Source: Rhizobacter koreensis (GTDB lineage Bacteria; Pseudomonadota; Gammaproteobacteria; Burkholderiales; Burkholderiaceae_C). From it: a stretch of DNA of 64,000 nucleotides. Every line of letters begins with the position of its first letter. Position 1 is the stretch's first letter. Of this stretch, positions 1-64,000 are shown one piece after another. Location: the NCBI RefSeq assembly GCF_013366375.1, contig NZ_JABWMJ010000004.1:310001-374000 (forward strand), in the 5' to 3' direction. The notes beneath the pieces were generated by a model. The model was not told where the DNA came from. It was given only the letters and a program-made list of their open reading frames with translations, and made no database searches. A program made the translations under genes and the position numbers.

Positions 1-359
1 AGCACGTCGACGGCGTGATGATCGGGCGTGCGGCGTACCACCAGCCGTACGACATGGCCGCCTGGGACGCGCGCTTCCATGGCGATGCCGGGGCGCTGCC
101 TGCCGACCGCGACGCCATCGAGGATGCGATGGTCGACTACCTCGAGCGCCTGGCCGCGACCGGCGAGCCGTGGACGCATGCGTCGCGCCACATGCTGGGG
201 CTGCGTAACGGCATGCCGGGCGCACGCCACTGGCGCCGCGTCTGGTCCGACCATCGGCTCGCCTCGCGCTCGCCGCGCGAGGTGTCGACGCTCGCCCGCG
301 CGGCGCTCCGCGACGCGCAGCACGCGCGCGAGGACGCGCCGGCCGATGTCGCGCGATGA
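1..359 (+). CDS. dusA: tRNA-dihydrouridine synthase A, C-terminal fragment
   Basis: The reading frame is open from the first bases (codons in frame with position 3) and stops at 357-359, so this is the 3' part of a gene that begins before the window. The visible ~118 residues contain VDGVMIGRAAYHQPY, which matches the conserved end of the FMN-binding TIM barrel in DusA. They continue into the helical C-terminal domain with a MLGLRNGMPGARHWRR-type segment typical of DusA. The family reduces uridine 20/20a in the tRNA D-loop using FMN and NADPH. The catalytic cysteine would lie upstream and cannot be checked. Confidence 0.85.
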   Translation, partial: HVDGVMIGRAAYHQPYDMAAWDARFHGDAGALPADRDAIEDAMVDYLERLAATGEPWTHASRHMLGLRNGMPGARHWRRVWSDHRLASRSPREVSTLARAALRDAQHAREDAPADVAR

Positions 360-593
360 CCGGTGCACCGTCCGTCGGCGCGCACGCCACCTCGACGCCA
401 GCGACTGCGTTAGAGTGCAGCCGCTTCCGCTCGCTGGAACCACCCCGCGCCCGCCGGCGTACGCTGCCGGCGCTCCTGCAGCCATGATGAACCCGCCGAT
501 CGTCCTGGCCGAGCCCCTCTCCCAGTCGCGCGCATGCCGCGCGCCGGCCGTGCGCAGGTCGCTGCGCGGCGTCGACAGCGCACCCCGAAGCCG

Positions 594-2861
594 ATGACCC
601 ACGATTCTGCCGGCGAGCAAGGGGGGCCTCCCGGTGCCGCCGGGGGCGGCGCTACCGTCGCGGTAGCGCCGCGCGAAAGCGTCGAGAGCGAGCTGCGGCG
701 CGCCCGTGACGCGCTCGAGCAGCAGTCGCGCGAGCTCGTCGAGTCGCTGTCGATCATGCACGCGACGCTCGAGGCGTCGACCGACGCGATCCTGGTCACC
801 GACCGCGCGGGCAAGGTGCGCGCGTTCAATGCGAACTACGTCAACCTCTGGCAGTTGCCCGACGAGGTGATGGCGCCACGCGAGCATCGCCGCATCGTCG
901 AGTTCAAGTCGGCCCTGGCGCCCGACGCCGCGGCATTCGTCGCGCGCATCGACGCCATCTATCGTCAGCCCGAGCAGGACATGTACGACCTCCTGAGGCT
1001 GCGCGACGGGCGTGCCGTCGAGCGGTTTTCGCAGGTGCAGAGGATCGGCGGCCAGGCGTCGGGGCGGGTGTGGATCTATCGCGACGTCACCGAGCGTGAG
1101 CGCGCCGAGCGAGCCTTGCGCGACGAGACGCGCATGCTCGAGCTGCTGAACCAGACCGGCAAGGCGATCGGCTCGACGCTCGACCTGCAGCCTCTGCTGC
1201 AGTCGATCACCGACGCGGCGACCCAGCTCAGCGGCGCGAGCTTCGGCGCTTTCTTCTACAACACCGTCGACGAGCGCGGCGAGGCGTTCCAGCTCTACAC
1301 GCTCGCCGGCGCGCCGAAGGAGGCGTTCGGCGGCTTCGGCCACCCGCGTGCGACGCCGCTGTTCGGGCCGACCTTCCGCGGCGAGGCGCCGATCCGCTCG
1401 GACGACGTCCGCGTCGACCCGCGTTATGGCCAGTGGGACCCCCATCGCGGCCTGCCGCCGGGCCACCTGCCGGTGCGCAGCTACCTCGCGGTGCCGGTGG
1501 TCGCACGCGGCGGCGAGGTGCTCGGCGGCCTCTTCTTCGGCCATCCCGAGCCCGGCGTGTTCAGCGAGCGCACCGAGCGCCTGATCGTCGGCGTCGCCGC
1601 GCAGGCGGCGGTCGCGATCGACAACGCGCGCCTCTACGACCAGGTGCGGCGCACCGCCAGCGAGCGCGAGCGCCTGTTCGAGGCCGAGCGCGCGGCGCGT
1701 GCGGAAGCCGACCGGGTCGGCCGCATGAAGGACGAGTTCCTGGCGACGCTGTCGCACGAGCTGCGCACGCCGCTCGGCGCGATCCTCGGCTGGTCGCACG
1801 TGCTGCTGATGGGCCACAGCAGCCCGGAGGACACGCGGCGCGCGCTCGAGACGATCGTGCGCAACGCGAATGCGCAGACCCAGCTGATCGACGACCTGCT
1901 CGACATGAACCGCATCGTCGCCGGCAAGATCCGCCTCGAGGTGCAGCCGGTCGACCTCGCGTCGGTGATCAACGCGGCGGTCGAGTCGGTCCGGCTCTCG
2001 GCCGAGGCCAAGGAGATCCGGCTCACGACGATCCTCGACTCGCTGATCGGCGCCGTGTCGGGCGACCCGCAGCGCCTGCAGCAGGTGGTGTGGAACCTGC
2101 TCAGCAACGCGATCAAGTTCACGCCCAAGGGCGGCAAGGTCGACGTGCTGCTCGAGCGCGTCGAGTCGTCGGTCGAGATCACCGTCAGCGACACCGGCAC
2201 GGGCATCGAGCCCGAGTTCCTGCCGTACGTGTTCGATCGTTTCCGGCAGGGCGATGCGTCGACCGCGCGCAGCCACGGCGGCCTTGGCCTCGGCCTCTCG
2301 ATCGTCAAGCAGCTCGTCGAGCTGCACGGCGGACGCGTCGCGGCGCGCAGCCGCGGGCCGGGGCAGGGCGCGACCTTTGTCGTGAGCCTGCCGTTGCCGG
2401 CGCTGCGCGAGACAGCCCGCGACGCCGCCGAGCCCCGCCCCGTGCTGTTCGCCGAGCACGACACGCTGCTCGAGGGGTTGCGCGTGCTGGTGGTCGACGA
2501 CGAACGCGACGCCCGCGAACTGGTGCGCGAGGTGCTCGAGCGCTGCGCCGCCGAGGTGCTGACCGCCGCGAACGCCGACGAAGCGCTCGACACGCTGCGC
2601 CGCGAGCGGCCCGACCTCGTCATCAGCGACATCGGCATGCCCGGGCGCGACGGCTATCAGTTCGTGCGCGCCGTGCGCGCGCTGCCCGACGCCGAGGGCG
2701 GCCGCACGCCGGCGATCGCGCTCACGGCGTTCGCCCGCTCGGAGGACCGCACGCGTGCGATGGTCGCCGGCTACCAGGTGCACGTCGCCAAGCCGCTCGA
2801 CCTGCAGGAGCTGATCGCAACGGTCGCGAGCCTAGCCGGGCGCACCGGGCGCGCCGCCTGA
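594..2861 (+). CDS. Hybrid sensor histidine kinase (PAS-GAF-HisKA-HATPase-REC)
   Basis: A cytoplasmic-looking hybrid kinase of about 755 residues with no membrane segments. Domain order from the chosen start is: a short coiled coil (~35-55), PAS-like (~55-165), GAF (~185-345), HisKA with phospho-acceptor H388 in SHELRTPLG, HATPase_c with N-box NLLSNAIKF and G-boxes DTGTGIEP and GLGLGLSIV, and a C-terminal receiver with D679 in ISDIGMPG. The frame also opens at ATG 534, but residues before 594 look non-coding and neither start has a strong Shine-Dalgarno. The following small gene and GGDEF-kinase are on the same strand. The input signal is unknown. The kinase/receiver assignment is firm; the pathway is not. 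Confidence 0.9.
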   Translation: MTHDSAGEQGGPPGAAGGGATVAVAPRESVESELRRARDALEQQSRELVESLSIMHATLEASTDAILVTDRAGKVRAFNANYVNLWQLPDEVMAPREHRRIVEFKSALAPDAAAFVARIDAIYRQPEQDMYDLLRLRDGRAVERFSQVQRIGGQASGRVWIYRDVTERERAERALRDETRMLELLNQTGKAIGSTLDLQPLLQSITDAATQLSGASFGAFFYNTVDERGEAFQLYTLAGAPKEAFGGFGHPRATPLFGPTFRGEAPIRSDDVRVDPRYGQWDPHRGLPPGHLPVRSYLAVPVVARGGEVLGGLFFGHPEPGVFSERTERLIVGVAAQAAVAIDNARLYDQVRRTASERERLFEAERAARAEADRVGRMKDEFLATLSHELRTPLGAILGWSHVLLMGHSSPEDTRRALETIVRNANAQTQLIDDLLDMNRIVAGKIRLEVQPVDLASVINAAVESVRLSAEAKEIRLTTILDSLIGAVSGDPQRLQQVVWNLLSNAIKFTPKGGKVDVLLERVESSVEITVSDTGTGIEPEFLPYVFDRFRQGDASTARSHGGLGLGLSIVKQLVELHGGRVAARSRGPGQGATFVVSLPLPALRETARDAAEPRPVLFAEHDTLLEGLRVLVVDDERDARELVREVLERCAAEVLTAANADEALDTLRRERPDLVISDIGMPGRDGYQFVRAVRALPDAEGGRTPAIALTAFARSEDRTRAMVAGYQVHVAKPLDLQELIATVASLAGRTGRAA

Positions 2862-2937
2862 GCTTTTTCGTCGGCGTTGCCCGCCGCCACGCTGCCCGGG
2901 GCGTAGGATGCCGATCCGGCCCCAGCAACGTGCTCCG

Positions 2938-3369
2938 ATGGACGGCGAAACCAGCCAGCGACTCGCGTCGGCGCTCCTGCAGCGCGCGGGCGATCCCGCC
3001 GATCCGTCTCGCGTCGCCGATGCCGTCGGCGAGCTCTGGAGGTCGATCGACGCGACGCTGAATCCGCTGATCGGCGACGGTGGCGTCCGCGCCCTCTACC
3101 AGCGCAGCGTGCAGCTCGCGACGCGTCGGGCACCGTCGTTCGCGCCGCTGCAGGCGAGCCTGCACGCGGCGGTCGACCTCGACCGCCTGCGGGCGACGCT
3201 CGCGCGCTGCAGCAGCGCCGAAGCAAGCGCGGGCGGCGCCGCGCTGATCCAGACCTTCTGCGAGCTGCTCGCCGACCTGATCGGCGCGCGCCTCGCAGAC
3301 CGGCTGCTGGACCCGACGCTCGCCGAGTTCATGCAGCGCGCCGACAGCGAAGCGGTGGCGCCGACGTGA
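2938..3369 (+). CDS. Small helical protein of unknown function between two kinases
   Basis: About 143 residues from ATG 2938 (an earlier in-frame ATG at 2908 is possible). It is alanine- and leucine-rich and predicted mostly alpha-helical, with no signal peptide, membrane segment or recognisable motif. Its stop overlaps the GTG start of the GGDEF-kinase by 4 bases (GTGA), so the two are almost surely translationally coupled. That coupling and the upstream hybrid kinase suggest a role in the same signalling unit, for example as an adaptor or sensor partner. This is inference from context only. Confidence 0.7.
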   Translation: MDGETSQRLASALLQRAGDPADPSRVADAVGELWRSIDATLNPLIGDGGVRALYQRSVQLATRRAPSFAPLQASLHAAVDLDRLRATLARCSSAEASAGGAALIQTFCELLADLIGARLADRLLDPTLAEFMQRADSEAVAPT

Positions 3370-4991
3370 GCGCGGTGCTGCCGGGTACGACCGAGCCTGC
3401 GCCGGGCGCCGAACTCGCGGCGCTGCATGCGCAGATCGAGGCTGCGCGTGCCGAGCTCGCCGGGCTGCGCCGCGAGATCGCGGTCGCGCGGGCGCAGCTC
3501 GCCGCCACGCCGGCAAGCCGCCTCGTCGAGATCAACGAGCACCTCGTCGTCGCCGCGCTGCGCGCGCAGAGCGATGCCGAGAAGGCCGCGAGCGCGCTCG
3601 AGGTGGCCTCGCGCAGCGCCGAGTTCGACGCGCTCACCGAGCTCCCGAACCGCCTGCTGCTGCACGACCGCCTGGCCACCGCCCTGGCGCATGCCAAGCG
3701 GAACCAGGGGCGTCTGGCGCTGCTCTTCCTCGATCTCAACCACTTCAAGGAGATCAACGACACCCTCGGCCATGGGGTCGGCGACCAGGTGCTCAAGCTC
3801 GCCGCCGAGCGGCTGACCGGGGCGGTGCGCGAGGTCGACACCGTGAGCCGTCTCGGCGGCGACGAGTTCGTGATCGTGCTCGTGGGCGTGTCGCAGGCCG
3901 CCGACGCGGTGCTGATCGCCAAGAAGATCATCGCCGCGCTCGGCGTGCCGCTGGTGCTCGCGGGGCACGTGCTGCGCCTGACCGCCAGCATCGGCATCAG
4001 CCTCTACCCGGACGACGGCGTCGACGCCGACGTGCTGATCGACCGTGCCGACGCCGCCATGTACCAGGCCAAGCGCCAGGGCCTCGGCAGCCTGGTGTTC
4101 CATGGCGGGAGCCCCTTGCCGGCGACCAGCCCGGAGCCGCTCGCACTCGCCGCGCTCACGCGCCCGGTGATGCACGTCGAGACGGTGCTCGCCAACCAGG
4201 AGCGGCGCAATGCCGAGCTGCGCGAGGCGAACGAGCAGCTGGTGCTGATGACGCTCGGTGCGCTCGAGCTGCAGGCCGCCGCCGAGCGCGCGCAGCGCCA
4301 GCAGTCCGAGTTCCTCGCGATCGTCGCGCACGAGCTGCGCAACCCGATCGGTCCGGTGCGGTTCGCCGCCGCGCAGCTCGGGCTCATCGATGCCGAAGAG
4401 CCGAAGCTGCAGCGCGCGCAGGCGATCATCGAACGCCAGGTCGAGCACCTGTCCCGCCTCATCGACGACCTGCTCGACGTCTCGCGCGTCGGCACCGGCA
4501 CGCTGCGCCTGATGCGCGCGCCCGTCGACCTGCGCGGCGTCATCGACGACGCCGCGCTCGCGTCGCGCGCGGCGATGGATCTGCGCCTGCAGCACTTCAG
4601 CGTGCAGCTGCCCGCGGCGCTGCCGGCGATCGACGGCGACGTGCTGCGGCTCACGCAGGTGATCGGCAACCTGCTCGACAACGCGTCCAAGTACACGCGC
4701 GAAGGCGGCACAATCGCGCTGTCGGCGACCGTCGAGAGCAGCTGCGTGGTCGTCTCGGTGGCCGACAACGGCATCGGCATGTCGCCCGACGCGCTCGGCT
4801 CGGTGTTCCAGCTGTTCGTGCAGGAGCGCCATGCGGTCGGCGTCGATGGTGCCGGCCTGGGCATCGGGCTCATGGTCGTGCGCGCGCTGGTCGAGGCGCA
4901 CGGAGGCAGCGTCGTCGCCACCAGTCCCGGCGTGGGCCTCGGCAGCCGCTTCGTCGTCAGGCTGCCGATCGACGCACCGGCGCCCGGCTGA
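3366..4991 (+). CDS. GGDEF / histidine kinase fusion protein
   Basis: A 541-residue protein joining two signalling outputs. After an N-terminal coiled coil (~15-60) comes a GGDEF domain with an intact RLGGDEF signature (GGDEF at 164-168). The inhibitory-site pattern RxxD (REVD) lies five residues before it, so c-di-GMP synthesis with product inhibition looks possible. Next are a second coiled coil (~265-315), a HisKA domain with H322 in AHELRNPIG, and HATPase_c (NLLDNASKY, DNGIGM, GLGIGLMVV). There is no receiver domain and no membrane segment. The GTG start overlaps the stop of the preceding gene. A diguanylate cyclase placed N-terminal to a kinase is uncommon; the usual order is sensor first and output last. 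Confidence 0.9.
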   Translation: MSAVLPGTTEPAPGAELAALHAQIEAARAELAGLRREIAVARAQLAATPASRLVEINEHLVVAALRAQSDAEKAASALEVASRSAEFDALTELPNRLLLHDRLATALAHAKRNQGRLALLFLDLNHFKEINDTLGHGVGDQVLKLAAERLTGAVREVDTVSRLGGDEFVIVLVGVSQAADAVLIAKKIIAALGVPLVLAGHVLRLTASIGISLYPDDGVDADVLIDRADAAMYQAKRQGLGSLVFHGGSPLPATSPEPLALAALTRPVMHVETVLANQERRNAELREANEQLVLMTLGALELQAAAERAQRQQSEFLAIVAHELRNPIGPVRFAAAQLGLIDAEEPKLQRAQAIIERQVEHLSRLIDDLLDVSRVGTGTLRLMRAPVDLRGVIDDAALASRAAMDLRLQHFSVQLPAALPAIDGDVLRLTQVIGNLLDNASKYTREGGTIALSATVESSCVVVSVADNGIGMSPDALGSVFQLFVQERHAVGVDGAGLGIGLMVVRALVEAHGGSVVATSPGVGLGSRFVVRLPIDAPAPG

Positions 4992-5001
4992 TCGCTTCAG
5001 G

Positions 5002-5916
5002 TCAGCGGCGCGGCGGCGGCACGGGCCGCGTCGCGAGCACGATGCCGACGAGGGCGAACGCCAGCGCCGCGGCGTGCGTCGTGCCGAACGGCTCGCCGAA
5101 CACCAGCGCACCGATCGCTCCGGCACTGAGCGGCAGCAGCACCGTGAACACGCCGGCCGAGCTCGCCGGGACGTGCTTGAGACCGGTCATCCAGAGCCAC
5201 ACCGTCAGGATGCTGGCGGCGATCGCATAGGCGGCGAGCAGCGCCCACGAGCCCACGCCGACGGCGCCGAAGTCGAAGCGCGTCGCCTGCCAGACGCCGA
5301 GCGGCGTGACCAGGGCGAAGCCCCAGGCGTTGATCAGCGCACTGATGCGGGTCGGCTTGACGCGGCCGCTCAGCTGCTTGCCGATCACCACGTAGAGCGC
5401 CTCGCAGACGAGGGCGCCCACCAGCAGCACGTAGCCGAGCGGCCGTGCCGGCGCGACCTCGCTCGGCGGGGTGCCGAGGGCGACCAGGGCGATGCCGATC
5501 ACGGCGCAGGCGACCGCCGCCAGCACGCGGGCGTCGATGCGCTCGCGCAGCAGGAGCCACGACATGAGGGCCACGCTCGCCGGCAAGGCCGCGAGCGTCA
5601 CGCCCGCGGCGAGCGCCGACGTCATCGCGACGCCGTAGAGCATGCAGATCGAGAACAGGCAGTTCCCGAAGAACGATTCGGCGAACAGCAGCCAGCGGTC
5701 GCGGCGTTCGAGGGGCGGTGCGCCCGCGCCGCCGCGCAGCCAGCCGAGCATCGCGACGCCCGCGATCGCGAAGCGGATCCACGCGAGCAGGAACACCGGG
5801 AACACCGCGACCAGCGCCTTCGCGAGGCCGACGTAGGCGCCGACGATCGACATGCTCGCGGCGAGTGCCGCGTAGGCATGCCAGGGGATGGGTGCGGTCG
5901 CGGCGACGCGGCTCAT
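5002..5916 (-). CDS. EamA/DMT-family transporter
   Basis: About 304 residues with around ten hydrophobic helices arranged as two EamA repeats, typical of drug/metabolite transporters that export amino acids or other small metabolites across the inner membrane. The frame extends upstream to 5970, but the start at 5916 (MSRVAATAPIPWHAYAAL) places the first helix normally. The stretch upstream of it is proline-rich and overlaps the end of the potI-like gene. It sits 16 bases after the ABC-transporter operon on the same strand and may be co-transcribed with it. The substrate cannot be told from sequence. Confidence 0.85.
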   Translation of the reverse strand: MSRVAATAPIPWHAYAALAASMSIVGAYVGLAKALVAVFPVFLLAWIRFAIAGVAMLGWLRGGAGAPPLERRDRWLLFAESFFGNCLFSICMLYGVAMTSALAAGVTLAALPASVALMSWLLLRERIDARVLAAVACAVIGIALVALGTPPSEVAPARPLGYVLLVGALVCEALYVVIGKQLSGRVKPTRISALINAWGFALVTPLGVWQATRFDFGAVGVGSWALLAAYAIAASILTVWLWMTGLKHVPASSAGVFTVLLPLSAGAIGALVFGEPFGTTHAAALAFALVGIVLATRPVPPPRR

Positions 5917-5932
5917 GACGAAATTCCGCGGG

Positions 5933-6865
5933 TCAGCCCCCGCGTGCGGCGGCGGCGATGTCGGCGGCACGCTGGCGCTCGCGACGCGCGATCACGAGGC
6001 TCGCGATGACGACGCCGATCGCGACCGCGGTGATGATGATCGTCGCCACCGCGTTGACGCTCGGGTTCAGCCCGAGGCGAGCGCGCGAGAAGATGACCAG
6101 CGGCAAGGTGGTCGCGCCGGGCCCCGAGAGGAACGCCGACAGCACGACGTCGTCGAGCGACAGCGTGAAGGTGAGCAGCCATGCCGAGACCAGCGCCTGC
6201 GCGATCATCGGCAGCGTGACCAGGTGGAACACCTGCCACGGGCGTGCGCCGAGGTCCATCGCCGCCTCTTCCAGCTGCGCATTGAGCGTCTGCAGGCGCG
6301 CCTGCACGATGACGGTCGCGTAGGCCATGCCGAGCAGCAGGTGACCGAGCCAGATGGTCAGCATGCCGCGCTCGGGAAAGCCGACGCCGAACGCCGATTC
6401 GGTGGCGCGCTGCACCGCCACCAGCATGAGCAGCAGGGAGAGACCGACGATGACCTCGGGCATGACCAACGGCGCCGCGACCATGCCGGCGAACAGCGTG
6501 CGCCCCTTGAAGCGCCGGTAGCGGTCGAGTGCAAAGGCGGCGAGCGTGCCCAGCACGACCGACGCACACGCGGTGGCGAACGCGATCTTCAGCGACAGCC
6601 ACAAGCCCGCGAGGATCTCGCGGTCGTCGGCGAGGGCGGCGTACCACTTAAGCGTGAAGCCCTGCCACACGTTCGCGACCGGCGAGTCGTTGAACGAGTA
6701 GAGCACCAGGGCGACGATCGGCACGTAGAGGAACGCGTAGCCGAGCACCAGCCAGGCGCCACCGAGCCACGCGGCACCTGCTCGTGCGGGGGCGTGGCGA
6801 CGCCGGGGTGACGTTGCCGTCACCGTCGCCATCGGCTCGCCGCCCCCTTGCGCTGCGTGGCTCAT
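5933..6865 (-). CDS. potI: Spermidine/putrescine-type ABC transporter permease (PotI-like)
   Basis: A 310-residue inner-membrane permease with six predicted helices and the permease EAA-loop motif (EEAAMDLGARPWQVFHLVTLP). An N-terminal cytoplasmic extension is followed by LYSFNDSP, typical of PotI/PotC. ATG 6865 overlaps the stop of the potH-like gene by ATGA, which fixes the start. It would pair with the PotH-like subunit and the PotG-like ATPase to import polyamines. The family is clear, but whether the substrate is putrescine, spermidine or another amine is inference. Confidence 0.88.
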   Translation of the reverse strand: MSHAAQGGGEPMATVTATSPRRRHAPARAGAAWLGGAWLVLGYAFLYVPIVALVLYSFNDSPVANVWQGFTLKWYAALADDREILAGLWLSLKIAFATACASVVLGTLAAFALDRYRRFKGRTLFAGMVAAPLVMPEVIVGLSLLLMLVAVQRATESAFGVGFPERGMLTIWLGHLLLGMAYATVIVQARLQTLNAQLEEAAMDLGARPWQVFHLVTLPMIAQALVSAWLLTFTLSLDDVVLSAFLSGPGATTLPLVIFSRARLGLNPSVNAVATIIITAVAIGVVIASLVIARRERQRAADIAAAARGG

Positions 6866-7788
6866 CGGCCTTGCTCCACCGCTTCGGCGCGAACCTTGCT
6901 GAAGATCGCGACCGGCACGATCACGAGCAGGATCATCGCGACCGCGACCGCGCACGCCATCGGCCAGTCGTTGTTGCTGAAGAACTCGTCCCAGAGGGTC
7001 CGACCGATCATCTGCGTCTGCGGGCCGCCGAGCAGCTCAGGGATCACGTATTCGCCGACGCACGGGATGAACACCAGCATCGAGCCGGCGACGATGCCGG
7101 CGCGCGACAGCGGGACGGTGATCTTCCAGAAGCCGACCCACGCCGTCGCGCCGAGGTCGTAGGCGGCCTCGAGCAGCCGCAGGTCCATCTTCTCGAGCGT
7201 CGAGTAGAGCGGCAGGATCATGAACGGCAGGTAGGTGTAGGTCATGCCGAGCACCAGCGAGAACGGCGAGTTCATCAGCTGGCCCGGCCCGGCGATGAGA
7301 CCGGCGGCGGCGAGCAGGCGGTCGAGGCCGAGCGCCGCGATCGCCTCGGCGGCCCAGCCGTTCTCGCTGAGCAGGCCCTTCCACGCGTAGACACGCAGCA
7401 GGAACGAGGTCCAGAACGGCAGCATGACGAGCATCAGCAGCGCCGGTTGCACGCTGCGCCGCGCGCGCGCCATGAAGTACGCGAACGGGTAGCCGATCGC
7501 GAGGCAGAGCAGCGTCGTCGCCGCGGCGTACTTCAGGCTCGAGAGGTAGGTGGCGAGGTAGAGGTCGTCCTGAAGCAGCAGCGCGTAGGTGCCGAGCTTG
7601 ACGCTGAAGGCGAGCGCGCCGTCGCGCCAGCTGACGAGATCGCTGAAGGTCGCGCCCTCCATCTCGGAGACGCTGATCTTCAGCACCACCAGGAACGGCA
7701 GCAGGAAGAAGACCAGCAGCCACAGGTACGGCACGCCGATGACGGCGAAGCGGCCGCTGCCGCGGCGCGGTTGGCGGCGCGGCGTCAT
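6862..7788 (-). CDS. potH: Spermidine/putrescine-type ABC transporter permease (PotH-like)
   Basis: A 308-residue permease with an N-terminal helix (IGVPYLWLLVFFLLPFLVV) and six helices in total. It carries LPFWTSFLLRVYAW and the EAA loop LEAAYDLGATAWVGFWKITVP, both characteristic of PotB/PotH. The start at 7788 overlaps the ATPase stop as ATGA, and its own stop overlaps potI the same way. The three genes therefore form one tightly coupled operon transcribed leftwards. It acts as one half of the membrane channel. Confidence 0.9.
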   Translation of the reverse strand: MTPRRQPRRGSGRFAVIGVPYLWLLVFFLLPFLVVLKISVSEMEGATFSDLVSWRDGALAFSVKLGTYALLLQDDLYLATYLSSLKYAAATTLLCLAIGYPFAYFMARARRSVQPALLMLVMLPFWTSFLLRVYAWKGLLSENGWAAEAIAALGLDRLLAAAGLIAGPGQLMNSPFSLVLGMTYTYLPFMILPLYSTLEKMDLRLLEAAYDLGATAWVGFWKITVPLSRAGIVAGSMLVFIPCVGEYVIPELLGGPQTQMIGRTLWDEFFSNNDWPMACAVAVAMILLVIVPVAIFSKVRAEAVEQGR

Positions 7789-8894
7789 CGCGTGAGCACC
7801 ACCTGCGCGAGCGGCGACCACGTGGCCCACGCCTCGTCGCCCCAGGTGAGCGGCGCGTCGTCGTGGCGCTCGGTGTTGCTCTGGCTGATCTTGATCACGC
7901 GGCCGCTCGCGAGCGCCAGGTGGTAGACCGTGTAGCTGCCGAAGTACGCCATGTCCTTGATGCGGCCCTGCGCGCGGTTGAAGCGCGTCGCCGGGTCGCC
8001 TGCTGCTTCGGCCGCGGCGCTGCGCGAGATGCGGATCTTCTCGGGGCGCAGCGCGACCGTCACGGCCATCCCCTTGGTGCCGGTGATGCCGTGGCCGACG
8101 TAGTGCCGGCAATCGCCGCAGTCGACCACCACGTGGTCGGCCTCGTCCTCGACGAGCGTGCCGTCCATCAGGTTGACGTTGCCGATGAAGTCGGCGACGA
8201 ACCGCGTCGCCGGCGTCTCGTAGATCTCGGCGGGCGTGCCGACCTGCAGGAAGCGGCCTTCGCTCATCACCGCGATGCGCGAGGCCATCGTCATCGCCTC
8301 TTCCTGGTCGTGCGTGACCATCACGCAGGTCACGCCGATGTCGTCGATGATGTTGGCGAGCTCGATCTGCGTTTCCTCGCGCAGCTTCTTGTCGAGCGCG
8401 CCGAGCGGCTCGTCGAGCAGCAGCAGCTGCGGCTTCTTGGCCAGGCTGCGTGCCAGCGCGACGCGCTGCTGCTGGCCGCCCGAGAGCTGGTGGGGCTTTC
8501 TCCCGGCGAACTTCTCCAGTTGCACCAGCTTGAGCATCGCGTCGACGCGCGCGTTCACCTCGGCGGACGGCAGGCGGTCGCGGCGCAGGCCGAACGCGAT
8601 GTTGTCCGCCACGGTCAGGTGCGGAAACAGCGCGTAGCTCTGGAACATCATGTTCAGCGGCCGCGCGTACGGCGCGAGCGGAACCAGGTCCTGGCCGTCG
8701 AGCGTGATGCTCCCCGAGGTCGGCGTCTCGAAACCGGCGAGCATGCGCAGCAGCGTCGTCTTGCCGCAGCCCGACGAGCCGAGCAGCGCGAAGATCTCGC
8801 CCTTGGCGATGTCGATCGAGACGTTGTCGACGGCGCGATGGCCGCTGAAGTCCTTGACGAGGTTGCGGATCTGCAGAAACGTCGCGGCGGTCAT
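7785..8894 (-). CDS. potG: Polyamine ABC transporter ATP-binding protein (PotG-like)
   Basis: 369 residues with all ABC ATPase motifs: Walker A GSSGCGKTT, the signature LSGGQQQRVALARS, Walker B LLLLDEPLGALD and the H-loop VTHDQEEAM. A C-terminal TOBE regulatory domain (~270-360) is present, as in PotA/PotG. Start ATG 8894 was chosen because upstream in-frame residues are arginine-rich non-coding. It is the first gene of potGHI-like operon. No periplasmic binding protein gene lies beside it, which is unusual for this family. Confidence 0.92.
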   Translation of the reverse strand: MTAATFLQIRNLVKDFSGHRAVDNVSIDIAKGEIFALLGSSGCGKTTLLRMLAGFETPTSGSITLDGQDLVPLAPYARPLNMMFQSYALFPHLTVADNIAFGLRRDRLPSAEVNARVDAMLKLVQLEKFAGRKPHQLSGGQQQRVALARSLAKKPQLLLLDEPLGALDKKLREETQIELANIIDDIGVTCVMVTHDQEEAMTMASRIAVMSEGRFLQVGTPAEIYETPATRFVADFIGNVNLMDGTLVEDEADHVVVDCGDCRHYVGHGITGTKGMAVTVALRPEKIRISRSAAAEAAGDPATRFNRAQGRIKDMAYFGSYTVYHLALASGRVIKISQSNTERHDDAPLTWGDEAWATWSPLAQVVLTR

Positions 8895-9142
8895 GGAAGG
8901 CGGGGCAGGGTGGACGAGCCGGAGCCGGGCGCGTGCGCCCGGGCGCAAAACCCTCGATTGTCCATGCACGCAGGGCCGGCGGTGTGCTCGCCCGCCACGT
9001 TGACGCCGGGCATCGCGCGGCGTAGGTTCATCCGGCCCGCGTGGCGCGCGACGAACCGGCCCGTTCGGCTGGTCTCGCGTCCGCTGCGCGGCACGCCACG
9101 GGCCGGCGCGAGGCCCGATCTCCGCAACGCAAGGAGTTCGCC
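8895..9142. other. Divergent intergenic region, potG-like / NTF2-like gene
   Basis: A 248-base non-coding stretch between two divergent transcription units. It must carry the promoter of the leftward pot operon and that of the rightward NTF2-like gene, but no convincing -35/-10 pair or operator could be picked out by eye. The one clear signal is the Shine-Dalgarno AAGGAG at 9131-9136 for the rightward gene. Confidence 0.5.
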
Positions 9143-9553
9143 ATGGCGGACCACGTCAACGTTCCGGGTGCGACGGTCGGTTGGACTGCCGACGACGCCT
9201 CGCAGCACCGCACGCCGCAGCAGGTGATGGACGCGCACTTCGCGGCGGTGCGAAGCGGCGAGCTCGCGCGGATCACCGCCGACTACGCACCCGACGCGGT
9301 GCTGATGCTCGCCGGCAGCGTCGCCGCGGGCCGCGAGCAGATCGGGTCGGCGTTCAGCGGACTCCTGCAGTCGGCCGGAGCGATCGCGAGCCTGGCCATC
9401 ACGTCGCTCACCGTGCACGGCGGCTACGTGCTGCTGACGTACACGGTCGACAGCGAGCACATGCTGATCCCGGATGGCGTCGACACCTTCGTGATCGAGC
9501 GCGGGCGCATCAAGCTGCAGACCGCGCACTTCGGCGGCCTCTCGACGCGTTAG
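9143..9553 (+). CDS. SnoaL/NTF2-like protein
   Basis: 136 residues with the cone-shaped alpha+beta NTF2 fold pattern. An N-terminal helix (TPQQVMDAHFAAVRSGELARITADYAPDAVLMLAGS) is followed by strands ending in VDTFVIERGRIKLQTAHF, as in SnoaL-like/DUF4440 polyketide cyclase-type proteins. The start at 9143 is fixed by AAGGAG seven bases upstream. An in-frame extension to 9041 is rejected as arginine-rich and lacking an SD. Members of this fold include isomerases, hydrolases and non-catalytic binding proteins, so no specific reaction is proposed. Confidence 0.8.
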   Translation: MADHVNVPGATVGWTADDASQHRTPQQVMDAHFAAVRSGELARITADYAPDAVLMLAGSVAAGREQIGSAFSGLLQSAGAIASLAITSLTVHGGYVLLTYTVDSEHMLIPDGVDTFVIERGRIKLQTAHFGGLSTR

Positions 9554-9639
9554 CGGGAACCGGCGGCGCCGGCGCGGGCGCGCCCCGGGCAGCAGGGCCG
9601 CCCGCCGGCGCGCTCGGCGCCGTGGCGGGCGTGAGGCGG

Positions 9640-10998
9640 CTACGCCTGGGCCTTCAGCACCTCGCCGATCGTGCCGGCGATCTGCTCGATGTGCGAGGTC
9701 TCGACGATCAGCGGCGGCGAGAGGGCGATGATGTCGCCCGTCACGCGGACCAGCACGCCGCGCCGCCAGCACTCGAGGAAGACGTCGAACGCGCGCTTGG
9801 CGGGCTGACCCGGGATCGGTTCGAGCTCGATCGCGCCGACGAGGCCGATGTTGCGCACGTCGAGCACGTGCGGCAGCCCCTCGAGCGCGTGCAGTGCGTC
9901 CTCGAAGGGTCTGGCCATGTCGGCGCCGCGCGTGAGCAGGCCGTCGTCGGCGTAGGTCTCGAGCGTCCCGAGCGCGGCCGCGCAGGCGAGCGGGTGCGCC
10001 GAGTAGGTGTAGCCGTGCGGGAATTCGATCAGGTGCTCGGGGCCGTTCATGAACGCATCGTGAATGAACGACTTCGCGAACACCGCGCCCATCGGCACGG
10101 AGCCGTTGGTGATGCCCTTGGCGACCGTCATCAGGTCGGGCGTGACGCCGAAGTAGTCGGCCGCGAACGGGGCTCCGAGACGGCCGAAGCCGGTGATCAC
10201 CTCGTCGAAGATCAAGAGGATGCCGTGCTTGTCGCAGATCGCGCGCAGGCGCTCGAGGTAGCCCTTCGGCGGCAGCAGCACGCCGGTCGAGCCGGCGACC
10301 GGCTCGACGATCACCGCGGCGATGGTCGACGCATCGTGCAGCGCGACGATGCGCTCGAGGTCGTCGGCGAGCTCGGCGCCGTGCTCGGGCACCCCGCGAA
10401 CGTGGCGGTTGCGGGCGAGATCGTGGGTGTGGCGCAGGTGGTCGACGCCGCCGAGCAGCGGTCCGAAGGTCTTGCGGTTGCCGGCGATGCCGCCGACCGA
10501 CACGCCGCCGAAGTTCACGCCGTGGTAGCCGCGCTCGCGGCCGATGAGGCGGGTGCGGGTGCCTTCGCCACGCGCGCGGTGGTAGCCGATGGCCATCTTG
10601 AGCGCGGTCTCGACGGCCTCGGAGCCCGAGTTCGTATAGAACACCTTGTCGAGCCCGGCCGGCGTGATCTGCACCAGCTTCTCGGCCAGCTCGAACGCCT
10701 TCGGATGCCCCATGTTGAAGGGCGGCGCGAAGTCCATCTCGGCGGCCTGTTCGGCGATCGCGCGCACGATCTTCGGCCGCGCGTGACCGGCGTTGACACA
10801 CCAGAGGCCAGCCACGCCGTCGAGGACCTGGCGGCCTTCCGGCGTCCAGTAGTGCATGCCGTCGGCGCGCGCGAGCAGGCGCGGCGCCTGCTTGAACTGG
10901 CGGTTCGCGGTGAACGGCATCCAGTACGCGTCGAGGTCGGCGGGCGCGGCGGCACCGGCCGCTTGTGCGAGCAGGGCGGGATCGAGGTCTTTGTGCAT
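9640..10998 (-). CDS. Omega-amino acid--pyruvate aminotransferase (class III, PLP)
   Basis: 452 residues of class III aminotransferase. It has the substrate-entry motif YWMPFTANRQFK, the phosphate-binding NSGSEAVETALKMA, the DEVITGFGR motif and the PLP Schiff-base lysine at K294 in TVAKGITNG. The N-terminal YWMPFT and overall pattern resemble beta-alanine:pyruvate transaminase, which also acts on other omega-amines. Start ATG 10998 has GGAG about ten bases upstream. Its closeness to the polyamine transporter suggests polyamine or beta-alanine catabolism, but it is a separate transcript from the pot genes. Confidence 0.88.
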   Translation of the reverse strand: MHKDLDPALLAQAAGAAAPADLDAYWMPFTANRQFKQAPRLLARADGMHYWTPEGRQVLDGVAGLWCVNAGHARPKIVRAIAEQAAEMDFAPPFNMGHPKAFELAEKLVQITPAGLDKVFYTNSGSEAVETALKMAIGYHRARGEGTRTRLIGRERGYHGVNFGGVSVGGIAGNRKTFGPLLGGVDHLRHTHDLARNRHVRGVPEHGAELADDLERIVALHDASTIAAVIVEPVAGSTGVLLPPKGYLERLRAICDKHGILLIFDEVITGFGRLGAPFAADYFGVTPDLMTVAKGITNGSVPMGAVFAKSFIHDAFMNGPEHLIEFPHGYTYSAHPLACAAALGTLETYADDGLLTRGADMARPFEDALHALEGLPHVLDVRNIGLVGAIELEPIPGQPAKRAFDVFLECWRRGVLVRVTGDIIALSPPLIVETSHIEQIAGTIGEVLKAQA

Positions 10999-11277
10999 CG
11001 CCAGGACTCCGGTGGACGCGCGTTCGCGCGAAACGCCGAGTCTAGAAGATCGCTCGAGTGCGACCAGGGTGCGGGTTTCGGCCGTTCGTCACGACGCCTA
11101 GAATGCTGCACCGCCGCAAAACTGCCGCTCGGCCTTCGCCGGATGGCCCACGGCCGACGGTCTGCCGATTCGACACCGTTTCGGCACGAGTCCTTGAACA
11201 TGACGCGCTATTCGGCCGCCGGGGATCACCGGTAGCCTGACGACATTCCGCAACGTCCCTCACCAAGGAGCTTTCCC

Positions 11278-12576
<1,299 letters not shown>

Positions 12577-12636
12577 CGCCGGCTCCGAACCCGCGGGCGT
12601 CGTCGCCCCGGGTTCGGGCCGCCAGTTCCGCTTGGC

Positions 12637-12662
12637 AAGCCCGACAATCGTCGGGCTTTTTT
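12637..12662 (+). terminator. Rho-independent terminator of aceA
   Basis: A perfect stem AAGCCCGAC / GTCGGGCTT around the 4-base loop AATC is followed at once by a run of T (12657-12662). A second, weaker GC-rich dyad (CCGAACCC / GGGTTCGG, 12585-12617) lies between it and the aceA stop. This is one of the clearest intrinsic terminators in the window. Confidence 0.9.
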
Positions 12663-12679
12663 CATTTCCACCGCACGTT

Positions 12680-14233
12680 TTGACGACGCTGATCACGCCC
12701 CCTGCACGCCTGCATTCCTGGCTCCTGCGCAGCACCGCCGTGCTGCTGGCCGGCCTGCTGGCCAGCGCCGTGCATGCCTTCGGCTTTGCCGACGTCGCCG
12801 CGCACGCCCAGAAGCTCGCCGCTCAGCCGTACAAGCCGGCGCCACGGGTGCTGCCGGCGAACCTTCGCGAGCTCGACTACGACGCCTATCGCGACATCCG
12901 CTTCAAGCCCGAGCGCGCACTCTGGCGCGACGAGAAACTGCCGTTCGAGCTGATGTTCTTCCACCTCGGACGCGCGGTCCAGGAGCCGGTCCGCATCAAC
13001 ATCGTCGAGTCCGCGGGGGTCCGCCACGTGCCGTTCGACCCGACCGCGTTCGACTACGGGCGCAACCGGGTCGAGGTCCACCAGGTCAAGGGGCTCGACT
13101 ACGCCGGCTTTCGCGTCCACACCGCGCTCAACAACCCCAAGTACAAGGACGAGCTGCTCGTCTTCCTGGGTGCGAGCTACTTCCGTGCCCTCGGCAAGGG
13201 TCATGCGTACGGCGCGTCGGCGCGCGGCCTCGCGGTCGACACCGCGGCGCCGAGCGGCGAGGAGTTCCCGCGCTTCACCGAGTTCTGGATCGAGAAGCCG
13301 ACGCGGCGCGCCAGCTCCATCGTGATCCACGCGCTGCTCGACTCGCGCCGGGTGGCGGGCGCCTACCGCTTTGTCGTGACGCCGGGTGCCGACACCGTGA
13401 TGCAGGTGACGGCGCGCCTTTTCCTGCGCGCCCCGATCGCCAAGCTCGGCATCGCGCCGCTGACCAGCATGTACACCTTCGGCGAGAACCAGCCGAACGC
13501 CGAGGACTTCCGCCCCGAGGTGCACGACTCCGACGGCCTGGCGGTGCAGACCAGCCCCGGCGAGTGGCTGTGGCGTCCGCTGGTCAACCCGCGGCGCCTC
13601 CTGGTCACGTCGTTCGAGAGCCGCGACCCGCAGGGCTTCGGCCTGCTGCAGCGCGACCGCGCGCCGACCCACTACGAGGACCCGGAGGCGCTCTACGAGC
13701 GGCGGCCGAGCGTGTGGATCGAGCCGGTCGGCAAGTGGGGACAGGGCCGCGTCGAGCTGGTGCAGATCCCGACCCCGGACGAGACCAACGACAACATCGT
13801 CGCCTACTGGGTCGGCGCCGAGAACCCGCCGGTCGGCAAGCCGATCGACTTCGCGTACCGCCTGCACTGGTTCTCGCCCGCCGAACCGGCCGGCGGCAAG
13901 GCGTGGGTCGTGCAGACGCGGCGCGGCCATGCCGGCTTCAAGCTCGCGCCCGGCGAGCTGCACTTCGTCGTCGACTTCGACGGCGGCCCCTTGCGCGTGC
14001 TGCGCTCGAACGACACGCCGCCCGAGGCGGCCGTCATCGTCGACAGCAACGGCGAGCTGCGCGAGAAGAACCTGTTCAAGAACCCGGTGAGCGGGCTCTG
14101 GCGCATGACGGTGCGCGTGTTCCGGCGCGACGCCGCCAAGCCGCTCGAGATGCGCGCGCAGCTGAAGAACGGCGAGGCGCCCCTCAGCGAGACCTGGAGC
14201 TACATCGTGCCGCCGGAGCGCGATCGTCCATGA
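12680..14233 (+). CDS. opgG: Periplasmic glucan biosynthesis protein OpgG
   Basis: 517 residues from a TTG start at 12680. No in-frame ATG or GTG lies between the aceA terminator and the signal peptide, and translating from upstream would cross the terminator. The N-terminus is a Sec signal peptide (SWLLRSTAVLLAGLLASAVHA), followed by the MdoG domain starting FGFADVAAHAQKLA. OpgG acts in the periplasm in building or branching the beta-glucan backbone made by OpgH. Its stop overlaps the opgH ATG (ATGA), so the pair is coupled. No Shine-Dalgarno is evident before the TTG. Confidence 0.9.
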   Translation: MTTLITPPARLHSWLLRSTAVLLAGLLASAVHAFGFADVAAHAQKLAAQPYKPAPRVLPANLRELDYDAYRDIRFKPERALWRDEKLPFELMFFHLGRAVQEPVRINIVESAGVRHVPFDPTAFDYGRNRVEVHQVKGLDYAGFRVHTALNNPKYKDELLVFLGASYFRALGKGHAYGASARGLAVDTAAPSGEEFPRFTEFWIEKPTRRASSIVIHALLDSRRVAGAYRFVVTPGADTVMQVTARLFLRAPIAKLGIAPLTSMYTFGENQPNAEDFRPEVHDSDGLAVQTSPGEWLWRPLVNPRRLLVTSFESRDPQGFGLLQRDRAPTHYEDPEALYERRPSVWIEPVGKWGQGRVELVQIPTPDETNDNIVAYWVGAENPPVGKPIDFAYRLHWFSPAEPAGGKAWVVQTRRGHAGFKLAPGELHFVVDFDGGPLRVLRSNDTPPEAAVIVDSNGELREKNLFKNPVSGLWRMTVRVFRRDAAKPLEMRAQLKNGEAPLSETWSYIVPPERDRP

Positions 14234-16584
14234 GGACGACGCAACCCGAGGCCGACCCCGCACCGCACGCGTCGCGTGAGGCCGGCGCCGGCGCTCCGTT
14301 CGACGGCGCGACGCCGGCGCCCACGGGAGGCGGCGGCGTCGTCGGTTCGCTGCCGCATCCTCCGCTCGCCCGCCGCTCGATGACGCCGCGCCCGTGGGCG
14401 CTCACGCGGGTCGGGCGGCGCCGCCACGACTACCCGCCGATCGGCCCGGCACCCGCGCCGCGCGATGCGCCACGCCTCTGGCGCCGCGCGCTGCTCATGC
14501 TGCTGGTGCTGGCCGGCGCCGCGCTCGGCACCCACGCCATGCTCGATGTGCTGCCCGAGCGCGGGGCGACCGGCGCCGAGAAGGCGCTGCTGGTGCTCTA
14601 CGGCGTCCTGTTCGCGTGGATCTCGGCCGGCTTCTGGACCGCGGTGATGGGTGCCGGCGTGCTGCTGCGCCGCCAGCCGTGGCGCCGCAAGGGCACCTCT
14701 CCGGCCGGGCACCGCGAGCCGGTGCGCACGGCGATCGTCATGCCGATCTGCAACGAGGACGTGCCGACGGTGTTCGGCGGGCTGCAGGCCACGATCGAGT
14801 CGCTGGCGGCGGCCGGCAGCACCGACGGCTACGACTTCTTCGTCCTGAGCGACACCAACGAAGCCGACGTGCGGGTCGCCGAGCAGGCCGCCTGGAGCGC
14901 GCTCGCCGCCCACGTCGCGACGCTCGGGGTGCCGACGCTGCAGGTGCACTACCGCTGGCGCACGCGCCGCACCAAGCGCAAGGCCGGCAACGTCGCCGAC
15001 TTCTGCCGGCGCTGGGGCGGGGCGTACCGCTACCTCATCGTGCTCGACGCCGACAGCGTGATGAGCGGCGCGTGCATCACGGCGCTGGTCGACGCGATGG
15101 AGGACGACCCCTCGAGCGGCCTCATCCAGACGCCACCGCGGCCGTGGGGCCACACCACGCTGCACGCGCGCATCCAGCAGTTCTCGGCGCGCGTCTACGG
15201 TCCCCTGTTCACCGCCGGCATGCACTTCTGGCAGCTCGGCGAGTCGCACTACTGGGGCCACAACGCGATCCTGCGCATGAAGCCGTTCGTCGAGCACTGC
15301 GCGCTCGCGCCGTTGCCCGGCCGCGGCGCGCTCGGCGGCGAGATCATCTCGCACGACTTCGTCGAGGCCGCGCTGATGCGGCGCGCCGGCTATCGCGTCT
15401 GGGTCGCGCACGACCTCGCGGGCAGCTACGAGCAGGTGCCGCCGAACCTGCTTGCCGAGCTGCAGCGCGACCGCCGCTGGTGCCAGGGCAACCTGCAGAA
15501 CTCGCGCCTCACGTTCGAACCGGGCCTTCACGCGGTGCATCGCGCGACGTTCGTGACGGGCGTGCTGGCGTACGTGTCGGCGCCGCTCTGGCTCGCGTTC
15601 CTCCTGATCTCGACGCTGCTCTTCACGCGCGAGGTCGCGCGCGTGCCGACCTACTTCGTCGAGCCATACCAGCTGTTCCCGCTCTGGCCGACCGCGAACC
15701 TCAAGCTGATGCTGACGCTGTTCGGCCTCACGGCGTTCCTGCTGCTCGCGCCCAAGCTGGTGTCGCTGCTGCTCATCATCCTGCGCGGGCGCGCGGTGCG
15801 CTACGGTGGCGGCGTCCGGCTCGTGCTGAGCGCGCTGCTCGAATTCCTGCACTCGCTGCTGCTGGCCCCGGTGCGCATGTTCTTCCACAGCGTGTTCGTG
15901 GTGGCGACGCTGACCGGCTGGCGCTTCGAGTGGAAGTCGCCGCCGCGCAACGCCACCGCGACCGGGTGGGGCGAGGCGTTCCGGCGCCACGGCGTGCACG
16001 CGCTGGTGGCGGTAGCGTGGGTCGCTGCCATCGTGTGGACCAGCGGCACCTTTCAGTGGTGGCTCACGCCCGTGATCGTCGGCCTCATTGCGGCGATCCC
16101 GGTGTCGGTGTGGACCAGCCGCACCCGGCCGGGCGAATGGCTGCGCCGGCACCGCCTGCTGCTGACGCCCGAAGAGGCCGATCCGCCGCCGGTGCTGCAG
16201 GCCGCGGCGCGCTACCACGCGGAACTCGACGCGAAGCCGCAGCCGACGTTCGTCGACGCCGTCCACGACGCCGGCGTGCTGGCGCGCGTGCTCGATGCGT
16301 TGCCGGACCGCCCCGCGGCGGCGGGCCTCAAGGGCCGCGCCCTGGCCGAGCGCGTGGAACGCGCCACGCACGAAGGCGTCGACGCGCTCGGCGACGACGA
16401 TCGCCTGCGCCTGCTGTCCGATGCGGCGTCGATGCGGCGCCTGCTCGACGTCGCACCCCGTTCCGGGCCGCCGGCGCTGCCTGCGCGCAGGCCCGCGGAC
16501 GACGCGGCCGCGGCGTCGAGCGATGCCGAAGCGGCGGAACCCGCGTCGATCGGCGCTCCCGCGCTGGCTCAGCGGTCCTCGTAG
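14230..16584 (+). CDS. opgH: Glucans biosynthesis glucosyltransferase OpgH
   Basis: 784 residues. The start is an ATG overlapping the opgG stop. An N-terminal cytoplasmic tail and membrane helices (LLMLLVLAGAALGTHAML, VLYGVLFAWISAGFWTAV) precede a GT2 domain. Its catalytic motifs include the DADS aspartates (from residue 273), the HDFVEAAL acceptor region and QRDRRW (412-417). A C-terminal block of several membrane helices follows. OpgH polymerises UDP-glucose into the osmoregulated periplasmic glucan and exports it. The end (~740-784) is alanine-rich and poorly conserved. Confidence 0.93.
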   Translation: MRTTQPEADPAPHASREAGAGAPFDGATPAPTGGGGVVGSLPHPPLARRSMTPRPWALTRVGRRRHDYPPIGPAPAPRDAPRLWRRALLMLLVLAGAALGTHAMLDVLPERGATGAEKALLVLYGVLFAWISAGFWTAVMGAGVLLRRQPWRRKGTSPAGHREPVRTAIVMPICNEDVPTVFGGLQATIESLAAAGSTDGYDFFVLSDTNEADVRVAEQAAWSALAAHVATLGVPTLQVHYRWRTRRTKRKAGNVADFCRRWGGAYRYLIVLDADSVMSGACITALVDAMEDDPSSGLIQTPPRPWGHTTLHARIQQFSARVYGPLFTAGMHFWQLGESHYWGHNAILRMKPFVEHCALAPLPGRGALGGEIISHDFVEAALMRRAGYRVWVAHDLAGSYEQVPPNLLAELQRDRRWCQGNLQNSRLTFEPGLHAVHRATFVTGVLAYVSAPLWLAFLLISTLLFTREVARVPTYFVEPYQLFPLWPTANLKLMLTLFGLTAFLLLAPKLVSLLLIILRGRAVRYGGGVRLVLSALLEFLHSLLLAPVRMFFHSVFVVATLTGWRFEWKSPPRNATATGWGEAFRRHGVHALVAVAWVAAIVWTSGTFQWWLTPVIVGLIAAIPVSVWTSRTRPGEWLRRHRLLLTPEEADPPPVLQAAARYHAELDAKPQPTFVDAVHDAGVLARVLDALPDRPAAAGLKGRALAERVERATHEGVDALGDDDRLRLLSDAASMRRLLDVAPRSGPPALPARRPADDAAAASSDAEAAEPASIGAPALAQRSS

Positions 16585-16617
16585 CCTGCCCCCGCGTCGC
16601 AGCCGCGGGCAAGCCCG

Positions 16618-18300
16618 CTACATCCCGCTGTAGTTCGGCCCGCCGCCGCCTTCGGGCGTGACCCAGACGATGTTCTGCGTCGGGTCCTTGATGTCGCAGG
16701 TCTTGCAGTGCACGCAGTTCTGCGCGTTGATCTGCAGCCGCTCGGCACCGGGCTCGCCGACGAACTCGTACACCGCGGCCGGGCAGTAGCGGCTCTCCGG
16801 CCCTGCGTACTTCGGCAGGTTGATGCGCACCGGAACGGTCGGGTCCTTCAGCGTCAGGTGCGCCGGCTGGTCTTCCGAGTGGTTGGTGTTGCTGACGAAC
16901 ACGCTCGAGAGGCGGTCGAACGTCAGCTTGCCGTCGGGCTTGGGGTAGACGATCTGCGCGCACTCCGACGCGGGCTTCAGGTACAGGTGATCGGCCTGCT
17001 TGCGGTGGATCGTCCAGGGCGGCACCTTGATGCCCAGGCGCGGCAGCAGCCACTGCTCGATGCCGGTCATCAGCGTCGCGACGCTGCGGCCCTTCTTGAA
17101 CCACTGCTTGAAGTTCTTGGCCTGCTGCAGCTCGGTGTGGAGCCAGCTCGACTCGAACGCCGCCGGGTAGGCCACGAGCTCGTCGTGCTGATGGCCCGCG
17201 GTGATGGCGTCGAACGCCGCGTCGGCGGCGAGCATGCCGGTCTTGATCGCAGCGTGGCTGCCCTTGATGCGGCTCGCGTTCAGGTAGCCGGCCTCGCAGC
17301 CGACGAACGCGCCGCCCGGGAACACCGTCTTCGGCAGGCTGAGGATGCCGCCCGCGGTGATCGCGCGCGCGCCGTAGCCGAGCCGCTTGCCACTCTCGAG
17401 CGTCTGGCGGATCGAGGGGTGCAGCTTCCAGCGCTGGAACTCCTCGAACGGGCTGAGCCAGGGGTTCGCATAGTCGAGGCCGACCACGAAGCCGAGCTCC
17501 ACGAGGTTGTTGTCGAGGTGGTAGAGGAAGGCGCCGCCGTAGGTGTCGGACTCGAGCGGCCAGCCCGCCGTGTGCAGCACGTGGCCGGGGCGCGCCTGCT
17601 CGGGCGTCACTTCCCACAGCTCCTTGAGGCCGATGCCGTAGCTCTGCGGGTCCTTGCCGGCATCGAGCTTGTACTTCGCGATCAGCGTGCGGCCGAGATG
17701 ACCGCGCGAGCCCTCGGCGAAGATCGTGTACTTGCCGACGAGCTCCATGCCGAGCTGGAACGAATCGGTCGGCTCGCCGTCCTTGCCGATGCCGAGGTTG
17801 CCGGTGGCGACGCCGCGCACCGAGCCGTCGTCGGCATACAGCACCTCGGCGGCGGCAAAGCCCGGGAAGATCTCGACGCCGAGCGCCTCGGCCTGCGTGG
17901 CCAGCCAGCGCACGACGTTGCCGAGGCTGATGACGTAGTTGCCGTCGTTCTTGAAGCAGTCGGGCAGCAGTGCGTGCGGCGTCGACTTGGCGCCGGTCTC
18001 GCTGAGGAAGAGGAAGTCGTCGGAGGTGACCGGCTGGTTGAGCGGTGCGCCGTTCTCCTTCCAGTCGGGCAGCAGCTCGGTGAGTGCCTTCGGATCCATG
18101 ATCGCGCCCGAGAGGATGTGCGCGCCCGGCTCCGAGCCCTTCTCGAGCACGACCACCGAGATCTCGCTGCCGGCCTCGGCGGCGCGCTGCTTGAGGCGGA
18201 TCGCGGTGGCGAGCCCGGCCGGGCCCGCGCCGACGATCACCACGTCGTACTCCATCGCTTCGCGGGGGCCGTACTGGGCAAGCAGTTCTTCGGTGTTCAT
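16618..18300 (-). CDS. Electron transfer flavoprotein-ubiquinone oxidoreductase
   Basis: 560 residues. The N-terminal FAD-binding motif VVIVGAGPAGLATAIRLK and LEKGSEPGAHILSGA match ETF-QO. The 4Fe-4S ligands are C506, C529, C532 and C535 in the C-terminal domain (CVHCKTCDIKDPTQ). The enzyme passes electrons from ETF, reduced by acyl-CoA and other dehydrogenases, to ubiquinone at the inner membrane face. It is convergent with opgH and divergent from the SDR gene. Together with scoAB and the acyl-CoA thioesterases nearby, it points to fatty-acid oxidation. Confidence 0.96.
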   Translation of the reverse strand: MNTEELLAQYGPREAMEYDVVIVGAGPAGLATAIRLKQRAAEAGSEISVVVLEKGSEPGAHILSGAIMDPKALTELLPDWKENGAPLNQPVTSDDFLFLSETGAKSTPHALLPDCFKNDGNYVISLGNVVRWLATQAEALGVEIFPGFAAAEVLYADDGSVRGVATGNLGIGKDGEPTDSFQLGMELVGKYTIFAEGSRGHLGRTLIAKYKLDAGKDPQSYGIGLKELWEVTPEQARPGHVLHTAGWPLESDTYGGAFLYHLDNNLVELGFVVGLDYANPWLSPFEEFQRWKLHPSIRQTLESGKRLGYGARAITAGGILSLPKTVFPGGAFVGCEAGYLNASRIKGSHAAIKTGMLAADAAFDAITAGHQHDELVAYPAAFESSWLHTELQQAKNFKQWFKKGRSVATLMTGIEQWLLPRLGIKVPPWTIHRKQADHLYLKPASECAQIVYPKPDGKLTFDRLSSVFVSNTNHSEDQPAHLTLKDPTVPVRINLPKYAGPESRYCPAAVYEFVGEPGAERLQINAQNCVHCKTCDIKDPTQNIVWVTPEGGGGPNYSGM

Positions 18301-18547
18301 GGCGTCGGAAGGGCGTGCGAAGCGGCCGATTCTACGCCTCGGGTAACCAGGCGATCGCGAGCTATGTGCTTCGGCACGTAGGAAGCGGTCTCCGGCTATG
18401 CGGGTTAGTCGGCGGCAGGGTGAAGCGCAGGCTTTTTGCGCTTCTTAGCCGGCCCCCTCGGGCGCCGGGGCTCGGAACGAGCCTGCGCACGGGCGTTTTC
18501 GGCAGGGTCTGCGTGCTATCGTGCCGCGCCGCAAACGAGGAGACGCC
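18301..18547. other. Divergent intergenic region, ETF-QO / SDR
   Basis: A 247-base non-coding region that must hold the promoters of both flanking genes. It contains a short perfect dyad, GAAGCGCA / TGCGCTTC with a 7-base spacer, at 18422-18444. This could be an operator or a hairpin; there is no T-run after it on either strand. GAGGAG just before the SDR ATG serves as its ribosome-binding site. No -35/-10 pair is convincing. Confidence 0.4.
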
Positions 18548-19330
18548 ATGAGCTACACCATCGATCTGTCAGGCCGCGTCGCGCTCGTCACCGGTGCGTC
18601 GAGCGGTCTCGGCGAGCAGTTCGCGCGCACGCTCGCCAAGGCCGGCGCGGGCGTCGCGATCGCCGGCCGCCGCATCGAGCGCCTGAAGACCCTGCGCGCC
18701 GAGATCGAGGCCGACGGCGGCGACGCGCACGTGGTCGAGCTCGACGTCACCGACCCGGCGAGCATCCGTGCCGCCGTCGCCCACACCGAGACCGAGATGG
18801 GCACCATCGACATCCTGGTCAACAACTCGGGCGTCGCGCGCACCCAGAAGCTGATCGACGTCGAGCCCGACGACTACGACTTCATCTTCGACACCAACAC
18901 GCGCGGCGCCTTCTTCGTCGCGCAGGAAGTCGGCAAGCGCATGCTGGCGCGCGCCCAGGGCTCGGCGCCCGGCACGTTCACGGGCGGCCGCATCGTCAAC
19001 ATCGCGTCGATGGCCGGTCTCAAGGTGTTCGGCCAGATCGGCGTCTACTGCATGAGCAAGGCCGCGGTGGTTCACATGACGCGGGCGATGGCGCTCGAGT
19101 GGGGCCGCTACGGCATCAACGTCAACGCGATCTGCCCGGGCTACATCGACACCGAGATCAACCACCACCAGTGGCAGACCGAACAGGGCAGGAAGCTGAT
19201 CGACATGCTGCCGAGAAAGCGCGTCGGCCGCCCCGAGGACCTCGACGTCGTGCTGATGATGCTGTGCTCGAACGAGAGCCACTTCATCAACGGGGCGGTG
19301 GTGCAGGCCGACGACGGCTTCGCGCTCTGA
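18548..19330 (+). CDS. Short-chain dehydrogenase/reductase (SDR)
   Basis: 260 residues of classical SDR. The NAD(P)-binding TGASSGLG is near residue 14, NNSG marks the central strand, and catalytic Ser and Tyr-x-x-x-Lys sit in IASMAGL and YCMSK. The start is ATG 18548 after GAGGAG. The residue after strand 2 is R (AGRRIERL), which favours NADP(H). The gene precedes a YceH and a thioesterase gene with short spacing, suggesting one operon. The substrate is unknown; the neighbours would suit a 3-hydroxyacyl-CoA or similar lipid intermediate. Confidence 0.9.
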   Translation: MSYTIDLSGRVALVTGASSGLGEQFARTLAKAGAGVAIAGRRIERLKTLRAEIEADGGDAHVVELDVTDPASIRAAVAHTETEMGTIDILVNNSGVARTQKLIDVEPDDYDFIFDTNTRGAFFVAQEVGKRMLARAQGSAPGTFTGGRIVNIASMAGLKVFGQIGVYCMSKAAVVHMTRAMALEWGRYGINVNAICPGYIDTEINHHQWQTEQGRKLIDMLPRKRVGRPEDLDVVLMMLCSNESHFINGAVVQADDGFAL

Positions 19331-19345
19331 GGAGGCGGCTCGCCG

Positions 19346-20026
19346 ATGCCGCTGCGTCCGCTTTCGCTGCTCGAAGGTCGCGTGCTCGGCGTGCTGGTCG
19401 AGAAGGCGCACACCGTCCCGGACAGCTATCCGCTTTCCCTCAACGCGCTCACCCTCGGCTGCAACCAGAAGACCGCGCGCGACCCGGTGCTGAACGCGAC
19501 CGACGGCGAGGTGCAGATCGCCGTCGACGGTCTCAAGAGCCTGCACCTGGTGTTCGAGGCGAGCGGCTCGCGCGTCACGCGCTACGAGCACAACGTCGGA
19601 CGGGCGCTCGCGCTGCCGTCGCAGTCGGTCGCGTTGCTCGCGGTGCTGCTGCTGCGCGGCCCGCAGACCGCCTCGGAGCTGCGCGCGAACAGCGAGCGCA
19701 TCCACCGCTTCGCCGACGTGTCGGCGGTCGAGGGCTTTCTCGACGAGCTCGCCGCGCGCAGCGACGACAAGGGCGGCGCGCTGGTCGTCAAGCTGCCGCG
19801 TGCGCCGGGCTCGCGCGAGTCGCGCTGGATGCACCTGCTCGGCGGGCCGATCGACACGTCGGCCATGCCGACCGGTGCCAATGGTTCGGGCGCAGGCGAC
19901 GACTTCATCGCCACCACCGAGCTCGCCGCGCTGAAGGCGCAGAACGGCGCGCTCGCCGGCGAGGTGGCCGAGCTGCGCCGCCTGGTCGAGCGCCTCTACG
20001 CCGAGCTCGGCATCGCGAAGGACTGA
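19346..20026 (+). CDS. YceH-family (DUF480) winged-helix protein
   Basis: 226 residues. The opening LSLLEGRVLGVLVEKAHTVPDSYPLSLNALTLGCNQK is the hallmark of YceH/DUF480. The family has two tandem winged-helix domains (about 1-90 and 95-180). A C-terminal coiled coil (~200-226) starts after a glycine-rich linker. The family is widely conserved but its molecular role is not established. It lies 15 bases after the SDR stop and 2 bases before the next ATG, so it is an internal gene of a three-gene operon. Confidence 0.92.
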   Translation: MPLRPLSLLEGRVLGVLVEKAHTVPDSYPLSLNALTLGCNQKTARDPVLNATDGEVQIAVDGLKSLHLVFEASGSRVTRYEHNVGRALALPSQSVALLAVLLLRGPQTASELRANSERIHRFADVSAVEGFLDELAARSDDKGGALVVKLPRAPGSRESRWMHLLGGPIDTSAMPTGANGSGAGDDFIATTELAALKAQNGALAGEVAELRRLVERLYAELGIAKD

Positions 20027-20028
20027 GC

Positions 20029-20454
20029 ATGCGCTTCGACATTCCTGACGAGAAGACGCTCACGTTGGAGATGGTCATACCGATCCGCTGGGGCGACATG
20101 GATGCCATGGGCCATGTCAACAACACCGTGTACTTCCGCTACTTCGAGTCGATCCGCATCGAGTGGCTGCATGGCCTGGCGGGCGCGCCCGACATCGACG
20201 GCGAAGGGCCGGTGATCGTCAACGCGTTCTGCAACTTCCTGCGCCAGCTCAAGTACCCGGGCGACGTGCGCTGCCGCCACTACATCGCAAACCCGGGCCG
20301 CAGCAGCATTGACAGCTACTTCACTGCCGAGCGCGTCGACGAGCCGGGCGTGGTCTACGCCAACGGCGGCGCGACCATCGTCTGGATCAACTACCGCCAG
20401 GAGCGCTCGGCGCCGTTGCCGGAGCAGGTGCGCCGGCTGTTCGCTGCCGCGTGA
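20029..20454 (+). CDS. Hotdog-fold acyl-CoA thioesterase (YbgC/4HBT type)
   Basis: 141 residues of the 4-hydroxybenzoyl-CoA thioesterase type. The active-site segment IRWGDMDAMGHVNNTVYFRYFE contains the conserved aspartate of the GDMDxxGHVNN signature. These enzymes hydrolyse acyl-CoA thioesters in the cytoplasm. The ATG starts two bases after the YceH stop, giving tight coupling. Chain-length preference cannot be read from the sequence. Confidence 0.9.
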   Translation: MRFDIPDEKTLTLEMVIPIRWGDMDAMGHVNNTVYFRYFESIRIEWLHGLAGAPDIDGEGPVIVNAFCNFLRQLKYPGDVRCRHYIANPGRSSIDSYFTAERVDEPGVVYANGGATIVWINYRQERSAPLPEQVRRLFAAA

Positions 20455-20474
20455 CGCAGCGCGGCTCGCTCGCG

Positions 20475-20885
20475 TCAGAGCATCGCGTAGGTGGTGGTCG
20501 CGTGCGCGACCAGCTTGCCGTCCGGCGTCGTGAACTCGACGTCGCCGTAGCTCAGCGTCCGGCCGGGCCGCAGCACACGGCCGACGATGGTCACGTGGCC
20601 GGCGTCCTTCGGTACCGGGCGCACGAAGCTGGTGTTGAGCTGCACCGTCGTCATCGGGCGGAACTCGCCGAGCTGCGCCATCAGGGCCAGCAGCATCGCG
20701 GTATCGGCCGCCGCCATGATCGCCTGCCCGCAGAGCACGCCGCCGACGTGCACCAGATCCGGCGCGACGGGCAGGGCGAGCGTGACGCGTCCCGGCTCGA
20801 CCGCCTCGACCCGAAGCCGGAGGCGCCGCACGTACTCGGCGGCGACGTCGTCGAAGCGGGCCTGCAGCGTGGCGGCGTCGAACAC
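20475..20885 (-). CDS. PaaI-like hotdog thioesterase
   Basis: 136 residues starting at GTG 20885, supported by AAGGAAG just upstream on this strand. The frame continues upstream but with non-coding composition. The protein has the PaaI/DUF4442-like pattern HVGGVLCGQAIMAAADTAMLLAL and a C-terminal strand set ending VGRVLRPGRTLSYGDVEF. It is predicted to hydrolyse acyl- or aryl-CoA thioesters. It is convergent with the preceding thioesterase and divergent from scoA. Confidence 0.85.
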   Translation of the reverse strand: MFDAATLQARFDDVAAEYVRRLRLRVEAVEPGRVTLALPVAPDLVHVGGVLCGQAIMAAADTAMLLALMAQLGEFRPMTTVQLNTSFVRPVPKDAGHVTIVGRVLRPGRTLSYGDVEFTTPDGKLVAHATTTYAML

Positions 20886-20991
20886 GGGGCTTCCTTGGCG
20901 GTAGGGACGCGCGATTCTAGGCAGCCGCAACGCTGGTAACGTAGCGGGCTGCATGCGCCGCCGTGGCGCACGCGATGAACGGAGTTTCCCG

Positions 20992-21849
20992 ATGAGAAAG
21001 ACATACCCCAGCGCCGCGGCCGCGCTCGAGGGCGTCGTTCGCGACGGCCAGCTGCTCGCGGTCGGCGGGTTCGGCCTGTGCGGCATTCCCGAAGCGCTTA
21101 TCGAGGCGCTGCGCGATTCGGGCGTCAAGGACCTCACCGTGATCTCGAACAACGCCGGCGTCGACGGCTTCGGCCTCGGCCTGTTGCTCGAGACGCGCCA
21201 GATCCGGAAGATGATCTCGAGCTACGTCGGCGAGAACAAGGAGTTCGAGCGCCAGTACCTCGCCGGCGAGCTCGAGCTCGAGTTCACGCCGCAGGGCACG
21301 CTGGCCGAGAAGCTGCGCGCCGGGGGGGCCGGCATTCCGGCATTCTTCACGCGCACCGGCGTCGGCACGCTGGTCGCGGAGGGCAAGGAAACGCGCGACT
21401 TCGACGGCCACACCTACGTGATGGAGCGCGCGCTGTTGCCCGACGTCGCGCTGGTCAAGGCGTGGAAGGCCGACAAGTCCGGCAACCTCGTGTTCCGCCG
21501 CACCGCGCGCAACTTCAACCCGGCGTGCGCAATGGCCGGCAAGGTCACCATCGTCGAGGTCGAGGAGATCGTCGAGACCGGCGCCATCGATCCGGACGCG
21601 ATCCACCTGCCGGGCATCTACGTGCACCGGCTGGTGCTGAACCCCAACCCCGAAAAGCGCATCGAGAAGCGCACCGTGTCGGCCAAGCGCCCCGTCGAGG
21701 CGGCGGCCGAGGAGGCCGAGCGCGCGATCGAGAAGGCCGCGCACGGCGAGGTCTCGACCGCCTCGCCGGCGGCGGGCAGCGAAGGCGTGCCGGCGCCGGT
21801 CACGACCGCCGAGACCCGCAACGCCGACCTCGACAAGGCAGGGAGCTGA
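20992..21849 (+). CDS. scoA: Succinyl-CoA:3-ketoacid CoA-transferase subunit A
   Basis: 285 residues. The CoA-transferase alpha signature [16 protein letters not shown] and [20 protein letters not shown] match ScoA. Family members are usually about 230-235 residues; here a tail of roughly 50 residues rich in Ala, Glu and Val follows the core end ([13 protein letters not shown]). The start at 20992 gives the canonical [14 protein letters not shown]. The enzyme moves CoA from succinyl-CoA to acetoacetate, so that it can enter the TCA cycle, and works with ScoB, which starts one base after the stop. Confidence 0.93.
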
Positions 21850-21850
21850 G

Positions 21851-22492
21851 ATGGCCTGGACCCACGATCAGATGGCGGCACGCGCCGCCGAGGAGCTGCA
21901 GGACGGCTTCTACGTCAACCTCGGCATCGGCCTGCCGACGCTGGTGGCCAACCACGTCAAGCCCGACATCGAGGTCTGGCTGCAGAGCGAGAACGGCATG
22001 CTCGGCATCGGGCCGTTCCCGACCGAGGACGAGGTGGACGCCGACCTCATCAACGCCGGCAAGCAGACCGTGACGACGATTCCGGGATCGTCGATCTTCG
22101 GCTCGCACGACAGCTTCGCGATGATCCGCGGCGGCAAGATCAACCTGTCGATCCTCGGCGCGATGCAGGTGAGCGCGAAAGGCGACCTCGCCAACTGGAT
22201 GATCCCCGGCAAGATGGTCAAGGGCATGGGCGGCGCGATGGACCTCGTCGCCGGCGTCCCGCGCGTGCTGGTGCTGATGGAGCACGTCGCGAAGAAGAAG
22301 GACGGCTCCATCGACCTCAAGATCCTCCCGGAGTGCACGCTGCCGCTCACCGGCGTCGGCGTCGTCAACCGCGTCATCACCGACCTCGGCGTGTTCGACG
22401 TGACGCCCGACGGGCTGAAGGTGGTCGAGGTGGCCGACGGCGTGACGCGCGAGGAGCTGCAGCAGAAGACGGGCGTGCCGTTGCTCGACTGA
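21851..22492 (+). CDS. scoB: Succinyl-CoA:3-ketoacid CoA-transferase subunit B
   Basis: 213 residues of the beta subunit. The catalytic glutamate is E47 in LQSENGMLG, the family active-site signature, where a glutamyl-CoA thioester forms. [13 protein letters not shown] and [30 protein letters not shown] complete the fold. It forms a heteromeric enzyme with ScoA. A terminator follows directly. Confidence 0.95.
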
Positions 22493-22520
22493 GCACGGAC
22501 CGAGCGCCTGCCCGGCCACC

Positions 22521-22546
22521 CGAGCCGCCTTCGAGCGGCTCGTTTT
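22521..22546 (+). terminator. Rho-independent terminator of scoAB
   Basis: The stem CGAGCCGC / GCGGCTCG has a 6-base loop and is followed by TTTT (22543-22546). It lies 28 bases after the scoB stop, between scoB and the convergent MFS gene. Confidence 0.8.
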
Positions 22547-22587
22547 CATGGCGAGCCGACGCGAGGGCCGCGCCGTGCCGCGGCGAG

Positions 22588-24171
22588 TCAGCGCTCGGCG
22601 AGGTAGTGCTGCATGGTCACCGTCGCCCCGGGCTCGAGATACGAGCGCACCAGCGCCTCGAGCTCCTGGTCGGCGAGCGTCGCCCGGGCGCGCTGGTGCA
22701 GGTAGTCGGCCCACGACGTGACGATGAAGCGCTCGACGTAGCGGGTCGGCTCGGCGAGGTCGCGGTAGAGGCGCCAGAAGGTCGCGCCGTCGCGGCGCCG
22801 CGGCCCGCGCAGCTGGGTCGCGGCGTCGAGGAATGCGGCGACGTCGTCCGGCCGCACGCGGTAGCCGATCTCGACCGCGACCGGCCCGGCTTCGGGCGCG
22901 GGCTCGTCGGCGATGCCGATGTCGTCCCACAGCGTGACGACCTGCGTGACGTCGGGTGCCTCGCCCATGCGCAGCGGGTAGAGGCGCGCGAGCAGCACCG
23001 TCAGCGTCATCAGCGTGGCCGCGATCGTCAGGGCGACGGTGAGGCCGATCAGCCCCGAGAGCGCGCCCCATACCGCCGAGCCGATCGCGAACGAGCCGAG
23101 CGAGCTCAGCACGTGCAGCGCGACCGCCCGCGCGCGCACCCACGGCGGCGCGCTGGTCTGGGTGGCGGTGTTGAAGGTCGACATCGCCGACATCCACGCC
23201 GCGCCGGCGAGGAACATGCCGGCGTACACCGGCACCAGCCACGGCACGTACGCGGCGACCAGGGTGGCGGCCGCGAACGCGACGCAGGCGCCCTGCACCA
23301 GGCGCTCGAGGCCGACGCGGGCGCGCACGCGACCGAGCACGAGGCCGGCGGTCACCGCACCCGCGCCGAGGCAGCCCATCAGCACGCCGACGCCGGCGGC
23401 GTCGAGGCCGAGCTTGCGCTGGCCGATCACCGGCAGCAGGGCCCAGAGCGCCGACCCGGTCGCGGCGAATGCCGCGGTGCGGACGAGCTGGGCCAGCACC
23501 GCCGCGGAGTGGCGCGCGAAGCGCAGTCCGCTCAGGATGCCGCCCCACAGGCGCTCGGCCGGCAGGCGCGAGGGCGGATGCGGCGCCGGCGGCCAGCGGC
23601 GAATGGTGTAGGCCAGCAGCAGGGTGCCGGCGACCGCGAACACGAAGTTCCAGCTGCCGCCGACCAGGAACACGAGCCCGGCAAGCACCGGCCCGACCGC
23701 GCGGGCCGCGTTGTAGGCGATTCCGATCAGCGTCACCGCCGCCGGCAGCTCGCCGCGCGGCACGGTCTCGGCGACCGCCGAGTTGTAGGCCGGCGACATC
23801 AGGGCGGTGCAGCAGCCGCCGATGAAGATGAGGAACATCACCGTCCCCGGCCCGGCCCAGCCGGTGAACAGCAGCGTCGCGAGCAGCGCGCCGGCCGCGG
23901 CGTGGGTGAGCAGGGCGGCCAACATGAGGCGGCGCCGGTCGGTCGTGTCGGCGAGCACGCCGCCGGGCAGCGCGAGCAGGAACATCGGCAGGAACACCGC
24001 GGTCTGCACGGCGGCCGCCAGGAAGTCGGAGCCGGTCAGCTGGATCATCATCCAGGCCGCCGCGAGCACCTGCATCGCGTTGCCGATGAAGTAGACGCCA
24101 CCGCCGAGCCAGAGGCCGAGGAACGGGCGGTGCCGCAGGGTGCCCCAGGTCGACGGCGAAGGCGCGTTCAT
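22588..24171 (-). CDS. MFS transporter with C-terminal ABM-like domain
   Basis: 527 residues in two parts. Residues ~1-405 form a 12-helix major facilitator of the MFS_3/DUF894 type (EntS-like exporters), with the loop 2-3 motif GGVLADTTDRRRLM. Residues ~420-527 form a soluble domain beginning GPVAVEIGYRVRPDD, which resembles the dimeric alpha/beta-barrel of antibiotic-biosynthesis monooxygenase-like proteins. This fusion recurs in the DUF894 family. It probably exports a small lipophilic compound; the role of the soluble domain is unknown. Confidence 0.85.
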   Translation of the reverse strand: MNAPSPSTWGTLRHRPFLGLWLGGGVYFIGNAMQVLAAAWMMIQLTGSDFLAAAVQTAVFLPMFLLALPGGVLADTTDRRRLMLAALLTHAAAGALLATLLFTGWAGPGTVMFLIFIGGCCTALMSPAYNSAVAETVPRGELPAAVTLIGIAYNAARAVGPVLAGLVFLVGGSWNFVFAVAGTLLLAYTIRRWPPAPHPPSRLPAERLWGGILSGLRFARHSAAVLAQLVRTAAFAATGSALWALLPVIGQRKLGLDAAGVGVLMGCLGAGAVTAGLVLGRVRARVGLERLVQGACVAFAAATLVAAYVPWLVPVYAGMFLAGAAWMSAMSTFNTATQTSAPPWVRARAVALHVLSSLGSFAIGSAVWGALSGLIGLTVALTIAATLMTLTVLLARLYPLRMGEAPDVTQVVTLWDDIGIADEPAPEAGPVAVEIGYRVRPDDVAAFLDAATQLRGPRRRDGATFWRLYRDLAEPTRYVERFIVTSWADYLHQRARATLADQELEALVRSYLEPGATVTMQHYLAER

Positions 24172-24273
24172 GTCGCGCGCATTGTGGGCGAGCGCACTGC
24201 CTCGCCCGACGACGCACGCGCGCCGGAACCTCTTGGCAGCTCGCCGAGGCGCGGAACGCCGGCAGGTGCAGCC

Positions 24274-25914
24274 TCAGGCGGCTGCAAGCCGGCGCACGCC
24301 GGAGGGCAGGTCCTCGAGCGCGCCCAGCACCGCGGTCCGGGGCGCGCCGACCATGCCCCGAACCAGCGCGGCGGTCGAGCGATCGAGCACGAGGCAGCTG
24401 ACGCGAATGCCGCGGCGGCGCGCCTGCAGGACCGCCTGCCGGGCGTCCTCGGGCAGGTAGCGCGAGTCGTGCACGTCGATGTCGTGCGGCTCGCCGTCGG
24501 TGATGAGCACGATGTCGCCGCGCTGCGCCGCACCGCAGCCGGCGAGGCGCGCGGCAGCGTGGCGGATTACGGCGCCCACGCGGGTCGATCCACTGCTGCG
24601 CAGCCGGCGGAGCGCGGCGATCGCGTCCGCATCGACCGGCGCACCGAAGTCCTTCACGAACTGCAAGCGCACGTCGTGGCGGCCGTTCGAGCTGAACCCG
24701 ACGATCGCGCAGTCGATGCCGACGCTCGGCAGCTGGCGGGCGAGGAGCGCCGCGATCGTGCCCGCAGCCGCCAGCCGGGTGAGGGTGGTCGCCGCCCACG
24801 GCTCGGCGCTCGATCGGGATCGATCGATCAGCATCACGGCCCTGCCGTGACGCGGCCGACGCTGGGGCTGCCGGTAGATGCGCGCGTCGAGCGCGCCGCC
24901 GGTGCGGCGCGCGATCGCCGTCCGGATCAGCGCATCGAGGTCGAGGTGGTCGCCGTCGGCCGCCGACTGCCGATTGCGCGCGGGAGCGGCCCAGCCGTGG
25001 CGGAGTGCGCGTCGGAGCGCCGCCTCGAGCGCGCTCGTGTCGGGCTCGCCAGACTCGGCGGCGGCGTCAGCGGTGGGAGAGCCAGCATGGTCGGCGTCGA
25101 CCTCGCGCACCGAGCACCACGCGGCGCGATGCCGGCCGATCGCGCGGTCCCATTCGGGGTAGCGGTGTTCGGCTGACGACGCCTCCACGGTCGCCTCGCC
25201 GGCCGGCTGGCTCGGCTTGCGGGTCGCGGCGGGCTCGGTATCTTCAGCGACCGCCGTCGGCGCCGGATCGGCGCCGCTAGGCCACATCCAGCGGTGGTCG
25301 TCGCGGTAGCTTGGCCCCGGCACGTAGAGCCGCGGATTGAAGCCGAGACGCATCTGCCCGATGTCGTTCCCGAGCCGCGTCGCTGCCGCACGCAGGTCTT
25401 CGACGCGCAGCACCGGCAGCGATGCCCCGCCGGCGTCGCCGAACAGCAGGCGCCGGCCCTTCTCGACCCAGGGATGCGGGTCGGGCGGCCCGCCGATCAG
25501 CCGCCGCGCGAGCCGCAGCAGCAAGGTCTCGAACCCGTCGCCGTCGTCCGGTGTCGCCACGTGCCAGCGCGCCCACAACGCGCGCAGGCCCGGCAGCTCG
25601 TGGCAGGCGAGCGCTTCCACGCGGGCATCCTCGAGCAGGCCGAGGACGGCTCGGGCGATCGGGCGCAAGCCTTGGGCGTCGAAGTGGGGGGGCGAGTACG
25701 TGCGGTGCGCGGCGCCGTGTGCGGCCGCGGCGCGATACCAGGCCCACGCCTGGGCGCCATCGCAGGGCGGCGCCGGCGGCAGGTGCAGCGTGGCGCCGAC
25801 CATGAACGGCGTCGGCGCGGCATCGAAGCGCAGGCGTGGCGCCGGCGACCAGAGCAGCGGGAGGTAGCGCTCGAGCGCGAGGCGCACCGGCTCCCCCGCC
25901 GCGCCGGCGCCCAT
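24274..25914 (-). CDS. NorD/CbbO-like protein with VWA domain
   Basis: 546 residues. The N-terminal ~330 residues are helical and contain the NorD-like YSPPHFDAQGL and LEDARVEAL segments. The C-terminal von Willebrand A domain has an intact metal-site DxSxS motif, DRSRS, near residue 360, and a later TDGEPHDIDVHD acidic motif. It directly follows a NorQ-like AAA+ ATPase. Such MoxR-type ATPase plus VWA pairs act as chaperones that remodel or load cofactors into target enzymes (NorQD for nitric oxide reductase, CbbQO for RuBisCO). Neither of those targets is in the window; the gene upstream is an amidase. Confidence 0.85.
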   Translation of the reverse strand: MGAGAAGEPVRLALERYLPLLWSPAPRLRFDAAPTPFMVGATLHLPPAPPCDGAQAWAWYRAAAAHGAAHRTYSPPHFDAQGLRPIARAVLGLLEDARVEALACHELPGLRALWARWHVATPDDGDGFETLLLRLARRLIGGPPDPHPWVEKGRRLLFGDAGGASLPVLRVEDLRAAATRLGNDIGQMRLGFNPRLYVPGPSYRDDHRWMWPSGADPAPTAVAEDTEPAATRKPSQPAGEATVEASSAEHRYPEWDRAIGRHRAAWCSVREVDADHAGSPTADAAAESGEPDTSALEAALRRALRHGWAAPARNRQSAADGDHLDLDALIRTAIARRTGGALDARIYRQPQRRPRHGRAVMLIDRSRSSAEPWAATTLTRLAAAGTIAALLARQLPSVGIDCAIVGFSSNGRHDVRLQFVKDFGAPVDADAIAALRRLRSSGSTRVGAVIRHAAARLAGCGAAQRGDIVLITDGEPHDIDVHDSRYLPEDARQAVLQARRRGIRVSCLVLDRSTAALVRGMVGAPRTAVLGALEDLPSGVRRLAAA

Positions 25915-25916
25915 CG

Positions 25917-26711
25917 TCAGAGCGCGGCGTCGAGCGCGCCTTCGAGCGCCTGGCGCGTGGCCGGATCGTCGGTCAGCGGATCGAGCAGCGCCATGCGGCA
26001 GGCGTCGCCCAGCGCCACGCCCTGAGCGACCAGCGTAGCGGCCTGTACCAGCATGCGGGTCGACGCGCCCTCGTCGAGCCCCTGTCCCTGCAGTCGCCGG
26101 GTACGGATACCGAGCCCGACGATCTGCGCGGCGCGCTCCGGCGCGATGCCGGACTCGCGCGCGACGATGGCGGCCTCGGCTTCGCGTGCCGGGTAGTCGA
26201 ACGCGAGGGCGCAGAAGCGCTGCCGCGTCGACGTCTTCATCTCGCGCGCGTCGGCGCCCGGGTTGTACGAGACGGCGAGGGCGAAGTCCGGGTGCGCCCG
26301 CACGATCTCGTTGCGCGCGCCGACCGGCAGCATTCGGCGCGTGTCGGTCAGCGGGTGGATCACGACGGCGGTGTCGGCGCGCGCCTCGACGATCTCGTCG
26401 AGGTAGCAGATCGCGCCGTAGCGCGCCGCGAGCGTCAGCGGGCCGTCCTGCCAGCGCGTGCCGTCGGCGTCGAGCAGCCAGCGCCCGACGAGGTCGTTGG
26501 CGCTCAGGTCGTCGTTGCAGGCGACGGTGACGAGCGGGCGGCCGAGCCGCCAGGCCATGTACTCGACGAAGCGCGTCTTGCCGCAGCCGGTGGGGCCCTT
26601 CAGCAGCAGCGGCAGGCGACGCGCGTAGGCCGCTTCGAACAGCGCGACCTCGGCGCCGACCTCCTGGTAGAACGGCTCGGCGCCGACGCGCCAGGCGTCG
26701 AGCGGATGCAC
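25917..26711 (-). CDS. NorQ/CbbQ-type AAA+ ATPase (MoxR family)
   Basis: 264 residues from GTG 26711. Walker A is GPTGCGKTRF, Walker B is ICYLDEIVEA, and VSYNPG plus the sensor region place it with NorQ/CbbQ/GvpN ATPases. It lies one base after the amiE stop and two bases before the norD-like gene, so amiE, norQ-like and norD-like form a single operon. It presumably forms a ring that works with the VWA partner to activate a client protein. The client is not known; candidates are inferred only from the operon. Confidence 0.9.
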   Translation of the reverse strand: MHPLDAWRVGAEPFYQEVGAEVALFEAAYARRLPLLLKGPTGCGKTRFVEYMAWRLGRPLVTVACNDDLSANDLVGRWLLDADGTRWQDGPLTLAARYGAICYLDEIVEARADTAVVIHPLTDTRRMLPVGARNEIVRAHPDFALAVSYNPGADAREMKTSTRQRFCALAFDYPAREAEAAIVARESGIAPERAAQIVGLGIRTRRLQGQGLDEGASTRMLVQAATLVAQGVALGDACRMALLDPLTDDPATRQALEGALDAAL

Positions 26712-26712
26712 G

Positions 26713-27753
26713 TCAGCGATGCAGCGCGCTGCTCTGGTTCGGGATGCCGTCGATCGGCGCCTCGTCGGTGCCGACCGTCTGGCGCGTCATCGCCTCGACC
26801 TTGCGCCGCATCGCGTCGGGGTCGGCAATCCAGTCGCTGTAGAAGTCGTAGGGGCAGGCGGCGACGCCGCGGTCGCCCTCGCGCGAGTTGATGAGCCCGG
26901 TGTAGCCGCGGTGCAGCAGCTTGAAGAGGTGGTTCTCGCTCTGGCCATTGCGACGGAAGTCGCGGATCAGGCTCTTGGAGAGCGCCGCGTACTGGATGCC
27001 CATCTCCTCCTCGCCGCACTCGCCGAGCGTGCGACCGTCGAAGCCGATGATCGCCGAGTGGCCGAAGTACGAGTACACGCCGTCGAAGCCGGCGGCGTTG
27101 GCGACCGCGACGTAGACGTTGTTCGCGAATGCCATCGCCTTCGAGATCAGGACCTGCTGCTCCTTGGCGGGGTACATGTAGCCTTGGCAGCGGATGATGA
27201 GCTCGGCGCCCTTCATCGCGCAGTCGCGCCAGATCTCGGGGTAGTTGCCGTCGTCGCAGATGATCAGGCTGATCTTGAGGCCCTTGGGCCCCTCGCTGAC
27301 GTAGGTGCAGTTGCCCGGATACCAGCCCTCGATCGGCACCCACGGCATGATCTTGCGGTACTTCTGGACCACCTCGCCCTGATCGTTCATCAGGATCAGC
27401 GTGTTGTACGGCGCCTTTTCCGGGTGCTCTTCGTGGCGCTCGCCGGTCAGCGAAAAGACGCCCCAGACCTTCGCCTTGCGGCAGGCCGCGGCGAAGATCT
27501 CGGTCTCCTCGCCCGGCACGGTCGCGGCGGTGTCGTACATCTCGCGCGAGTCGTACATGATCCCGTGCGTGCTGTACTCGGGGAAGATCACCAGGTCCAT
27601 GCCGGGCAGGCCGACCTTCATGCCCTCGACCATGCGCGCGATCTGACGCGCGTTCTCCAGCACCTCGGCACGGCTGTGCAGGCGCGGCATCTTGTAGTTG
27701 ACGACGGCGACGCCGACCGTGTCCTTGCTGCTCGAGATGTCTCCGTGGTGCAT
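26713..27753 (-). CDS. amiE: Aliphatic amidase
   Basis: 346 residues, the length of the Pseudomonas/Rhodococcus aliphatic amidases. The nitrilase-superfamily residues are at their family positions: E59 (FPEYSTHG), K134 (YRKIMPW), E142 and C166 (LIICDDGNY). The enzyme hydrolyses short-chain amides such as acetamide to the acid and ammonia, and can transfer acyl groups to hydroxylamine. It is the first gene of an operon with the AAA+/VWA pair. A dyad shared with the urt/kinase region lies about 56 bases upstream of the start. Confidence 0.96.
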
Positions 27754-27780
27754 GGGCGTTCCCCTGGCTTTGGTCGGCCC

Positions 27781-27786
27781 ATTCTG
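27781..27786 (-). promoter_or_regulatory. Possible -10 element of the amiE promoter
   Basis: On the minus strand this reads CAGAAT, one of the few AT-leaning hexamers upstream of amiE, 22 bases downstream of the dyad at 27809-27824. No good -35 is present; the dyad edge sits where a -35 would be. This geometry suits a weak promoter that depends on an activator bound at the dyad. It is a visual call only. Confidence 0.3.
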
Positions 27787-27808
27787 CGAAGCGGGCGCGC
27801 GGCGGCCA

Positions 27809-27824
27809 TACGTCGTTTGACGTA
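27809..27824. promoter_or_regulatory. Putative operator TACGTC-N4-GACGTA upstream of amiE
   Basis: A perfect 6+6 dyad with spacer GTTT, located about 56 bases upstream of amiE and 82 bases upstream of the divergent RlmN-like gene. The same arms and spacer length occur at 36408-36423 between urtA and the transporter-kinase gene. The likely binding protein is the LuxR-type regulator at 39936-40868, whose family binds short dyads. This is inference from the shared site and gene functions. Confidence 0.65.
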
Positions 27825-27905
27825 CGCGCCGAGCGGAACCGCCGCAACGCGATCCCGAACGCGTTCCGCAGCCTGCGCCACAACCTGCCTACACTCGGCG
27901 CCCAC

Positions 27906-28952
27906 ATGCGAATTCACGACATCCGGCAACGCCTGCGCGCCCGCGGCGCGCTCGCCCTTCACGAGGAGCGCGTGCTGCGCTTCTGGGCCACGGCGCGGGC
28001 GCAGGCCGGCGGGCGGCGCCGTCGCGACGACTTCCTGCCGCGGGGCGTGCGCGACGATCTGCCGGCGCTCGAGGCCGAACTCGCCGGCCTTGCCTGGCTG
28101 CGCTCGACGCACCCGTCGGACGACGGCTCGGCACGTCTCCTGGTCGGCCTGGCCGACGGCCAGTCGGTCGAGGCGGTGCTGCTGCCGCGCGGGGGTCTGT
28201 GCGTGTCGAGCCAGGTCGGCTGCGCCGTCGGCTGCGTGTTCTGCATGACCGGTCGCGACGGCCTGCTGCGCCAGCTCGGCAGCGCGGAGATCGTGGCGCA
28301 GGTCGTGCTGGCGCGCGGCCTGCGCCCGGTGCGCAAGGTGGTCTTCATGGGCATGGGCGAGCCCGCGCACAACCTCGAGAACGTGCTCGAGGCGATCGAC
28401 CTGCTCGGAACCGCCGGCGGCATCGGTCACAAGGAGCTGGTCTTCTCGACGGTCGGCGACCGGCGCGTGTTCGAGCGCCTGGCGCAGGGGCGCGTGAAGC
28501 CGGCGCTCGCGATCTCGCTGCATTCGACCCGGCCCGAGCTGCGTAGGCGTCTGCTGCCGCGCGCTCCGGCGATCGAGCCCGCCGAGCTGGTCGAGATCGG
28601 CGAGCGCTACGCGCGCGCGACTGGCTATCCGATCCAGTACCAGTGGGCGCTGCTCGACGGCATCAACGACGACGCGACCGAGATCGACGGCATCGCCCGC
28701 CTGCTCGCCGGCAAGTACGCGCTGATGAACCTCATCCCGTACAACCGCGTCGACGGCCTGCCATACCGGCGGCCGCCGGTCGAGCGCGCGGTGGCGATGG
28801 CACGCGCGTTGCAGGCGCGCGGCGTGCTCACGCGATTGCGCCAGTCGGCGGGCCAGGACGTGGACGCCGGCTGCGGGCAGCTGCGCGCGCGGGCCGGCGC
28901 GGCGCGTGCGGTGCCGATCGCGTTCGCTCCGGTGAACCGTGTCGCGGCGTAG
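27906..28952 (+). CDS. RlmN-like radical SAM protein
   Basis: 348 residues. The radical SAM cluster motif is C106-x3-C110-x2-C113. Both extra cysteines used by RlmN/Cfr for methyl transfer are present: C99 in LCVSSQVGC and C323 in DAGCGQL. GMGEPAHN and the SLHSTRPELRRRLLP pattern also match. This fits the dual-specificity A2503 rRNA/tRNA methyltransferase family, but it is shorter than usual and sits among amide-utilisation genes rather than near ndk or pilF. It may be an accessory paralogue. It diverges from amiE across a shared 152-base region. Confidence 0.8.
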   Translation: MRIHDIRQRLRARGALALHEERVLRFWATARAQAGGRRRRDDFLPRGVRDDLPALEAELAGLAWLRSTHPSDDGSARLLVGLADGQSVEAVLLPRGGLCVSSQVGCAVGCVFCMTGRDGLLRQLGSAEIVAQVVLARGLRPVRKVVFMGMGEPAHNLENVLEAIDLLGTAGGIGHKELVFSTVGDRRVFERLAQGRVKPALAISLHSTRPELRRRLLPRAPAIEPAELVEIGERYARATGYPIQYQWALLDGINDDATEIDGIARLLAGKYALMNLIPYNRVDGLPYRRPPVERAVAMARALQARGVLTRLRQSAGQDVDAGCGQLRARAGAARAVPIAFAPVNRVAA

Positions 28953-29030
28953 TGCGACCGGCGACGGAACACGGGCCGGCCTTGCCCGGCTTCATTCAAC
29001 TCACGACTGCGCCACGGCGCGACTCACACC

Positions 29031-29606
29031 ATGTCACTCCGCCTCCACATCGTCATCTGCAGCACGCGGCCGGGCCGCGTCGGGCCCGCCGTCGCACGCT
29101 GGTTCCACGACTACGCGATGCGGCACGGCCGCTTCGACGCGCGGCTCGTCGACGTCGCCGACTTCGCGCTGCCGGTCTACGACGAGCCGCTGCACCCGCG
29201 CCTGCAGCGCTACGAGCACGAGCACACGAAGGCGTGGAGCGCCAGCGTCGCCGCGGCCGATGCCTACGTGTTCGTCACCCCGGAATACAACTACGGCCCG
29301 CCGCCTTCGTTCGTCAACGCGCTGAACTACGTCTACAACGAGTGGAACTACAAGGCCTGCGGGTTCGTCAGCTACGGCGGCGTCTCCGGGGGCATGCGCG
29401 CGGTGCAGCTCGAGAAGCAGCTCGTCACGACGCTCAAGATGATGCCGATGGTCGAGGGCGTCGCGGTGCCGATGGTCGCCAAGAGCATCGACGCCGCGGG
29501 CACGTTCACCTCGAACGAGCTGATCGACGCGTCGGCCCAGGCGATGCTCGACGAACTGCATCGCTGGGCGGCGGGCCTGAAGGCGATGCGCGACGCGAAC
29601 GCCTGA
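29031..29606 (+). CDS. NADPH-dependent FMN reductase family protein
   Basis: 191 residues of flavodoxin-like fold. CSTRPGRVGPAVARWF forms the FMN-phosphate loop and TPEYNYGPPPSFVNALNYVY the isoalloxazine-binding loop of the NAD(P)H-dependent FMN/quinone/azo reductases. The start ATG 29031 is the obvious one, although no strong Shine-Dalgarno is seen. It follows the RlmN-like gene by 78 bases on the same strand and is convergent with fmdB. The substrate is unknown. Confidence 0.88.
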   Translation: MSLRLHIVICSTRPGRVGPAVARWFHDYAMRHGRFDARLVDVADFALPVYDEPLHPRLQRYEHEHTKAWSASVAAADAYVFVTPEYNYGPPPSFVNALNYVYNEWNYKACGFVSYGGVSGGMRAVQLEKQLVTTLKMMPMVEGVAVPMVAKSIDAAGTFTSNELIDASAQAMLDELHRWAAGLKAMRDANA

Positions 29607-29615
29607 GCGTCGGCC

Positions 29616-29960
29616 CTAGTGGCTGATCATCCAAGGCCGCTTCGACGGGAACGCCTTGTTGCCGCTCGCGCCGGTGACCGTCGCGCCGCGCCGGGCGTTG
29701 GTCGAGCAGCAGCCGCAGCCCGACGGGTGGCGGTAGCGCGCCGACTCGCCCGAGCGTCGCGGCTCGTGCCGGGCGCGCTCGTTCACCGCGAGCGCGCTGC
29801 GCAAGGGGCCGTCGAGCAAGGCCAGGCGCGGCGCGGCGGCGAGCACGCGCGGCGCGGCGTTGCCGCACGCCGGGCAAGGCGCCGGCTGGTCGCGCGCGGC
29901 GACGCTGCGCAGCGCGTCGAAGCCGCCGCAGTCGGGGCATGCGTAGTCGTAGGTGGGCAT
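29616..29960 (-). CDS. fmdB: FmdB-type zinc-ribbon protein
   Basis: 114 residues. The N-terminal FmdB/CxxC zinc ribbon (MPTYDYACPDCGGFDAL then CPACG) is followed by an arginine-rich, low-complexity tail with a second cysteine cluster, GCGCC, near residue 82. FmdB was first described as a regulator in the formamidase cluster of Methylophilus. It is 16 bases downstream of fmdA on the same strand and ends the urt-fmd operon. Whether it binds DNA or only zinc is not settled. Confidence 0.88.
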   Translation of the reverse strand: MPTYDYACPDCGGFDALRSVAARDQPAPCPACGNAAPRVLAAAPRLALLDGPLRSALAVNERARHEPRRSGESARYRHPSGCGCCSTNARRGATVTGASGNKAFPSKRPWMISH

Positions 29961-29976
29961 TCCCGGCTCTCCGCGG

Positions 29977-31209
29977 TCACGCGAGGTCGGGCGACAGCGG
30001 CATGTCGACGCTGCCGTCGATCGCCTTCACCGGACCGCTGGCGCCCGGATTGATGTCGAAGTCGAAGATCTGCGTCGGCAGCCACAGCGTCGCGCACGCG
30101 TTCGGAACGTCGACGACCCCGCTGATGTGGCCCTGCACCGGCGCGGTGCCGAGGATCGAATAGGCCTGCGCGCCCGAGTAGCCGAACTTCTTCAGGTACT
30201 CGATCGCGTTGAGGCAGGCCTGCCGATAGGCGATGTGCACGTCGAGGTAGTGCTGCTTGCCCGACTCGTCGACCGAGATGCCTTCGAAGATCAGGTAGTC
30301 GTTGTAGGTCGGCGTGATCGGGCTCGGCTTGAAGATCGGGTTCTTGATGCCGTACTTGGCCATCCCGCCCTTGATCAGCCCGACCTTCATGTGCACCCAG
30401 CCGGCCATCTCGATCGCGCCGCAGAAGGTGATCTCGCCGTCGCCCTGGCTGAAGTGGAGGTCGCCTACCGAGAGCCCCGCGCCGTCGACATAGACCGGGA
30501 AGAAGATCTTGGAGCCGCGCGACAGGTCCTTGATGTCGCAGTTGCCGCCGTGCTCGCGCGGCGGCACCGTGCGCGCAGCCTCGGCCGCGACGCGGGCCTT
30601 CGCGTCGCCCGTGAGCTTGCCCAGGTGAGCCGTCGCGGCGAAGGGCGGGTTCGCGAGGCCGGGCACGCGCGAGGGGTTGGTCTCGATCAGCGCCATCTCG
30701 CGCTCGTTCCACATGTCGAGCATCGGCTTGTCGGGCAGGCAGCCGATCAGCCCGGGGTGGATGAGGCCGGCGAACTGCACGCCCGGCACGTGGCGCGAGC
30801 TCGTGAAGAGGCCGTGGAAGTCCCAGATCGACTTCTGCGCCTGCGGGAAGTGGTCGGTCAGGAAGCCGCCTCCGTTCTGCTTGCTGAAGAAGCCGTTGAA
30901 GCCCCACAGGCTGTCGGGCTTGGCGCCGATGTCGAGGAGGTCGACAACGAGCAGGTCGCCCGGCTCGGCGCCCTTGACGCCGACCGGTCCCGAGAGATAG
31001 TGCACCGTCGACAGGTCGATGTCGCGCACGTCGTCGGCACTGTCGTCGTTCTTGATGAAGCCGCCGGTCCAGTCGAAGGTCTCGAGGACGAAGTCGTCGC
31101 CCGGATTCACCCAGCACGCCATCGGGATGTCGGGGTGCCAGCGGTTGTGGATGTTCTCGTTCTCGGTCGGCGACTGCGTCAGGTCGACCTTGATCAGCGT
31201 GTCGGGCAT
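29977..31209 (-). CDS. fmdA: Formamidase
   Basis: 410 residues, matching the acetamidase/formamidase family (Methylophilus FmdA). It begins with MPDTLIKVDLTQSP and shows RWHPDIP, NPGDDF, FSQGDGEITFCGAIEM and GHISGVVDVPNA. The enzyme hydrolyses formamide to formate and ammonia. ATG 31209 has AGGAG at the right distance upstream. It lies 38 bases after urtE on the same strand, so uptake and hydrolysis are encoded together. This arrangement recalls the fmd cluster, where the linked transporter takes up short-chain amides and urea. Confidence 0.95.
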   Translation of the reverse strand: MPDTLIKVDLTQSPTENENIHNRWHPDIPMACWVNPGDDFVLETFDWTGGFIKNDDSADDVRDIDLSTVHYLSGPVGVKGAEPGDLLVVDLLDIGAKPDSLWGFNGFFSKQNGGGFLTDHFPQAQKSIWDFHGLFTSSRHVPGVQFAGLIHPGLIGCLPDKPMLDMWNEREMALIETNPSRVPGLANPPFAATAHLGKLTGDAKARVAAEAARTVPPREHGGNCDIKDLSRGSKIFFPVYVDGAGLSVGDLHFSQGDGEITFCGAIEMAGWVHMKVGLIKGGMAKYGIKNPIFKPSPITPTYNDYLIFEGISVDESGKQHYLDVHIAYRQACLNAIEYLKKFGYSGAQAYSILGTAPVQGHISGVVDVPNACATLWLPTQIFDFDINPGASGPVKAIDGSVDMPLSPDLA

Positions 31210-31247
31210 GGGGTGGCTCCTGGTTGGCGGTGGGCTGGGCAAAATGG

Positions 31248-31937
31248 TCAGACCGACAGGTACTGCCGGATGTGGTCGGCGTCGGTGTCGGCGCGCGTGG
31301 TCTCGTGCACGAAGCGGCCGCCCTCGATGACGAACAGGCGGTCCGCGACGTCCATCGCGAAACTCAGCACCTGTTCCGAAACGACGATCGTGATCTCGCG
31401 CAGGCGTCGGATCTCGTTGAGCGCCTTCCCGATCTCCTTGATGATCGACGGCTGGATGCCTTCGGTGGGCTCGTCGAGGAGCAGCACCTTGGGCTCGGTG
31501 ACGAGCGCGCGCGCGATCGCGAGCTGCTGCTGCTGGCCGCCGGAGAGGTTGCCGCCCTTTCTCGACTTCATGTCCCACAGCACCGGGAAGAGGGCATAGA
31601 TCTCGTCGGGGATGCGCCGGCTCTTCGAGTTCTCGAGACCGGTCTGGATGTTCTCCTCGACCGTCAGCGTCGGAAAGATCATGCGGCCCTGCGGCACGTA
31701 CGCGATCCCCTTGGCGACGCGGCGGAAGCTCTCGTCCTTCGAGACGTCGTGCCCGGCGACCTCGATGCTGCCGGCGCGTGCCGGCAGGATGCCCATCAGG
31801 CTCTTGAACAGCGTGGTCTTGCCCATGCCGTTGCGGCCCATGATCGCGACGGTCTCGTTCCTGCTGCTCTCGAACGAGATGCCGTGCAGCGCCTGGCTCT
31901 GGCCGTAGGCGACGAAGAGGTCGGTGACTTTCAGCAT
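31248..31937 (-). CDS. urtE: Urea/amide ABC transporter ATP-binding protein UrtE
   Basis: 229 residues of the LivF/UrtE type. Walker A is GRNGMGKTT, the signature is LSGGQQQQLAIARAL and Walker B is VLLLDEPTEGIQPS. The run MLKVTDLFVAYGQSQAL and the segment TDADHIRQYLSV at the end fit UrtE. It acts with UrtD as the heterodimeric ATPase of the importer. It starts 13 bases after urtD. Confidence 0.93.
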   Translation of the reverse strand: MLKVTDLFVAYGQSQALHGISFESSRNETVAIMGRNGMGKTTLFKSLMGILPARAGSIEVAGHDVSKDESFRRVAKGIAYVPQGRMIFPTLTVEENIQTGLENSKSRRIPDEIYALFPVLWDMKSRKGGNLSGGQQQQLAIARALVTEPKVLLLDEPTEGIQPSIIKEIGKALNEIRRLREITIVVSEQVLSFAMDVADRLFVIEGGRFVHETTRADTDADHIRQYLSV

Positions 31938-31950
31938 GTCCGGCTCCGTC

Positions 31951-32694
31951 TCAATGACCCAGATACACGTCGATCACGCGTTCGTCGGCCTGCACCTGCT
32001 CCATCGGGCCTTCGGCGAGGATCCGGCCCTGATGCATCACGGTCACCTTGTGGGCAATGCGCTTGACGAAGTCCATGTCGTGCTCGATCACGATCACCGC
32101 GCGGTTGCGGCAGATCCGTGTCAGCAGCTCGGCGGTGAGCTCGCGCTCGCGCGCGCTCATCCCGGCGATCGGCTCGTCGAGCAGCAGCAGCTCAGGCTCC
32201 TGCATCAGCAGCATCCCGATCTCGAGCCACTGCTTCTGGCCGTGGCTCAGCAGCCCGGCCTCGGTGTCGAGCTTGCCTTCGAGGTGGATCTCTTCGGCCA
32301 CGACCTCGACGCGGGCGCGCACCTCGTTCGTGCAGGTGAAGGCGAGGGCGCCCAGCACCGAGCGTCCCTTGGGAAACGAGACCTCGAGGTTCTGGAACAC
32401 CGAGAGGTTCTCGTAGATCGACGGGGTCTGGAACTTGCGGCCGATGCCGAGCCGCACGCGCCTGAACTCGGCCATGCGGGTCAGCTCCTGGTTCCTGAAC
32501 TTGATGCTGCCCGCGGCGGCCTTGGTGCGGCCGCAGATTAGGTCGAGCAGCGTCGTCTTGCCGGCGCCGTTGGGGCCGATGATCACGCGCAGCTCGTTCT
32601 TGTCGACGTAGAGCGTCAGCGCGTCGATGGCCTTGAAGCCGTCGAACGAGACCGTCAGGTCCTCGACGGCGAGCGTGTAGTCGGTGTTGCTCAT
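31951..32694 (-). CDS. urtD: Urea/amide ABC transporter ATP-binding protein UrtD
   Basis: 247 residues of the LivG/UrtD type, with Walker A GPNGAGKTTLLDLICG, the altered signature LSHGQKQWLEIGMLL typical of UrtD, and Walker B LLLLDEPIAGMS. It pairs with UrtE. It is separated by 12 bases from urtC and belongs to the same operon. Confidence 0.94.
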   Translation of the reverse strand: MSNTDYTLAVEDLTVSFDGFKAIDALTLYVDKNELRVIIGPNGAGKTTLLDLICGRTKAAAGSIKFRNQELTRMAEFRRVRLGIGRKFQTPSIYENLSVFQNLEVSFPKGRSVLGALAFTCTNEVRARVEVVAEEIHLEGKLDTEAGLLSHGQKQWLEIGMLLMQEPELLLLDEPIAGMSARERELTAELLTRICRNRAVIVIEHDMDFVKRIAHKVTVMHQGRILAEGPMEQVQADERVIDVYLGH

Positions 32695-32706
32695 CGAAGC
32701 CTCCGT

Positions 32707-33936
32707 TCAGGCGCGCTGGCCGTGGATGCCGGCCGTCAGGTCGGGGGCGTCGGGCGGCACCGCCTCGCCGCGCGGGCCGCCGCGCGCGGTGTCGCCCTTG
32801 GGCAGCGTGGTCCGCGCGACGCCGGTCGGGGTCGCCGTGACCACCGGAGGGCGGGCGGCGCGGCGCCGCTTCCACCACGGCACGACGTGGCTCTCCCACA
32901 GCCCGGCCAGGCCCATCGGGAAGGCCATGGTCACGCCGATGAACAGCGCGGCGACGAGGAATAGCCAGAGGTCGGGGAAACTCTCCGAGAAGTAGGTCTT
33001 GCCGGCGTTGACGAGCAGGGTGCCGTAGACGGCGCCGACCAGGCTCATGCGCCCGCCGACGGCGGCGAAGATCACCATCTCGATCGACGGCACGATGCCG
33101 ACGAAGCTCGGCGACATGAAGCCGACCTGCAGCGCGAAGAGCGCGCCGCCGATGCCCGAGAGCGCCGCCGCCAGGCAGAACGTGAAGATGCGGAAGTCGG
33201 CGACGTCGTAGCCGGAGAAGCGGACCCGGTCCTCCTTGTCGCGCATCGCCAGCAGCAGGGTGCCCGCCTTGCCGGTCTGGATCCAGCGGCACAGCAGGAT
33301 GCTGCCGATCAGCAGCGCGACGCAGACGTAGTAGAGGACGTACTTGGCCGAGTCGGTGCGGGTGTCCCAGCCGAGCAGCGTCTTCAGGTCGGTCATGCCG
33401 TTGACGCCGCCGGTGTAGCCCTGCTGGCCGATGATCAGCACCGTGAGGATCAGCGCCACCGCCTGGGTGATGATCGCGAAGTAGACGCCGCCGACGCGCC
33501 GCTTGAACATCGCGAAGCTGATGATCCAGGCCAGCAGCGTCGGCACCGCGATCACCGCGATCAGCGTGAACGGCAGGCTCTTGAACGGCACCCAGAACGC
33601 CGGCAGCTCGGTGAGCTGGTTCCAGTCCATGAAGTCGGGGATGCCCGGCGTCGACTGGATCTTCGTCGTGACCGGGTCCGAGGCCTCGAGCTTCAGGAAC
33701 ATCGCCATCGCGTAGCCGCCGAGCCCGAAGAAGACGCCCTGGCCAAGGCTCAGCACGCCGCCGTAGCCCCAGACCATGACGAGGCCGATCGCGACGAAGG
33801 CGTAGCAGAGGTACTTGCCGACCAGGTTGAGCCGGAAGATGTCGAGCGCGAGCGGCAGCACGACGGCGAGCAGCAGCGTCAGCAGCACGACGCTGGCAAG
33901 CTGGTAGCGCCTGACGAAGGATTGCAGCGAGTTCAT
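32707..33936 (-). CDS. urtC: Urea/amide ABC transporter permease UrtC
   Basis: 409 residues from ATG 33936 (MNSLQSFVRR); the frame extends to 33960 without support. It has about ten membrane helices of the LivM type, with VWGYGGVLSLGQGVFFGLGGY and RDKEDRVRFSGYDV. The cytoplasmic tail of about 50 residues (RRRAARPPVVTATP onward) is longer and of lower complexity than the core. Together with UrtB it forms the membrane channel. Confidence 0.93.
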   Translation of the reverse strand: MNSLQSFVRRYQLASVVLLTLLLAVVLPLALDIFRLNLVGKYLCYAFVAIGLVMVWGYGGVLSLGQGVFFGLGGYAMAMFLKLEASDPVTTKIQSTPGIPDFMDWNQLTELPAFWVPFKSLPFTLIAVIAVPTLLAWIISFAMFKRRVGGVYFAIITQAVALILTVLIIGQQGYTGGVNGMTDLKTLLGWDTRTDSAKYVLYYVCVALLIGSILLCRWIQTGKAGTLLLAMRDKEDRVRFSGYDVADFRIFTFCLAAALSGIGGALFALQVGFMSPSFVGIVPSIEMVIFAAVGGRMSLVGAVYGTLLVNAGKTYFSESFPDLWLFLVAALFIGVTMAFPMGLAGLWESHVVPWWKRRRAARPPVVTATPTGVARTTLPKGDTARGGPRGEAVPPDAPDLTAGIHGQRA

Positions 33937-33967
33937 CGGGGAAGGCTCCGGAAGCGGCACCGCGCGT

Positions 33968-34882
33968 TCAGCGCCGCACCTTGCTGGCGAACAGGCCCTG
34001 CGGCCGCAACATCAGGATCAGCACAATCAGCGACAGCGTCAGCACCTTGGCCATCGAGCCTGTCATGAAGAACTCGGACACCGACTGCGTCTGGGCGATG
34101 CCGAACGCCGACACCACGGTGCCGAGCAGGCTCGCGGCGCCCCCGAACGTGACCACCAGGAACGAGTCGACGATGTAGAGCGAGCCCGAGGTCGGCCCGG
34201 TCGAGCCGATCGTCGTGAACGCGGCGCCGGCGACGCCGGCGATGCCGCAGCCGATGGCGAAGGTGATGCGATCGGTCTTCTTGGTGTCGATGCCGGTCGC
34301 GTTGGCCATCGTGCGGTTGCTGACGGTGGCGCGCACCCGCAGGCCCCAGCGGCTCTTGCCGAGCGCGAGCAGCACGCCCAGCGTGACGAAGGTCGTCAGC
34401 GCAAGCACGAAGAGGCCGTTAATCGGGATGTCGAGGCCGGGCGCCGGTGCCCACGAGCCGAGCAGCCAGTCGGGCAGCGTCGGGCTGACCTCCTTGGGGC
34501 CGATGAAGGTGCGGAACGTCTGCTGCAGCGCCAGGCTGATGCCCCATGTCGCGAGCAGCGTGTCGAGCGGACGCTTGTACAGGTGCCGGATCAGGCCCCA
34601 CTCGACCAGCCAGCCGGCAGCGAACGCGAAGCCGAACGCCAGCACGATGGCCAGCGGAAAGTAGTACGGCATCAGGTTCGGCGCGTACGTCTGCGTCAGC
34701 TGCGAGCCCAGATAGATGGTGTAGGCGCCGAGCGTCATGAACTCGCCGTGCGCCATGTTGATGACGCCCATCTGCCCGAAGATGATCGCGAGGCCGAGCC
34801 CCATCAGCAGCAGCACCGCGAACAGGCTGAGGCCCGCGAAGCCCTGCATCAGGCCGATGTTCAGCATTTCGGAAACGGTCAT
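33968..34882 (-). CDS. urtB: Urea/amide ABC transporter permease UrtB
   Basis: 304 residues from ATG 34882 (MTVSEMLNIGLMQGF). LivH-type permease with about eight helices, GQMGVINMAHGEFMTLGAY, LLATWGISLALQQ and TGIDTKKTDRITFAIGCGIAG. Homologues often carry a periplasmic N-terminal domain in cyanobacteria and some proteobacteria; it is absent here. It is the first permease after urtA, separated by about 160 bases that hold no gene. Confidence 0.93.
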   Translation of the reverse strand: MTVSEMLNIGLMQGFAGLSLFAVLLLMGLGLAIIFGQMGVINMAHGEFMTLGAYTIYLGSQLTQTYAPNLMPYYFPLAIVLAFGFAFAAGWLVEWGLIRHLYKRPLDTLLATWGISLALQQTFRTFIGPKEVSPTLPDWLLGSWAPAPGLDIPINGLFVLALTTFVTLGVLLALGKSRWGLRVRATVSNRTMANATGIDTKKTDRITFAIGCGIAGVAGAAFTTIGSTGPTSGSLYIVDSFLVVTFGGAASLLGTVVSAFGIAQTQSVSEFFMTGSMAKVLTLSLIVLILMLRPQGLFASKVRR

Positions 34883-35040
34883 CGCACCACCATCACTAGT
34901 TCGCACGCCACGATCGATCGGGGCCGGTGATGCCGCGCGAAGCGCCGGCACCTTCAAGCAAACACCGCGGATCCGGCTTTGCCGGTCCGCCGGTGTTGCC
35001 CCCGGGGGCGGCCGTCAGGCCGTAGGGGGGGTCCAATAAC
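34883..35040 (-). other. urtA-urtB intercistronic spacer
   Basis: A 158-base non-coding gap inside the urt operon, read on the minus strand between urtA and urtB. Binding-protein genes commonly have such spacers, where hairpins stabilise the highly expressed first cistron. Here the region has CCCCC / GGGGG runs (34999-35032) that could fold, but no clean stem with a T-run is seen. Confidence 0.4.
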
Positions 35041-36291
35041 TCACTGGTAGCCCTTGGGGAACGGGTCCGGCTTGATCAGCTGCGGCGACTCGGACACCAC
35101 CTTGAACGTGCCGTCGGGCATGCCCATCGCAATGCGCGACTTGCTCCACAGGTGGTGGTTGGCGTCGAGCTTCACGTAGCCCTCGGGCGCGGTGGTGAGC
35201 TCGATGTTGGGCGAGGCGGCGACCACCTTGTCGACGTCGAAGCTCTTCGCGCGCTCGACCGCGGCCTTCCACAGCCACGGACCGAGGTAGCCGGCCTGCG
35301 TCACGTCGCCGATCACCGACTTGGGCCCGTACTTGGTCTTGAAGGCACTGACGAACTTCTTGTTGTTCTCGTTGTCGAGGGTCTGAAAGTACTTCATCGA
35401 CGAGAAGAAGCCGGCGAAGTTCTCGCCGCCGATGCCGGTCATCTCGTCCTCGGTGACCGAGAGGGTCACCAGCACCTGCTTGTCGCCCGTGATGCCGGCC
35501 GCCTTCATCGCCTTGTAGAACGCGACGTTGGAGCCGCCGACCACCGCGGCGTAGATCACGTCGGGCTTTTGCACCTTGATCTTGTTCATCAGGGAGCCGA
35601 AGTTGGTGCTGCCGAGCGGGTAGTACTCCTCGCCGACGACCTTGCCCTTCTGGAAGTTCTCGATGTGCTTGCGCGCGATCTTCATCGAGGTGCGCGGCCA
35701 GATGTAGTCCGAGCCGATCAGGAAGAAGGTCTTGGCCTTCTTCTCGTTCTTGGCCCAGTCGAGGCTGTAGAGGATCTGCTGGGTCGCTTCCTGGCCGGTG
35801 TAGATGACGTTCTTCGACTGCTCGAGCCCTTCGTAGAAGGTCGGGTAGTAGAGCAGCCCGTTTTCCTTCTCGAACACCGGCAGCACCGCCTTGCGCGAGG
35901 CCGAGGTCCAGCAGCCGAACACCGCGGCGCAGCGGTCGTTGATCAGCAGCTTCTTCGACTTCTCGGCGAACGTCGGCCAGTCGGACGCGCCGTCCTCCTT
36001 GATGACCTTTATCTTGCGGCCGAGGATGCCGCCCATCGCGTTGATCTGGTCGATCGCGAGCTGCTCGGCCTGGATCGATCCGGTCTCGGAGATCGCCATC
36101 GTCCCGGTCGACGAATGCAGCTGGCCGACGGTCACTTCGGTGTCGGTCACGGCGAGCTTGGTCGTGTTCACGGCGGCGCTGGCCTGGGCGAAGCTGAGCC
36201 CGCCGGCTCCGAGCATCGGCAGGGCGGCGGCCCCCTGCAGCAGGCGGCGGCGGCCGGAATCGGGTGTGTTCGGGTCGTGGTCGCGGGACAT
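35041..36291 (-). CDS. urtA: Urea/short-chain amide substrate-binding protein UrtA
   Basis: 416 residues from ATG 36291, preceded by GGAGG. The N-terminus has a twin-arginine-like signal (GRRRLLQGAAALPMLG) ending near SFAQA, so export through Tat is likely. The mature domain matches UrtA/FmdD: VGQLHSSTGTMAISE, EDGASDWPTFAEKSKKLL, FGCWTSASRKAVLPVFE and NGLLYYPTFYEGLEQSKN. It captures the substrate in the periplasm. It is the first gene of urtABCDE-fmdAB. Given the adjacent formamidase and the absence of urease, amides may be the main ligand. Confidence 0.94.
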   Translation of the reverse strand: MSRDHDPNTPDSGRRRLLQGAAALPMLGAGGLSFAQASAAVNTTKLAVTDTEVTVGQLHSSTGTMAISETGSIQAEQLAIDQINAMGGILGRKIKVIKEDGASDWPTFAEKSKKLLINDRCAAVFGCWTSASRKAVLPVFEKENGLLYYPTFYEGLEQSKNVIYTGQEATQQILYSLDWAKNEKKAKTFFLIGSDYIWPRTSMKIARKHIENFQKGKVVGEEYYPLGSTNFGSLMNKIKVQKPDVIYAAVVGGSNVAFYKAMKAAGITGDKQVLVTLSVTEDEMTGIGGENFAGFFSSMKYFQTLDNENNKKFVSAFKTKYGPKSVIGDVTQAGYLGPWLWKAAVERAKSFDVDKVVAASPNIELTTAPEGYVKLDANHHLWSKSRIAMGMPDGTFKVVSESPQLIKPDPFPKGYQ

Positions 36292-36407
36292 GGATCGGTC
36301 CTCCGGTCGGATGGCTGTGTGGAATCGGCGGGTCCGGGCGGTGCCACTCGAGGGAGCGGGTGACCGTCGGATGGCGTCATGTTCCAAGCCGCGCCTCGAA
36401 CGGCGAA

Positions 36408-36423
36408 TACGTCAATTGACGTA
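36408..36423. promoter_or_regulatory. Putative operator TACGTC-N4-GACGTA between urtA and the kinase gene
   Basis: The core of an 18-base perfect palindrome (ATACGTCAATTGACGTAT, 36407-36424), about 117 bases upstream of urtA and 120 bases upstream of the kinase start. It has the same half-sites and spacer length as the dyad upstream of amiE. Reading towards urtA, a weak -10-like GGAACAT begins 22 bases after the dyad, the same distance as the -10-like element at amiE. This makes a shared activator site plausible. Confidence 0.7.
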
Positions 36424-36516
36424 TCGCGTGCACATCGCTGCGCAGGCACGCTCCCGATCCCGGTGCACGACACGGGCGGCGGTGGGGCACCCGGCCCCGG
36501 GACGGCACGGCGCAGC

Positions 36517-36532
36517 TGGAGCAGTTCTTGCT
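36517..36532 (+). promoter_or_regulatory. Sigma-54-like promoter element before the kinase gene
   Basis: TGGAGCAGTTCTTGCT has GG and GC separated by ten bases and the TTGCT -12 box. It matches the TGGCAC-N5-TTGCW consensus at the invariant positions but not in the -24 CAC. Transcription from it would begin almost at the predicted GTG start, which argues against it unless the true start is further in. Nitrogen genes often use sigma-54, so it is recorded with low confidence. Confidence 0.25.
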
Positions 36533-36543
36533 TTTTCGGCGCC

Positions 36544-39500
36544 GTGGCTGCCGTTCCCCAGACCCAGAAGATCTTCCGCATCCGCCGCGAGTACAACTCG
36601 TGGGTCGCCGACCAGTCCATGGAGGACTACGCGCTGCGCTACACGCCGCGCGCTTTCCGCAAGTGGAGCGAGTTCCGCGTCGCCAACACCGCGTTCGGCG
36701 CGACCTCGTTCCTGGCGCTCGAGGCGATCGGCGGTGCCATCGCCCTGAGCTACGGCTACTCGAACGCGCTGTGGGCGATCCTGGTGGTCGGGCTCGTCAC
36801 GTTCCTGACCGCGCTGCCGATCAGCTATTACGCCGCACGCTACGGGGTCGACATGGACCTGCTGACGCGCGGCGCGGGCTTCGGTTACGTGGGCTCGACG
36901 GTCACCTCGCTGATCTACGCGAGCTTCACGTTCATCTTCTTCGCGCTCGAGGCCGCCATCCTCGCGCTTGCGCTGCAGCTCTACTTCGGCTGGCCGCTCG
37001 GCGTGTGCTATCTCGTGTCGTCGCTCGTCGTCGTGCCGCTCGTCATGCACGGCATCACGCTCATCTCGCGGCTCCAGCTGTGGACCCAGCCGATCTGGAT
37101 CGTGCTCTTCGTGCTGCCGTACGTCGCCGTGCTCGCCAAGAAGCCGACGCTCTTCGGCGAATTCACGTCGCTCGTCGGCAGCGTCTCGGGCACCAGCGCA
37201 TTCGACCCGGTGATGTGCGCTGCGGCGACCGCGATCGCGTTCTCGCTGGTGGTGCAGGTCGGCGAGCAGGTCGACTACCTGCGCTTCCTGCCCGAGAAGA
37301 CGCCGGCCAACCGGGTGCGCTGGTGGAGCGCGGTGCTGGTGGCCGGGCCGGGCTGGATCGTGCCCGGCATGCTGAAGATGATGGGCGGCGCGTTCCTCGC
37401 CTTCGTCGCGCTGCAACACGAGATCTCGCCGGAGAACGCGGTCGAGCCGACGCAGATGTATCTCGCCGGCTTCGGCTACGTCTTCAGCTCGCCGGAGTGG
37501 GTGCTCGGCGCGACCGCCGTCTTCGTCGTCGTCTCGCAGATCAAGATCAACGTGACCAACGCGTACGCCGGCTCGCTCGCCTGGTCCAACTTCTTCGCCC
37601 GCCTGACCCACTCGCATCCCGGGCGCGTGGTCTGGCTCGTCTTCAACGTGCTGATCGCCGTGCTGCTGATGACCCTCGGCGTGTTCGAGGCGCTCGAGCG
37701 CGTGCTCGGGCTCTACGGCAACGTCGCGATCGCCTGGGTCGGCGCGCTGGTCGCCGACCTCGTGATCAACAAGCCGCTCGGCTGGAGCCCGCGGCACGTC
37801 GAGTTCAAGCGCGCCCACCTCTACGACATCAACCCGGTGGGGCTGGGCGCGATGCTGATCGCGGCCGCGCTCGCGATGCTCGCCTACGCTGGCGTGATGG
37901 GTCGGACCGCGGAAGCCTTCGCGCCATTCATCGCGCTCTTCACCTCGCTCGCGCTCGCGCCCGCGATCGCGTGGCTCACGCGCGGCCGCTACTACCAGGC
38001 GCGCGCCGACCTGACGGCCTGGCGGCCCGGCGAGGCGGTCACCTGCACCGTCTGCGACAACGCGTTCGAGTCCGAGGACATGGCGCATTGCCCGGCCTAC
38101 GACGCGCCGATCTGCTCGCTGTGCTGCACCCTGGAATCGCGCTGTCACGACCGCTGCAAGTCGGGCTCGCGCAGCGCCGAGCAGGTGCGGGCTGCGCTGG
38201 TCGCGGTGCTGCCGGCCGCGCTGAGCCGCCGCATCAACTTCCGCGCCGCTCACTACCTGGTCGTCGCGCTGGCCCTGGTCGCGCTGGTGGCGGTGATCCT
38301 CGGCATCGTCTACGAGCAGCAGGCTGCAGCCCACCAGGCGGGCCAGGCGCTGCTGCGCGGCCCGCTGGTCACCGCGTTCGCGCTGCTGTCGCTGGTGGCG
38401 GCGGTGGGCGCCTGGTGGATCGTGCTCGGCAGCGAGAGCCGGCACATGGCCGAGGACGAGTCCAACCGGCAAAACGAGCTGCTGGTGCGCGAGATCGAGG
38501 CGCACCGGCGCACCGACACCGCGCTGCAGGCTGCCAAGGATCTGGCCGAGGCCGCCAACCAGGCCAAGACGCGCTATGTCGCCGGCATGACGCACGAGCT
38601 GCGCACGCCGCTCAACAGCATCCTCGGCTACGCGCAGATCCTGCTGAAGGACGAGCACCTGCAGGGCGAGCGCCGGGCGGCGGTCGACACCATTCACCAC
38701 AGTGGCGAGCACATGCACGGGCTGATCGACGGCCTGCTCGACCTCGCCCGCATCGAGGCCGGCAAGCTGCGCCTCGACATCGCTCCGCTGCCGATGGGCG
38801 AGTTCCTCGACGACGTGGTGCGTATGGTGGCGCCGCAGGCCGCCGCCAAGGGGCTGGCGTTCGAGCTGCGCACGCTCGGACGGGTGCCACGCTACGTGCG
38901 CGCCGACGGCCGGCGCCTGCGCCAGATCCTGATCAACCTGCTCGGCAACGCGGTGCGCTTCACCGATCGCGGCAGCGTGACGCTGCTGCTCGACCACTCC
39001 GGACAGGTGGCGCGCTTCAGCGTCATCGACACCGGGATCGGCATCGATGCGCAGGACCTCGAGCGCATCTTCCTGCCGTTCGAGCGCGGCAGCGCCGGTC
39101 GGCGCACCGGCGAGCCCGGAACCGGGCTCGGTCTGACCATTACTCACCTGCTGACGCAGCTGATGGGCGGCGAGCTGACGGTGTCGAGCACGCCGGGCGC
39201 CGGCAGCACGTTCAGTGCGAGGCTCTACCTCAGCGAGACGACCGAGCCCGGCGCGACGCGCACACCGCGGCATCGGCCGATCAGCGGCTACATCGGCGCG
39301 CGGCGCAGCCTGCTTGTGGTCGACGACCACCCGACGCAGCGCCAGATGCTGGCCGGCATGCTGCTGCCGCTGGGGTTCCGGGTGCGCGAGGCGGCGAGCG
39401 GCCGCGAGTGCATCGACAGCGTGGCGGAAAACCCGCCCGACGCGGTGCTGCTCGACATCTCGATGGACGACATGGACGGCTGGGAAACCGCGCGCCGGCT

Positions 39501-39939
39501 GCGCCGCGCCGGCCACGCGGCGATGCCGATCATCATGGTGTCGGCCGACGCGTTCGAGAACCAGGCCGACAAGCTTGCCGACGCCGGCTGCCAAGGCTTC
39601 GTCGACAAGCCGGTGATCGAGTCGGAGCTGCTCGCGGTGCTGCAGCGCGAGCTCGAGCTCGAGTGGGTCGCCGAGCTCGCGATGCCGGGCTGGCAGCCGG
39701 CGCTCCCGGCCCCGACGCCGACCGCGATCCCCGAGGACCACGCGCGCGCGCTGCTGCGCCTGGCGCGCCTCGGCCACCAGCAGGGACTGCAGCGCGCGCT
39801 CGACGTGCTGCTGCTCGAGCACCCCGCGTGCGCGTCCGAGGTCGGGATGCTTCGGGAGCTGGTCGACCGCTTCGCCTGGCACGAGCTGATCGAGCGCTGC
39901 GCGGGTGCGCTCGAAGCGGCGGAGGAGGGCTCGCCATGA
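36544..39939 (+). CDS. NCS1 permease-histidine kinase-receiver fusion (hybrid sensor)
   Basis: About 1131 residues. Residues ~1-490 form a complete nucleobase:cation symporter-1 (NCS1) permease-like domain of about 12 helices (FRVANTAFGATSFLALEAIGG). Residues 501-538 form a Cys-rich module with eight cysteines (C501 to C538, CxxC then CxxCC). Two membrane helices (~560-625) and a coiled coil lead to HisKA with H684 in THELRTPLN, HATPase_c (NLLGNAVRF, DTGIGI, GTGLGLTI) and a receiver with D971. The end (~1060-1131) may be an HPt-like helical remnant. It resembles CrbS-type transporter-kinases, but those use an SSS/SLC5 domain. GTG 36544 is the best start. The stop overlaps the response regulator gene. 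A role in sensing amides or related nitrogen compounds is inferred. Confidence 0.88.
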   Translation: MAAVPQTQKIFRIRREYNSWVADQSMEDYALRYTPRAFRKWSEFRVANTAFGATSFLALEAIGGAIALSYGYSNALWAILVVGLVTFLTALPISYYAARYGVDMDLLTRGAGFGYVGSTVTSLIYASFTFIFFALEAAILALALQLYFGWPLGVCYLVSSLVVVPLVMHGITLISRLQLWTQPIWIVLFVLPYVAVLAKKPTLFGEFTSLVGSVSGTSAFDPVMCAAATAIAFSLVVQVGEQVDYLRFLPEKTPANRVRWWSAVLVAGPGWIVPGMLKMMGGAFLAFVALQHEISPENAVEPTQMYLAGFGYVFSSPEWVLGATAVFVVVSQIKINVTNAYAGSLAWSNFFARLTHSHPGRVVWLVFNVLIAVLLMTLGVFEALERVLGLYGNVAIAWVGALVADLVINKPLGWSPRHVEFKRAHLYDINPVGLGAMLIAAALAMLAYAGVMGRTAEAFAPFIALFTSLALAPAIAWLTRGRYYQARADLTAWRPGEAVTCTVCDNAFESEDMAHCPAYDAPICSLCCTLESRCHDRCKSGSRSAEQVRAALVAVLPAALSRRINFRAAHYLVVALALVALVAVILGIVYEQQAAAHQAGQALLRGPLVTAFALLSLVAAVGAWWIVLGSESRHMAEDESNRQNELLVREIEAHRRTDTALQAAKDLAEAANQAKTRYVAGMTHELRTPLNSILGYAQILLKDEHLQGERRAAVDTIHHSGEHMHGLIDGLLDLARIEAGKLRLDIAPLPMGEFLDDVVRMVAPQAAAKGLAFELRTLGRVPRYVRADGRRLRQILINLLGNAVRFTDRGSVTLLLDHSGQVARFSVIDTGIGIDAQDLERIFLPFERGSAGRRTGEPGTGLGLTITHLLTQLMGGELTVSSTPGAGSTFSARLYLSETTEPGATRTPRHRPISGYIGARRSLLVVDDHPTQRQMLAGMLLPLGFRVREAASGRECIDSVAENPPDAVLLDISMDDMDGWETARRLRRAGHAAMPIIMVSADAFENQADKLADAGCQGFVDKPVIESELLAVLQRELELEWVAELAMPGWQPALPAPTPTAIPEDHARALLRLARLGHQQGLQRALDVLLLEHPACASEVGMLRELVDRFAWHELIERCAGALEAAEEGSP

Positions 39940-40868
39940 GCGCGTCGGGCAGCTCCCGCGCGCTCTCGCCCGAGCGCGCCGGCGCCGAGGGTGGTGCGGT
40001 GAGCGGCAGCGGTCACGTGGTGCTGGTCGTCGACGATGCGCCACGCTCGCTCGGTTCGCTGTGCATCGAGCTCGAGAACGAGGGCTACACGGTGCTGGTC
40101 GCGGCGAGCGGCGAGGCCGCGCTCGAGCGGCTCGACCTGGTCACGCCCGACGCGATCCTGCTCGACGCCATGATGCCGGGGCTCGACGGCTTCGCGACCT
40201 GCGCCCGCATCAAGCGCCACGCGGCCTGGGCCCACATTCCAGTGATCTTCATGACGGGCCTCTCCGACACCGACGACGTGCTGAGGGGTTTCGCGGCCGG
40301 CGGCGTCGACTACGTGGTCAAGCCGGTGCGGGCGCCGGAGGTGGTGGCGCGGCTCGCGACCCACGTCCGCAACGCGCGCACCGCCCGCATGGCGCGCGAG
40401 GCGATCGAGGTCGGCGGCCACGGCGTCGTCATGGTCGACGGCCAGCGCCGCGTGGCCTGGCATTCGCCGCAGGCGCAGCGCTGGCTGGTCGAGTTCTTCG
40501 AGGACGAGCCGGACGGCGCCGGCGTCGAATGGCTGTATTCGTCCGGCGCGGCGCCGCCGGGCCGCACGCGCGGTGCGCGCACGCTCGTCGCGCGCCGTCT
40601 CGGCAGCGTCGGGCTCGGCGAGGACATGTGGCTGCTCGGCGTGCAGCGCGCCGACGTGCAGCTCTCGTCGCGCGTGCTCGAGGCGTCGCTGACACCGCGC
40701 GAGACCGAGGTGCTGTCGTGGATCGCCAAGGGCAAGACCAACCGCGACGTCGCCGAGATCCTGGGCATGAGCCCGCGCACCGTGAACAAGCACCTCGAGC
40801 GGGTGTTCGAGAAGCTCGGCGTCGAAACGCGGGCGGCGGCCGCGGCGCTCGCCAGCCGCGAGGGCTGA
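39936..40868 (+). CDS. LuxR-family response regulator
   Basis: 310 residues. A receiver domain (VVLVVDDAPRSLG, phospho-acceptor D in ILLDAMMPGLDG, K in VVKPVRAP) is followed by a central region of ~100 residues with no motif, and a LuxR/NarL helix-turn-helix (LTPRETEVLSWIAKGKTNRDVAEILGMSPRTVNKHLERVFEKLG, about residues 252-296). ATG 39936 overlaps the kinase stop as ATGA and has GGAGGAGGG upstream. It is therefore the cognate partner of the NCS1-kinase. It is the best candidate to bind the two TACGTC-N4-GACGTA dyads controlling amiE and urtA. Confidence 0.92.
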   Translation: MSASGSSRALSPERAGAEGGAVSGSGHVVLVVDDAPRSLGSLCIELENEGYTVLVAASGEAALERLDLVTPDAILLDAMMPGLDGFATCARIKRHAAWAHIPVIFMTGLSDTDDVLRGFAAGGVDYVVKPVRAPEVVARLATHVRNARTARMAREAIEVGGHGVVMVDGQRRVAWHSPQAQRWLVEFFEDEPDGAGVEWLYSSGAAPPGRTRGARTLVARRLGSVGLGEDMWLLGVQRADVQLSSRVLEASLTPRETEVLSWIAKGKTNRDVAEILGMSPRTVNKHLERVFEKLGVETRAAAAALASREG

Positions 40869-40917
40869 TGCGCCGCGACCTGCGACGCGCGCGCGCGCCC
40901 GCGCCCGGGCGAGGTCG

Positions 40918-41865
40918 TCAGCGCTTGGCTTGCGCCGCGTCCATGCGGCGAATCTCTTTGCGCTTCATCTCGAGGTACTCGCTGCGCTCCATCTCGTGGA
41001 GCTGGCGCGCGTAGCGCTCCGTGCCGGCATACCAGTCCTGGATGCGGCGCTCGACCTGCTCGGCTGGCGGCAGGCTGAACGCGGCGAGATAGGCGTCGAT
41101 CGCGAGGTAGTAGCGCATCGTGTTGCGCTCGAGCAGGCCGACCACGCCGCCCACGTGCACCGGGGTGCCGTCGGGCTTGCGCTCCTCGACCGTGAAGCCC
41201 ACCTTGTCGCGGCCGAGCGTCGCCAGATAGGTCTGCGTCGCCATCTTGGCGGCGAGACCGTAGGCATACGCGTACGACATGTGGATGAAGGTGCGCTTCG
41301 CGTCGAGCGGGATCGCCTCGACGACGATCCGGTAGTCGCGCGTGCTGAAAGGCCCCTTGTCGGCGCTCAGCTGCACCTGCAGGTACTCGGGCGTCGCGGC
41401 CGCGACCCTGTGCTTGAACTCGAGGCGGTGCGCGTCGGCCACCGGCTGGTCGAACTTGCGGCCGACGCTCAGCACCAGCTCGCCGGGTTCGGCCTGGCAC
41501 TGCTTGACGTTGAGGTGAAGGATGAGGATGTCGCACCAGTTGTCGAGCGGCTGCAGCGCCTGCAGCACCATCGGGTAGGGGTGCTCGACGATCGAGTAGA
41601 CGTCGCCCTTGAGGCCCCCGCTCGGCTGCGTCGCCTCGAGCACGAGCGGGCGCTGGAACGGGTTGTTGGCGAGCTTGTCGCGCAGCGCCGCGTGGCGCGC
41701 GCGCAGGCTCGCCGCGTCCTGCGCCGGCGCGAGCGCGGGCAGCATCACGAGCCACGCGGCGAGCAGCGCCGGCACCAGCCGCCGCGTGCCACGTACCTGA
41801 ACCATGCAGCGCGCCGCCGCGCGCCGGGTGGCGCCGAAGAAGCGCGCGAGCCGTGCCAAGGTCAT
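40918..41865 (-). CDS. Exported protein of unknown function next to phospholipase D
   Basis: Up to 315 residues. ATG 41865 overlaps the stop of the PLD gene (ATGA); a second start at 41805 would give a cleaner signal peptide (RLVPALLAAWLVMLPALAPAQ). The mature part is mixed alpha/beta with DVYSIVEHPYPMVLQALQPLDNW and CDILILHLNVKQC, which may form a disulfide. It ends in a charged helix rich in Met, Arg and Lys. I do not recognise a named family. The tight coupling suggests a joint role with the PLD lipoprotein in envelope lipid metabolism. Confidence 0.8.
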   Translation of the reverse strand: MTLARLARFFGATRRAAARCMVQVRGTRRLVPALLAAWLVMLPALAPAQDAASLRARHAALRDKLANNPFQRPLVLEATQPSGGLKGDVYSIVEHPYPMVLQALQPLDNWCDILILHLNVKQCQAEPGELVLSVGRKFDQPVADAHRLEFKHRVAAATPEYLQVQLSADKGPFSTRDYRIVVEAIPLDAKRTFIHMSYAYAYGLAAKMATQTYLATLGRDKVGFTVEERKPDGTPVHVGGVVGLLERNTMRYYLAIDAYLAAFSLPPAEQVERRIQDWYAGTERYARQLHEMERSEYLEMKRKEIRRMDAAQAKR

Positions 41866-43295
41866 AGCCAGTACCCCCACATGTGGCCGATGAACTCCTT
41901 CATGCGCACGCTCGGCGAACGCTTGCGCCAGGCGTCGAGCGTGATCTCGTGCGAGTCGGCGAGGTCGCGCGCGAAGGCCGCGCGCATGCGCTCGCCGAAG
42001 TCGGCGCCGAGGATCACCGCGTTGAGCTCCTGGTTGTGCAGGAAGCTGCGCCAGTCGAGATTGGTCGAACCGACCGTCGACCAGACGCCGTCGATGACGG
42101 CGGTCTTGGCGTGGAGCAGGGCGTCGCGCCGCTCGTAGATCTTCACGCCGCCCTGCAGCAGCTCCTCGTAGTGCCAGCGCCCGGCGTGGAACACGAGCCA
42201 CGAGTCGGTGCGGCTCGGCAGGATGAGCTTCACGTCGACACCGCGCGCGACCGCGGCGATGAGGCTGGCGCGCAGCTGCGGATCGGGAACGAAGTAGGCG
42301 TTGGTGAGCAGCACCTCGCGCTCGGCCGCGTCGATCGCCGAGATGAAGGTTGCGTAGATCAGGCTGAACGGGTCGCTCGGCGAGCTGCCGATCGCGCGCA
42401 CGATGGCGTTGCCCTTGCGTGCGAGCGGCGGGTAGTAGTTGCGCTCGGCGAGCGGCTCGCCCTTCTGGCGCTCCCAGGTCTGGATGAAGAGGCGCTGGAA
42501 GTCGGCGACCACCGGTCCGTCGATCTGCAGGTCGGTGTCGCGCCAGGGCAGCTTGGCGCCGCTGCCGCGCGAGCCGCCGCGCGAGCCGCCGCTCGAGCCC
42601 GAGCCGCGCCCCGACGAGCTGCCCGAATAGACGCTGCTGATGTTGATGCCGCCGAGGAACGCGACCTGGCCGTCGACCACCAGGAGCTTGCGGTGGTCGC
42701 GCTGGTTGACGTTCCAGCCCGCCTTCGCGTAGAGCGGGTTGACCGGGTTGAACTCGAGCACCTTGATGCCGGCTTCGCGCAGGCGCGTGAAGAACGCGCG
42801 CGGCGTGCCCAGCGTGCCGACGCTGTCGACGATCAAATTCACCTGTACCCCGGCGCGCTGCTTCTCGATCAGCGCATCGGCGAACTTGAGGCCGATCTCG
42901 TCCTCCTCGAGGATGTAGGTCTCCATGTTGATGTGGTCGCGCGCGTTGCGGATCGCCGCGAACATGGCGTCGTAGGTGGCCGGGCCGTCCTCGAGCAGCA
43001 CCACACGGTTGCCGACGCTGAGCGGCGTGTCGGTGATCGCCTCCTCGAGCGCGAGGTGGCGCTCCAGGATGTCGGTGCCCTTGCCGTCCCGCTTGAGGCG
43101 CTCGACGATCGCCTCGCTCTGGCGCTGGCTCAGCATGCGCCCGTTGGACGCGCTGAACTGCAGCGGCGCCTTTGGCGGCGCCATGTCCGGGTTGATCGTC
43201 GGCAGCGAACTGCAGCCGGCAACGAAGGCGATGCACAGCGCGAACAGGCCGCGCACGGTGGGGTCGAGGAAACGGCGGCGCGGAGCGGTGTGCAT
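41862..43295 (-). CDS. Phospholipase D-family lipoprotein (cardiolipin synthase-like)
   Basis: 477 residues. The N-terminus is a lipoprotein signal with lipobox VAGC (FALCIAFVAGCSSLP). Two HKD motifs are intact: H201-x-K in DHRKLLVVDG and H395-x-K in LHAKTAVIDGVWSTVGSTNLD. These form the composite active site of PLD enzymes that transfer phosphatidyl groups. A Ser/Gly/Arg-rich insert (~219-245) sits just after the first HKD. The family includes ClsB/YmdC-type cardiolipin synthases. Lipidation and the companion exported protein place it in the periplasm. Substrate is not certain. Confidence 0.88.
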   Translation of the reverse strand: MHTAPRRRFLDPTVRGLFALCIAFVAGCSSLPTINPDMAPPKAPLQFSASNGRMLSQRQSEAIVERLKRDGKGTDILERHLALEEAITDTPLSVGNRVVLLEDGPATYDAMFAAIRNARDHINMETYILEEDEIGLKFADALIEKQRAGVQVNLIVDSVGTLGTPRAFFTRLREAGIKVLEFNPVNPLYAKAGWNVNQRDHRKLLVVDGQVAFLGGINISSVYSGSSSGRGSGSSGGSRGGSRGSGAKLPWRDTDLQIDGPVVADFQRLFIQTWERQKGEPLAERNYYPPLARKGNAIVRAIGSSPSDPFSLIYATFISAIDAAEREVLLTNAYFVPDPQLRASLIAAVARGVDVKLILPSRTDSWLVFHAGRWHYEELLQGGVKIYERRDALLHAKTAVIDGVWSTVGSTNLDWRSFLHNQELNAVILGADFGERMRAAFARDLADSHEITLDAWRKRSPSVRMKEFIGHMWGYWL

Positions 43296-43303
43296 CGGCA
43301 GGT

Positions 43304-44359
43304 TTATCGTGAGGCGGCTCGGCGCCGCTGGAGCAACGCGCGTGCCGCTTCGGGCACCAGCGCCGGCCCGCGGTAGATGAATCCCGTGTAGATCTGCACG
43401 AGATCGGCGCCGGCATCGATCTTGGCCGCGGCGTCGGCGCCCGACATCACGCCGCCGACGCCGATGATCGGGTAGCTCGCGCCGAGCGCCGCGCGCAGCT
43501 GGCCGATCACCCGGTTCGACGCCTCGAACACCGGCCGTCCCGACAGGCCTCCGGCCTCGTTGCCGTGCGGCAGGTGCTGGACCCGGCTGCGATCGAGCGT
43601 GGTGTTGGTCGCGATCACGCCGTCGATCCGATGCCGCTGCAGCGCCGCCGCGACCGCGTCCACTTGCGCGGCGTCGAGGTCGGGCGCGATCTTCACGAAC
43701 AACGGCACGTGGCGCGCGTGCCGGTGCGCGAGCTCGTCGGCGCTTGCGCGCAGGGCGCCGAGCAGCGCGTCGAGCGCCTCGTCGCCTTGCAGCGAGCGCA
43801 GGTCGCGCGTGTTCGGGCTCGAGATGTTGACCGTCACGTAGTCGGCGTGCGGATAGACGCCCACGAGGCCGGCGACGTAGTCGTCGGCGGCGCGCTCGAT
43901 CGGCGTCGCCGCGTTCTTGCCGATGTTGATGCCGAGGATGCCGCCGGTGCTGCGAAAGCGCGCGCGCTGCACGTTGGCGACGAAGGCGCGCAGGCCCTGG
44001 CTGTTGAAGCCGAAGCGGTTGATCAGTGCCTCGGCCTCGGGCAGCCGGAACATGCGCGGCTTCGGGTTGCCGGGCTGCGGCAGCGGCGTCACGGTGCCGA
44101 CCTCGATGCTGCCGAAGCCCAGGGCGCCGAGGCCATCGATGCAACCCGCGTTCTTGTCGAGGCCGGCCGCGAGGCCGATGCGGTTCGGGAATCGCAGACC
44201 GGCGATGCTGACCGGGTCGCTGATGCGCGGCTGCGCCAGTGCGGCGACGAGCGGCGTGCGCTGGATGCGTTGCAGGCTGCCGAGCGTGAGGTCGTGGGCC
44301 TGTTCGGCATCGATGCCGAACAGCAGGGGTCGGGCCAGGAAATACGGAATGAGCGCCAT
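43304..44359 (-). CDS. pyrD: Dihydroorotate dehydrogenase (quinone), class 2
   Basis: 351 residues from ATG 44359 ([19 protein letters not shown]). The N-terminal membrane-associating helices of class 2 enzymes are present. The catalytic serine is in VNISSPNT, and FGFNSQG, KIAPDL and GGVMSGADA bind FMN. It oxidises dihydroorotate to orotate in pyrimidine synthesis, passing electrons to ubiquinone. It is divergent from fumC across about 100 bases and lies 8 bases upstream of the PLD gene's start region on the same strand. Confidence 0.96.
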
Positions 44360-44460
44360 CGGCAGGCCGAGCGTGCGGTGTGGTCGTCGGCGGCGCGATT
44401 GTGGCAAACCCCCTGTCGGTGGGCATACTCCGCCGCACCAGCAACCGAGACGAGAGTCAC

Positions 44461-45867
44461 ATGAACGAGCAGGCAGCGGGCGAGCACCGCATCGAACGCG
44501 ACACCTTCGGCGACATCGAGGTCGCTGCCGACCGGCTGTGGGGTGCGCAGACGCAGCGCTCGCTGCACCACTTCGACATCTCGACCGAGAAGATGCCGCC
44601 CGAGCTGATCCATGCGCTCGCGCTGGTCAAGCGCAGCGCCGCGCGCGTCAACCGCGAGCTCGGCGCGCTCGACGCGAGGAAGGCCGACGCGATCGTCGCC
44701 GCCGCCGACGAAGTGCTCGCCGGCCGGCACGCGACGCAGTTCCCGCTCGCGATCTGGCAGACCGGCTCGGGCACGCAGAGCAACATGAACATGAACGAGG
44801 TGCTCGCCAACCGCGCGTCGCAGCTGCTCGGCGGTCCGGTCGGCGAGGGCCGGCTGGTCCACCCGAACGACGACGTGAACCGCGGCCAGTCGTCGAACGA
44901 CGTGTTCCCGACCGGCATGAGCGTCGCCGCCGTGCAGGCGGTGCATGCGCGTCTGCTGCCGCCGCTGCTGGCGCTGCGCGACACCCTCGCCGAGAAGGCG
45001 GCGGCGTTCGACGACGTCGTCAAGATCGGCCGCACGCACCTGCAGGACGCGACGCCGCTGACCCTCGGTCAGGAGATCTCCGGCTGGGTCGCCCAGCTCG
45101 AGCACGCCCGCAGGCACGTCGAGGCGGCGCTGCCGCACCTCTGCGAACTCGCGCTCGGCGGCACCGCGGTCGGCACCGGCCTCAACGCGCATCCGGAGTT
45201 CGGCGCGCGCGTCGCGGCCGACCTGTCCGAAGCGACCGGCCTGCCGTTCGTCTCGGCGCCCAACAAGTTCGAGGCGCTCGCCGCGCACGACGCGATGGTG
45301 CACATGCACGGCGCGCTGAAGGGCCTCGGCGCGTCGCTGATGAAGATGGCCAACGACGTGCGCTGGCTCGCATCGGGCCCGCGCTCCGGGCTCGGCGAGA
45401 TCACGATCCCCGAGAACGAGCCGGGCAGCTCGATCATGCCGGGCAAGGTGAACCCGACGCAGTGCGAGGCGCTCACGATGGCGGTGTGCCAGGTGTTCGG
45501 CAACGACGTCGCCGTGAATGTGGGCGGCGCGATGGGCAACTTCGAGCTCAACGTTTTCAAGCCGATGATCATCCACAACCTGCTGCAGAGCGTGCGCCTG
45601 CTCGGCGACGGCATGCGCAGCTTCGACGAGCACTGCGCGCGCGGCATCGCGCCCAACCGCGAGCGCATTGACGAGCTGGTGCAGCGCTCGCTGATGCTGG
45701 TGACCGCGCTCAACCCGCACATCGGTTACGACAAGGCCGCCAAGATCGCCAAGAGCGCGCACCGGAGCGGCCGCACGCTGCGCGAGGCCGCGCTCGAGTC
45801 GGGCTGGCTGACAGCCGAGCAGTTCGACCAATGGGTCGACGCGCGCAGCATGGTGGGCAGCCGATGA
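44461..45867 (+). CDS. fumC: Fumarate hydratase class II
   Basis: 468 residues, the normal class II length. The signature [16 protein letters not shown] is present, with [14 protein letters not shown] and [16 protein letters not shown] lining the active site. The iron-independent enzyme interconverts fumarate and malate in the TCA cycle. ATG 44461 follows shortly after the divergent region with pyrD. Its stop overlaps the rpiA ATG. Confidence 0.97.
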
Positions 45868-46574
45868 GCGCGGCGGCCCCCGACGTCGCCAGGCTGAAGG
45901 CGCTGGTCGGCGAGGCGGCGCTCGCCTACGTGCCGCCCGGCTCGGTGGTCGGCGTCGGAACCGGTTCGACCGTCAACGCGTTCATCGACGCGCTCGCGCG
46001 GGCGAAGCACGTGATCGCCGGCGCCGTGTCGAGCAGCCAGGCGAGCAGCGAGCGCCTGCGCGGCCACGGCATTCCGGTGATCGACGCCAACGACGTCGAG
46101 ACGCTGCAGGTCTACATCGACGGCGCCGACGAGATCGACGCCAGCGGCTGCATGATCAAGGGCGGCGGCGCGGCGCTCACGCGCGAGAAGATCGTCGCCG
46201 ACCTCGCACAGCGCTTCGTCTGCATCGCCGACGGCTCGAAGCTGGTCGACGTGCTCGGCCGCTTCCCGCTGCCGGTCGAGGTGATTCCGATGGCGGCGGC
46301 GCAGGTCGCGCGCCGCTTCGTCGCGCTCGGCGGCCGGCCCGCGCTGCGCGCCGGCGTCGTCACCGACAACGGCGGCCAGATCCTCGACGTGCACGGCCTC
46401 GCGATCACCGACCCGGCCGCGCTCGAGGCCGAGATCAACCAGTGGCCGGGCGTCGTGAGCGTCGGCATCTTCGCGCGCAACCGCGCCAACGTCTGCCTGC
46501 TCGGCACCGCGGCCGGTGTGCGCACGCTCACCTTCACACCGGACGCGGCACAAGCCGGCGTCGAGGTCGCGTAG
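45864..46574 (+). CDS. rpiA: Ribose-5-phosphate isomerase A
   Basis: 236 residues from ATG 45864, which overlaps the fumC stop as [19 protein letters not shown] forms the phosphate loop; DGADEID and [12 protein letters not shown] contain the catalytic acid and lysine of RpiA. It interconverts ribose-5-phosphate and ribulose-5-phosphate in the pentose phosphate pathway. It is translationally coupled to fumC, a pairing with no obvious metabolic reason. Confidence 0.96.
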
Positions 46575-46623
46575 TAACCTCCGCCCCTCGCACGCACCGT
46601 GCAGCCGAATCAAAGGATGGCCC

Positions 46624-46809
46624 GTGGCCAAACCCAACTACTCGTTCGAGAAGCGCCAGCGAGAACTCGCCAAGAAGAAGAAGAAGGAAGAGAAGGAAAA
46701 GGAGAAGGCCGATCGCAAGGCCGCCGGCGTGACCGAGAGCGAGCCTTCGCTGGACCAGTCGGACGCCGCGGTCGACGTCGCGCCGACCGTCGGGTCGTCG
46801 GTCGGCTGA
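46624..46809 (+). CDS. Small lysine-rich conserved protein
   Basis: 61 residues from GTG 46624, preceded by AAAGGA. It begins VAKPNYSFEKRQRELAKKKK and is highly charged for 35 residues, then acidic and neutral to the end. The N-terminal pattern PNYSFEKRQRELAKKKKKEEK recurs in small proteobacterial proteins of unknown function. It would be a soluble, possibly nucleic-acid or ribosome-associated helix. It lies 49 bases after rpiA and is convergent with mnmC. Confidence 0.8.
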   Translation: MAKPNYSFEKRQRELAKKKKKEEKEKEKADRKAAGVTESEPSLDQSDAAVDVAPTVGSSVG

Positions 46810-46827
46810 GCGAGCCACCCGTTCCGC

Positions 46828-48701
46828 TCAGCCGGCTCGCGCGCGCCGCACCGCCCGGCTGACGAAGCGCGCCGGGTCGATCGCGTCGATCAGGTCGGCT
46901 TCGAGCGGCAGCGGACCGCCGGTGATGGTCGCCGCGAGCACCTGGGCTGCGAGCGCCGACCACGTGATCCCGCGCGAGCCGAGCGCGCTGCAGATGAAGA
47001 GACCGGGCTCGCGCGGCACGAAGCGCGGCTGATCGAGGCGGTGCCCGCGCGGCGGCGGCCCCGCTTCCGGCGCCTTGCCGCGTCCCAGCAGGTCCAGCGC
47101 GGGCAGCGCGCCGACCAGCGGCAGGCGGTCCTCGGCACTGCTGCGCCATGCGGTGCGGCCGCCGATTCCGTCGACGCGGGTCGGCTCGACGCCGGTCAGC
47201 ACCGCCAGGCGCCGCAGGTTGCTCGCGTGGTCGGACGCGCGCACGCGGGCATCGGAGTCGCCCACCGTGGTCGTCGCGCCGAAGATGAGCCGCCCGTCGA
47301 CGGGCGGCAGCACGTAGCCGGAGCCGGCGACCGGCACCTGTGGCTGCGCGCCCGGCCAGGCGTCGAGCGCCAGCCAGCTGAGCTGGCCGCGCACCGCCTC
47401 GACCGGCCAGTCCGGGCTGCCGACGAGGCGCAGGGCGTCGCCCGCGCCGGCGAGCACGACCGCGTCGGCGGTCTCGAGCAGCGCGCCGGCGGCGTCGATC
47501 AGATCCCAGCGATCGCCGCTGCGGCGCAGCGCGTCGACCGTACGACCGGTGCGCAGCGTCGCCCGCGAACCGGCGCGCGCGAGGAAGCTCTGCGCGAGCG
47601 CGCCGGGGTCGACCCAGCCGCCGCGCGGGTAGAACCAGGCGGGATGCGCGAGGGCGATGCCGCTGATCCGGCTCGCCTCGCCTGCATCGACGACGCGCAG
47701 GTAGTCGGACACGTCGCCGGCGGAGGCGGCGCGCAGGGCGTCGAGCGCCTCCTGCATGCGCTCGAACGCACCCGGTGCCGCGTCGATGCGCAGCAGTCCC
47801 GACAAGGCGCCGGCAGCGTCGTGATGCTCGATCGCGACCGCGACCGCTGCGGCCGCCTGCAGCGCCGCCGCGCGATTGAAGCGCGCGTGCACGCGTCGAC
47901 CCGGTTCACGGTGCCGTGGAAGAGCCCCGCCGGGTTGCCCGACGCGGCTCCCGCCGGCGCGGCGCCGCGCTCGAGCAGGGTGCTCTGCCAGCCGCGCTCG
48001 GCCAGCGCCCACGCCGTCGCGCAGCCGGCGAGCCCCGCGCCGACGATCGCGACGCGGCGGCCCGCGCCGCCGAGCGGGACGCGCAGTCGCCCGGGCACCG
48101 GGCTCGGCCGGAATCGAGGTTCGTAGCAAGCAGTCGCGCGGCCGCCAATGCCGCCCGCATCGCTGTCGAGTCGGAACCCGGCACTCCGCAGCGCGGCGGC
48201 GTCGGCGGGGTCGATGCGGTCGGCGAGCCACCATGCGCCCGGCGCAGCGAGCCGCGCGAGGACGCGGATCGTGCGGGTGCGCGCATCGACGTCGCCGGCG
48301 CCGAGGCCGCTGCCGTCGCCGACGTCGAACAGGTCGACCGCGGCCTCGAGGTCGCGTGCCCGCTCGGCGAGCGTTCCGCGCCGCAGCAGCAACTCGACCG
48401 CACCGGCGTCGAAGCCGAGCCGGTGCAGGTTCGGAGTCGGCGGTGGCCAGGCCGCGGCGAGCGCCTCGGCGAGTTCTTCGGGAGCGCTGCCCGCATCCGT
48501 CTGCGGCGACGGCGTGGCCAGCCGCGCCGGCAGCGCGGCATCGACCACGATCACGTGCAGGTTGCCGCTCCGCCGCCGGTCGGTTCGCCAGGCCTGCCAC
48601 AGCGCGAGGAAGCCGTCGCGATCCCAGCGCGTGGCGAGCATGACGAAGCGCTCGCGACCGCGCCAGAGCGGCGCGAGCGACGCGGCGGAGCCGGCGTTCA
48701 T
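46828..48701 (-). pseudogene. mnmC: mnmC-like bifunctional tRNA modification gene, frameshifted
   Basis: Two overlapping minus-strand frames together encode one MnmC. The first, from ATG 48701, covers the methyltransferase-like domain and the FAD motif (VAIVGAGLAGCATAWALAERGW) up to GLFHGTVNRVD. The sequence then continues in the other frame from VHARFNRAAALQ to the end at 46828. A one-base deletion near 47893 (GAC-GC-GTG where homologues suggest GAC-GGC-GTG) explains the break. In addition the methyltransferase domain has lost the SAM glycine motif: WDRDG stands where GFGxG is expected. Whether the shift is biological or a base-call error cannot be decided here. The ATG overlaps the DUF3445 stop. 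Confidence 0.8.
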
Positions 48702-49714
48702 CCGCGCGTCGACCGCGCCCGTCCGCACGAGCCACCGGGCACCGCCGGCGAGGCCTTCGAGGCCGCGTCCGGGGCTGCCGGCGACGCTCCGCCCGCGCGC
48801 GCCGCCAGCCACGCGAGCAGCCGCTCGCGCGCCGGCGCGAGCCCGCGGTACGCGAGCACCGCGTCGCTCATCGTCGACAGCGCCGCGTGCAGGCGCGCCG
48901 CCGCGTCGGCACTGCGGACCGCGTGCGTCAGCGGCTCGACCTCGACGCGTATGGTGAAGATCGCCTGTGCGCGCTCCGTCAGCGGGATGAACGTCTGGCG
49001 CTCGTGGCGCAGGAAGGTGCGGCGCGCGAGTTCCTCGGGCGATGCGGCCGGCGACCACTCGGCCGCCGCGACGCGCGCGGGATGGCGGTCGAGGCTGGGT
49101 TCGGGCGTCAGCGTCCACACGAAGCGCTCGAGCCGCTGCGGCTGGGCGACGACGCGGGCGAGCGCCGGTGCCGCGCGCACGATCGCTGTCGCGTCCGCGA
49201 CCGGTGAATGGATCTCGGCGAACGGGCGGCCGACCTTGTGCTCGGGCGCCCAGCTCGATGGCAGGCAGACCGCAAGCCACGGCACGCGCGTGGTCGCGGC
49301 ATCGAGCAGCGCGAAGTCCTCGGCCAAGGCGAGGCTGAGCAGGCCCGCGATCCGCTGCTCCGGCGCGAGCACCGTCAGGCAGGCGGCGAGCGCGGGATCG
49401 GTCGCATGCACGCGCCCCTGGTCGCCGACGGCGCACCCGATGAACGGCGCCTCGAGCGCGTCGCCGCGGCGGACGAGCGCATCGGGATGCTCGGCGCTCG
49501 CGTGCGCGACGAGCGCCTCGACCACCGGCCGCGCGTCGAAGCCGGGCTCGGCGATCAGCGCGGCGTCGGCATGCGCCGACAGCACCGCGAGCTTGGCGGC
49601 CACCACGGCGTCGCCTCGGCGACTCGGCGTGAGCTGGGGCGTGCCGGGTGCGAGCTTGCGCAACCCCGGCTGCATCCGGAACGGCGCGTCGACGAGTTCG
49701 AAGTCGAACGGCAT
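48698..49714 (-). CDS. DUF3445 family protein (heme-dependent N-demethylase-like)
   Basis: 338 residues from ATG 49714. LPSSWAPEHKVGRPFAEIHSPV and FLRHERQTFIPLTERAQAIFTIRVEVEPL are the two conserved blocks of DUF3445. Some members are reported as heme-dependent oxidative N-demethylases; that activity is not evident from this sequence alone. The stop overlaps the mnmC ATG. A very stable hairpin lies 17 bases upstream of the start codon, and there is no recognisable Shine-Dalgarno. Confidence 0.82.
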   Translation of the reverse strand: MPFDFELVDAPFRMQPGLRKLAPGTPQLTPSRRGDAVVAAKLAVLSAHADAALIAEPGFDARPVVEALVAHASAEHPDALVRRGDALEAPFIGCAVGDQGRVHATDPALAACLTVLAPEQRIAGLLSLALAEDFALLDAATTRVPWLAVCLPSSWAPEHKVGRPFAEIHSPVADATAIVRAAPALARVVAQPQRLERFVWTLTPEPSLDRHPARVAAAEWSPAASPEELARRTFLRHERQTFIPLTERAQAIFTIRVEVEPLTHAVRSADAAARLHAALSTMSDAVLAYRGLAPARERLLAWLAARAGGASPAAPDAASKASPAVPGGSCGRARSTRG

Positions 49715-49731
49715 CGAACGATCATCGCGCA

Positions 49732-49766
49732 GCCGGCCGGCAGCGAGAGGGTCGCTGCCGGCCGGC
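49732..49766. promoter_or_regulatory. 15-bp perfect hairpin between efp and the DUF3445 gene
   Basis: GCCGGCCGGCAGCGA pairs perfectly with TCGCTGCCGGCCGGC around the loop GAGGG (or its complement). No T-run follows on either strand, so it is not a standard terminator. On the minus-strand transcript it ends 17 bases before the DUF3445 ATG, close enough to affect ribosome loading. It could also act as a transcript-end stabiliser for efp. Confidence 0.6.
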
Positions 49767-49842
49767 GTGCATGAAGGAATCGGGGACTTCGCCTGCGTCG
49801 CATCCCGCGCGCAAGCGCCGCGTCCCGTGGCGCCGCGGCGCG

Positions 49843-50397
49843 TCAGACGCGCTTGCGGTACTCGTGCGTGCGGGTGTCGATCTCGATCTTGTCGCCGGTC
49901 TGCACGAACAGCGGAACCTGGATCTCGACGCCGGTCGCGAGCTTGGCGTTCTTGAGAACCTTGCCCGAGGTGTCGCCCTTGACGGCAGGCTCGGTCTCGG
50001 CGATCTCGCGGACCAGCGTGGTCGGCAGTTCGACCGAGATCGCCTTGCCGTCGTAGAACACCACTTCGACCGGCATGCCGTCTTCGAGGTACTGGATCGC
50101 GTCGCCCATGTTCTCGGCCTCGACCTCGAACTGGTTGTATTCCTCGTCCATGAACACGTACATCGGGTCGGCGAAGTAGGAGTAGGTGCACTCCTTCTTG
50201 TCGAGGACGATCTGGTCCATCTTGTCGTCGGCCTTGAACACCACCTCGGTACCCGAGTTGTTGAGCAGGCTCTTGAGCTTCATGCGCACGGTCGCCGAGT
50301 TGCGGCCACCGCGGCTGTATTCGGTGCGCAGCACGACCATCGGGTCCTTGCCCTGCATGATGACGTTGCCGGCGCGGATCTCCTGAGCGATTTTCAT
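49843..50397 (-). CDS. efp: Elongation factor P
   Basis: 184 residues. KOW-like and two OB domains of EF-P. The modified position is arginine R32 in YSRGGRNSA, the type rhamnosylated by EarP rather than the lysine modified by EpmA. EF-P relieves ribosome stalling at polyproline stretches. It lies 156 bases after earP on the same strand, in the pairing expected for this type. Confidence 0.97.
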
Positions 50398-50553
50398 AGC
50401 GTGTCTCGAGGCCTGTGGAGGCTTTGCAAGCTCGGGGGCCGAGCTTCTGAGTTAAGAAGCCCGTGGCTGAGCTTCGTCGTGTCGGAGCGCCCGAAGTAGG
50501 CTCCGTGAAAAGTTCGCCTGCAAGAAAACCGAGCGGCGAAAAAACCGCGCATT

Positions 50554-51621
50554 CTAGCTTTTGGCGGCCACGAAGTCGAGCAACCTTGCCGTGAGATCGG
50601 TCTGCGCGGCCAGGCGGTCGCGCCACCCGCGGGCATGCGCCTGCCACGCGGCAAGGTCGGGCCACGCGCGGGGCAGGGCGCCGAGGCCGTTCCATCCCTC
50701 GAACCAGGCGCGGATCGCGCCGGCGAGCGACGGTTCCGCGCCTTGCAGATAGACGTTCAGGAACGCGGCGAGCTTGACGTGGTGCGCCGCGTCGTCCTGC
50801 GGGTAGATCTGCCAGACGAACGGCCGGCCGGCCCACTGCGCGCGCACGAACGAGTCCTCGCCGCGTACCAGGCAGACCGCCGATGCGGCGAGCAGCGCGT
50901 CGAAGTCGGGCTGCGGCCTGTAGGGGAGGGAGAGGGCGCGGACCGCGCCGCACCGCATCTCGGCGCCGAGTGTGGCGGCGAGGCCGCTCGTCGCATGCCC
51001 GGGCGTCGCGAGCAGCAGCGTCGGCCGGTCGGTGCAGGCGCCGACCAGCGCGTCGAGCGGGGCGTCGCGGTAGCAGAAGATGCTGACGACGCGCTCTTCG
51101 GGGCGAGCGTCGATGCCATTGGCGGCGAGCCATGAACGGGGTTCCACTGCCGCCAGCCGCTCCAGGAGCCACGGCTCGCGGATCAGCCCGCCGCTGGCGG
51201 CGTCGAAGCCGGGATAGAAGAACCACTTGTCGACGCGCCGCCCGGCGGGGTCGAACTGCGGCGACGCCAAGCCGTGCGCGCGCGCGGCGTACGGCTCGGC
51301 CGTGAGGTACTCGAGGTTGATCCACACCGGCGCCGGGTCGCGCTCGAACAGGCGCTCGCGCACGTGCGCCGGCAACTCGCAGCCGAACGCCTCGATCACG
51401 ACGTCGCCGAGCCGAGCCTCGCCACGATCGACGCGCCCGTCGGGCCAGCCCCGCACCTCGACGCCGGCGCAGCCCTCCGGCGCCATCCAACTGAGTGCCG
51501 ACGCGTCGTCGACCCAGAGGCGGACGAACTCGCCGCGCTGAGCCAGGTCGGCGGCGAGGCGCCAGCACACGCCGGCGTCGCCGTGGTTGTCGATGACGCG
51601 GCAGAAGAGGTCCCAGCGCAT
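50554..51621 (-). CDS. earP: EF-P arginine rhamnosyltransferase EarP
   Basis: 355 residues from ATG 51621 (MRWDLFCRVIDNHGDAGVCWRLA). The DNHGDAGV motif with its catalytic aspartates, the donor-site LVRGEDSFVRAQWAG and WQIYPQDDAAH are signatures of EarP (formerly DUF2331). It transfers rhamnose from dTDP-rhamnose to Arg32 of EF-P. It is divergent from uvrC. Confidence 0.95.
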   Translation of the reverse strand: MRWDLFCRVIDNHGDAGVCWRLAADLAQRGEFVRLWVDDASALSWMAPEGCAGVEVRGWPDGRVDRGEARLGDVVIEAFGCELPAHVRERLFERDPAPVWINLEYLTAEPYAARAHGLASPQFDPAGRRVDKWFFYPGFDAASGGLIREPWLLERLAAVEPRSWLAANGIDARPEERVVSIFCYRDAPLDALVGACTDRPTLLLATPGHATSGLAATLGAEMRCGAVRALSLPYRPQPDFDALLAASAVCLVRGEDSFVRAQWAGRPFVWQIYPQDDAAHHVKLAAFLNVYLQGAEPSLAGAIRAWFEGWNGLGALPRAWPDLAAWQAHARGWRDRLAAQTDLTARLLDFVAAKS

Positions 51622-51759
51622 CGGCGGATTATCGAGACCGCGCCTTCGCGGGGCCGCCGAGACCCGGCGCCGAACGGGGGCCCGGCAGCGCCGCGCGCGC
51701 GGACGCCCGGAGCCCCGGCCCGAGCGCCGTGATCGACCCTCGCGGCACAATCCGCGCCG

Positions 51760-53877
51760 ATGAACGAGGCCTCAGACAGCCCCGCCGAAGCCCTCGAGTC
51801 GACGCGCGAGCAGCTGCGCGCCGACGTCGCGGCACTGCCCAACCTGCCCGGCGTCTACCGCTACTTCGACGCGCAGGGCAACGTGCTCTACGTCGGCAAG
51901 GCGCGCAACCTCAAGAGCCGCGTCAGCCACTACTTCCAGAAGAGCCACACCGGCCACGGGCTCGGGCGCTTCGGCAACATGGTCTCGCGCATCGCGCGCA
52001 TGGAGACCACGGTCACGCGCTCGGAAGCCGAGGCGCTGCTGCTCGAGAACAACCTGATCAAGGCGTTGAACCCGCGGTTCAACATCCTGTTCCGCGACGA
52101 CAAGAGCTACCCGTACCTCAAGATCGAGTCGCACCAGTTCCCGCGTGTCGCCTACTACCGCGGCGCGGTCGACCAGCGCCACCGTTACTTCGGCCCGTTC
52201 CCGAGCGCATGGGCGGTCAAGGAGTCGATCCACCTGCTGCAGAAGGTGTTCCACCTGCGCACCTGCGAGGACACGGTGTTCGCGAACCGCACGCGGCCGT
52301 GCCTGCTGTACCAGATCAAGCGCTGCTCGGGGCCTTGCGTCGACTACATCAGCCCCGGCGACTACGCGCGCAACGTCGCGAACGCCGAGCGCTTCCTGAA
52401 CGGCGAGCAGCAGCAGCTGATCGACGCGCTGCAGGCGCAGATGATGAAGCACGCCGAGGCGCTGCAGTTCGAGCAGGCGGCGGACCTGCGCAACCAGATC
52501 GAGGCGCTGTCGCGCGTGCTGCATCAGCAGGCGGTGGAGGACAACACCGGCGTTCGCACCCGAGACGCCGACATCCTGGCGGTGAAGGTCGACGGCGGGC
52601 GTGCCTGCGTCAACCTCGCGATGGTGCGCGGCGGTCGGCACCTGGGCGACCGCCCGTACTTCCCGACGCACGTCGACGATGCGCTGGGGATGGAGGCCGA
52701 CGAGATGGCCGAGAGCGAGGTCGCGATCGGCGTCGACGCCGAAGCCCATGCAGCGCTGAGCGAAGCAGCATCCGACGCGGCAGCGTTGGATGCGTCGCCG
52801 GCCGCTTCGTCGGCGGACCCGGCATCGGGGTTCGCGGCAGCCGATGCAGCGACGGCTGACGCAGCGGAGACTGTCGCCGCTGCCGAAGGCACCGCCGCGA
52901 GCTCCGCCCAGCGCCCCACCGAGGTCCGCGTCCTCGAAGCCTTCATCGCGCAGCACTACATCGGAGGCGGCATGCCGCCGTTGCTGGTGCTGAGCCACCC
53001 GGTCGATCGCACGCTGGTCGACGCGCTCGCGCAGCAGAACCAGGTCAGGGTCGCGGTGCAGCACCAGCCGCGCGGCCAGCGCCGCGCATGGCTCGACATG
53101 TGCATGAAGGGCGCCGAGCTGCGCCTTGCGCAGTTGCTGGCGGAGGAGGGCTCGCAGCAGGCGCGCACCCATGCGTTGATCGACGCGCTCGGCCTCACGG
53201 TGGAGGACCCCCACGCGTTCCGCATCGAGTGCTTCGACGTCAGCCACACCGCCGGCGAGTCGACGCAGGCCTCGTGCGTGGTATTCGAGGCGCACAAGAT
53301 GCAGAGCTCGCAGTACCGCCGCTACAACATCGAAGGCATCACGCCGGGCGACGACTACGCGGCCATGCGCCAGGTGCTGACGCGGCGCTACGCCAAGCTC
53401 GTCGAGGCGCAGACCCGCAACGAGGCGCGCCTGCCCGACATCGTGCTGATCGACGGCGGCCGCGGTCAGGTCGGCGTCGCGCGCGAGGTGTTCGAGGAGC
53501 TCGGCATCGACCTCGCGCGCATCGTCGGTGTCGAGAAGGGCGAGAACCGCAAGGTCGGGCTCGAGGAGCTGGTGTTCGCCGACGGCCGGCCCAAGATTGC
53601 GCTCGGCCGCGAGTCGGCCGCGCTGATGCTGGTCGCGCAGATCCGGGACGAAGCCCACCGCTTCGCGATCACCGGCATGCGCGCGCGCCGCGCGAGCGTG
53701 CGCACCGGTGCCAGCAAGCTCGAGGAGATCGCCGGCGTCGGGCCGAAGAAGCGGGCCAAGCTGCTGCAGCGCTTCGGCGGCGCGCGCGGCGTCGGCCGTG
53801 CCAGCGTCGAGGACCTGCAAAGCGTCGAGGGCATCTCGCGCGATTTGGCCGAGGAGATCTACCGTGCGCTGCATTGA
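51760..53877 (+). CDS. uvrC: UvrABC system protein C
   Basis: 705 residues. GIY-YIG nuclease domain (~26-105, [20 protein letters not shown]), UVR motif (~205-240), the RNase H-like endonuclease domain ([26 protein letters not shown]) and C-terminal helix-hairpin-helices ([16 protein letters not shown]). An alanine- and acidic-rich insertion of about 70 residues (~315-387) separates the UVR and RNase H parts and makes the protein longer than the usual ~610. UvrC makes both incisions in nucleotide excision repair. Confidence 0.95.
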
Positions 53878-54400
53878 AATCGTTCGCGCCACTCGCCCGC
53901 TCGCCGCGTGCCTCGCGGCCGCGGCACTCGTCGCCGGCTGCTCGCTGCCGGGCCTCGGCGGCCGCGGCGACGTCGTCTCGCCGCAGCGCGAGCCGGCGCC
54001 GCCGCCGACGCCCGCGGCCGCAGCCGCGGCCGAGAAGCCGCCCGAGGCGCGCGGGCTGCCGCCGCCCGAGACGATGCGCAGCTGGGCCGAGCTGCGTCGG
54101 CAGGCCGCCGAGCGCCTGGTGGCCGCCAACCCCGGCCGCGTCTACACCGGCCGCGCGCCCGACCCGCTGCTCGCGATTCCGGTGCTCGAAATCGAGCTCA
54201 ACGCCGACGGCAGCGTGCGCCGCATCGACGTGCTGCGCACGCCGCGACAAGCCAAGGAGACCGTGCAGCTCGCGGTCGATGCCGTGCACCGGGCGGCGCC
54301 GTTCGGCAACGTGTCGCGCCTGCCGCGCCCGTGGAAGTTCGTCGAGACCTTCCTCTTCGACGACGAGCGGCGCTTCAAGCCGCGCACCCTCGAGCCTTGA
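53864..54400 (+). CDS. Lipoprotein with TonB-like C-terminal domain
   Basis: 178 residues from GTG 53864, which lies inside the uvrC end and is preceded by GAGGAG. The signal peptide ends in a lipobox ([10 protein letters not shown]), and a proline/alanine-rich linker (~35-65) spans the periplasm. The C-terminal part ([36 protein letters not shown]) resembles the TonB C-terminal fold. It overlaps uvrC by 14 bases and is followed by pgsA, an arrangement common in betaproteobacteria. The function is unknown. Confidence 0.82.
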
Positions 54401-54434
54401 CGGGCCTGCGGCGGCGATTCGGCACAATCGGTCG

Positions 54435-55001
54435 ATGTTCTTCAACCTGCCGACGCTGCTGACCTGGTCGCGCATCGTCTTCATCCCGCTCGTCGTCGGC
54501 GTCTTCTATCTCGACCTCGCACCGGCGACGCAGAACATCGCCGCCACCGCGCTCTTCATCGTGGTCGCGCTCACCGACTGGGCCGACGGCTACCTCGCGC
54601 GGCGCATGAACATGACGTCGTCGTTCGGCGCGTTCCTCGACCCGGTCGCCGACAAGTTCCTGGTCACCGCCGCGCTTCTCGTCCTGGTGCACCTGCACCG
54701 CCTGCACGCGCTGATCGCGCTGGTGATCATCGGCCGCGAGATCGCGATTTCGGCGCTGCGCGAATGGATGGCGCAGATCGGTGCCTCGCGCAGCGTCGCC
54801 GTGCACATGCTCGGCAAGGTCAAGACCATGGTCCAGATGGTCGCGATCCCGTTCCTGCTGTTCCATGGCCGCCTGTTCGGCGTCATCGACACCGCTCTGT
54901 GGGGCACGCTGCTGATCTACGTGTCGGCGGTGCTGACGATCTGGTCGATGGTGTATTACCTGCAGAAGGCGCTGCCCGAGATCCGCGCGCGGGTGCGCTG
55001 A
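54435..55001 (+). CDS. pgsA: CDP-diacylglycerol--glycerol-3-phosphate 3-phosphatidyltransferase
   Basis: 188 residues, with about five membrane helices. The CDP-alcohol phosphotransferase motif (DG-x2-AR-x8-G-x3-D-x3-D) reads DGYLARRMNMTSSFGAFLDP and onward to VAD. It makes phosphatidylglycerol phosphate, the committed step to PG and cardiolipin, in the inner membrane. ATG 54435 is 34 bases after the lipoprotein stop. Confidence 0.95.
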   Translation: MFFNLPTLLTWSRIVFIPLVVGVFYLDLAPATQNIAATALFIVVALTDWADGYLARRMNMTSSFGAFLDPVADKFLVTAALLVLVHLHRLHALIALVIIGREIAISALREWMAQIGASRSVAVHMLGKVKTMVQMVAIPFLLFHGRLFGVIDTALWGTLLIYVSAVLTIWSMVYYLQKALPEIRARVR

Positions 55002-55013
55002 CCGGCAGCCGAC

Positions 55014-55922
55014 GTGAGCGACGACGCCGGCGCGCTGCAGCGCGCGATGCCCTGGGTGTTCGTGCTGATCTGGAGCACCGGCTTCATCGTCGCGCGCTAC
55101 GGCATGCCGTACGCGCCGCCGTTCGGCTTCCTCTCGCTGCGCTTCGCGCTGTCGGCGCTCTGCTTCGGCGTATGGATCCAGCTCGCCCGCGTCGCCTGGC
55201 CGCGCGAGCGTGCGCAGTGGCTGCACCTCGCGGTGACCGGTCTCTTCATGCAGTCGGGCTACCTTGGTGGCGTGTGGGCGGCGGTGAAGGCGGGCATGGG
55301 CGCCGGCACGGTCGCGCTGATCGTCGGCCTGCAACCGGTGCTCACTGCGCTGTGGATCAGCGGCGTCGGCAACGCCGCCGAGCACAAGGTGACGGCGCGC
55401 CAGTGGCTCGGCCTGCTGCTCGGCCTGGCGGGTCTTGCCCTGGTCGTCGGCGGCAAGCTGGGTGCAGGCGAAGTGACGGCGCTCAACCTCGCCTTCGGCA
55501 CGATCGGGCTCTTCAGCATCACCATCGGCACCCTCTACCAGAAGCGCTACGTCGCGCCGTGCGACGTGCGCTCGGCGAGCGCGATCCAGATGCTCGCGGC
55601 GCTCGCGGTCAGCCTGCCGCTCGCGCTGCTCGAGCACGAGCCGATCGTGTTCCACCCGCAGCTCGTTGGCGCGCTCGCCTGGTCGGTGCTCGTGCTCACG
55701 CTCGGCGGCAGCTCGCTGCTCTATCTGCTGATCCAGCGCGGCGCCGCGACGTCGGTGACGAGCCTGCTCTACCTGGTGCCGCCGTGCACCGCGGCGATGG
55801 CATGGCTGCTGTTCGGCGAGTCGTTCACGCGTGCCATGCTCGCGGGAATGCTGCTCACCGTTGCAGGGGTCGCGCTCGTCACCGCGCGCGGCACGGCGCC
55901 GCCGCGCGCGGCGGCCACATGA
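55014..55922 (+). CDS. EamA/DMT-family transporter
   Basis: 302 residues from a GTG start 12 bases after pgsA. It has ten predicted helices in two EamA repeats (IWSTGFIVARYGMPYAPPF, AGMGAGTVALIVGLQPVLTALW). It belongs to the same broad family as the gene at 5002-5916 but is not an obvious close paralogue. It is likely an inner-membrane exporter of small metabolites. Substrate is unknown. Confidence 0.85.
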   Translation: MSDDAGALQRAMPWVFVLIWSTGFIVARYGMPYAPPFGFLSLRFALSALCFGVWIQLARVAWPRERAQWLHLAVTGLFMQSGYLGGVWAAVKAGMGAGTVALIVGLQPVLTALWISGVGNAAEHKVTARQWLGLLLGLAGLALVVGGKLGAGEVTALNLAFGTIGLFSITIGTLYQKRYVAPCDVRSASAIQMLAALAVSLPLALLEHEPIVFHPQLVGALAWSVLVLTLGGSSLLYLLIQRGAATSVTSLLYLVPPCTAAMAWLLFGESFTRAMLAGMLLTVAGVALVTARGTAPPRAAAT

Positions 55923-56108
55923 GGCTCGGTCGCACGGACGCCTCTATCGATGCGCCCGCGTCCATAACGACGCTTGGCCCTCATGTGCATCACCGGCGTG
56001 ACACCCGGTCAGCGCCGAAGTCGCCCCGATTGACACCCGCCATGGCGCGCGGCTCTAATCGCCGGTCGCGGCTGGTCGCGGGGCGTGGTTCGAACCGGGA
56101 GGGCGTTC

Positions 56109-56381
56109 GTGAACAAGGCGGAGATGGTCGATCACATCGCGCGTCACGCGGACATCTCGAAGGCGGCGGCCGAGCGTGCGCTCGACGCGGTCATCAACGG
56201 CGTGAAGACGTCGCTCAAGAAGAACACCGCGGTGTCGCTGGTCGGCCTCGGCACCTTCAGCGTCGGCAAGCGCGAGGCGCGCAGCGGCCGCAACCCGCAG
56301 ACCGGCGCGCCGATCAGCATCAAGGCCGCGCGCATCCCGCGCTTTCGCGCCGGCAAGGCGCTGAAGGACGCATTGAACTGA
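56109..56381 (+). CDS. HU-family DNA-binding protein
   Basis: 90 residues from GTG 56109, with GGGAGGG upstream. It begins [28 protein letters not shown] and carries the HU signature [14 protein letters not shown] proteins bend DNA non-specifically and compact the nucleoid. An in-frame start at 56085 is less likely. It lies just before tRNA-Val and ppiD, as hupB does in many proteobacteria, but the usual upstream lon is not here. Confidence 0.93.
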
Positions 56382-56436
56382 CCGCCCGGCAATCGGTCAT
56401 ACCGACCGCGAGCGAGCGGTCCGCAACGAGCACCGG

Positions 56437-56512
56437 GGGTGCTTAGCTCAGTTGGTAGAGCGGCGCCCTTACAAGGCGTAGGTCGGCGGTTCGAGCCCGT
56501 CAGCACCCACCA
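56437..56512 (+). tRNA. tRNA-Val (anticodon TAC)
   Basis: 76 bases with encoded CCA. The acceptor stem GGGTGCT / AGCACCC is perfect, the D-arm is GCTCAGTTGGTAGAGC, the anticodon loop CTTACAA gives TAC, and the T-arm has GTTCGAGCC. It reads GUA codons, with wobble to others. Confidence 0.97.
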
Positions 56513-56663
56513 CCGCAGAACGGCTTATCCGGCCGGATCGCGACCACCCACCGGCTAGAATCCGGCCGCCCCGCACGGGGGCAACCGCGACGCGGTCGCC
56601 GCTTCTCGTCCGCTCCGCTGGCAGCCGTCCCATCTTCGTCACGGCACCTCACACGAACGCGCA

Positions 56664-58628
56664 ATGCTTGAATTCTTCCGCCGCAACACGAAGATCTTCC
56701 AGTTCGTCCTGTTCCCGCTGATCCTGGTGTCGTTCGGGATCTTCGGGATCCAGAGCTACACGCGGATGAACAGCGACGAGCAGCAGACCGTCGCCAAGGT
56801 CGACGGCCACAAGATCACGCGCCTCGAATGGGACGCGGCGCTGCGCGAGCAACTCGAGCGCGCGCGCCAGCAGATGCCCACCCTCGACGCCAAGCTGTTC
56901 GACACGCCCGAGATGCGTCGCATGGCGCTCGAGACGCTGGTGCGCGAGCGCGTGATGCAGAGCGCGTCCGAGAAGCTCCATCTCACGATGACGGACGAGC
57001 GCCTGCAGCGCGCGTTCGCGTCCGACCCACAGTTCCAGCAGATCCGCAACCCCGACGGCAGCCTCAACGTCGAGGCGATCAGCGCGGCCGGGATGACGCC
57101 CGAGATGTTCGCCGAGCGCCTGCGCCAGGACCTGTCGCGGCGCCAGGTGGTCGCGGGCATCGCGTCGAGCGCGATCGCGCCGCTGAGCGCCGCGACCGCC
57201 GCGCTCGATGCGATGTTCCAGCAGCGCGAGGTGCAGGTGCAGCGCTACGACGCCAAGGACTTCGCCGCCAAGGTCGCGCCGACCGACGCCGAGATCGAGG
57301 CGTACTACAAGAACCCGGCCAATGCGGGGCAGTTCGCGGCGCCCGAGCAGGCGACGGTCGAGTACGTCGTGCTCGACTTCGACGCGCTGAAGAAGACCAT
57401 CACGCCGACCGAGGAAGAGCTGCGCAAGTACTACAGCGAGAACGTCGCGCGCTACACCGCGCCCGAGGAACGCCGCGTCAGCGACATCATGATCCGCGCC
57501 GACAAGGGCGCGTCGAAGGCCGATCGGGACAAGGCGCGCGCCAAGGCCGAAGCGGTGCTCGCCGAAGTGAAGAAATCCCCCGGGTCGTTCGCCGAGATCG
57601 CGCGCAAGAACTCCGAAGACCCGGTCGCGGCCGAGAAGGGCGGTGACCTCGACTTCATCGGTCGCAACATGACCGTGAAGCCGTTCGAGGATGCGGTGTT
57701 CGCGCTCAAGCCCGGCGAGGTGAGCGGCATCGTCGAGAGCGACGACGGCTTTCACATCGTGAAGGTCACGGAGGTGCGTGGCGGTAGCGCGCGTCCGTTC
57801 GAAGCAGTTCGCGCCGAGCTCGAGAACGAGGTGCGTCAGCAGGTGGCGCAGCAGCGCTACGGCCAGATCGCCAACGAGTTCACCAACACGCTCGACGAGC
57901 AGCCCGAGAGCCTCAAGCCCACCGCCGACAAGTGGAAGCTCGAGCTGAAGGTGGCGCGCGACGTCGCGCGTACGCCGGCGCCCGGCGCCGCGGGTCCCTT
58001 TGCCAACGCCAAGTTCATGGAGGCGCTGTTCAGCCGCGACTCGATCACCAAGAAGCGCAACACGGGCGCGATCGAGGTCGGCTCGAACCAGCTCGCCGCC
58101 GGCCGGGTCATCGAGTACTCGCCGGCGCGTCAGCTGCCGCTCGCGGAAGTGAAGCCGCGCATACGCGAACGACTGGTTGCCCAGCGCTCGGCCGAGCTCG
58201 CCCGCAAGGCCGGGGCCGAGCGTCTGGCCGAGCTCGGCAAGACCGCGCCCACGGCGTGGAGCCAGCCGACCCTGGTGGTCTCGCGTGCCCAGCCGCGCGA
58301 CCTGCCGCGCGAGGTGCTCGAGGGCATCCTCAAGGCGCCGGTCGACAAGCTGCCGGTCTACGTGGGCGTCGACATTCCGAACCAGGGCTACGCGATCGCC
58401 AAGATCACCAAGGTCGATGGCCGCGACCCGACCGTCGGCGACCCGGCACAAGCCCGGGCGCAATACGCGCAAGCCTGGGCCGACGCCGAGGCGCAGGCCT
58501 ATTACGGGGCGCTGAGGACGCGCCTCAAGGCCGAGATCACGGCCCCCGTCGAATCGGCGGCATCGGCGCCGGCTGCGCGCGACGGTGCCGACGCGGCGCC
58601 GGCGCTGCCGGCGAGCGCCGCGCGCTGA
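56664..58628 (+). CDS. ppiD: Periplasmic chaperone/peptidyl-prolyl isomerase PpiD
   Basis: 654 residues. One N-terminal membrane anchor (~11-32, FQFVLFPLILVSFGIFGI) leads into a SurA_N-like chaperone domain (~35-200). The PPIC parvulin domain (~270-365, GGDLDFIGRNMTVKPFEDAVFAL) follows, then a long C-terminal helical part. It is anchored in the inner membrane at the Sec exit and helps fold secreted proteins. It lies between the two tRNA genes and is transcribed with them. Confidence 0.94.
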   Translation: MLEFFRRNTKIFQFVLFPLILVSFGIFGIQSYTRMNSDEQQTVAKVDGHKITRLEWDAALREQLERARQQMPTLDAKLFDTPEMRRMALETLVRERVMQSASEKLHLTMTDERLQRAFASDPQFQQIRNPDGSLNVEAISAAGMTPEMFAERLRQDLSRRQVVAGIASSAIAPLSAATAALDAMFQQREVQVQRYDAKDFAAKVAPTDAEIEAYYKNPANAGQFAAPEQATVEYVVLDFDALKKTITPTEEELRKYYSENVARYTAPEERRVSDIMIRADKGASKADRDKARAKAEAVLAEVKKSPGSFAEIARKNSEDPVAAEKGGDLDFIGRNMTVKPFEDAVFALKPGEVSGIVESDDGFHIVKVTEVRGGSARPFEAVRAELENEVRQQVAQQRYGQIANEFTNTLDEQPESLKPTADKWKLELKVARDVARTPAPGAAGPFANAKFMEALFSRDSITKKRNTGAIEVGSNQLAAGRVIEYSPARQLPLAEVKPRIRERLVAQRSAELARKAGAERLAELGKTAPTAWSQPTLVVSRAQPRDLPREVLEGILKAPVDKLPVYVGVDIPNQGYAIAKITKVDGRDPTVGDPAQARAQYAQAWADAEAQAYYGALRTRLKAEITAPVESAASAPAARDGADAAPALPASAAR

Positions 58629-58641
58629 CCGAAACGTCGAT

Positions 58642-58661
58642 GCCGCTGCCCCGGCAGCGGC
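58642..58661 (+). terminator. Hairpin after ppiD (weak terminator candidate)
   Basis: GCCGCTGCC and GGCAGCGGC form a GC-rich stem 14 bases after the ppiD stop. There is no T-run, so it would be at best a pausing or rho-assisted stop. It lies about 20 bases before the tRNA-His -10. Confidence 0.35.
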
Positions 58662-58682
58662 GATCTGCACGGTCGCCCACGT

Positions 58683-58688
58683 TATAAT
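58683..58688 (+). promoter_or_regulatory. -10 element of tRNA-His
   Basis: A perfect TATAAT, 13 bases before the tRNA start, in a region otherwise very GC-rich. A -35 at the expected spacing is poor. This gives tRNA-His its own promoter rather than relying on ppiD read-through. Confidence 0.7.
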
Positions 58689-58700
58689 CATCGGCTCAGC

Positions 58701-58777
58701 GGTGGCTGTAGCTCAGTTGGTAGAGTCCAGGATTGTGATTCCTGTTGTCGTGGGTTCGAGTCCCATCAGCCACCCCA
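58701..58777 (+). tRNA. tRNA-His (anticodon GTG)
   Basis: 76 bases plus an encoded G at -1 (58701), the identity element of tRNA-His, paired with C73. The acceptor is GTGGCTG / CAGCCAC and the anticodon loop TTGTGAT gives GTG; CCA is encoded at 58775-58777. The 3' end is the attachment site of the integrated element that follows. Confidence 0.97.
58751..58777 (+). other. Probable att site in the tRNA-His 3' end
   Basis: P4-type integrases usually recombine in the T-arm and acceptor end of a tRNA gene and keep the tRNA intact. The integrase gene begins 173 bases after the CCA end, in the same orientation. The matching direct repeat at the far end of the element lies outside the window, so the core cannot be bounded. 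Confidence 0.5.
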
Positions 58778-58888
58778 TCCCAGCGTTTCATCAGGTCCCA
58801 TGCCGGACCGAACTTCCCGCCAAATCAACGACTTAGCCGGTCGCTTGAGTCAGGAAGGTTCCTGCCGTCCCACGGCAGCGCAGCGCAA

Positions 58889-58950
58889 GTAGGGGAACAT
58901 GTAGGGGAACAAATGGCGTTCGTCATGCCATTTGGAGCCTTGTTCCCCTA
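58889..58950. repeat. Direct and inverted 10-mer repeats before the integrase
   Basis: TAGGGGAACA occurs twice in direct orientation (58890-58899 and 58902-58911, 12-base period) and once inverted as TGTTCCCCTA (58941-58950), the last A being the A of the integrase ATG. Between them AAATGGC (58911-58917) and GCCATTT (58927-58933) form a nested dyad. These could be integrase arm-type or Xis sites, or an operator or RNA hairpin over the integrase start. A separate dyad CTGCCGT / ACGGCAG is at 58862-58878. Confidence 0.75.
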
Positions 58951-60236
58951 TGCTCACCGACAAGCAGTGCAAGAACGCGTTCTGCCCAGAGGGCAAAGCC
59001 CGCGCACGGGCGACCGATTCAGGTGGTCTCTACCTCGAAGTTGCCGGCGCCGGGTCCAAGCGCTGGTTCTGGAAGTACTACTTCGACGGCAAAGAGAAGC
59101 GCCTCTCCTTGGGTTGCTACCCTGAGGTCAGCCTCAAGGATGCTCGGGCCGCTCGAGACGATGCGCGGAAGCAACACCAATCAGGCATCGACCCGGTGCT
59201 CGCGAGGCAGGTCGACCGTCTCAGCTCCCGGTTCGACGCCAACGCCAGCTTCGAGGTGACCGCGCGTGAGTTCCACGCGACCAAGAAGGTCGGCTGGAGC
59301 GATCACTACGCCAAGCGCTGGATGGAGCGCCTCGAGAAGGACATCCTCCCCTGGCTGGGCAAGCTTCCGCTCTCCCAGATCGGCGCACCGATGCTGCTGC
59401 AGACGCTGCGGCGCGTCGAGGCACGTGGCACGCGCGAACTGCCTCACTCGCTGCTGGAAGCCTGCGGGCAGGTGTTTCGATACGGCGTTGCCACCGGACG
59501 TTGTGAGCGCAGCCCCGCTTCGGATCTGCGCGGCGCACTGAAGCCGGTGCTGACCAGACACGTCTCGGCGATCGTCGAACCGGATCAGGTCGGCGACTTG
59601 ATGCGCGCGATCGACGGCTACCACGGTCACCCCGTCACCCGGGCGGCACTGCTTCTGTCGGCACTGCTCTTCCAGCGGCCAGGGAACATCCGGCAGATGG
59701 AGTGGACCGAGCTGGATCTCGAGGCAAGGATGTGGGCGATACCCTCCGCCAAGATGAAGAGGACAAAGCGGGAGAAGATCAACGGAAGGCCGCATCTGGT
59801 TCCGCTCGCCACCCAGGCTGTAGACGCTCTGAAGGATCTGATGCCGCTGACCGGCCGAGGGCGGTACGTGTTTCCGTCCCTGATCAGTGCCAAGCGGCCG
59901 ATGAGCGAGAACACGGTCCGCGTTGCCCTGCGCCGGCTAGGCTTCGACAACGAGACGATGACTCCCCATGGATTCCGGGCGATGGCCCATACCGTGATGG
60001 TGGAGCGGCTCAACGTGGCGCCGGACGTGATCGAGGCGCAGCTGGCACATGGGAAGTCCGGCCCGCTGGGTGCTGCCTACGACAGGGCGGAGTTCATCGA
60101 ACAGCGGCGCGAGATGATGAAGGCTTGGGCGGACTATTTGGACGAACTCAAGACCAAGCCGCTGGGCAGACCTCGCGAGAAGGATCGGACTGCAGACGGG
60201 ACGCATCGAACAGAAGGTTGCGCGCCACCTGTGTGA
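58950..60236 (+). CDS. P4-type tyrosine integrase
   Basis: 428 residues from ATG 58950 (MLTDKQCKNAFC); the frame also allows TTG 58932 but the ATG fits the family start. The N-terminal DUF4102 arm-binding domain (~1-90, GLYLEVAGAGSKRWFWKYYF) is followed by a SAM-like core-binding domain and the catalytic domain. Active-site residues seen are R243 (FQRPGN), H340 and R343 (PHGFR), the LAHG histidine and nucleophile Y377 (AAYDRAEF). The usual RPGE reads RPGN here. It catalyses integration at tRNA-His. It is the first gene of the element. Confidence 0.93.
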   Translation: MLTDKQCKNAFCPEGKARARATDSGGLYLEVAGAGSKRWFWKYYFDGKEKRLSLGCYPEVSLKDARAARDDARKQHQSGIDPVLARQVDRLSSRFDANASFEVTAREFHATKKVGWSDHYAKRWMERLEKDILPWLGKLPLSQIGAPMLLQTLRRVEARGTRELPHSLLEACGQVFRYGVATGRCERSPASDLRGALKPVLTRHVSAIVEPDQVGDLMRAIDGYHGHPVTRAALLLSALLFQRPGNIRQMEWTELDLEARMWAIPSAKMKRTKREKINGRPHLVPLATQAVDALKDLMPLTGRGRYVFPSLISAKRPMSENTVRVALRRLGFDNETMTPHGFRAMAHTVMVERLNVAPDVIEAQLAHGKSGPLGAAYDRAEFIEQRREMMKAWADYLDELKTKPLGRPREKDRTADGTHRTEGCAPPV

Positions 60237-60348
60237 AGGCGCCTGCGTCGGCTGCGTAGCGGCCTCGGTCCCGGAACAGCCTGTAGCCGCTTTTTGCGAT
60301 CACGTAGTTCACACTGTGCGTCCTGCAATTGACGTTTGTGAGGAGACC

Positions 60349-60672
60349 ATGAGACGCCTCCTTCTCTTGTTGGTCGTTGCTGCGTTTGCAGCAGTCGGCT
60401 GGACGTCTGGGGCTGACAGCGGAGTGGGAACGCAGGTCGTGCTGGCAGGCATTGCTGCGCTGTTTGGGATCGCAATAGGTGGTGCGCTGTTCCGGCGCAA
60501 GGCGCGAGCGACCCGAAACGATGTCGATACTGGTCACGACATTCCTGGGATGGGAACGTCTACGGCAGACATCGCAGCCAACTACTGGCGGGACAGGGGC
60601 CACCCGCCGCTCATGAAGCCACCATCGCCGCCGCCGGATCAGCACATCCACGATCCGGACCGGCTGGCCTGA
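60349..60672 (+). CDS. Small membrane protein of the element, unknown function
   Basis: 107 residues from ATG 60349, which has AGGAG seven bases upstream. Two hydrophobic helices (LLLLLVVAAFAAVGW and VVLAGIAALFGIAIGGALF) are followed by a soluble, proline-rich tail ending PPDQHIHDPDRLA. It ends one base before the TraG-like gene's stop, with which it is convergent. The family is not recognised. Confidence 0.75.
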   Translation: MRRLLLLLVVAAFAAVGWTSGADSGVGTQVVLAGIAALFGIAIGGALFRRKARATRNDVDTGHDIPGMGTSTADIAANYWRDRGHPPLMKPPSPPPDQHIHDPDRLA

Positions 60673-63450
60673 CTACCTTCGCTTCAGCAGGTCCTTCACT
60701 GCGTCGGCAGCGCCCTCGGCGGACTCCTTGGCATCCGCAGCTACTTGCTTGGCGGCGTGCTTGAGCAGTGATTGCCCTACGACCAAGGTTCCATCCTCGC
60801 TTCGCCCCGCGTCGGCAGCCGAGTTCAATGCGCCGCTCTGTTGCTGAACACCTTCGCGGATCGCCTGGCCGCGCTGTGAAACTGCGTCACGGACTGTGCC
60901 GGGCACGCTCGGTGGAGGTACTGCGCCAGATGGCAGACCGGGCTGGCGAGCGACTGCAGCATCGCCAGTGCGTCTCACGCTCTCGATATCTGGGCCCTCG
61001 GCCAGCTGATTGACCTGCCGCGCATGTTGCGTCCTGAGGGACTCAAATGACAGCGGCACGGCAGTACCGTCAGAGAGGGTCCGGTTCGGTCCGAGTGACT
61101 GCCTGGCAAGCTCGGCCTCCATCAGGGCACGGGCGGCGGCACTCGTGCCACCGTACTGCTCGGCGTACCGTGTGAACATGGCGAGGTTGTGCGGGTCCTG
61201 GGCAATGTCGAGCGCGATCACCTCGCCCCGTTCATAGGCTGCGCTCACGCGCTCCGCATAGGCGCTCCGATCTGAGAGACCGGCCTCGGCGCGCGAACTT
61301 CGGGTAGAGCTCGAGTTCAAGCGTGAAGACAGTTCACGTGCCTCGCGGGCGTCAGATGCGACAACCGACGCGAAGCTCGCGTCGCGGGACACTCGGTCGC
61401 CGAACTGCTTGAACTCGGCCAACTGCTCCGAGGTCAAGGCGCCCAGTACCCTCTGCTGGTCTGCCGAAAGCCCCGCCAGGTATCCCTTCTCCGCGTTGGC
61501 AGTTGCTCGAGCGCCGGCAACTGGTGTGGAGACACCGAGATGGCCAGAGGCGCCGAAAGCGATTCGTGCGACTTGCGACTGGCTCATCCCCGTGCTGTCG
61601 GCGACGCTTCTCGTGATCTGGTCCAACCGGTTCAGCGTCTGCCCCAACTGCTCGAAGCTGCTGGATGTCGACCCCGTGCTGCTCCGCGATGACTTCAGCT
61701 TTGCCAAGCCCTTGGTGAAAGCCTCGGACAGCACCGCCGAGCGTTCGGTGCTGGCAGCGACCGCCTCGCTTCGGGCTGCGTCGACCTGGCGGCTGGCGTC
61801 CTGCACGTCCTGCTCGCTCACGCGCATCGAGACGACCCGGGACGCGTAGCCCTGGTTGCGCAGCAGGCTGACGGCGGTCCGGCCGGTCAGCATGTTCGAC
61901 GAGAAGGTGTTGCCGCTGATGTCGTTCTGCCAGTTGCTCATGAACGCGGACGTCCGGTTCGGCGCGAGCCGGATCTGGTCCATGGAGACATTGCCCATGC
62001 TCAGATTGCCAGCGGCGGCACCTGCCGTGGCGCCGGCCACCATCGACTGCAGGCCTGAGAGACCGCCCACCAGCGCGGTGCCAAAGGTCTCCATCCGCTT
62101 GAGCGCGGCCCAGGCGATGAACGGGATGCTGATGGCGAGGTAGCCGACCACGGCTTCGCCGGAGATCGCCCGGGAGTAGATCGTCGATGCCGTCTGCAGC
62201 GACAGAGCCTTGGCGCCGCTGCCAAGGTCGGCTGCTGCCGAGAGGTCGTAGGCGGCGTATATGGATGCCATGTAGTTGAGCACGGCATACAGCGGCGGCC
62301 AGAGCTGGATCCAGATCAGCACCGCGGCATAGCCCTTGAAGGCCAGCATGGTCTCGCGCCCGCTGGTCAGCAGCATCAGCAGGACGAGCAGGGGGAACAG
62401 CGCGTAGGTGATGGCCTCGATCACGTTACGGAACACGGGCAGCGCCTGCTCGGCGACCTTGCCGGCGTTCAGCCAGGCCGCGTTCTGCTGCGCCACGGAC
62501 TGCGCCCGTCCGACGGCCAGCACCATGGCCGCCGGGTCGTTCACCTTCTGACCGATGATGTTGCTCGTGTCGTTGATCGCATTCAGCACCGCGTTCTGGC
62601 GGATCAGGTCGGCAGCCGTCGCGGCCGCGGTCGCGATGCTGTTCTTCAGGTAGGCCTGCTGGATCTGCCCGGCGATGGCGGCATTGGCGGCCGCCGCCGG
62701 TAGCGTCGGATTCAGCTGGAAAGCGAGCTTGCCCTGGATGCGGGTCAGCTGCGCCGGCAATCGGCCGTTGAGGTTCGTGTAGGCATTCGGGCAGGTGTCG
62801 ATGGTGATCGAGCCGCCGGCGCTGGTCAGGGTGGTGAAGCGGGCCGGGTTGGGCGATGCCATCAGCGCCCACACGTCGTCCGAGCTCGAGAACGTGCCCG
62901 GATCGACCGTGCCGTCGATCAGGTCGTACATCGTGCAGTTGTGGATGAAGTTGACCAGGTCCGTGCGGAAGTTCGGATCCTGGAAGGCGACGCCGCCTGT
63001 CTCCCGGATGAGGCGGTTGCCGAACATCAGGCCGTTCTTCTCGTAGCTCAGTTCGCTCGGCAGGGCGCCGACGCCCGGAATGACCTGGAAGGCCGTCTCG
63101 AACAGGCCCGTGAGCGTGTGCCCGACCGTGCTGGTGACGCTGCCGAGGAAGGCCACGCCGAACGGGACGTTAGCCACCACCTTCACGGCGGATCCGCCGG
63201 TCTTGTCGACGACGCCCACGGTCACCCGCGGAACGATGAGGACGGAGAACACCAGCAGCACCGTGGCCAGCCACTTCCAACCCTGCAGCTTCTCGGGCGC
63301 GAAGGAGTAGGCCACCAGCGACGCGATGAAACCGCAGAAGGCCACGGCGGCGACCGCCGCCATGTAGTCGCCAGAGCCGTGGATGGCTGCTGCAGCGTTG
63401 AAGATGCCGAACAGGCTGTCGGCGTTCTGGTAGGCGTAGATCTCCCACAT
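60673..63450 (-). CDS. traG: TraG-like conjugal transfer protein
   Basis: 925 residues. The N-terminal half (~1-470) is a multi-helix membrane domain of TraG_N type: MWEIYAYQNADSLFGIFNAAAAI, YEKNGLMFGNRLIRETGG and the helical pair around LFPLLVLLMLLTSG. The C-terminal half (~490-925) is soluble, helical and Ser/Ala/Gln-rich. F TraG acts in pilus assembly (N-terminal) and mating-pair stabilisation/entry exclusion (C-terminal). It is shorter than F TraG. It follows traH-like in the same order as in F-type systems. Confidence 0.85.
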   Translation of the reverse strand: MWEIYAYQNADSLFGIFNAAAAIHGSGDYMAAVAAVAFCGFIASLVAYSFAPEKLQGWKWLATVLLVFSVLIVPRVTVGVVDKTGGSAVKVVANVPFGVAFLGSVTSTVGHTLTGLFETAFQVIPGVGALPSELSYEKNGLMFGNRLIRETGGVAFQDPNFRTDLVNFIHNCTMYDLIDGTVDPGTFSSSDDVWALMASPNPARFTTLTSAGGSITIDTCPNAYTNLNGRLPAQLTRIQGKLAFQLNPTLPAAAANAAIAGQIQQAYLKNSIATAAATAADLIRQNAVLNAINDTSNIIGQKVNDPAAMVLAVGRAQSVAQQNAAWLNAGKVAEQALPVFRNVIEAITYALFPLLVLLMLLTSGRETMLAFKGYAAVLIWIQLWPPLYAVLNYMASIYAAYDLSAAADLGSGAKALSLQTASTIYSRAISGEAVVGYLAISIPFIAWAALKRMETFGTALVGGLSGLQSMVAGATAGAAAGNLSMGNVSMDQIRLAPNRTSAFMSNWQNDISGNTFSSNMLTGRTAVSLLRNQGYASRVVSMRVSEQDVQDASRQVDAARSEAVAASTERSAVLSEAFTKGLAKLKSSRSSTGSTSSSFEQLGQTLNRLDQITRSVADSTGMSQSQVARIAFGASGHLGVSTPVAGARATANAEKGYLAGLSADQQRVLGALTSEQLAEFKQFGDRVSRDASFASVVASDAREARELSSRLNSSSTRSSRAEAGLSDRSAYAERVSAAYERGEVIALDIAQDPHNLAMFTRYAEQYGGTSAAARALMEAELARQSLGPNRTLSDGTAVPLSFESLRTQHARQVNQLAEGPDIESVRRTGDAAVARQPGLPSGAVPPPSVPGTVRDAVSQRGQAIREGVQQQSGALNSAADAGRSEDGTLVVGQSLLKHAAKQVAADAKESAEGAADAVKDLLKRR

Positions 63451-63526
63451 GCGTCGCTCCAGGGGATTGGCCCGCCTCCGGGTTGCTGGCGTGGTGCCCG
63501 CGGAATCGGTCTTGCCGCCCGATATG

Positions 63527-64000
63527 TCAGCGGGCCTGGAAGGCCGCCTGCTGCCCCAGCATGTCCATCACGTGCTGGGGCATGCTCGACCGCAGCTGCC
63601 GCTCGAGCTGCTCCAGGTGGCTGGACACGGCCCGGAACGAGCCGACCTTCTGGTACAGCAGGTTCTTCTCCTGCGACAACTGCAGCAGCATGGCCTGGGC
63701 CCGCTGCCTCACCAGGTTGGCGCGATCCCGCTGGGTCTGCTGCAGGGTGTAGTCCTTGTCGAGGGCTGCCATGCCCACGCGCAGGTTGCGCTCCAGGAAG
63801 ACGTAGGCGTAGTCGGCCGCGATCACGTCGCGGTACTGCGCGATCAGGCTGTCGGACAGCCCGGAACCGGGGATCGTCGCGCCGATCGAGAGCATCTTGT
63901 AGACCGGTTCGGTGGTCTGGTTGACGAAGCCGACCTCGGCCGAGTTGTTAGGGATCGCCGTGCGCGTGGCGATCTTGTCGGCGATCGAGCGCATCATGGT
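63527..64000 (-). CDS. traH: TraH-like conjugal pilus assembly protein, C-terminal part
   Basis: The frame runs off the window; the ~158 visible residues are the C-terminal part, and the Met codons near the edge are internal. FVNQTTEPVYKMLSIGATIPGSGLSDSLIAQYRDVIAADYAYVFLERNLR matches the conserved TraH region, followed by a long coiled-coil-like tail. TraH is a periplasmic/outer-membrane-associated protein for F-type pilus assembly. It is 76 bases upstream of traG. Confidence 0.82.
   Translation of the reverse strand, partial: TMMRSIADKIATRTAIPNNSAEVGFVNQTTEPVYKMLSIGATIPGSGLSDSLIAQYRDVIAADYAYVFLERNLRVGMAALDKDYTLQQTQRDRANLVRQRAQAMLLQLSQEKNLLYQKVGSFRAVSSHLEQLERQLRSSMPQHVMDMLGQQAAFQAR

Follow-up and report, generated by a model that had tools for sequence, protein, structure and literature searches.

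What switches on the genes for amide and urea use in Rhizobacter koreensis, and which protein senses the substrate? A 64,000-nucleotide stretch of contig NZ_JABWMJ010000004.1 (hereafter the window) raises both questions, as it encodes an aliphatic amidase, a formamidase and a urea/amide-type ABC transporter beside a hybrid histidine kinase and a LuxR-type response regulator (Table 1). The same kind of gene set is found in the fmdCABDEF operon of Methylophilus methylotrophus, which is induced by formamide and urea and repressed by high ammonia (PMC10781810). The description of that cluster names a putative positive regulator, FmdB by gene order, and in the part consulted does not mention a two-component system (PMC10781810); none of the published descriptions examined names a sensor for the amide/urea induction of formamidase and transporter. 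Among open-licence papers, judged by titles and abstract openings, we found none on this two-component system or on the dyad motif considered here. We propose that this dyad is probably the site of a sensor-controlled activator that switches the amide–urea pathway on as a unit.

Table 1. Features of the amide/urea locus, in window coordinates.
Feature	Position	Strand	Basis or remark
amiE, aliphatic amidase	26713–27753	-	NCBIfam equivalog NF009802, 713 bits (cutoff 427)
-10-like hexamer CAGAAT for amiE	27781–27786	-	starts 23 nt past dyad
Dyad TACGTC-GTTT-GACGTA	27809–27824		upstream of amiE; forward letters TACGTCGTTTGACGTA
fmdB-like zinc-ribbon protein	29619–29960	-	TIGR02605, PF09723
fmdA, formamidase	29977–31209	-	equivalog NF045496, 767.5 bits (cutoff 500); PF03069
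urtE, ATPase	31248–31937	-	ORF; named by operon order, annotated here
urtD, ATPase	31951–32694	-	ORF; named by operon order, annotated here
urtC, permease	32707–33936	-	ORF; named by operon order, annotated here
urtB, permease	33968–34882	-	ORF; named by operon order, annotated here
urtA, urea/amide-type ABC binding protein	35041–36291	-	TIGR03407, 503.5 bits (cutoff 492.75)
-10-like hexamer GAACAT for urtA	36379–36384	-	starts 24 nt past dyad
Weak -35-like hexamer TTCGCC for urtA	36402–36407	-	abuts dyad; 17 nt before -10-like hexamer
Dyad TACGTC-AATT-GACGTA	36408–36423		between urtA and kinase gene; forward letters TACGTCAATTGACGTA
-10-like hexamer CACGCT toward kinase	36447–36452	+	starts 24 nt past dyad, other side; absent from the original prediction
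Hybrid histidine kinase	36544–39939	+	NCS1-fold membrane part (predicted), invariant Cys cluster, HisKA, HATPase_c, receiver; GTG start chosen in this analysis
Response regulator	39936–40868	+	receiver (PF00072) and LuxR/GerE DNA-binding domain (PF00196)

The two dyads have identical arms and a four-nucleotide spacer, as the original prediction had it, and the one between urtA and the kinase gene does lie within an 18-bp palindrome, which is perfect (36407–36424). Read toward amiE, the other dyad (27809–27824) is TACGTCAAACGACGTA; it lies about 12 kb from the regulator gene, and amiE itself is split from the urtABCDE–fmdAB operon by two unrelated genes. Because fmdA and fmdB sit directly downstream of urtABCDE on the same strand, control from the two dyads would extend to amidase, formamidase and uptake alike, the grouping that had been claimed for them. 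The start of the regulator gene and the stop of the kinase gene share four bases.

Within the window, TACGTC-N4-GACGTA occurs exactly twice, compared with none in each of 100 dinucleotide-preserving shuffles, and across the whole genome (5.58 Mb, 41 contigs) the amiE and urtA sites are its only exact occurrences, against 0.045 expected per genome under a first-order Markov model of the window. At up to two mismatches there is no enrichment: the genome holds 40 places versus 109 for the backward-read pattern, and the window two versus 1.18 expected. Degenerate dyads were rejected as further targets, since their number does not exceed the control. The three one-mismatch places in the genome have the spacers GCCC, CGGA and CGCC, none of which fits RWWY. 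The signal resides in exact, positioned dyads.

The dyad was also looked for at the promoters of urtA, amiE and kinase orthologues, and it is present there too. In the family set, an exact dyad lies about 3.5 kb upstream of the regulator gene for 37 of 43 close orthologues and for 0 of 78 more distant ones, at a 56% identity cut set after the list had been seen; two regulators at 56–57% identity (G314 and G223) have no exact dyad, and a third (G304) has none at the usual place. Forty-three of the 44 family genomes with a close fmdA carry an exact dyad at system genes, and in the order set 11 of 28 dyads have a regulator gene no more than about 5 kb away. In the 1.5 kb preceding the kinase gene, 42 of 73 testable loci (of 80) show the dyad at up to one mismatch and 50 at up to two, leaving 23 with none at that threshold. 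The controls gave 0 of 73 for kinase-coding DNA at up to two mismatches and, among 1460 shuffles, 2 at up to one mismatch and 64 at up to two. In the dyad clade, four of 47 testable loci (L028, L033, L036 and L041) have no dyad upstream of the kinase gene, the stretch available for L033 ending early; on the other side of the regulator tree only 7 of 25 testable loci have one. For more distant regulators (19 upstream regions with a usable kinase start, of 20), TACGTC does not figure in the list of the 15 most frequent exact palindromes. A different inverted repeat, TTGGTG-N6-CACCAA, is found in 7 of the same 19 regions.

Nor is the dyad scattered widely at random: besides there being only two exact sites in this genome, 57 of the 68 dyads found across 200 genomes are at system genes. 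Elsewhere, one off-system dyad (in G165) falls within an open reading frame that we take to encode a cbb3 oxidase subunit, and another (on contig C62 of G220) is a repeat that resembles a hairpin and sits close to the end of a contig. The spacer fits RWWY in all 57 system dyads and in 2 of the 11 others (Fisher 1.1e-9); it is thus constrained rather than free, and the consensus reads TACGTY-RWWY-RACGTATT. Of 39 other amiE genes, 14 have a dyad with up to two mismatches less than 150 bp before them. Among the 38 of the 39 with readable upstream DNA, it precedes 12 of the 15 that do not follow fmdB, fmdA or urtE, versus 2 of the 23 that do (Fisher 1.2e-5).

The dyads also stand in a fixed relation to putative promoter elements. 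Weak -10-like hexamers had been predicted 22 bases past each dyad; both hexamers are present, CAGAAT for amiE with the stated 22-nt gap and GAACAT for urtA with a gap of 23 nt from the 16-mer, or 22 nt if counted from the 18-bp palindrome. Across genomes, the pattern NAnnnT starts at position 24 in 22 of 31 deduplicated urtA/fmdA promoters (1.1 expected; 5 at the next-best offset), 11 of 18 amiE promoters (0.5 expected; 3 at the next-best offset) and 20 of 47 deduplicated kinase-side flanks (1.7 expected; 6 at the next-best offset). The inverted repeat is thus found at the same distance from the -10-like element, register 24, in all three promoter groups, and, as that register is kept across genomes, the amiE hexamer of the window is one base short. 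Many of the shared dyads are flanked on either side by a -10-like signal. On the urtA side, TTSG or TGGG occupies the -35 place in 16 of 22 urtA/fmdA promoters with a -10 in register versus 0 of 9 without, a weak element far from consensus; on the kinase side a -35-like hexamer was sought and none was found. In Methylophilus, a weaker dyad with a -10 in register precedes the presumed fmdC as well as urtC.

Turning to the proteins, the regulator combines receiver and GerE domains, and its D77, T107 and K129, which we take to be phosphoacceptor residues, are invariant in 23 sequences. For the predicted model of the kinase membrane part (mean pLDDT 76), the top Foldseek matches are Mhp1 and CodB (E about 1e-8). 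Structure ranking likewise places NCS1 proteins first, with CodB at Z 26.6 (rmsd 3.7, 396 aligned) and Mhp1 at Z 23.5 (rmsd 4.0, 430 aligned); CHT1, presumably the best-ranking SLC5 entry, reaches Z 18.9 (rmsd 4.0, 405 aligned). The membrane part is therefore predicted to have the NCS1 fold. Pfam, searched at E up to 1, gave no family for this part of the window kinase or of its counterpart at L053, residues 1–581 of the window kinase, examined for a STAC domain, had no Pfam match, and a PDB sequence search with the membrane part returned no match; as no Pfam family matches, we term the kinase NCS1-fold and do not file it as an NCS1 transporter. A cluster of Cys residues at positions 501–538 is invariant.

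From these computed features we infer a model in which the dyad is an activator binding site. If the hexamer 24 nt past the dyad is a -10 element that begins at -12, the dyad would span about -51 to -36 and, on the urtA side, abut the weak -35 (TTSG or TGGG). The binder would be the LuxR-type response regulator (39936–40868), most likely as a phosphorylated dimer, and its partner the hybrid histidine kinase, which is predicted to adopt the NCS1 transporter fold in its N-terminal half and may be activated by short-chain amides, urea or both. The urtA-side dyad would drive urtABCDE–fmdAB, and perhaps also the divergent kinase–regulator genes, and the second dyad would drive amiE. As a whole, the combination of activator site, LuxR-type binder, NCS1-fold kinase partner and amide/urea targets appears very probable to us, and the interpretation in the original prediction is supported at the level of sequence.

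The closest known system is CrbS/CrbR of acetate utilization, in which a hybrid kinase with a fused membrane domain resembling a transporter is likewise paired with a LuxR-type regulator and controls uptake together with the first enzyme, as proposed here (PMC5715377). The inverted repeat that CrbR requires spans -52 to -36, directly before the promoter, compared with about -51 to -36 proposed for the dyad; this ACTU motif is imperfect and, from the printed sites, can be read as 6-4-6, for example TACGACTAAAGTCTAAA (PMC5715377). The half-sites in the printed table resemble TACGAC, differing from TACGTC by one base per arm (PMC5715377). Unlike CrbS, whose sensor part is SLC5 plus STAC, the kinase here matches NCS1 folds best and has a linker with the invariant Cys cluster, and its proposed targets are amide/urea genes. 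RpuS/RpuR, which responds to pyruvate, also pairs a transporter-fused kinase with a LuxR-type regulator and controls a transporter promoter through a conserved motif, but the heading given to that motif calls it an imperfect direct repeat, and the sensor is again of SLC5/STAC type (PMC9100948). In StyS/StyR, a phosphorylated response regulator activates from a high-affinity site (STY2) at about -40, as we propose here, although that system responds to styrene and has other target genes (PMC2442086). AmiC/AmiR shares amide-responsive control of amiE but acts by antitermination through an RNA-binding regulator rather than through a promoter dyad (PMC13209695). For the Methylophilus operon, the candidate is the putative positive regulator in the cluster (PMC10781810), whereas here we propose the NCS1-fold kinase/LuxR pair.

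The main alternative, which we consider unlikely, is that another conserved DNA-binding protein, such as a general nitrogen regulator, binds the dyad, and that the two-component system is linked to it only by operon history. Since the dyad, a close regulator and a close fmdA co-occur very tightly, their distribution does not separate the two readings, and, with the regulator beside the dyad and its targets in nearly all cases, co-occurrence is compatible with either binder. In addition, the recognition-helix core SPRTVNKHLE is shared with regulators on the mostly dyad-less side of the tree, so it does not fully explain specificity. Against another binder, where both regulator types occur in one genome (e.g., G325), the exact dyad is found only beside the close orthologue, and the dyad matches the CrbR site both in being an inverted repeat and in its position. 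Moreover, no dyad with up to two mismatches precedes amiE in G279, G343 or G320, which have no close fmdA and no close regulator listed among the first candidates scored, the absence of the latter being not certain.

That the dyad is instead a repressor operator adjoining the promoter seems quite improbable. The urtA-side promoters do retain a weak -35 beside the dyad, and the register analysis leaves the sign of regulation unfixed; against this, that -35 departs widely from the consensus and has no equivalent on the kinase side, the Methylophilus operon responds to inducers, and CrbR and StyR activate from sites in the same position. The ammonia repression of the published fmd operon, for which the dyad does not account, would fit sigma-54/NtrC nitrogen promoters with an incidental dyad, but the best -24/-12 match has at least three mismatches in all 40 dyad-to-gene stretches, no better than shuffles; with no enrichment of the element between dyad and gene, a sigma-54 promoter was rejected and this explanation is very improbable. 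Chance repetition in a GC-rich genome has in its favor that degenerate matches are common, albeit fewer than in the backward control, and is refuted by the conservation of the dyad in position, spacer and -10 register and by the restriction of exact matches to amiE and urtA; its likelihood is negligible. An RNA element was also rejected: the region 26500–41000 has no Rfam match at gathering scores, and the dyad, lying upstream of the -10, would be outside the transcript.

Returning to the sensor-controlled activator, we put forward a broader proposal tentatively, leaning slightly against rather than for it in full: that an NCS1-fold transceptor kinase, of a class apart from SLC5/STAC sensors and perhaps metal- or redox-gated through its Cys cluster, senses short-chain amides or urea at the membrane, that through one bidirectional promoter element it controls uptake, hydrolysis and its own synthesis in beta-, gamma- and alphaproteobacteria, and that this is the inducer system of the fmd operon. 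A dyad with a defined promoter register and a single kinase–regulator pair make the question of the sensor directly testable. The dyad could help to mark amide/urea regulons on a genome scale and possibly provide an amide-inducible promoter, and the few sensor kinases known to resemble transporters would gain what is probably an NCS1-type branch.

The window holds two exact copies of TACGTC-N4-GACGTA, with identical 6-bp arms and at the positions given in the original prediction, compared with none in each of 100 dinucleotide-preserving shuffles. The motif is not scattered at random: these are its only exact places in the 5.58-Mb genome, for which a first-order Markov model expects 0.045. Because the pattern loosened to ≤2 mismatches is rarer genome-wide (40 places) than the control pattern read backwards (109), the signal is confined to exact, well-placed sites. 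The amide and urea nitrogen gene set here is ordinary, comprising amiE (aliphatic amidase), fmdA (formamidase), a zinc-ribbon fmdB-like gene and a urtA-type binding protein. On the minus strand, urtABCDE-fmdA-fmdB run head to tail (the names urtB–E rest on gene order), and thus the entire operon could be under the dyad at 36408; with amiE carrying its own dyad, this layout would accommodate the proposed joint control of amidase, formamidase and uptake. In many relatives amiE lies close behind fmdB, unlike in the window, where two plus-strand genes intervene. The regulator gene shares its first 4 bases with the end of the kinase gene.

Features of the dyad-associated region of the window (register 24, hexamer starting 24 nt past the dyad)
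Feature	Position	Strand	Description
Dyad before amiE	27809–27824		TACGTC-N4-GACGTA
rlmN-like radical SAM gene and FMN-reductase-like (flavin-reductase-like) gene	27906–29606	+	between amiE and fmdB
Dyad between urtA and kinase gene	36408–36423		TACGTC-N4-GACGTA
Hybrid histidine kinase gene	36544–39939	+	Pfam: HisKA, HATPase_c, receiver
LuxR-type response regulator gene	39936–40868	+	
GAACAT			-10-like, toward urtA; in register 24
CACGCT			-10-like, toward kinase; in register 24
CAGAAT			-10-like, toward amiE; one base short of register 24

Conservation at orthologous urtA/kinase promoters was assessed at 80 loci with regulator relatives in named genomes (the best 80 of the matches listed), in 73 of which DNA upstream of the kinase gene was readable (335 to 1500 bp each). 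The dyad is present with ≤1 mismatch in 42 of these 73 and with ≤2 in 50, compared with 0/73 at ≤2 mismatches in the kinase coding sequence; single-base shuffles gave 2/1460 and 64/1460, respectively. Counting against conservation, 23 of the 73 show no dyad at ≤2 mismatches in the readable upstream DNA. In a midpoint-rooted tree of 79 regulators (81 minus two short rows), one well-supported branch of 53 rows has the dyad in 43 of 47 testable cases, and the opposite side has it in 7 of 25. Placement tracks the target genes and not merely the kinase gene: in two Polaromonas loci (L025, L029) the gene order is urtA, amiE, kinase, and the dyad sits between urtA and amiE, and at five loci (L027, L031, L032, L038 and L039) it is positioned before fmdA.

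Of 200 same-family genomes, 51 contain TACGTYN4RACGTA, at 68 places in all. The regulator locus accounts for 37 and the region upstream of amiE for 14 (window included); with six more assigned by inspection (three at kinase/urtA and one each before amiE, a urtA paralogue and fmdB), 57 of the 68 lie at system genes. Counting exact matches within 5.5 kb only, and with an identity cut chosen after viewing the list, regulators of ≥56% identity have the dyad 3.4–4.2 kb upstream in 37/43 cases, and those below 56% in 0/78. Among the misses, G158 and G198 carry it at the right place with two mismatches and one, respectively; G191 has a 1-mismatch dyad, but farther away; G304 has none within the stretch read, and G314 and G223 have no exact dyad within 5.5 kb. 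Of 44 family genomes with a close fmdA (≥83%), 43 also carry the dyad in exact form at system genes, the exception being G191. Close regulators are listed for 41 of the 44; since regulators were scored among the first candidates only, not being listed says little about absence, and in the other three (G180, G210, G291) kinase or regulator pieces adjoin the dyad. The order set of 150 genomes has 28 dyad places in 24 genomes and the regulator at E ≤1e-40 in 22; 11 places lie ≤5 kb from a regulator gene, and the window's amiE site adds a twelfth place. Nine of 11 exact TACGTCN4GACGTA places belong to such loci (exceptions G036:C47 and G084:C19). In other genomes, dyads precede urtA paralogues of 36–41% identity (L138:4001, L146:4001, L208:1501), which suggests a second transporter in the regulon. 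Dyad-like sites also lie near CobW/UreG-type GTPase genes next to the regulator (L079:11594, L042:3130), with a further dyad-like site at L081:11571.

Turning to amiE, conservation at its orthologues was borne out where the gene stands apart. Of 39 other amiE genes in the family set, 14 have a dyad (≤2 mismatches) <150 bp upstream. When 38 were classed by whether fmdB, fmdA or urtE lies on the same strand within 600 bp upstream, the dyad was present in 12/15 without such a gene vs 2/23 (G325, G294) with one (Fisher 1.2e-5). The three lacking both are G279 and G343, neither with a listed regulator, and G127, which retains the downstream half-site alone. The dyad accompanies amiE nearly 3 Mb from the regulator in G312, on a different contig from it in G220 and G167, and in Pseudothauera (L223); in G210, where a contig end truncates amiE, the dyad is found with the apparent 5′ part of the gene on L141, a separate contig.

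The 4-nt spacer, left free in all searches, reads RWWY at 57/57 system places vs 2/11 others, a comparison partly non-independent for the family amiE sites because RWWY was read off register-analysis sites that include them; family regulator-locus places were absent from that set, though some species recur between the two sets (L038 and a G160 site coincide in place). One of the two RWWY places outside the system, L136:4001, is an exact dyad ~95 bp ahead of a gene for a Porin_4 protein, which calls to mind the amide porin FmdC; the other lies inside an ORF interpreted as encoding a cbb3 oxidase subunit. After redundancy among the flanks was reduced (31/45 urtA/fmdA, 18/20 amiE and 47/55 kinase-side kept), the -10-like hexamer NAnnnT starts 24 nt past the dyad in 22/31, 11/18 and 20/47, respectively (expected 1.1, 0.5 and 1.7), the best other offsets giving 5, 3 and 6. 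The binomial values (2e-25, 5e-13 and 3e-17) are uncorrected for a pattern and offset chosen after an earlier look; 15 of the 18 amiE flanks lie outside the flanks used for that choice. Counting the hexamer's first base as -12 would place the dyad at -51 to -36. Among urtA/fmdA promoters, 16/22 with the -10 in register also have a weak -35, TTSG or TGGG, directly adjoining the dyad and 17 nt ahead of the -10; it is present in 0/9 of the others and in 0/47 kinase-side flanks. The -10-like signals on either side of shared dyads suggest that many promote transcription both ways. The predicted hexamers toward amiE and urtA are present in the window, but the conserved register is 24, which the amiE hexamer misses by one base.

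A review (PMC10781810) gives the order fmdCABDEF for Methylophilus methylotrophus and describes the operon as inducible by formamide and urea and repressed by high ammonia. Three Methylophilus genomes carry, ~85 bp ahead of the gene preceding fmdA, a 2-mismatch dyad whose downstream arm is perfect; from the published order this gene is presumed to be fmdC. It has no Pfam match, and the exact pattern was not found before it. TAAGCT or TAATCT starts 24 nt past this dyad (counted by eye), and urtC is preceded by a weak dyad (2–3 mismatches) and then TAGAAT in register 24. Each 11–14-kb stretch contains at least one other match at ≤3 mismatches, one of them inside the urtA coding sequence, and chance matches thus occur at that threshold. 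The Methylophilus kinase gene has a dyad with one mismatch to TACGTC/GACGTA (two in L058). The presumed fmdC of L224 is preceded on the reverse strand by two weak dyads, at 2655 and 2732; they recur in L225 and L226, and their 77-bp spacing could leave room for a second dimer.

The natural candidate binder is the LuxR-type regulator. Because it is almost always encoded beside the dyad, co-occurrence fits another binder too, and some other protein may, less probably, occupy the site. The recognition-helix core SPRTVNKHLE is also kept by regulators on the opposite side of the tree, with exact dyads at some (L054, L064) and none at most. Among more distant kinase–regulator pairs (L228–L247), 7 of 19 upstream regions contain a different palindrome, TTGGTG-N6-CACCAA. 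Returning to the LuxR-type regulator, its partner kinase has a membrane half with no Pfam family and no match in a PDB sequence search. A structure model from 23 sequences (mean pLDDT 76, pTM 0.79) best matches the NCS1 structures Mhp1 and CodB (Foldseek E ~1e-8), with structural comparison giving Z 26.6 for CodB (rmsd 3.7 over 396 residues) and 23.5 for Mhp1; the first entry of another kind follows at Z 19.2. Eight cysteines within residues 501–538, between the NCS1-fold and kinase parts, are invariant in 23/23 sequences and are a possible metal or redox module.

Literature searches limited to open-licence papers, judged by title and start of abstract, turned up nothing on this two-component system or its dyad motif. 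Related systems are known. CrbS/CrbR operates in the manner proposed here: CrbR depends on an imperfect inverted repeat that spans -52 to -36, directly ahead of the promoter (PMC5715377), and printed sites, TACGACTAAAGTCTAAA among them, can be read, like the dyad, as 6-4-6. StyR activates from a site at about -40 (PMC2442086), and a further transporter-fused pair is RpuS/RpuR (PMC9100948). The likeliest mechanism is that the NCS1-fold kinase senses amides or urea and the LuxR-type regulator is phosphorylated as a result; a dimer of it would then bind the dyad, immediately upstream of a -35 that is weak or lacking, and recruit RNA polymerase. In this scheme the ligand, the phosphotransfer, the DNA binding, the sign of regulation and the positions of the transcription starts are all inferred. 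Since its half-site, probable sensor fold and targets differ from those of CrbS/CrbR, the present system is treated here as a variant rather than placed in the SLC5/STAC family.
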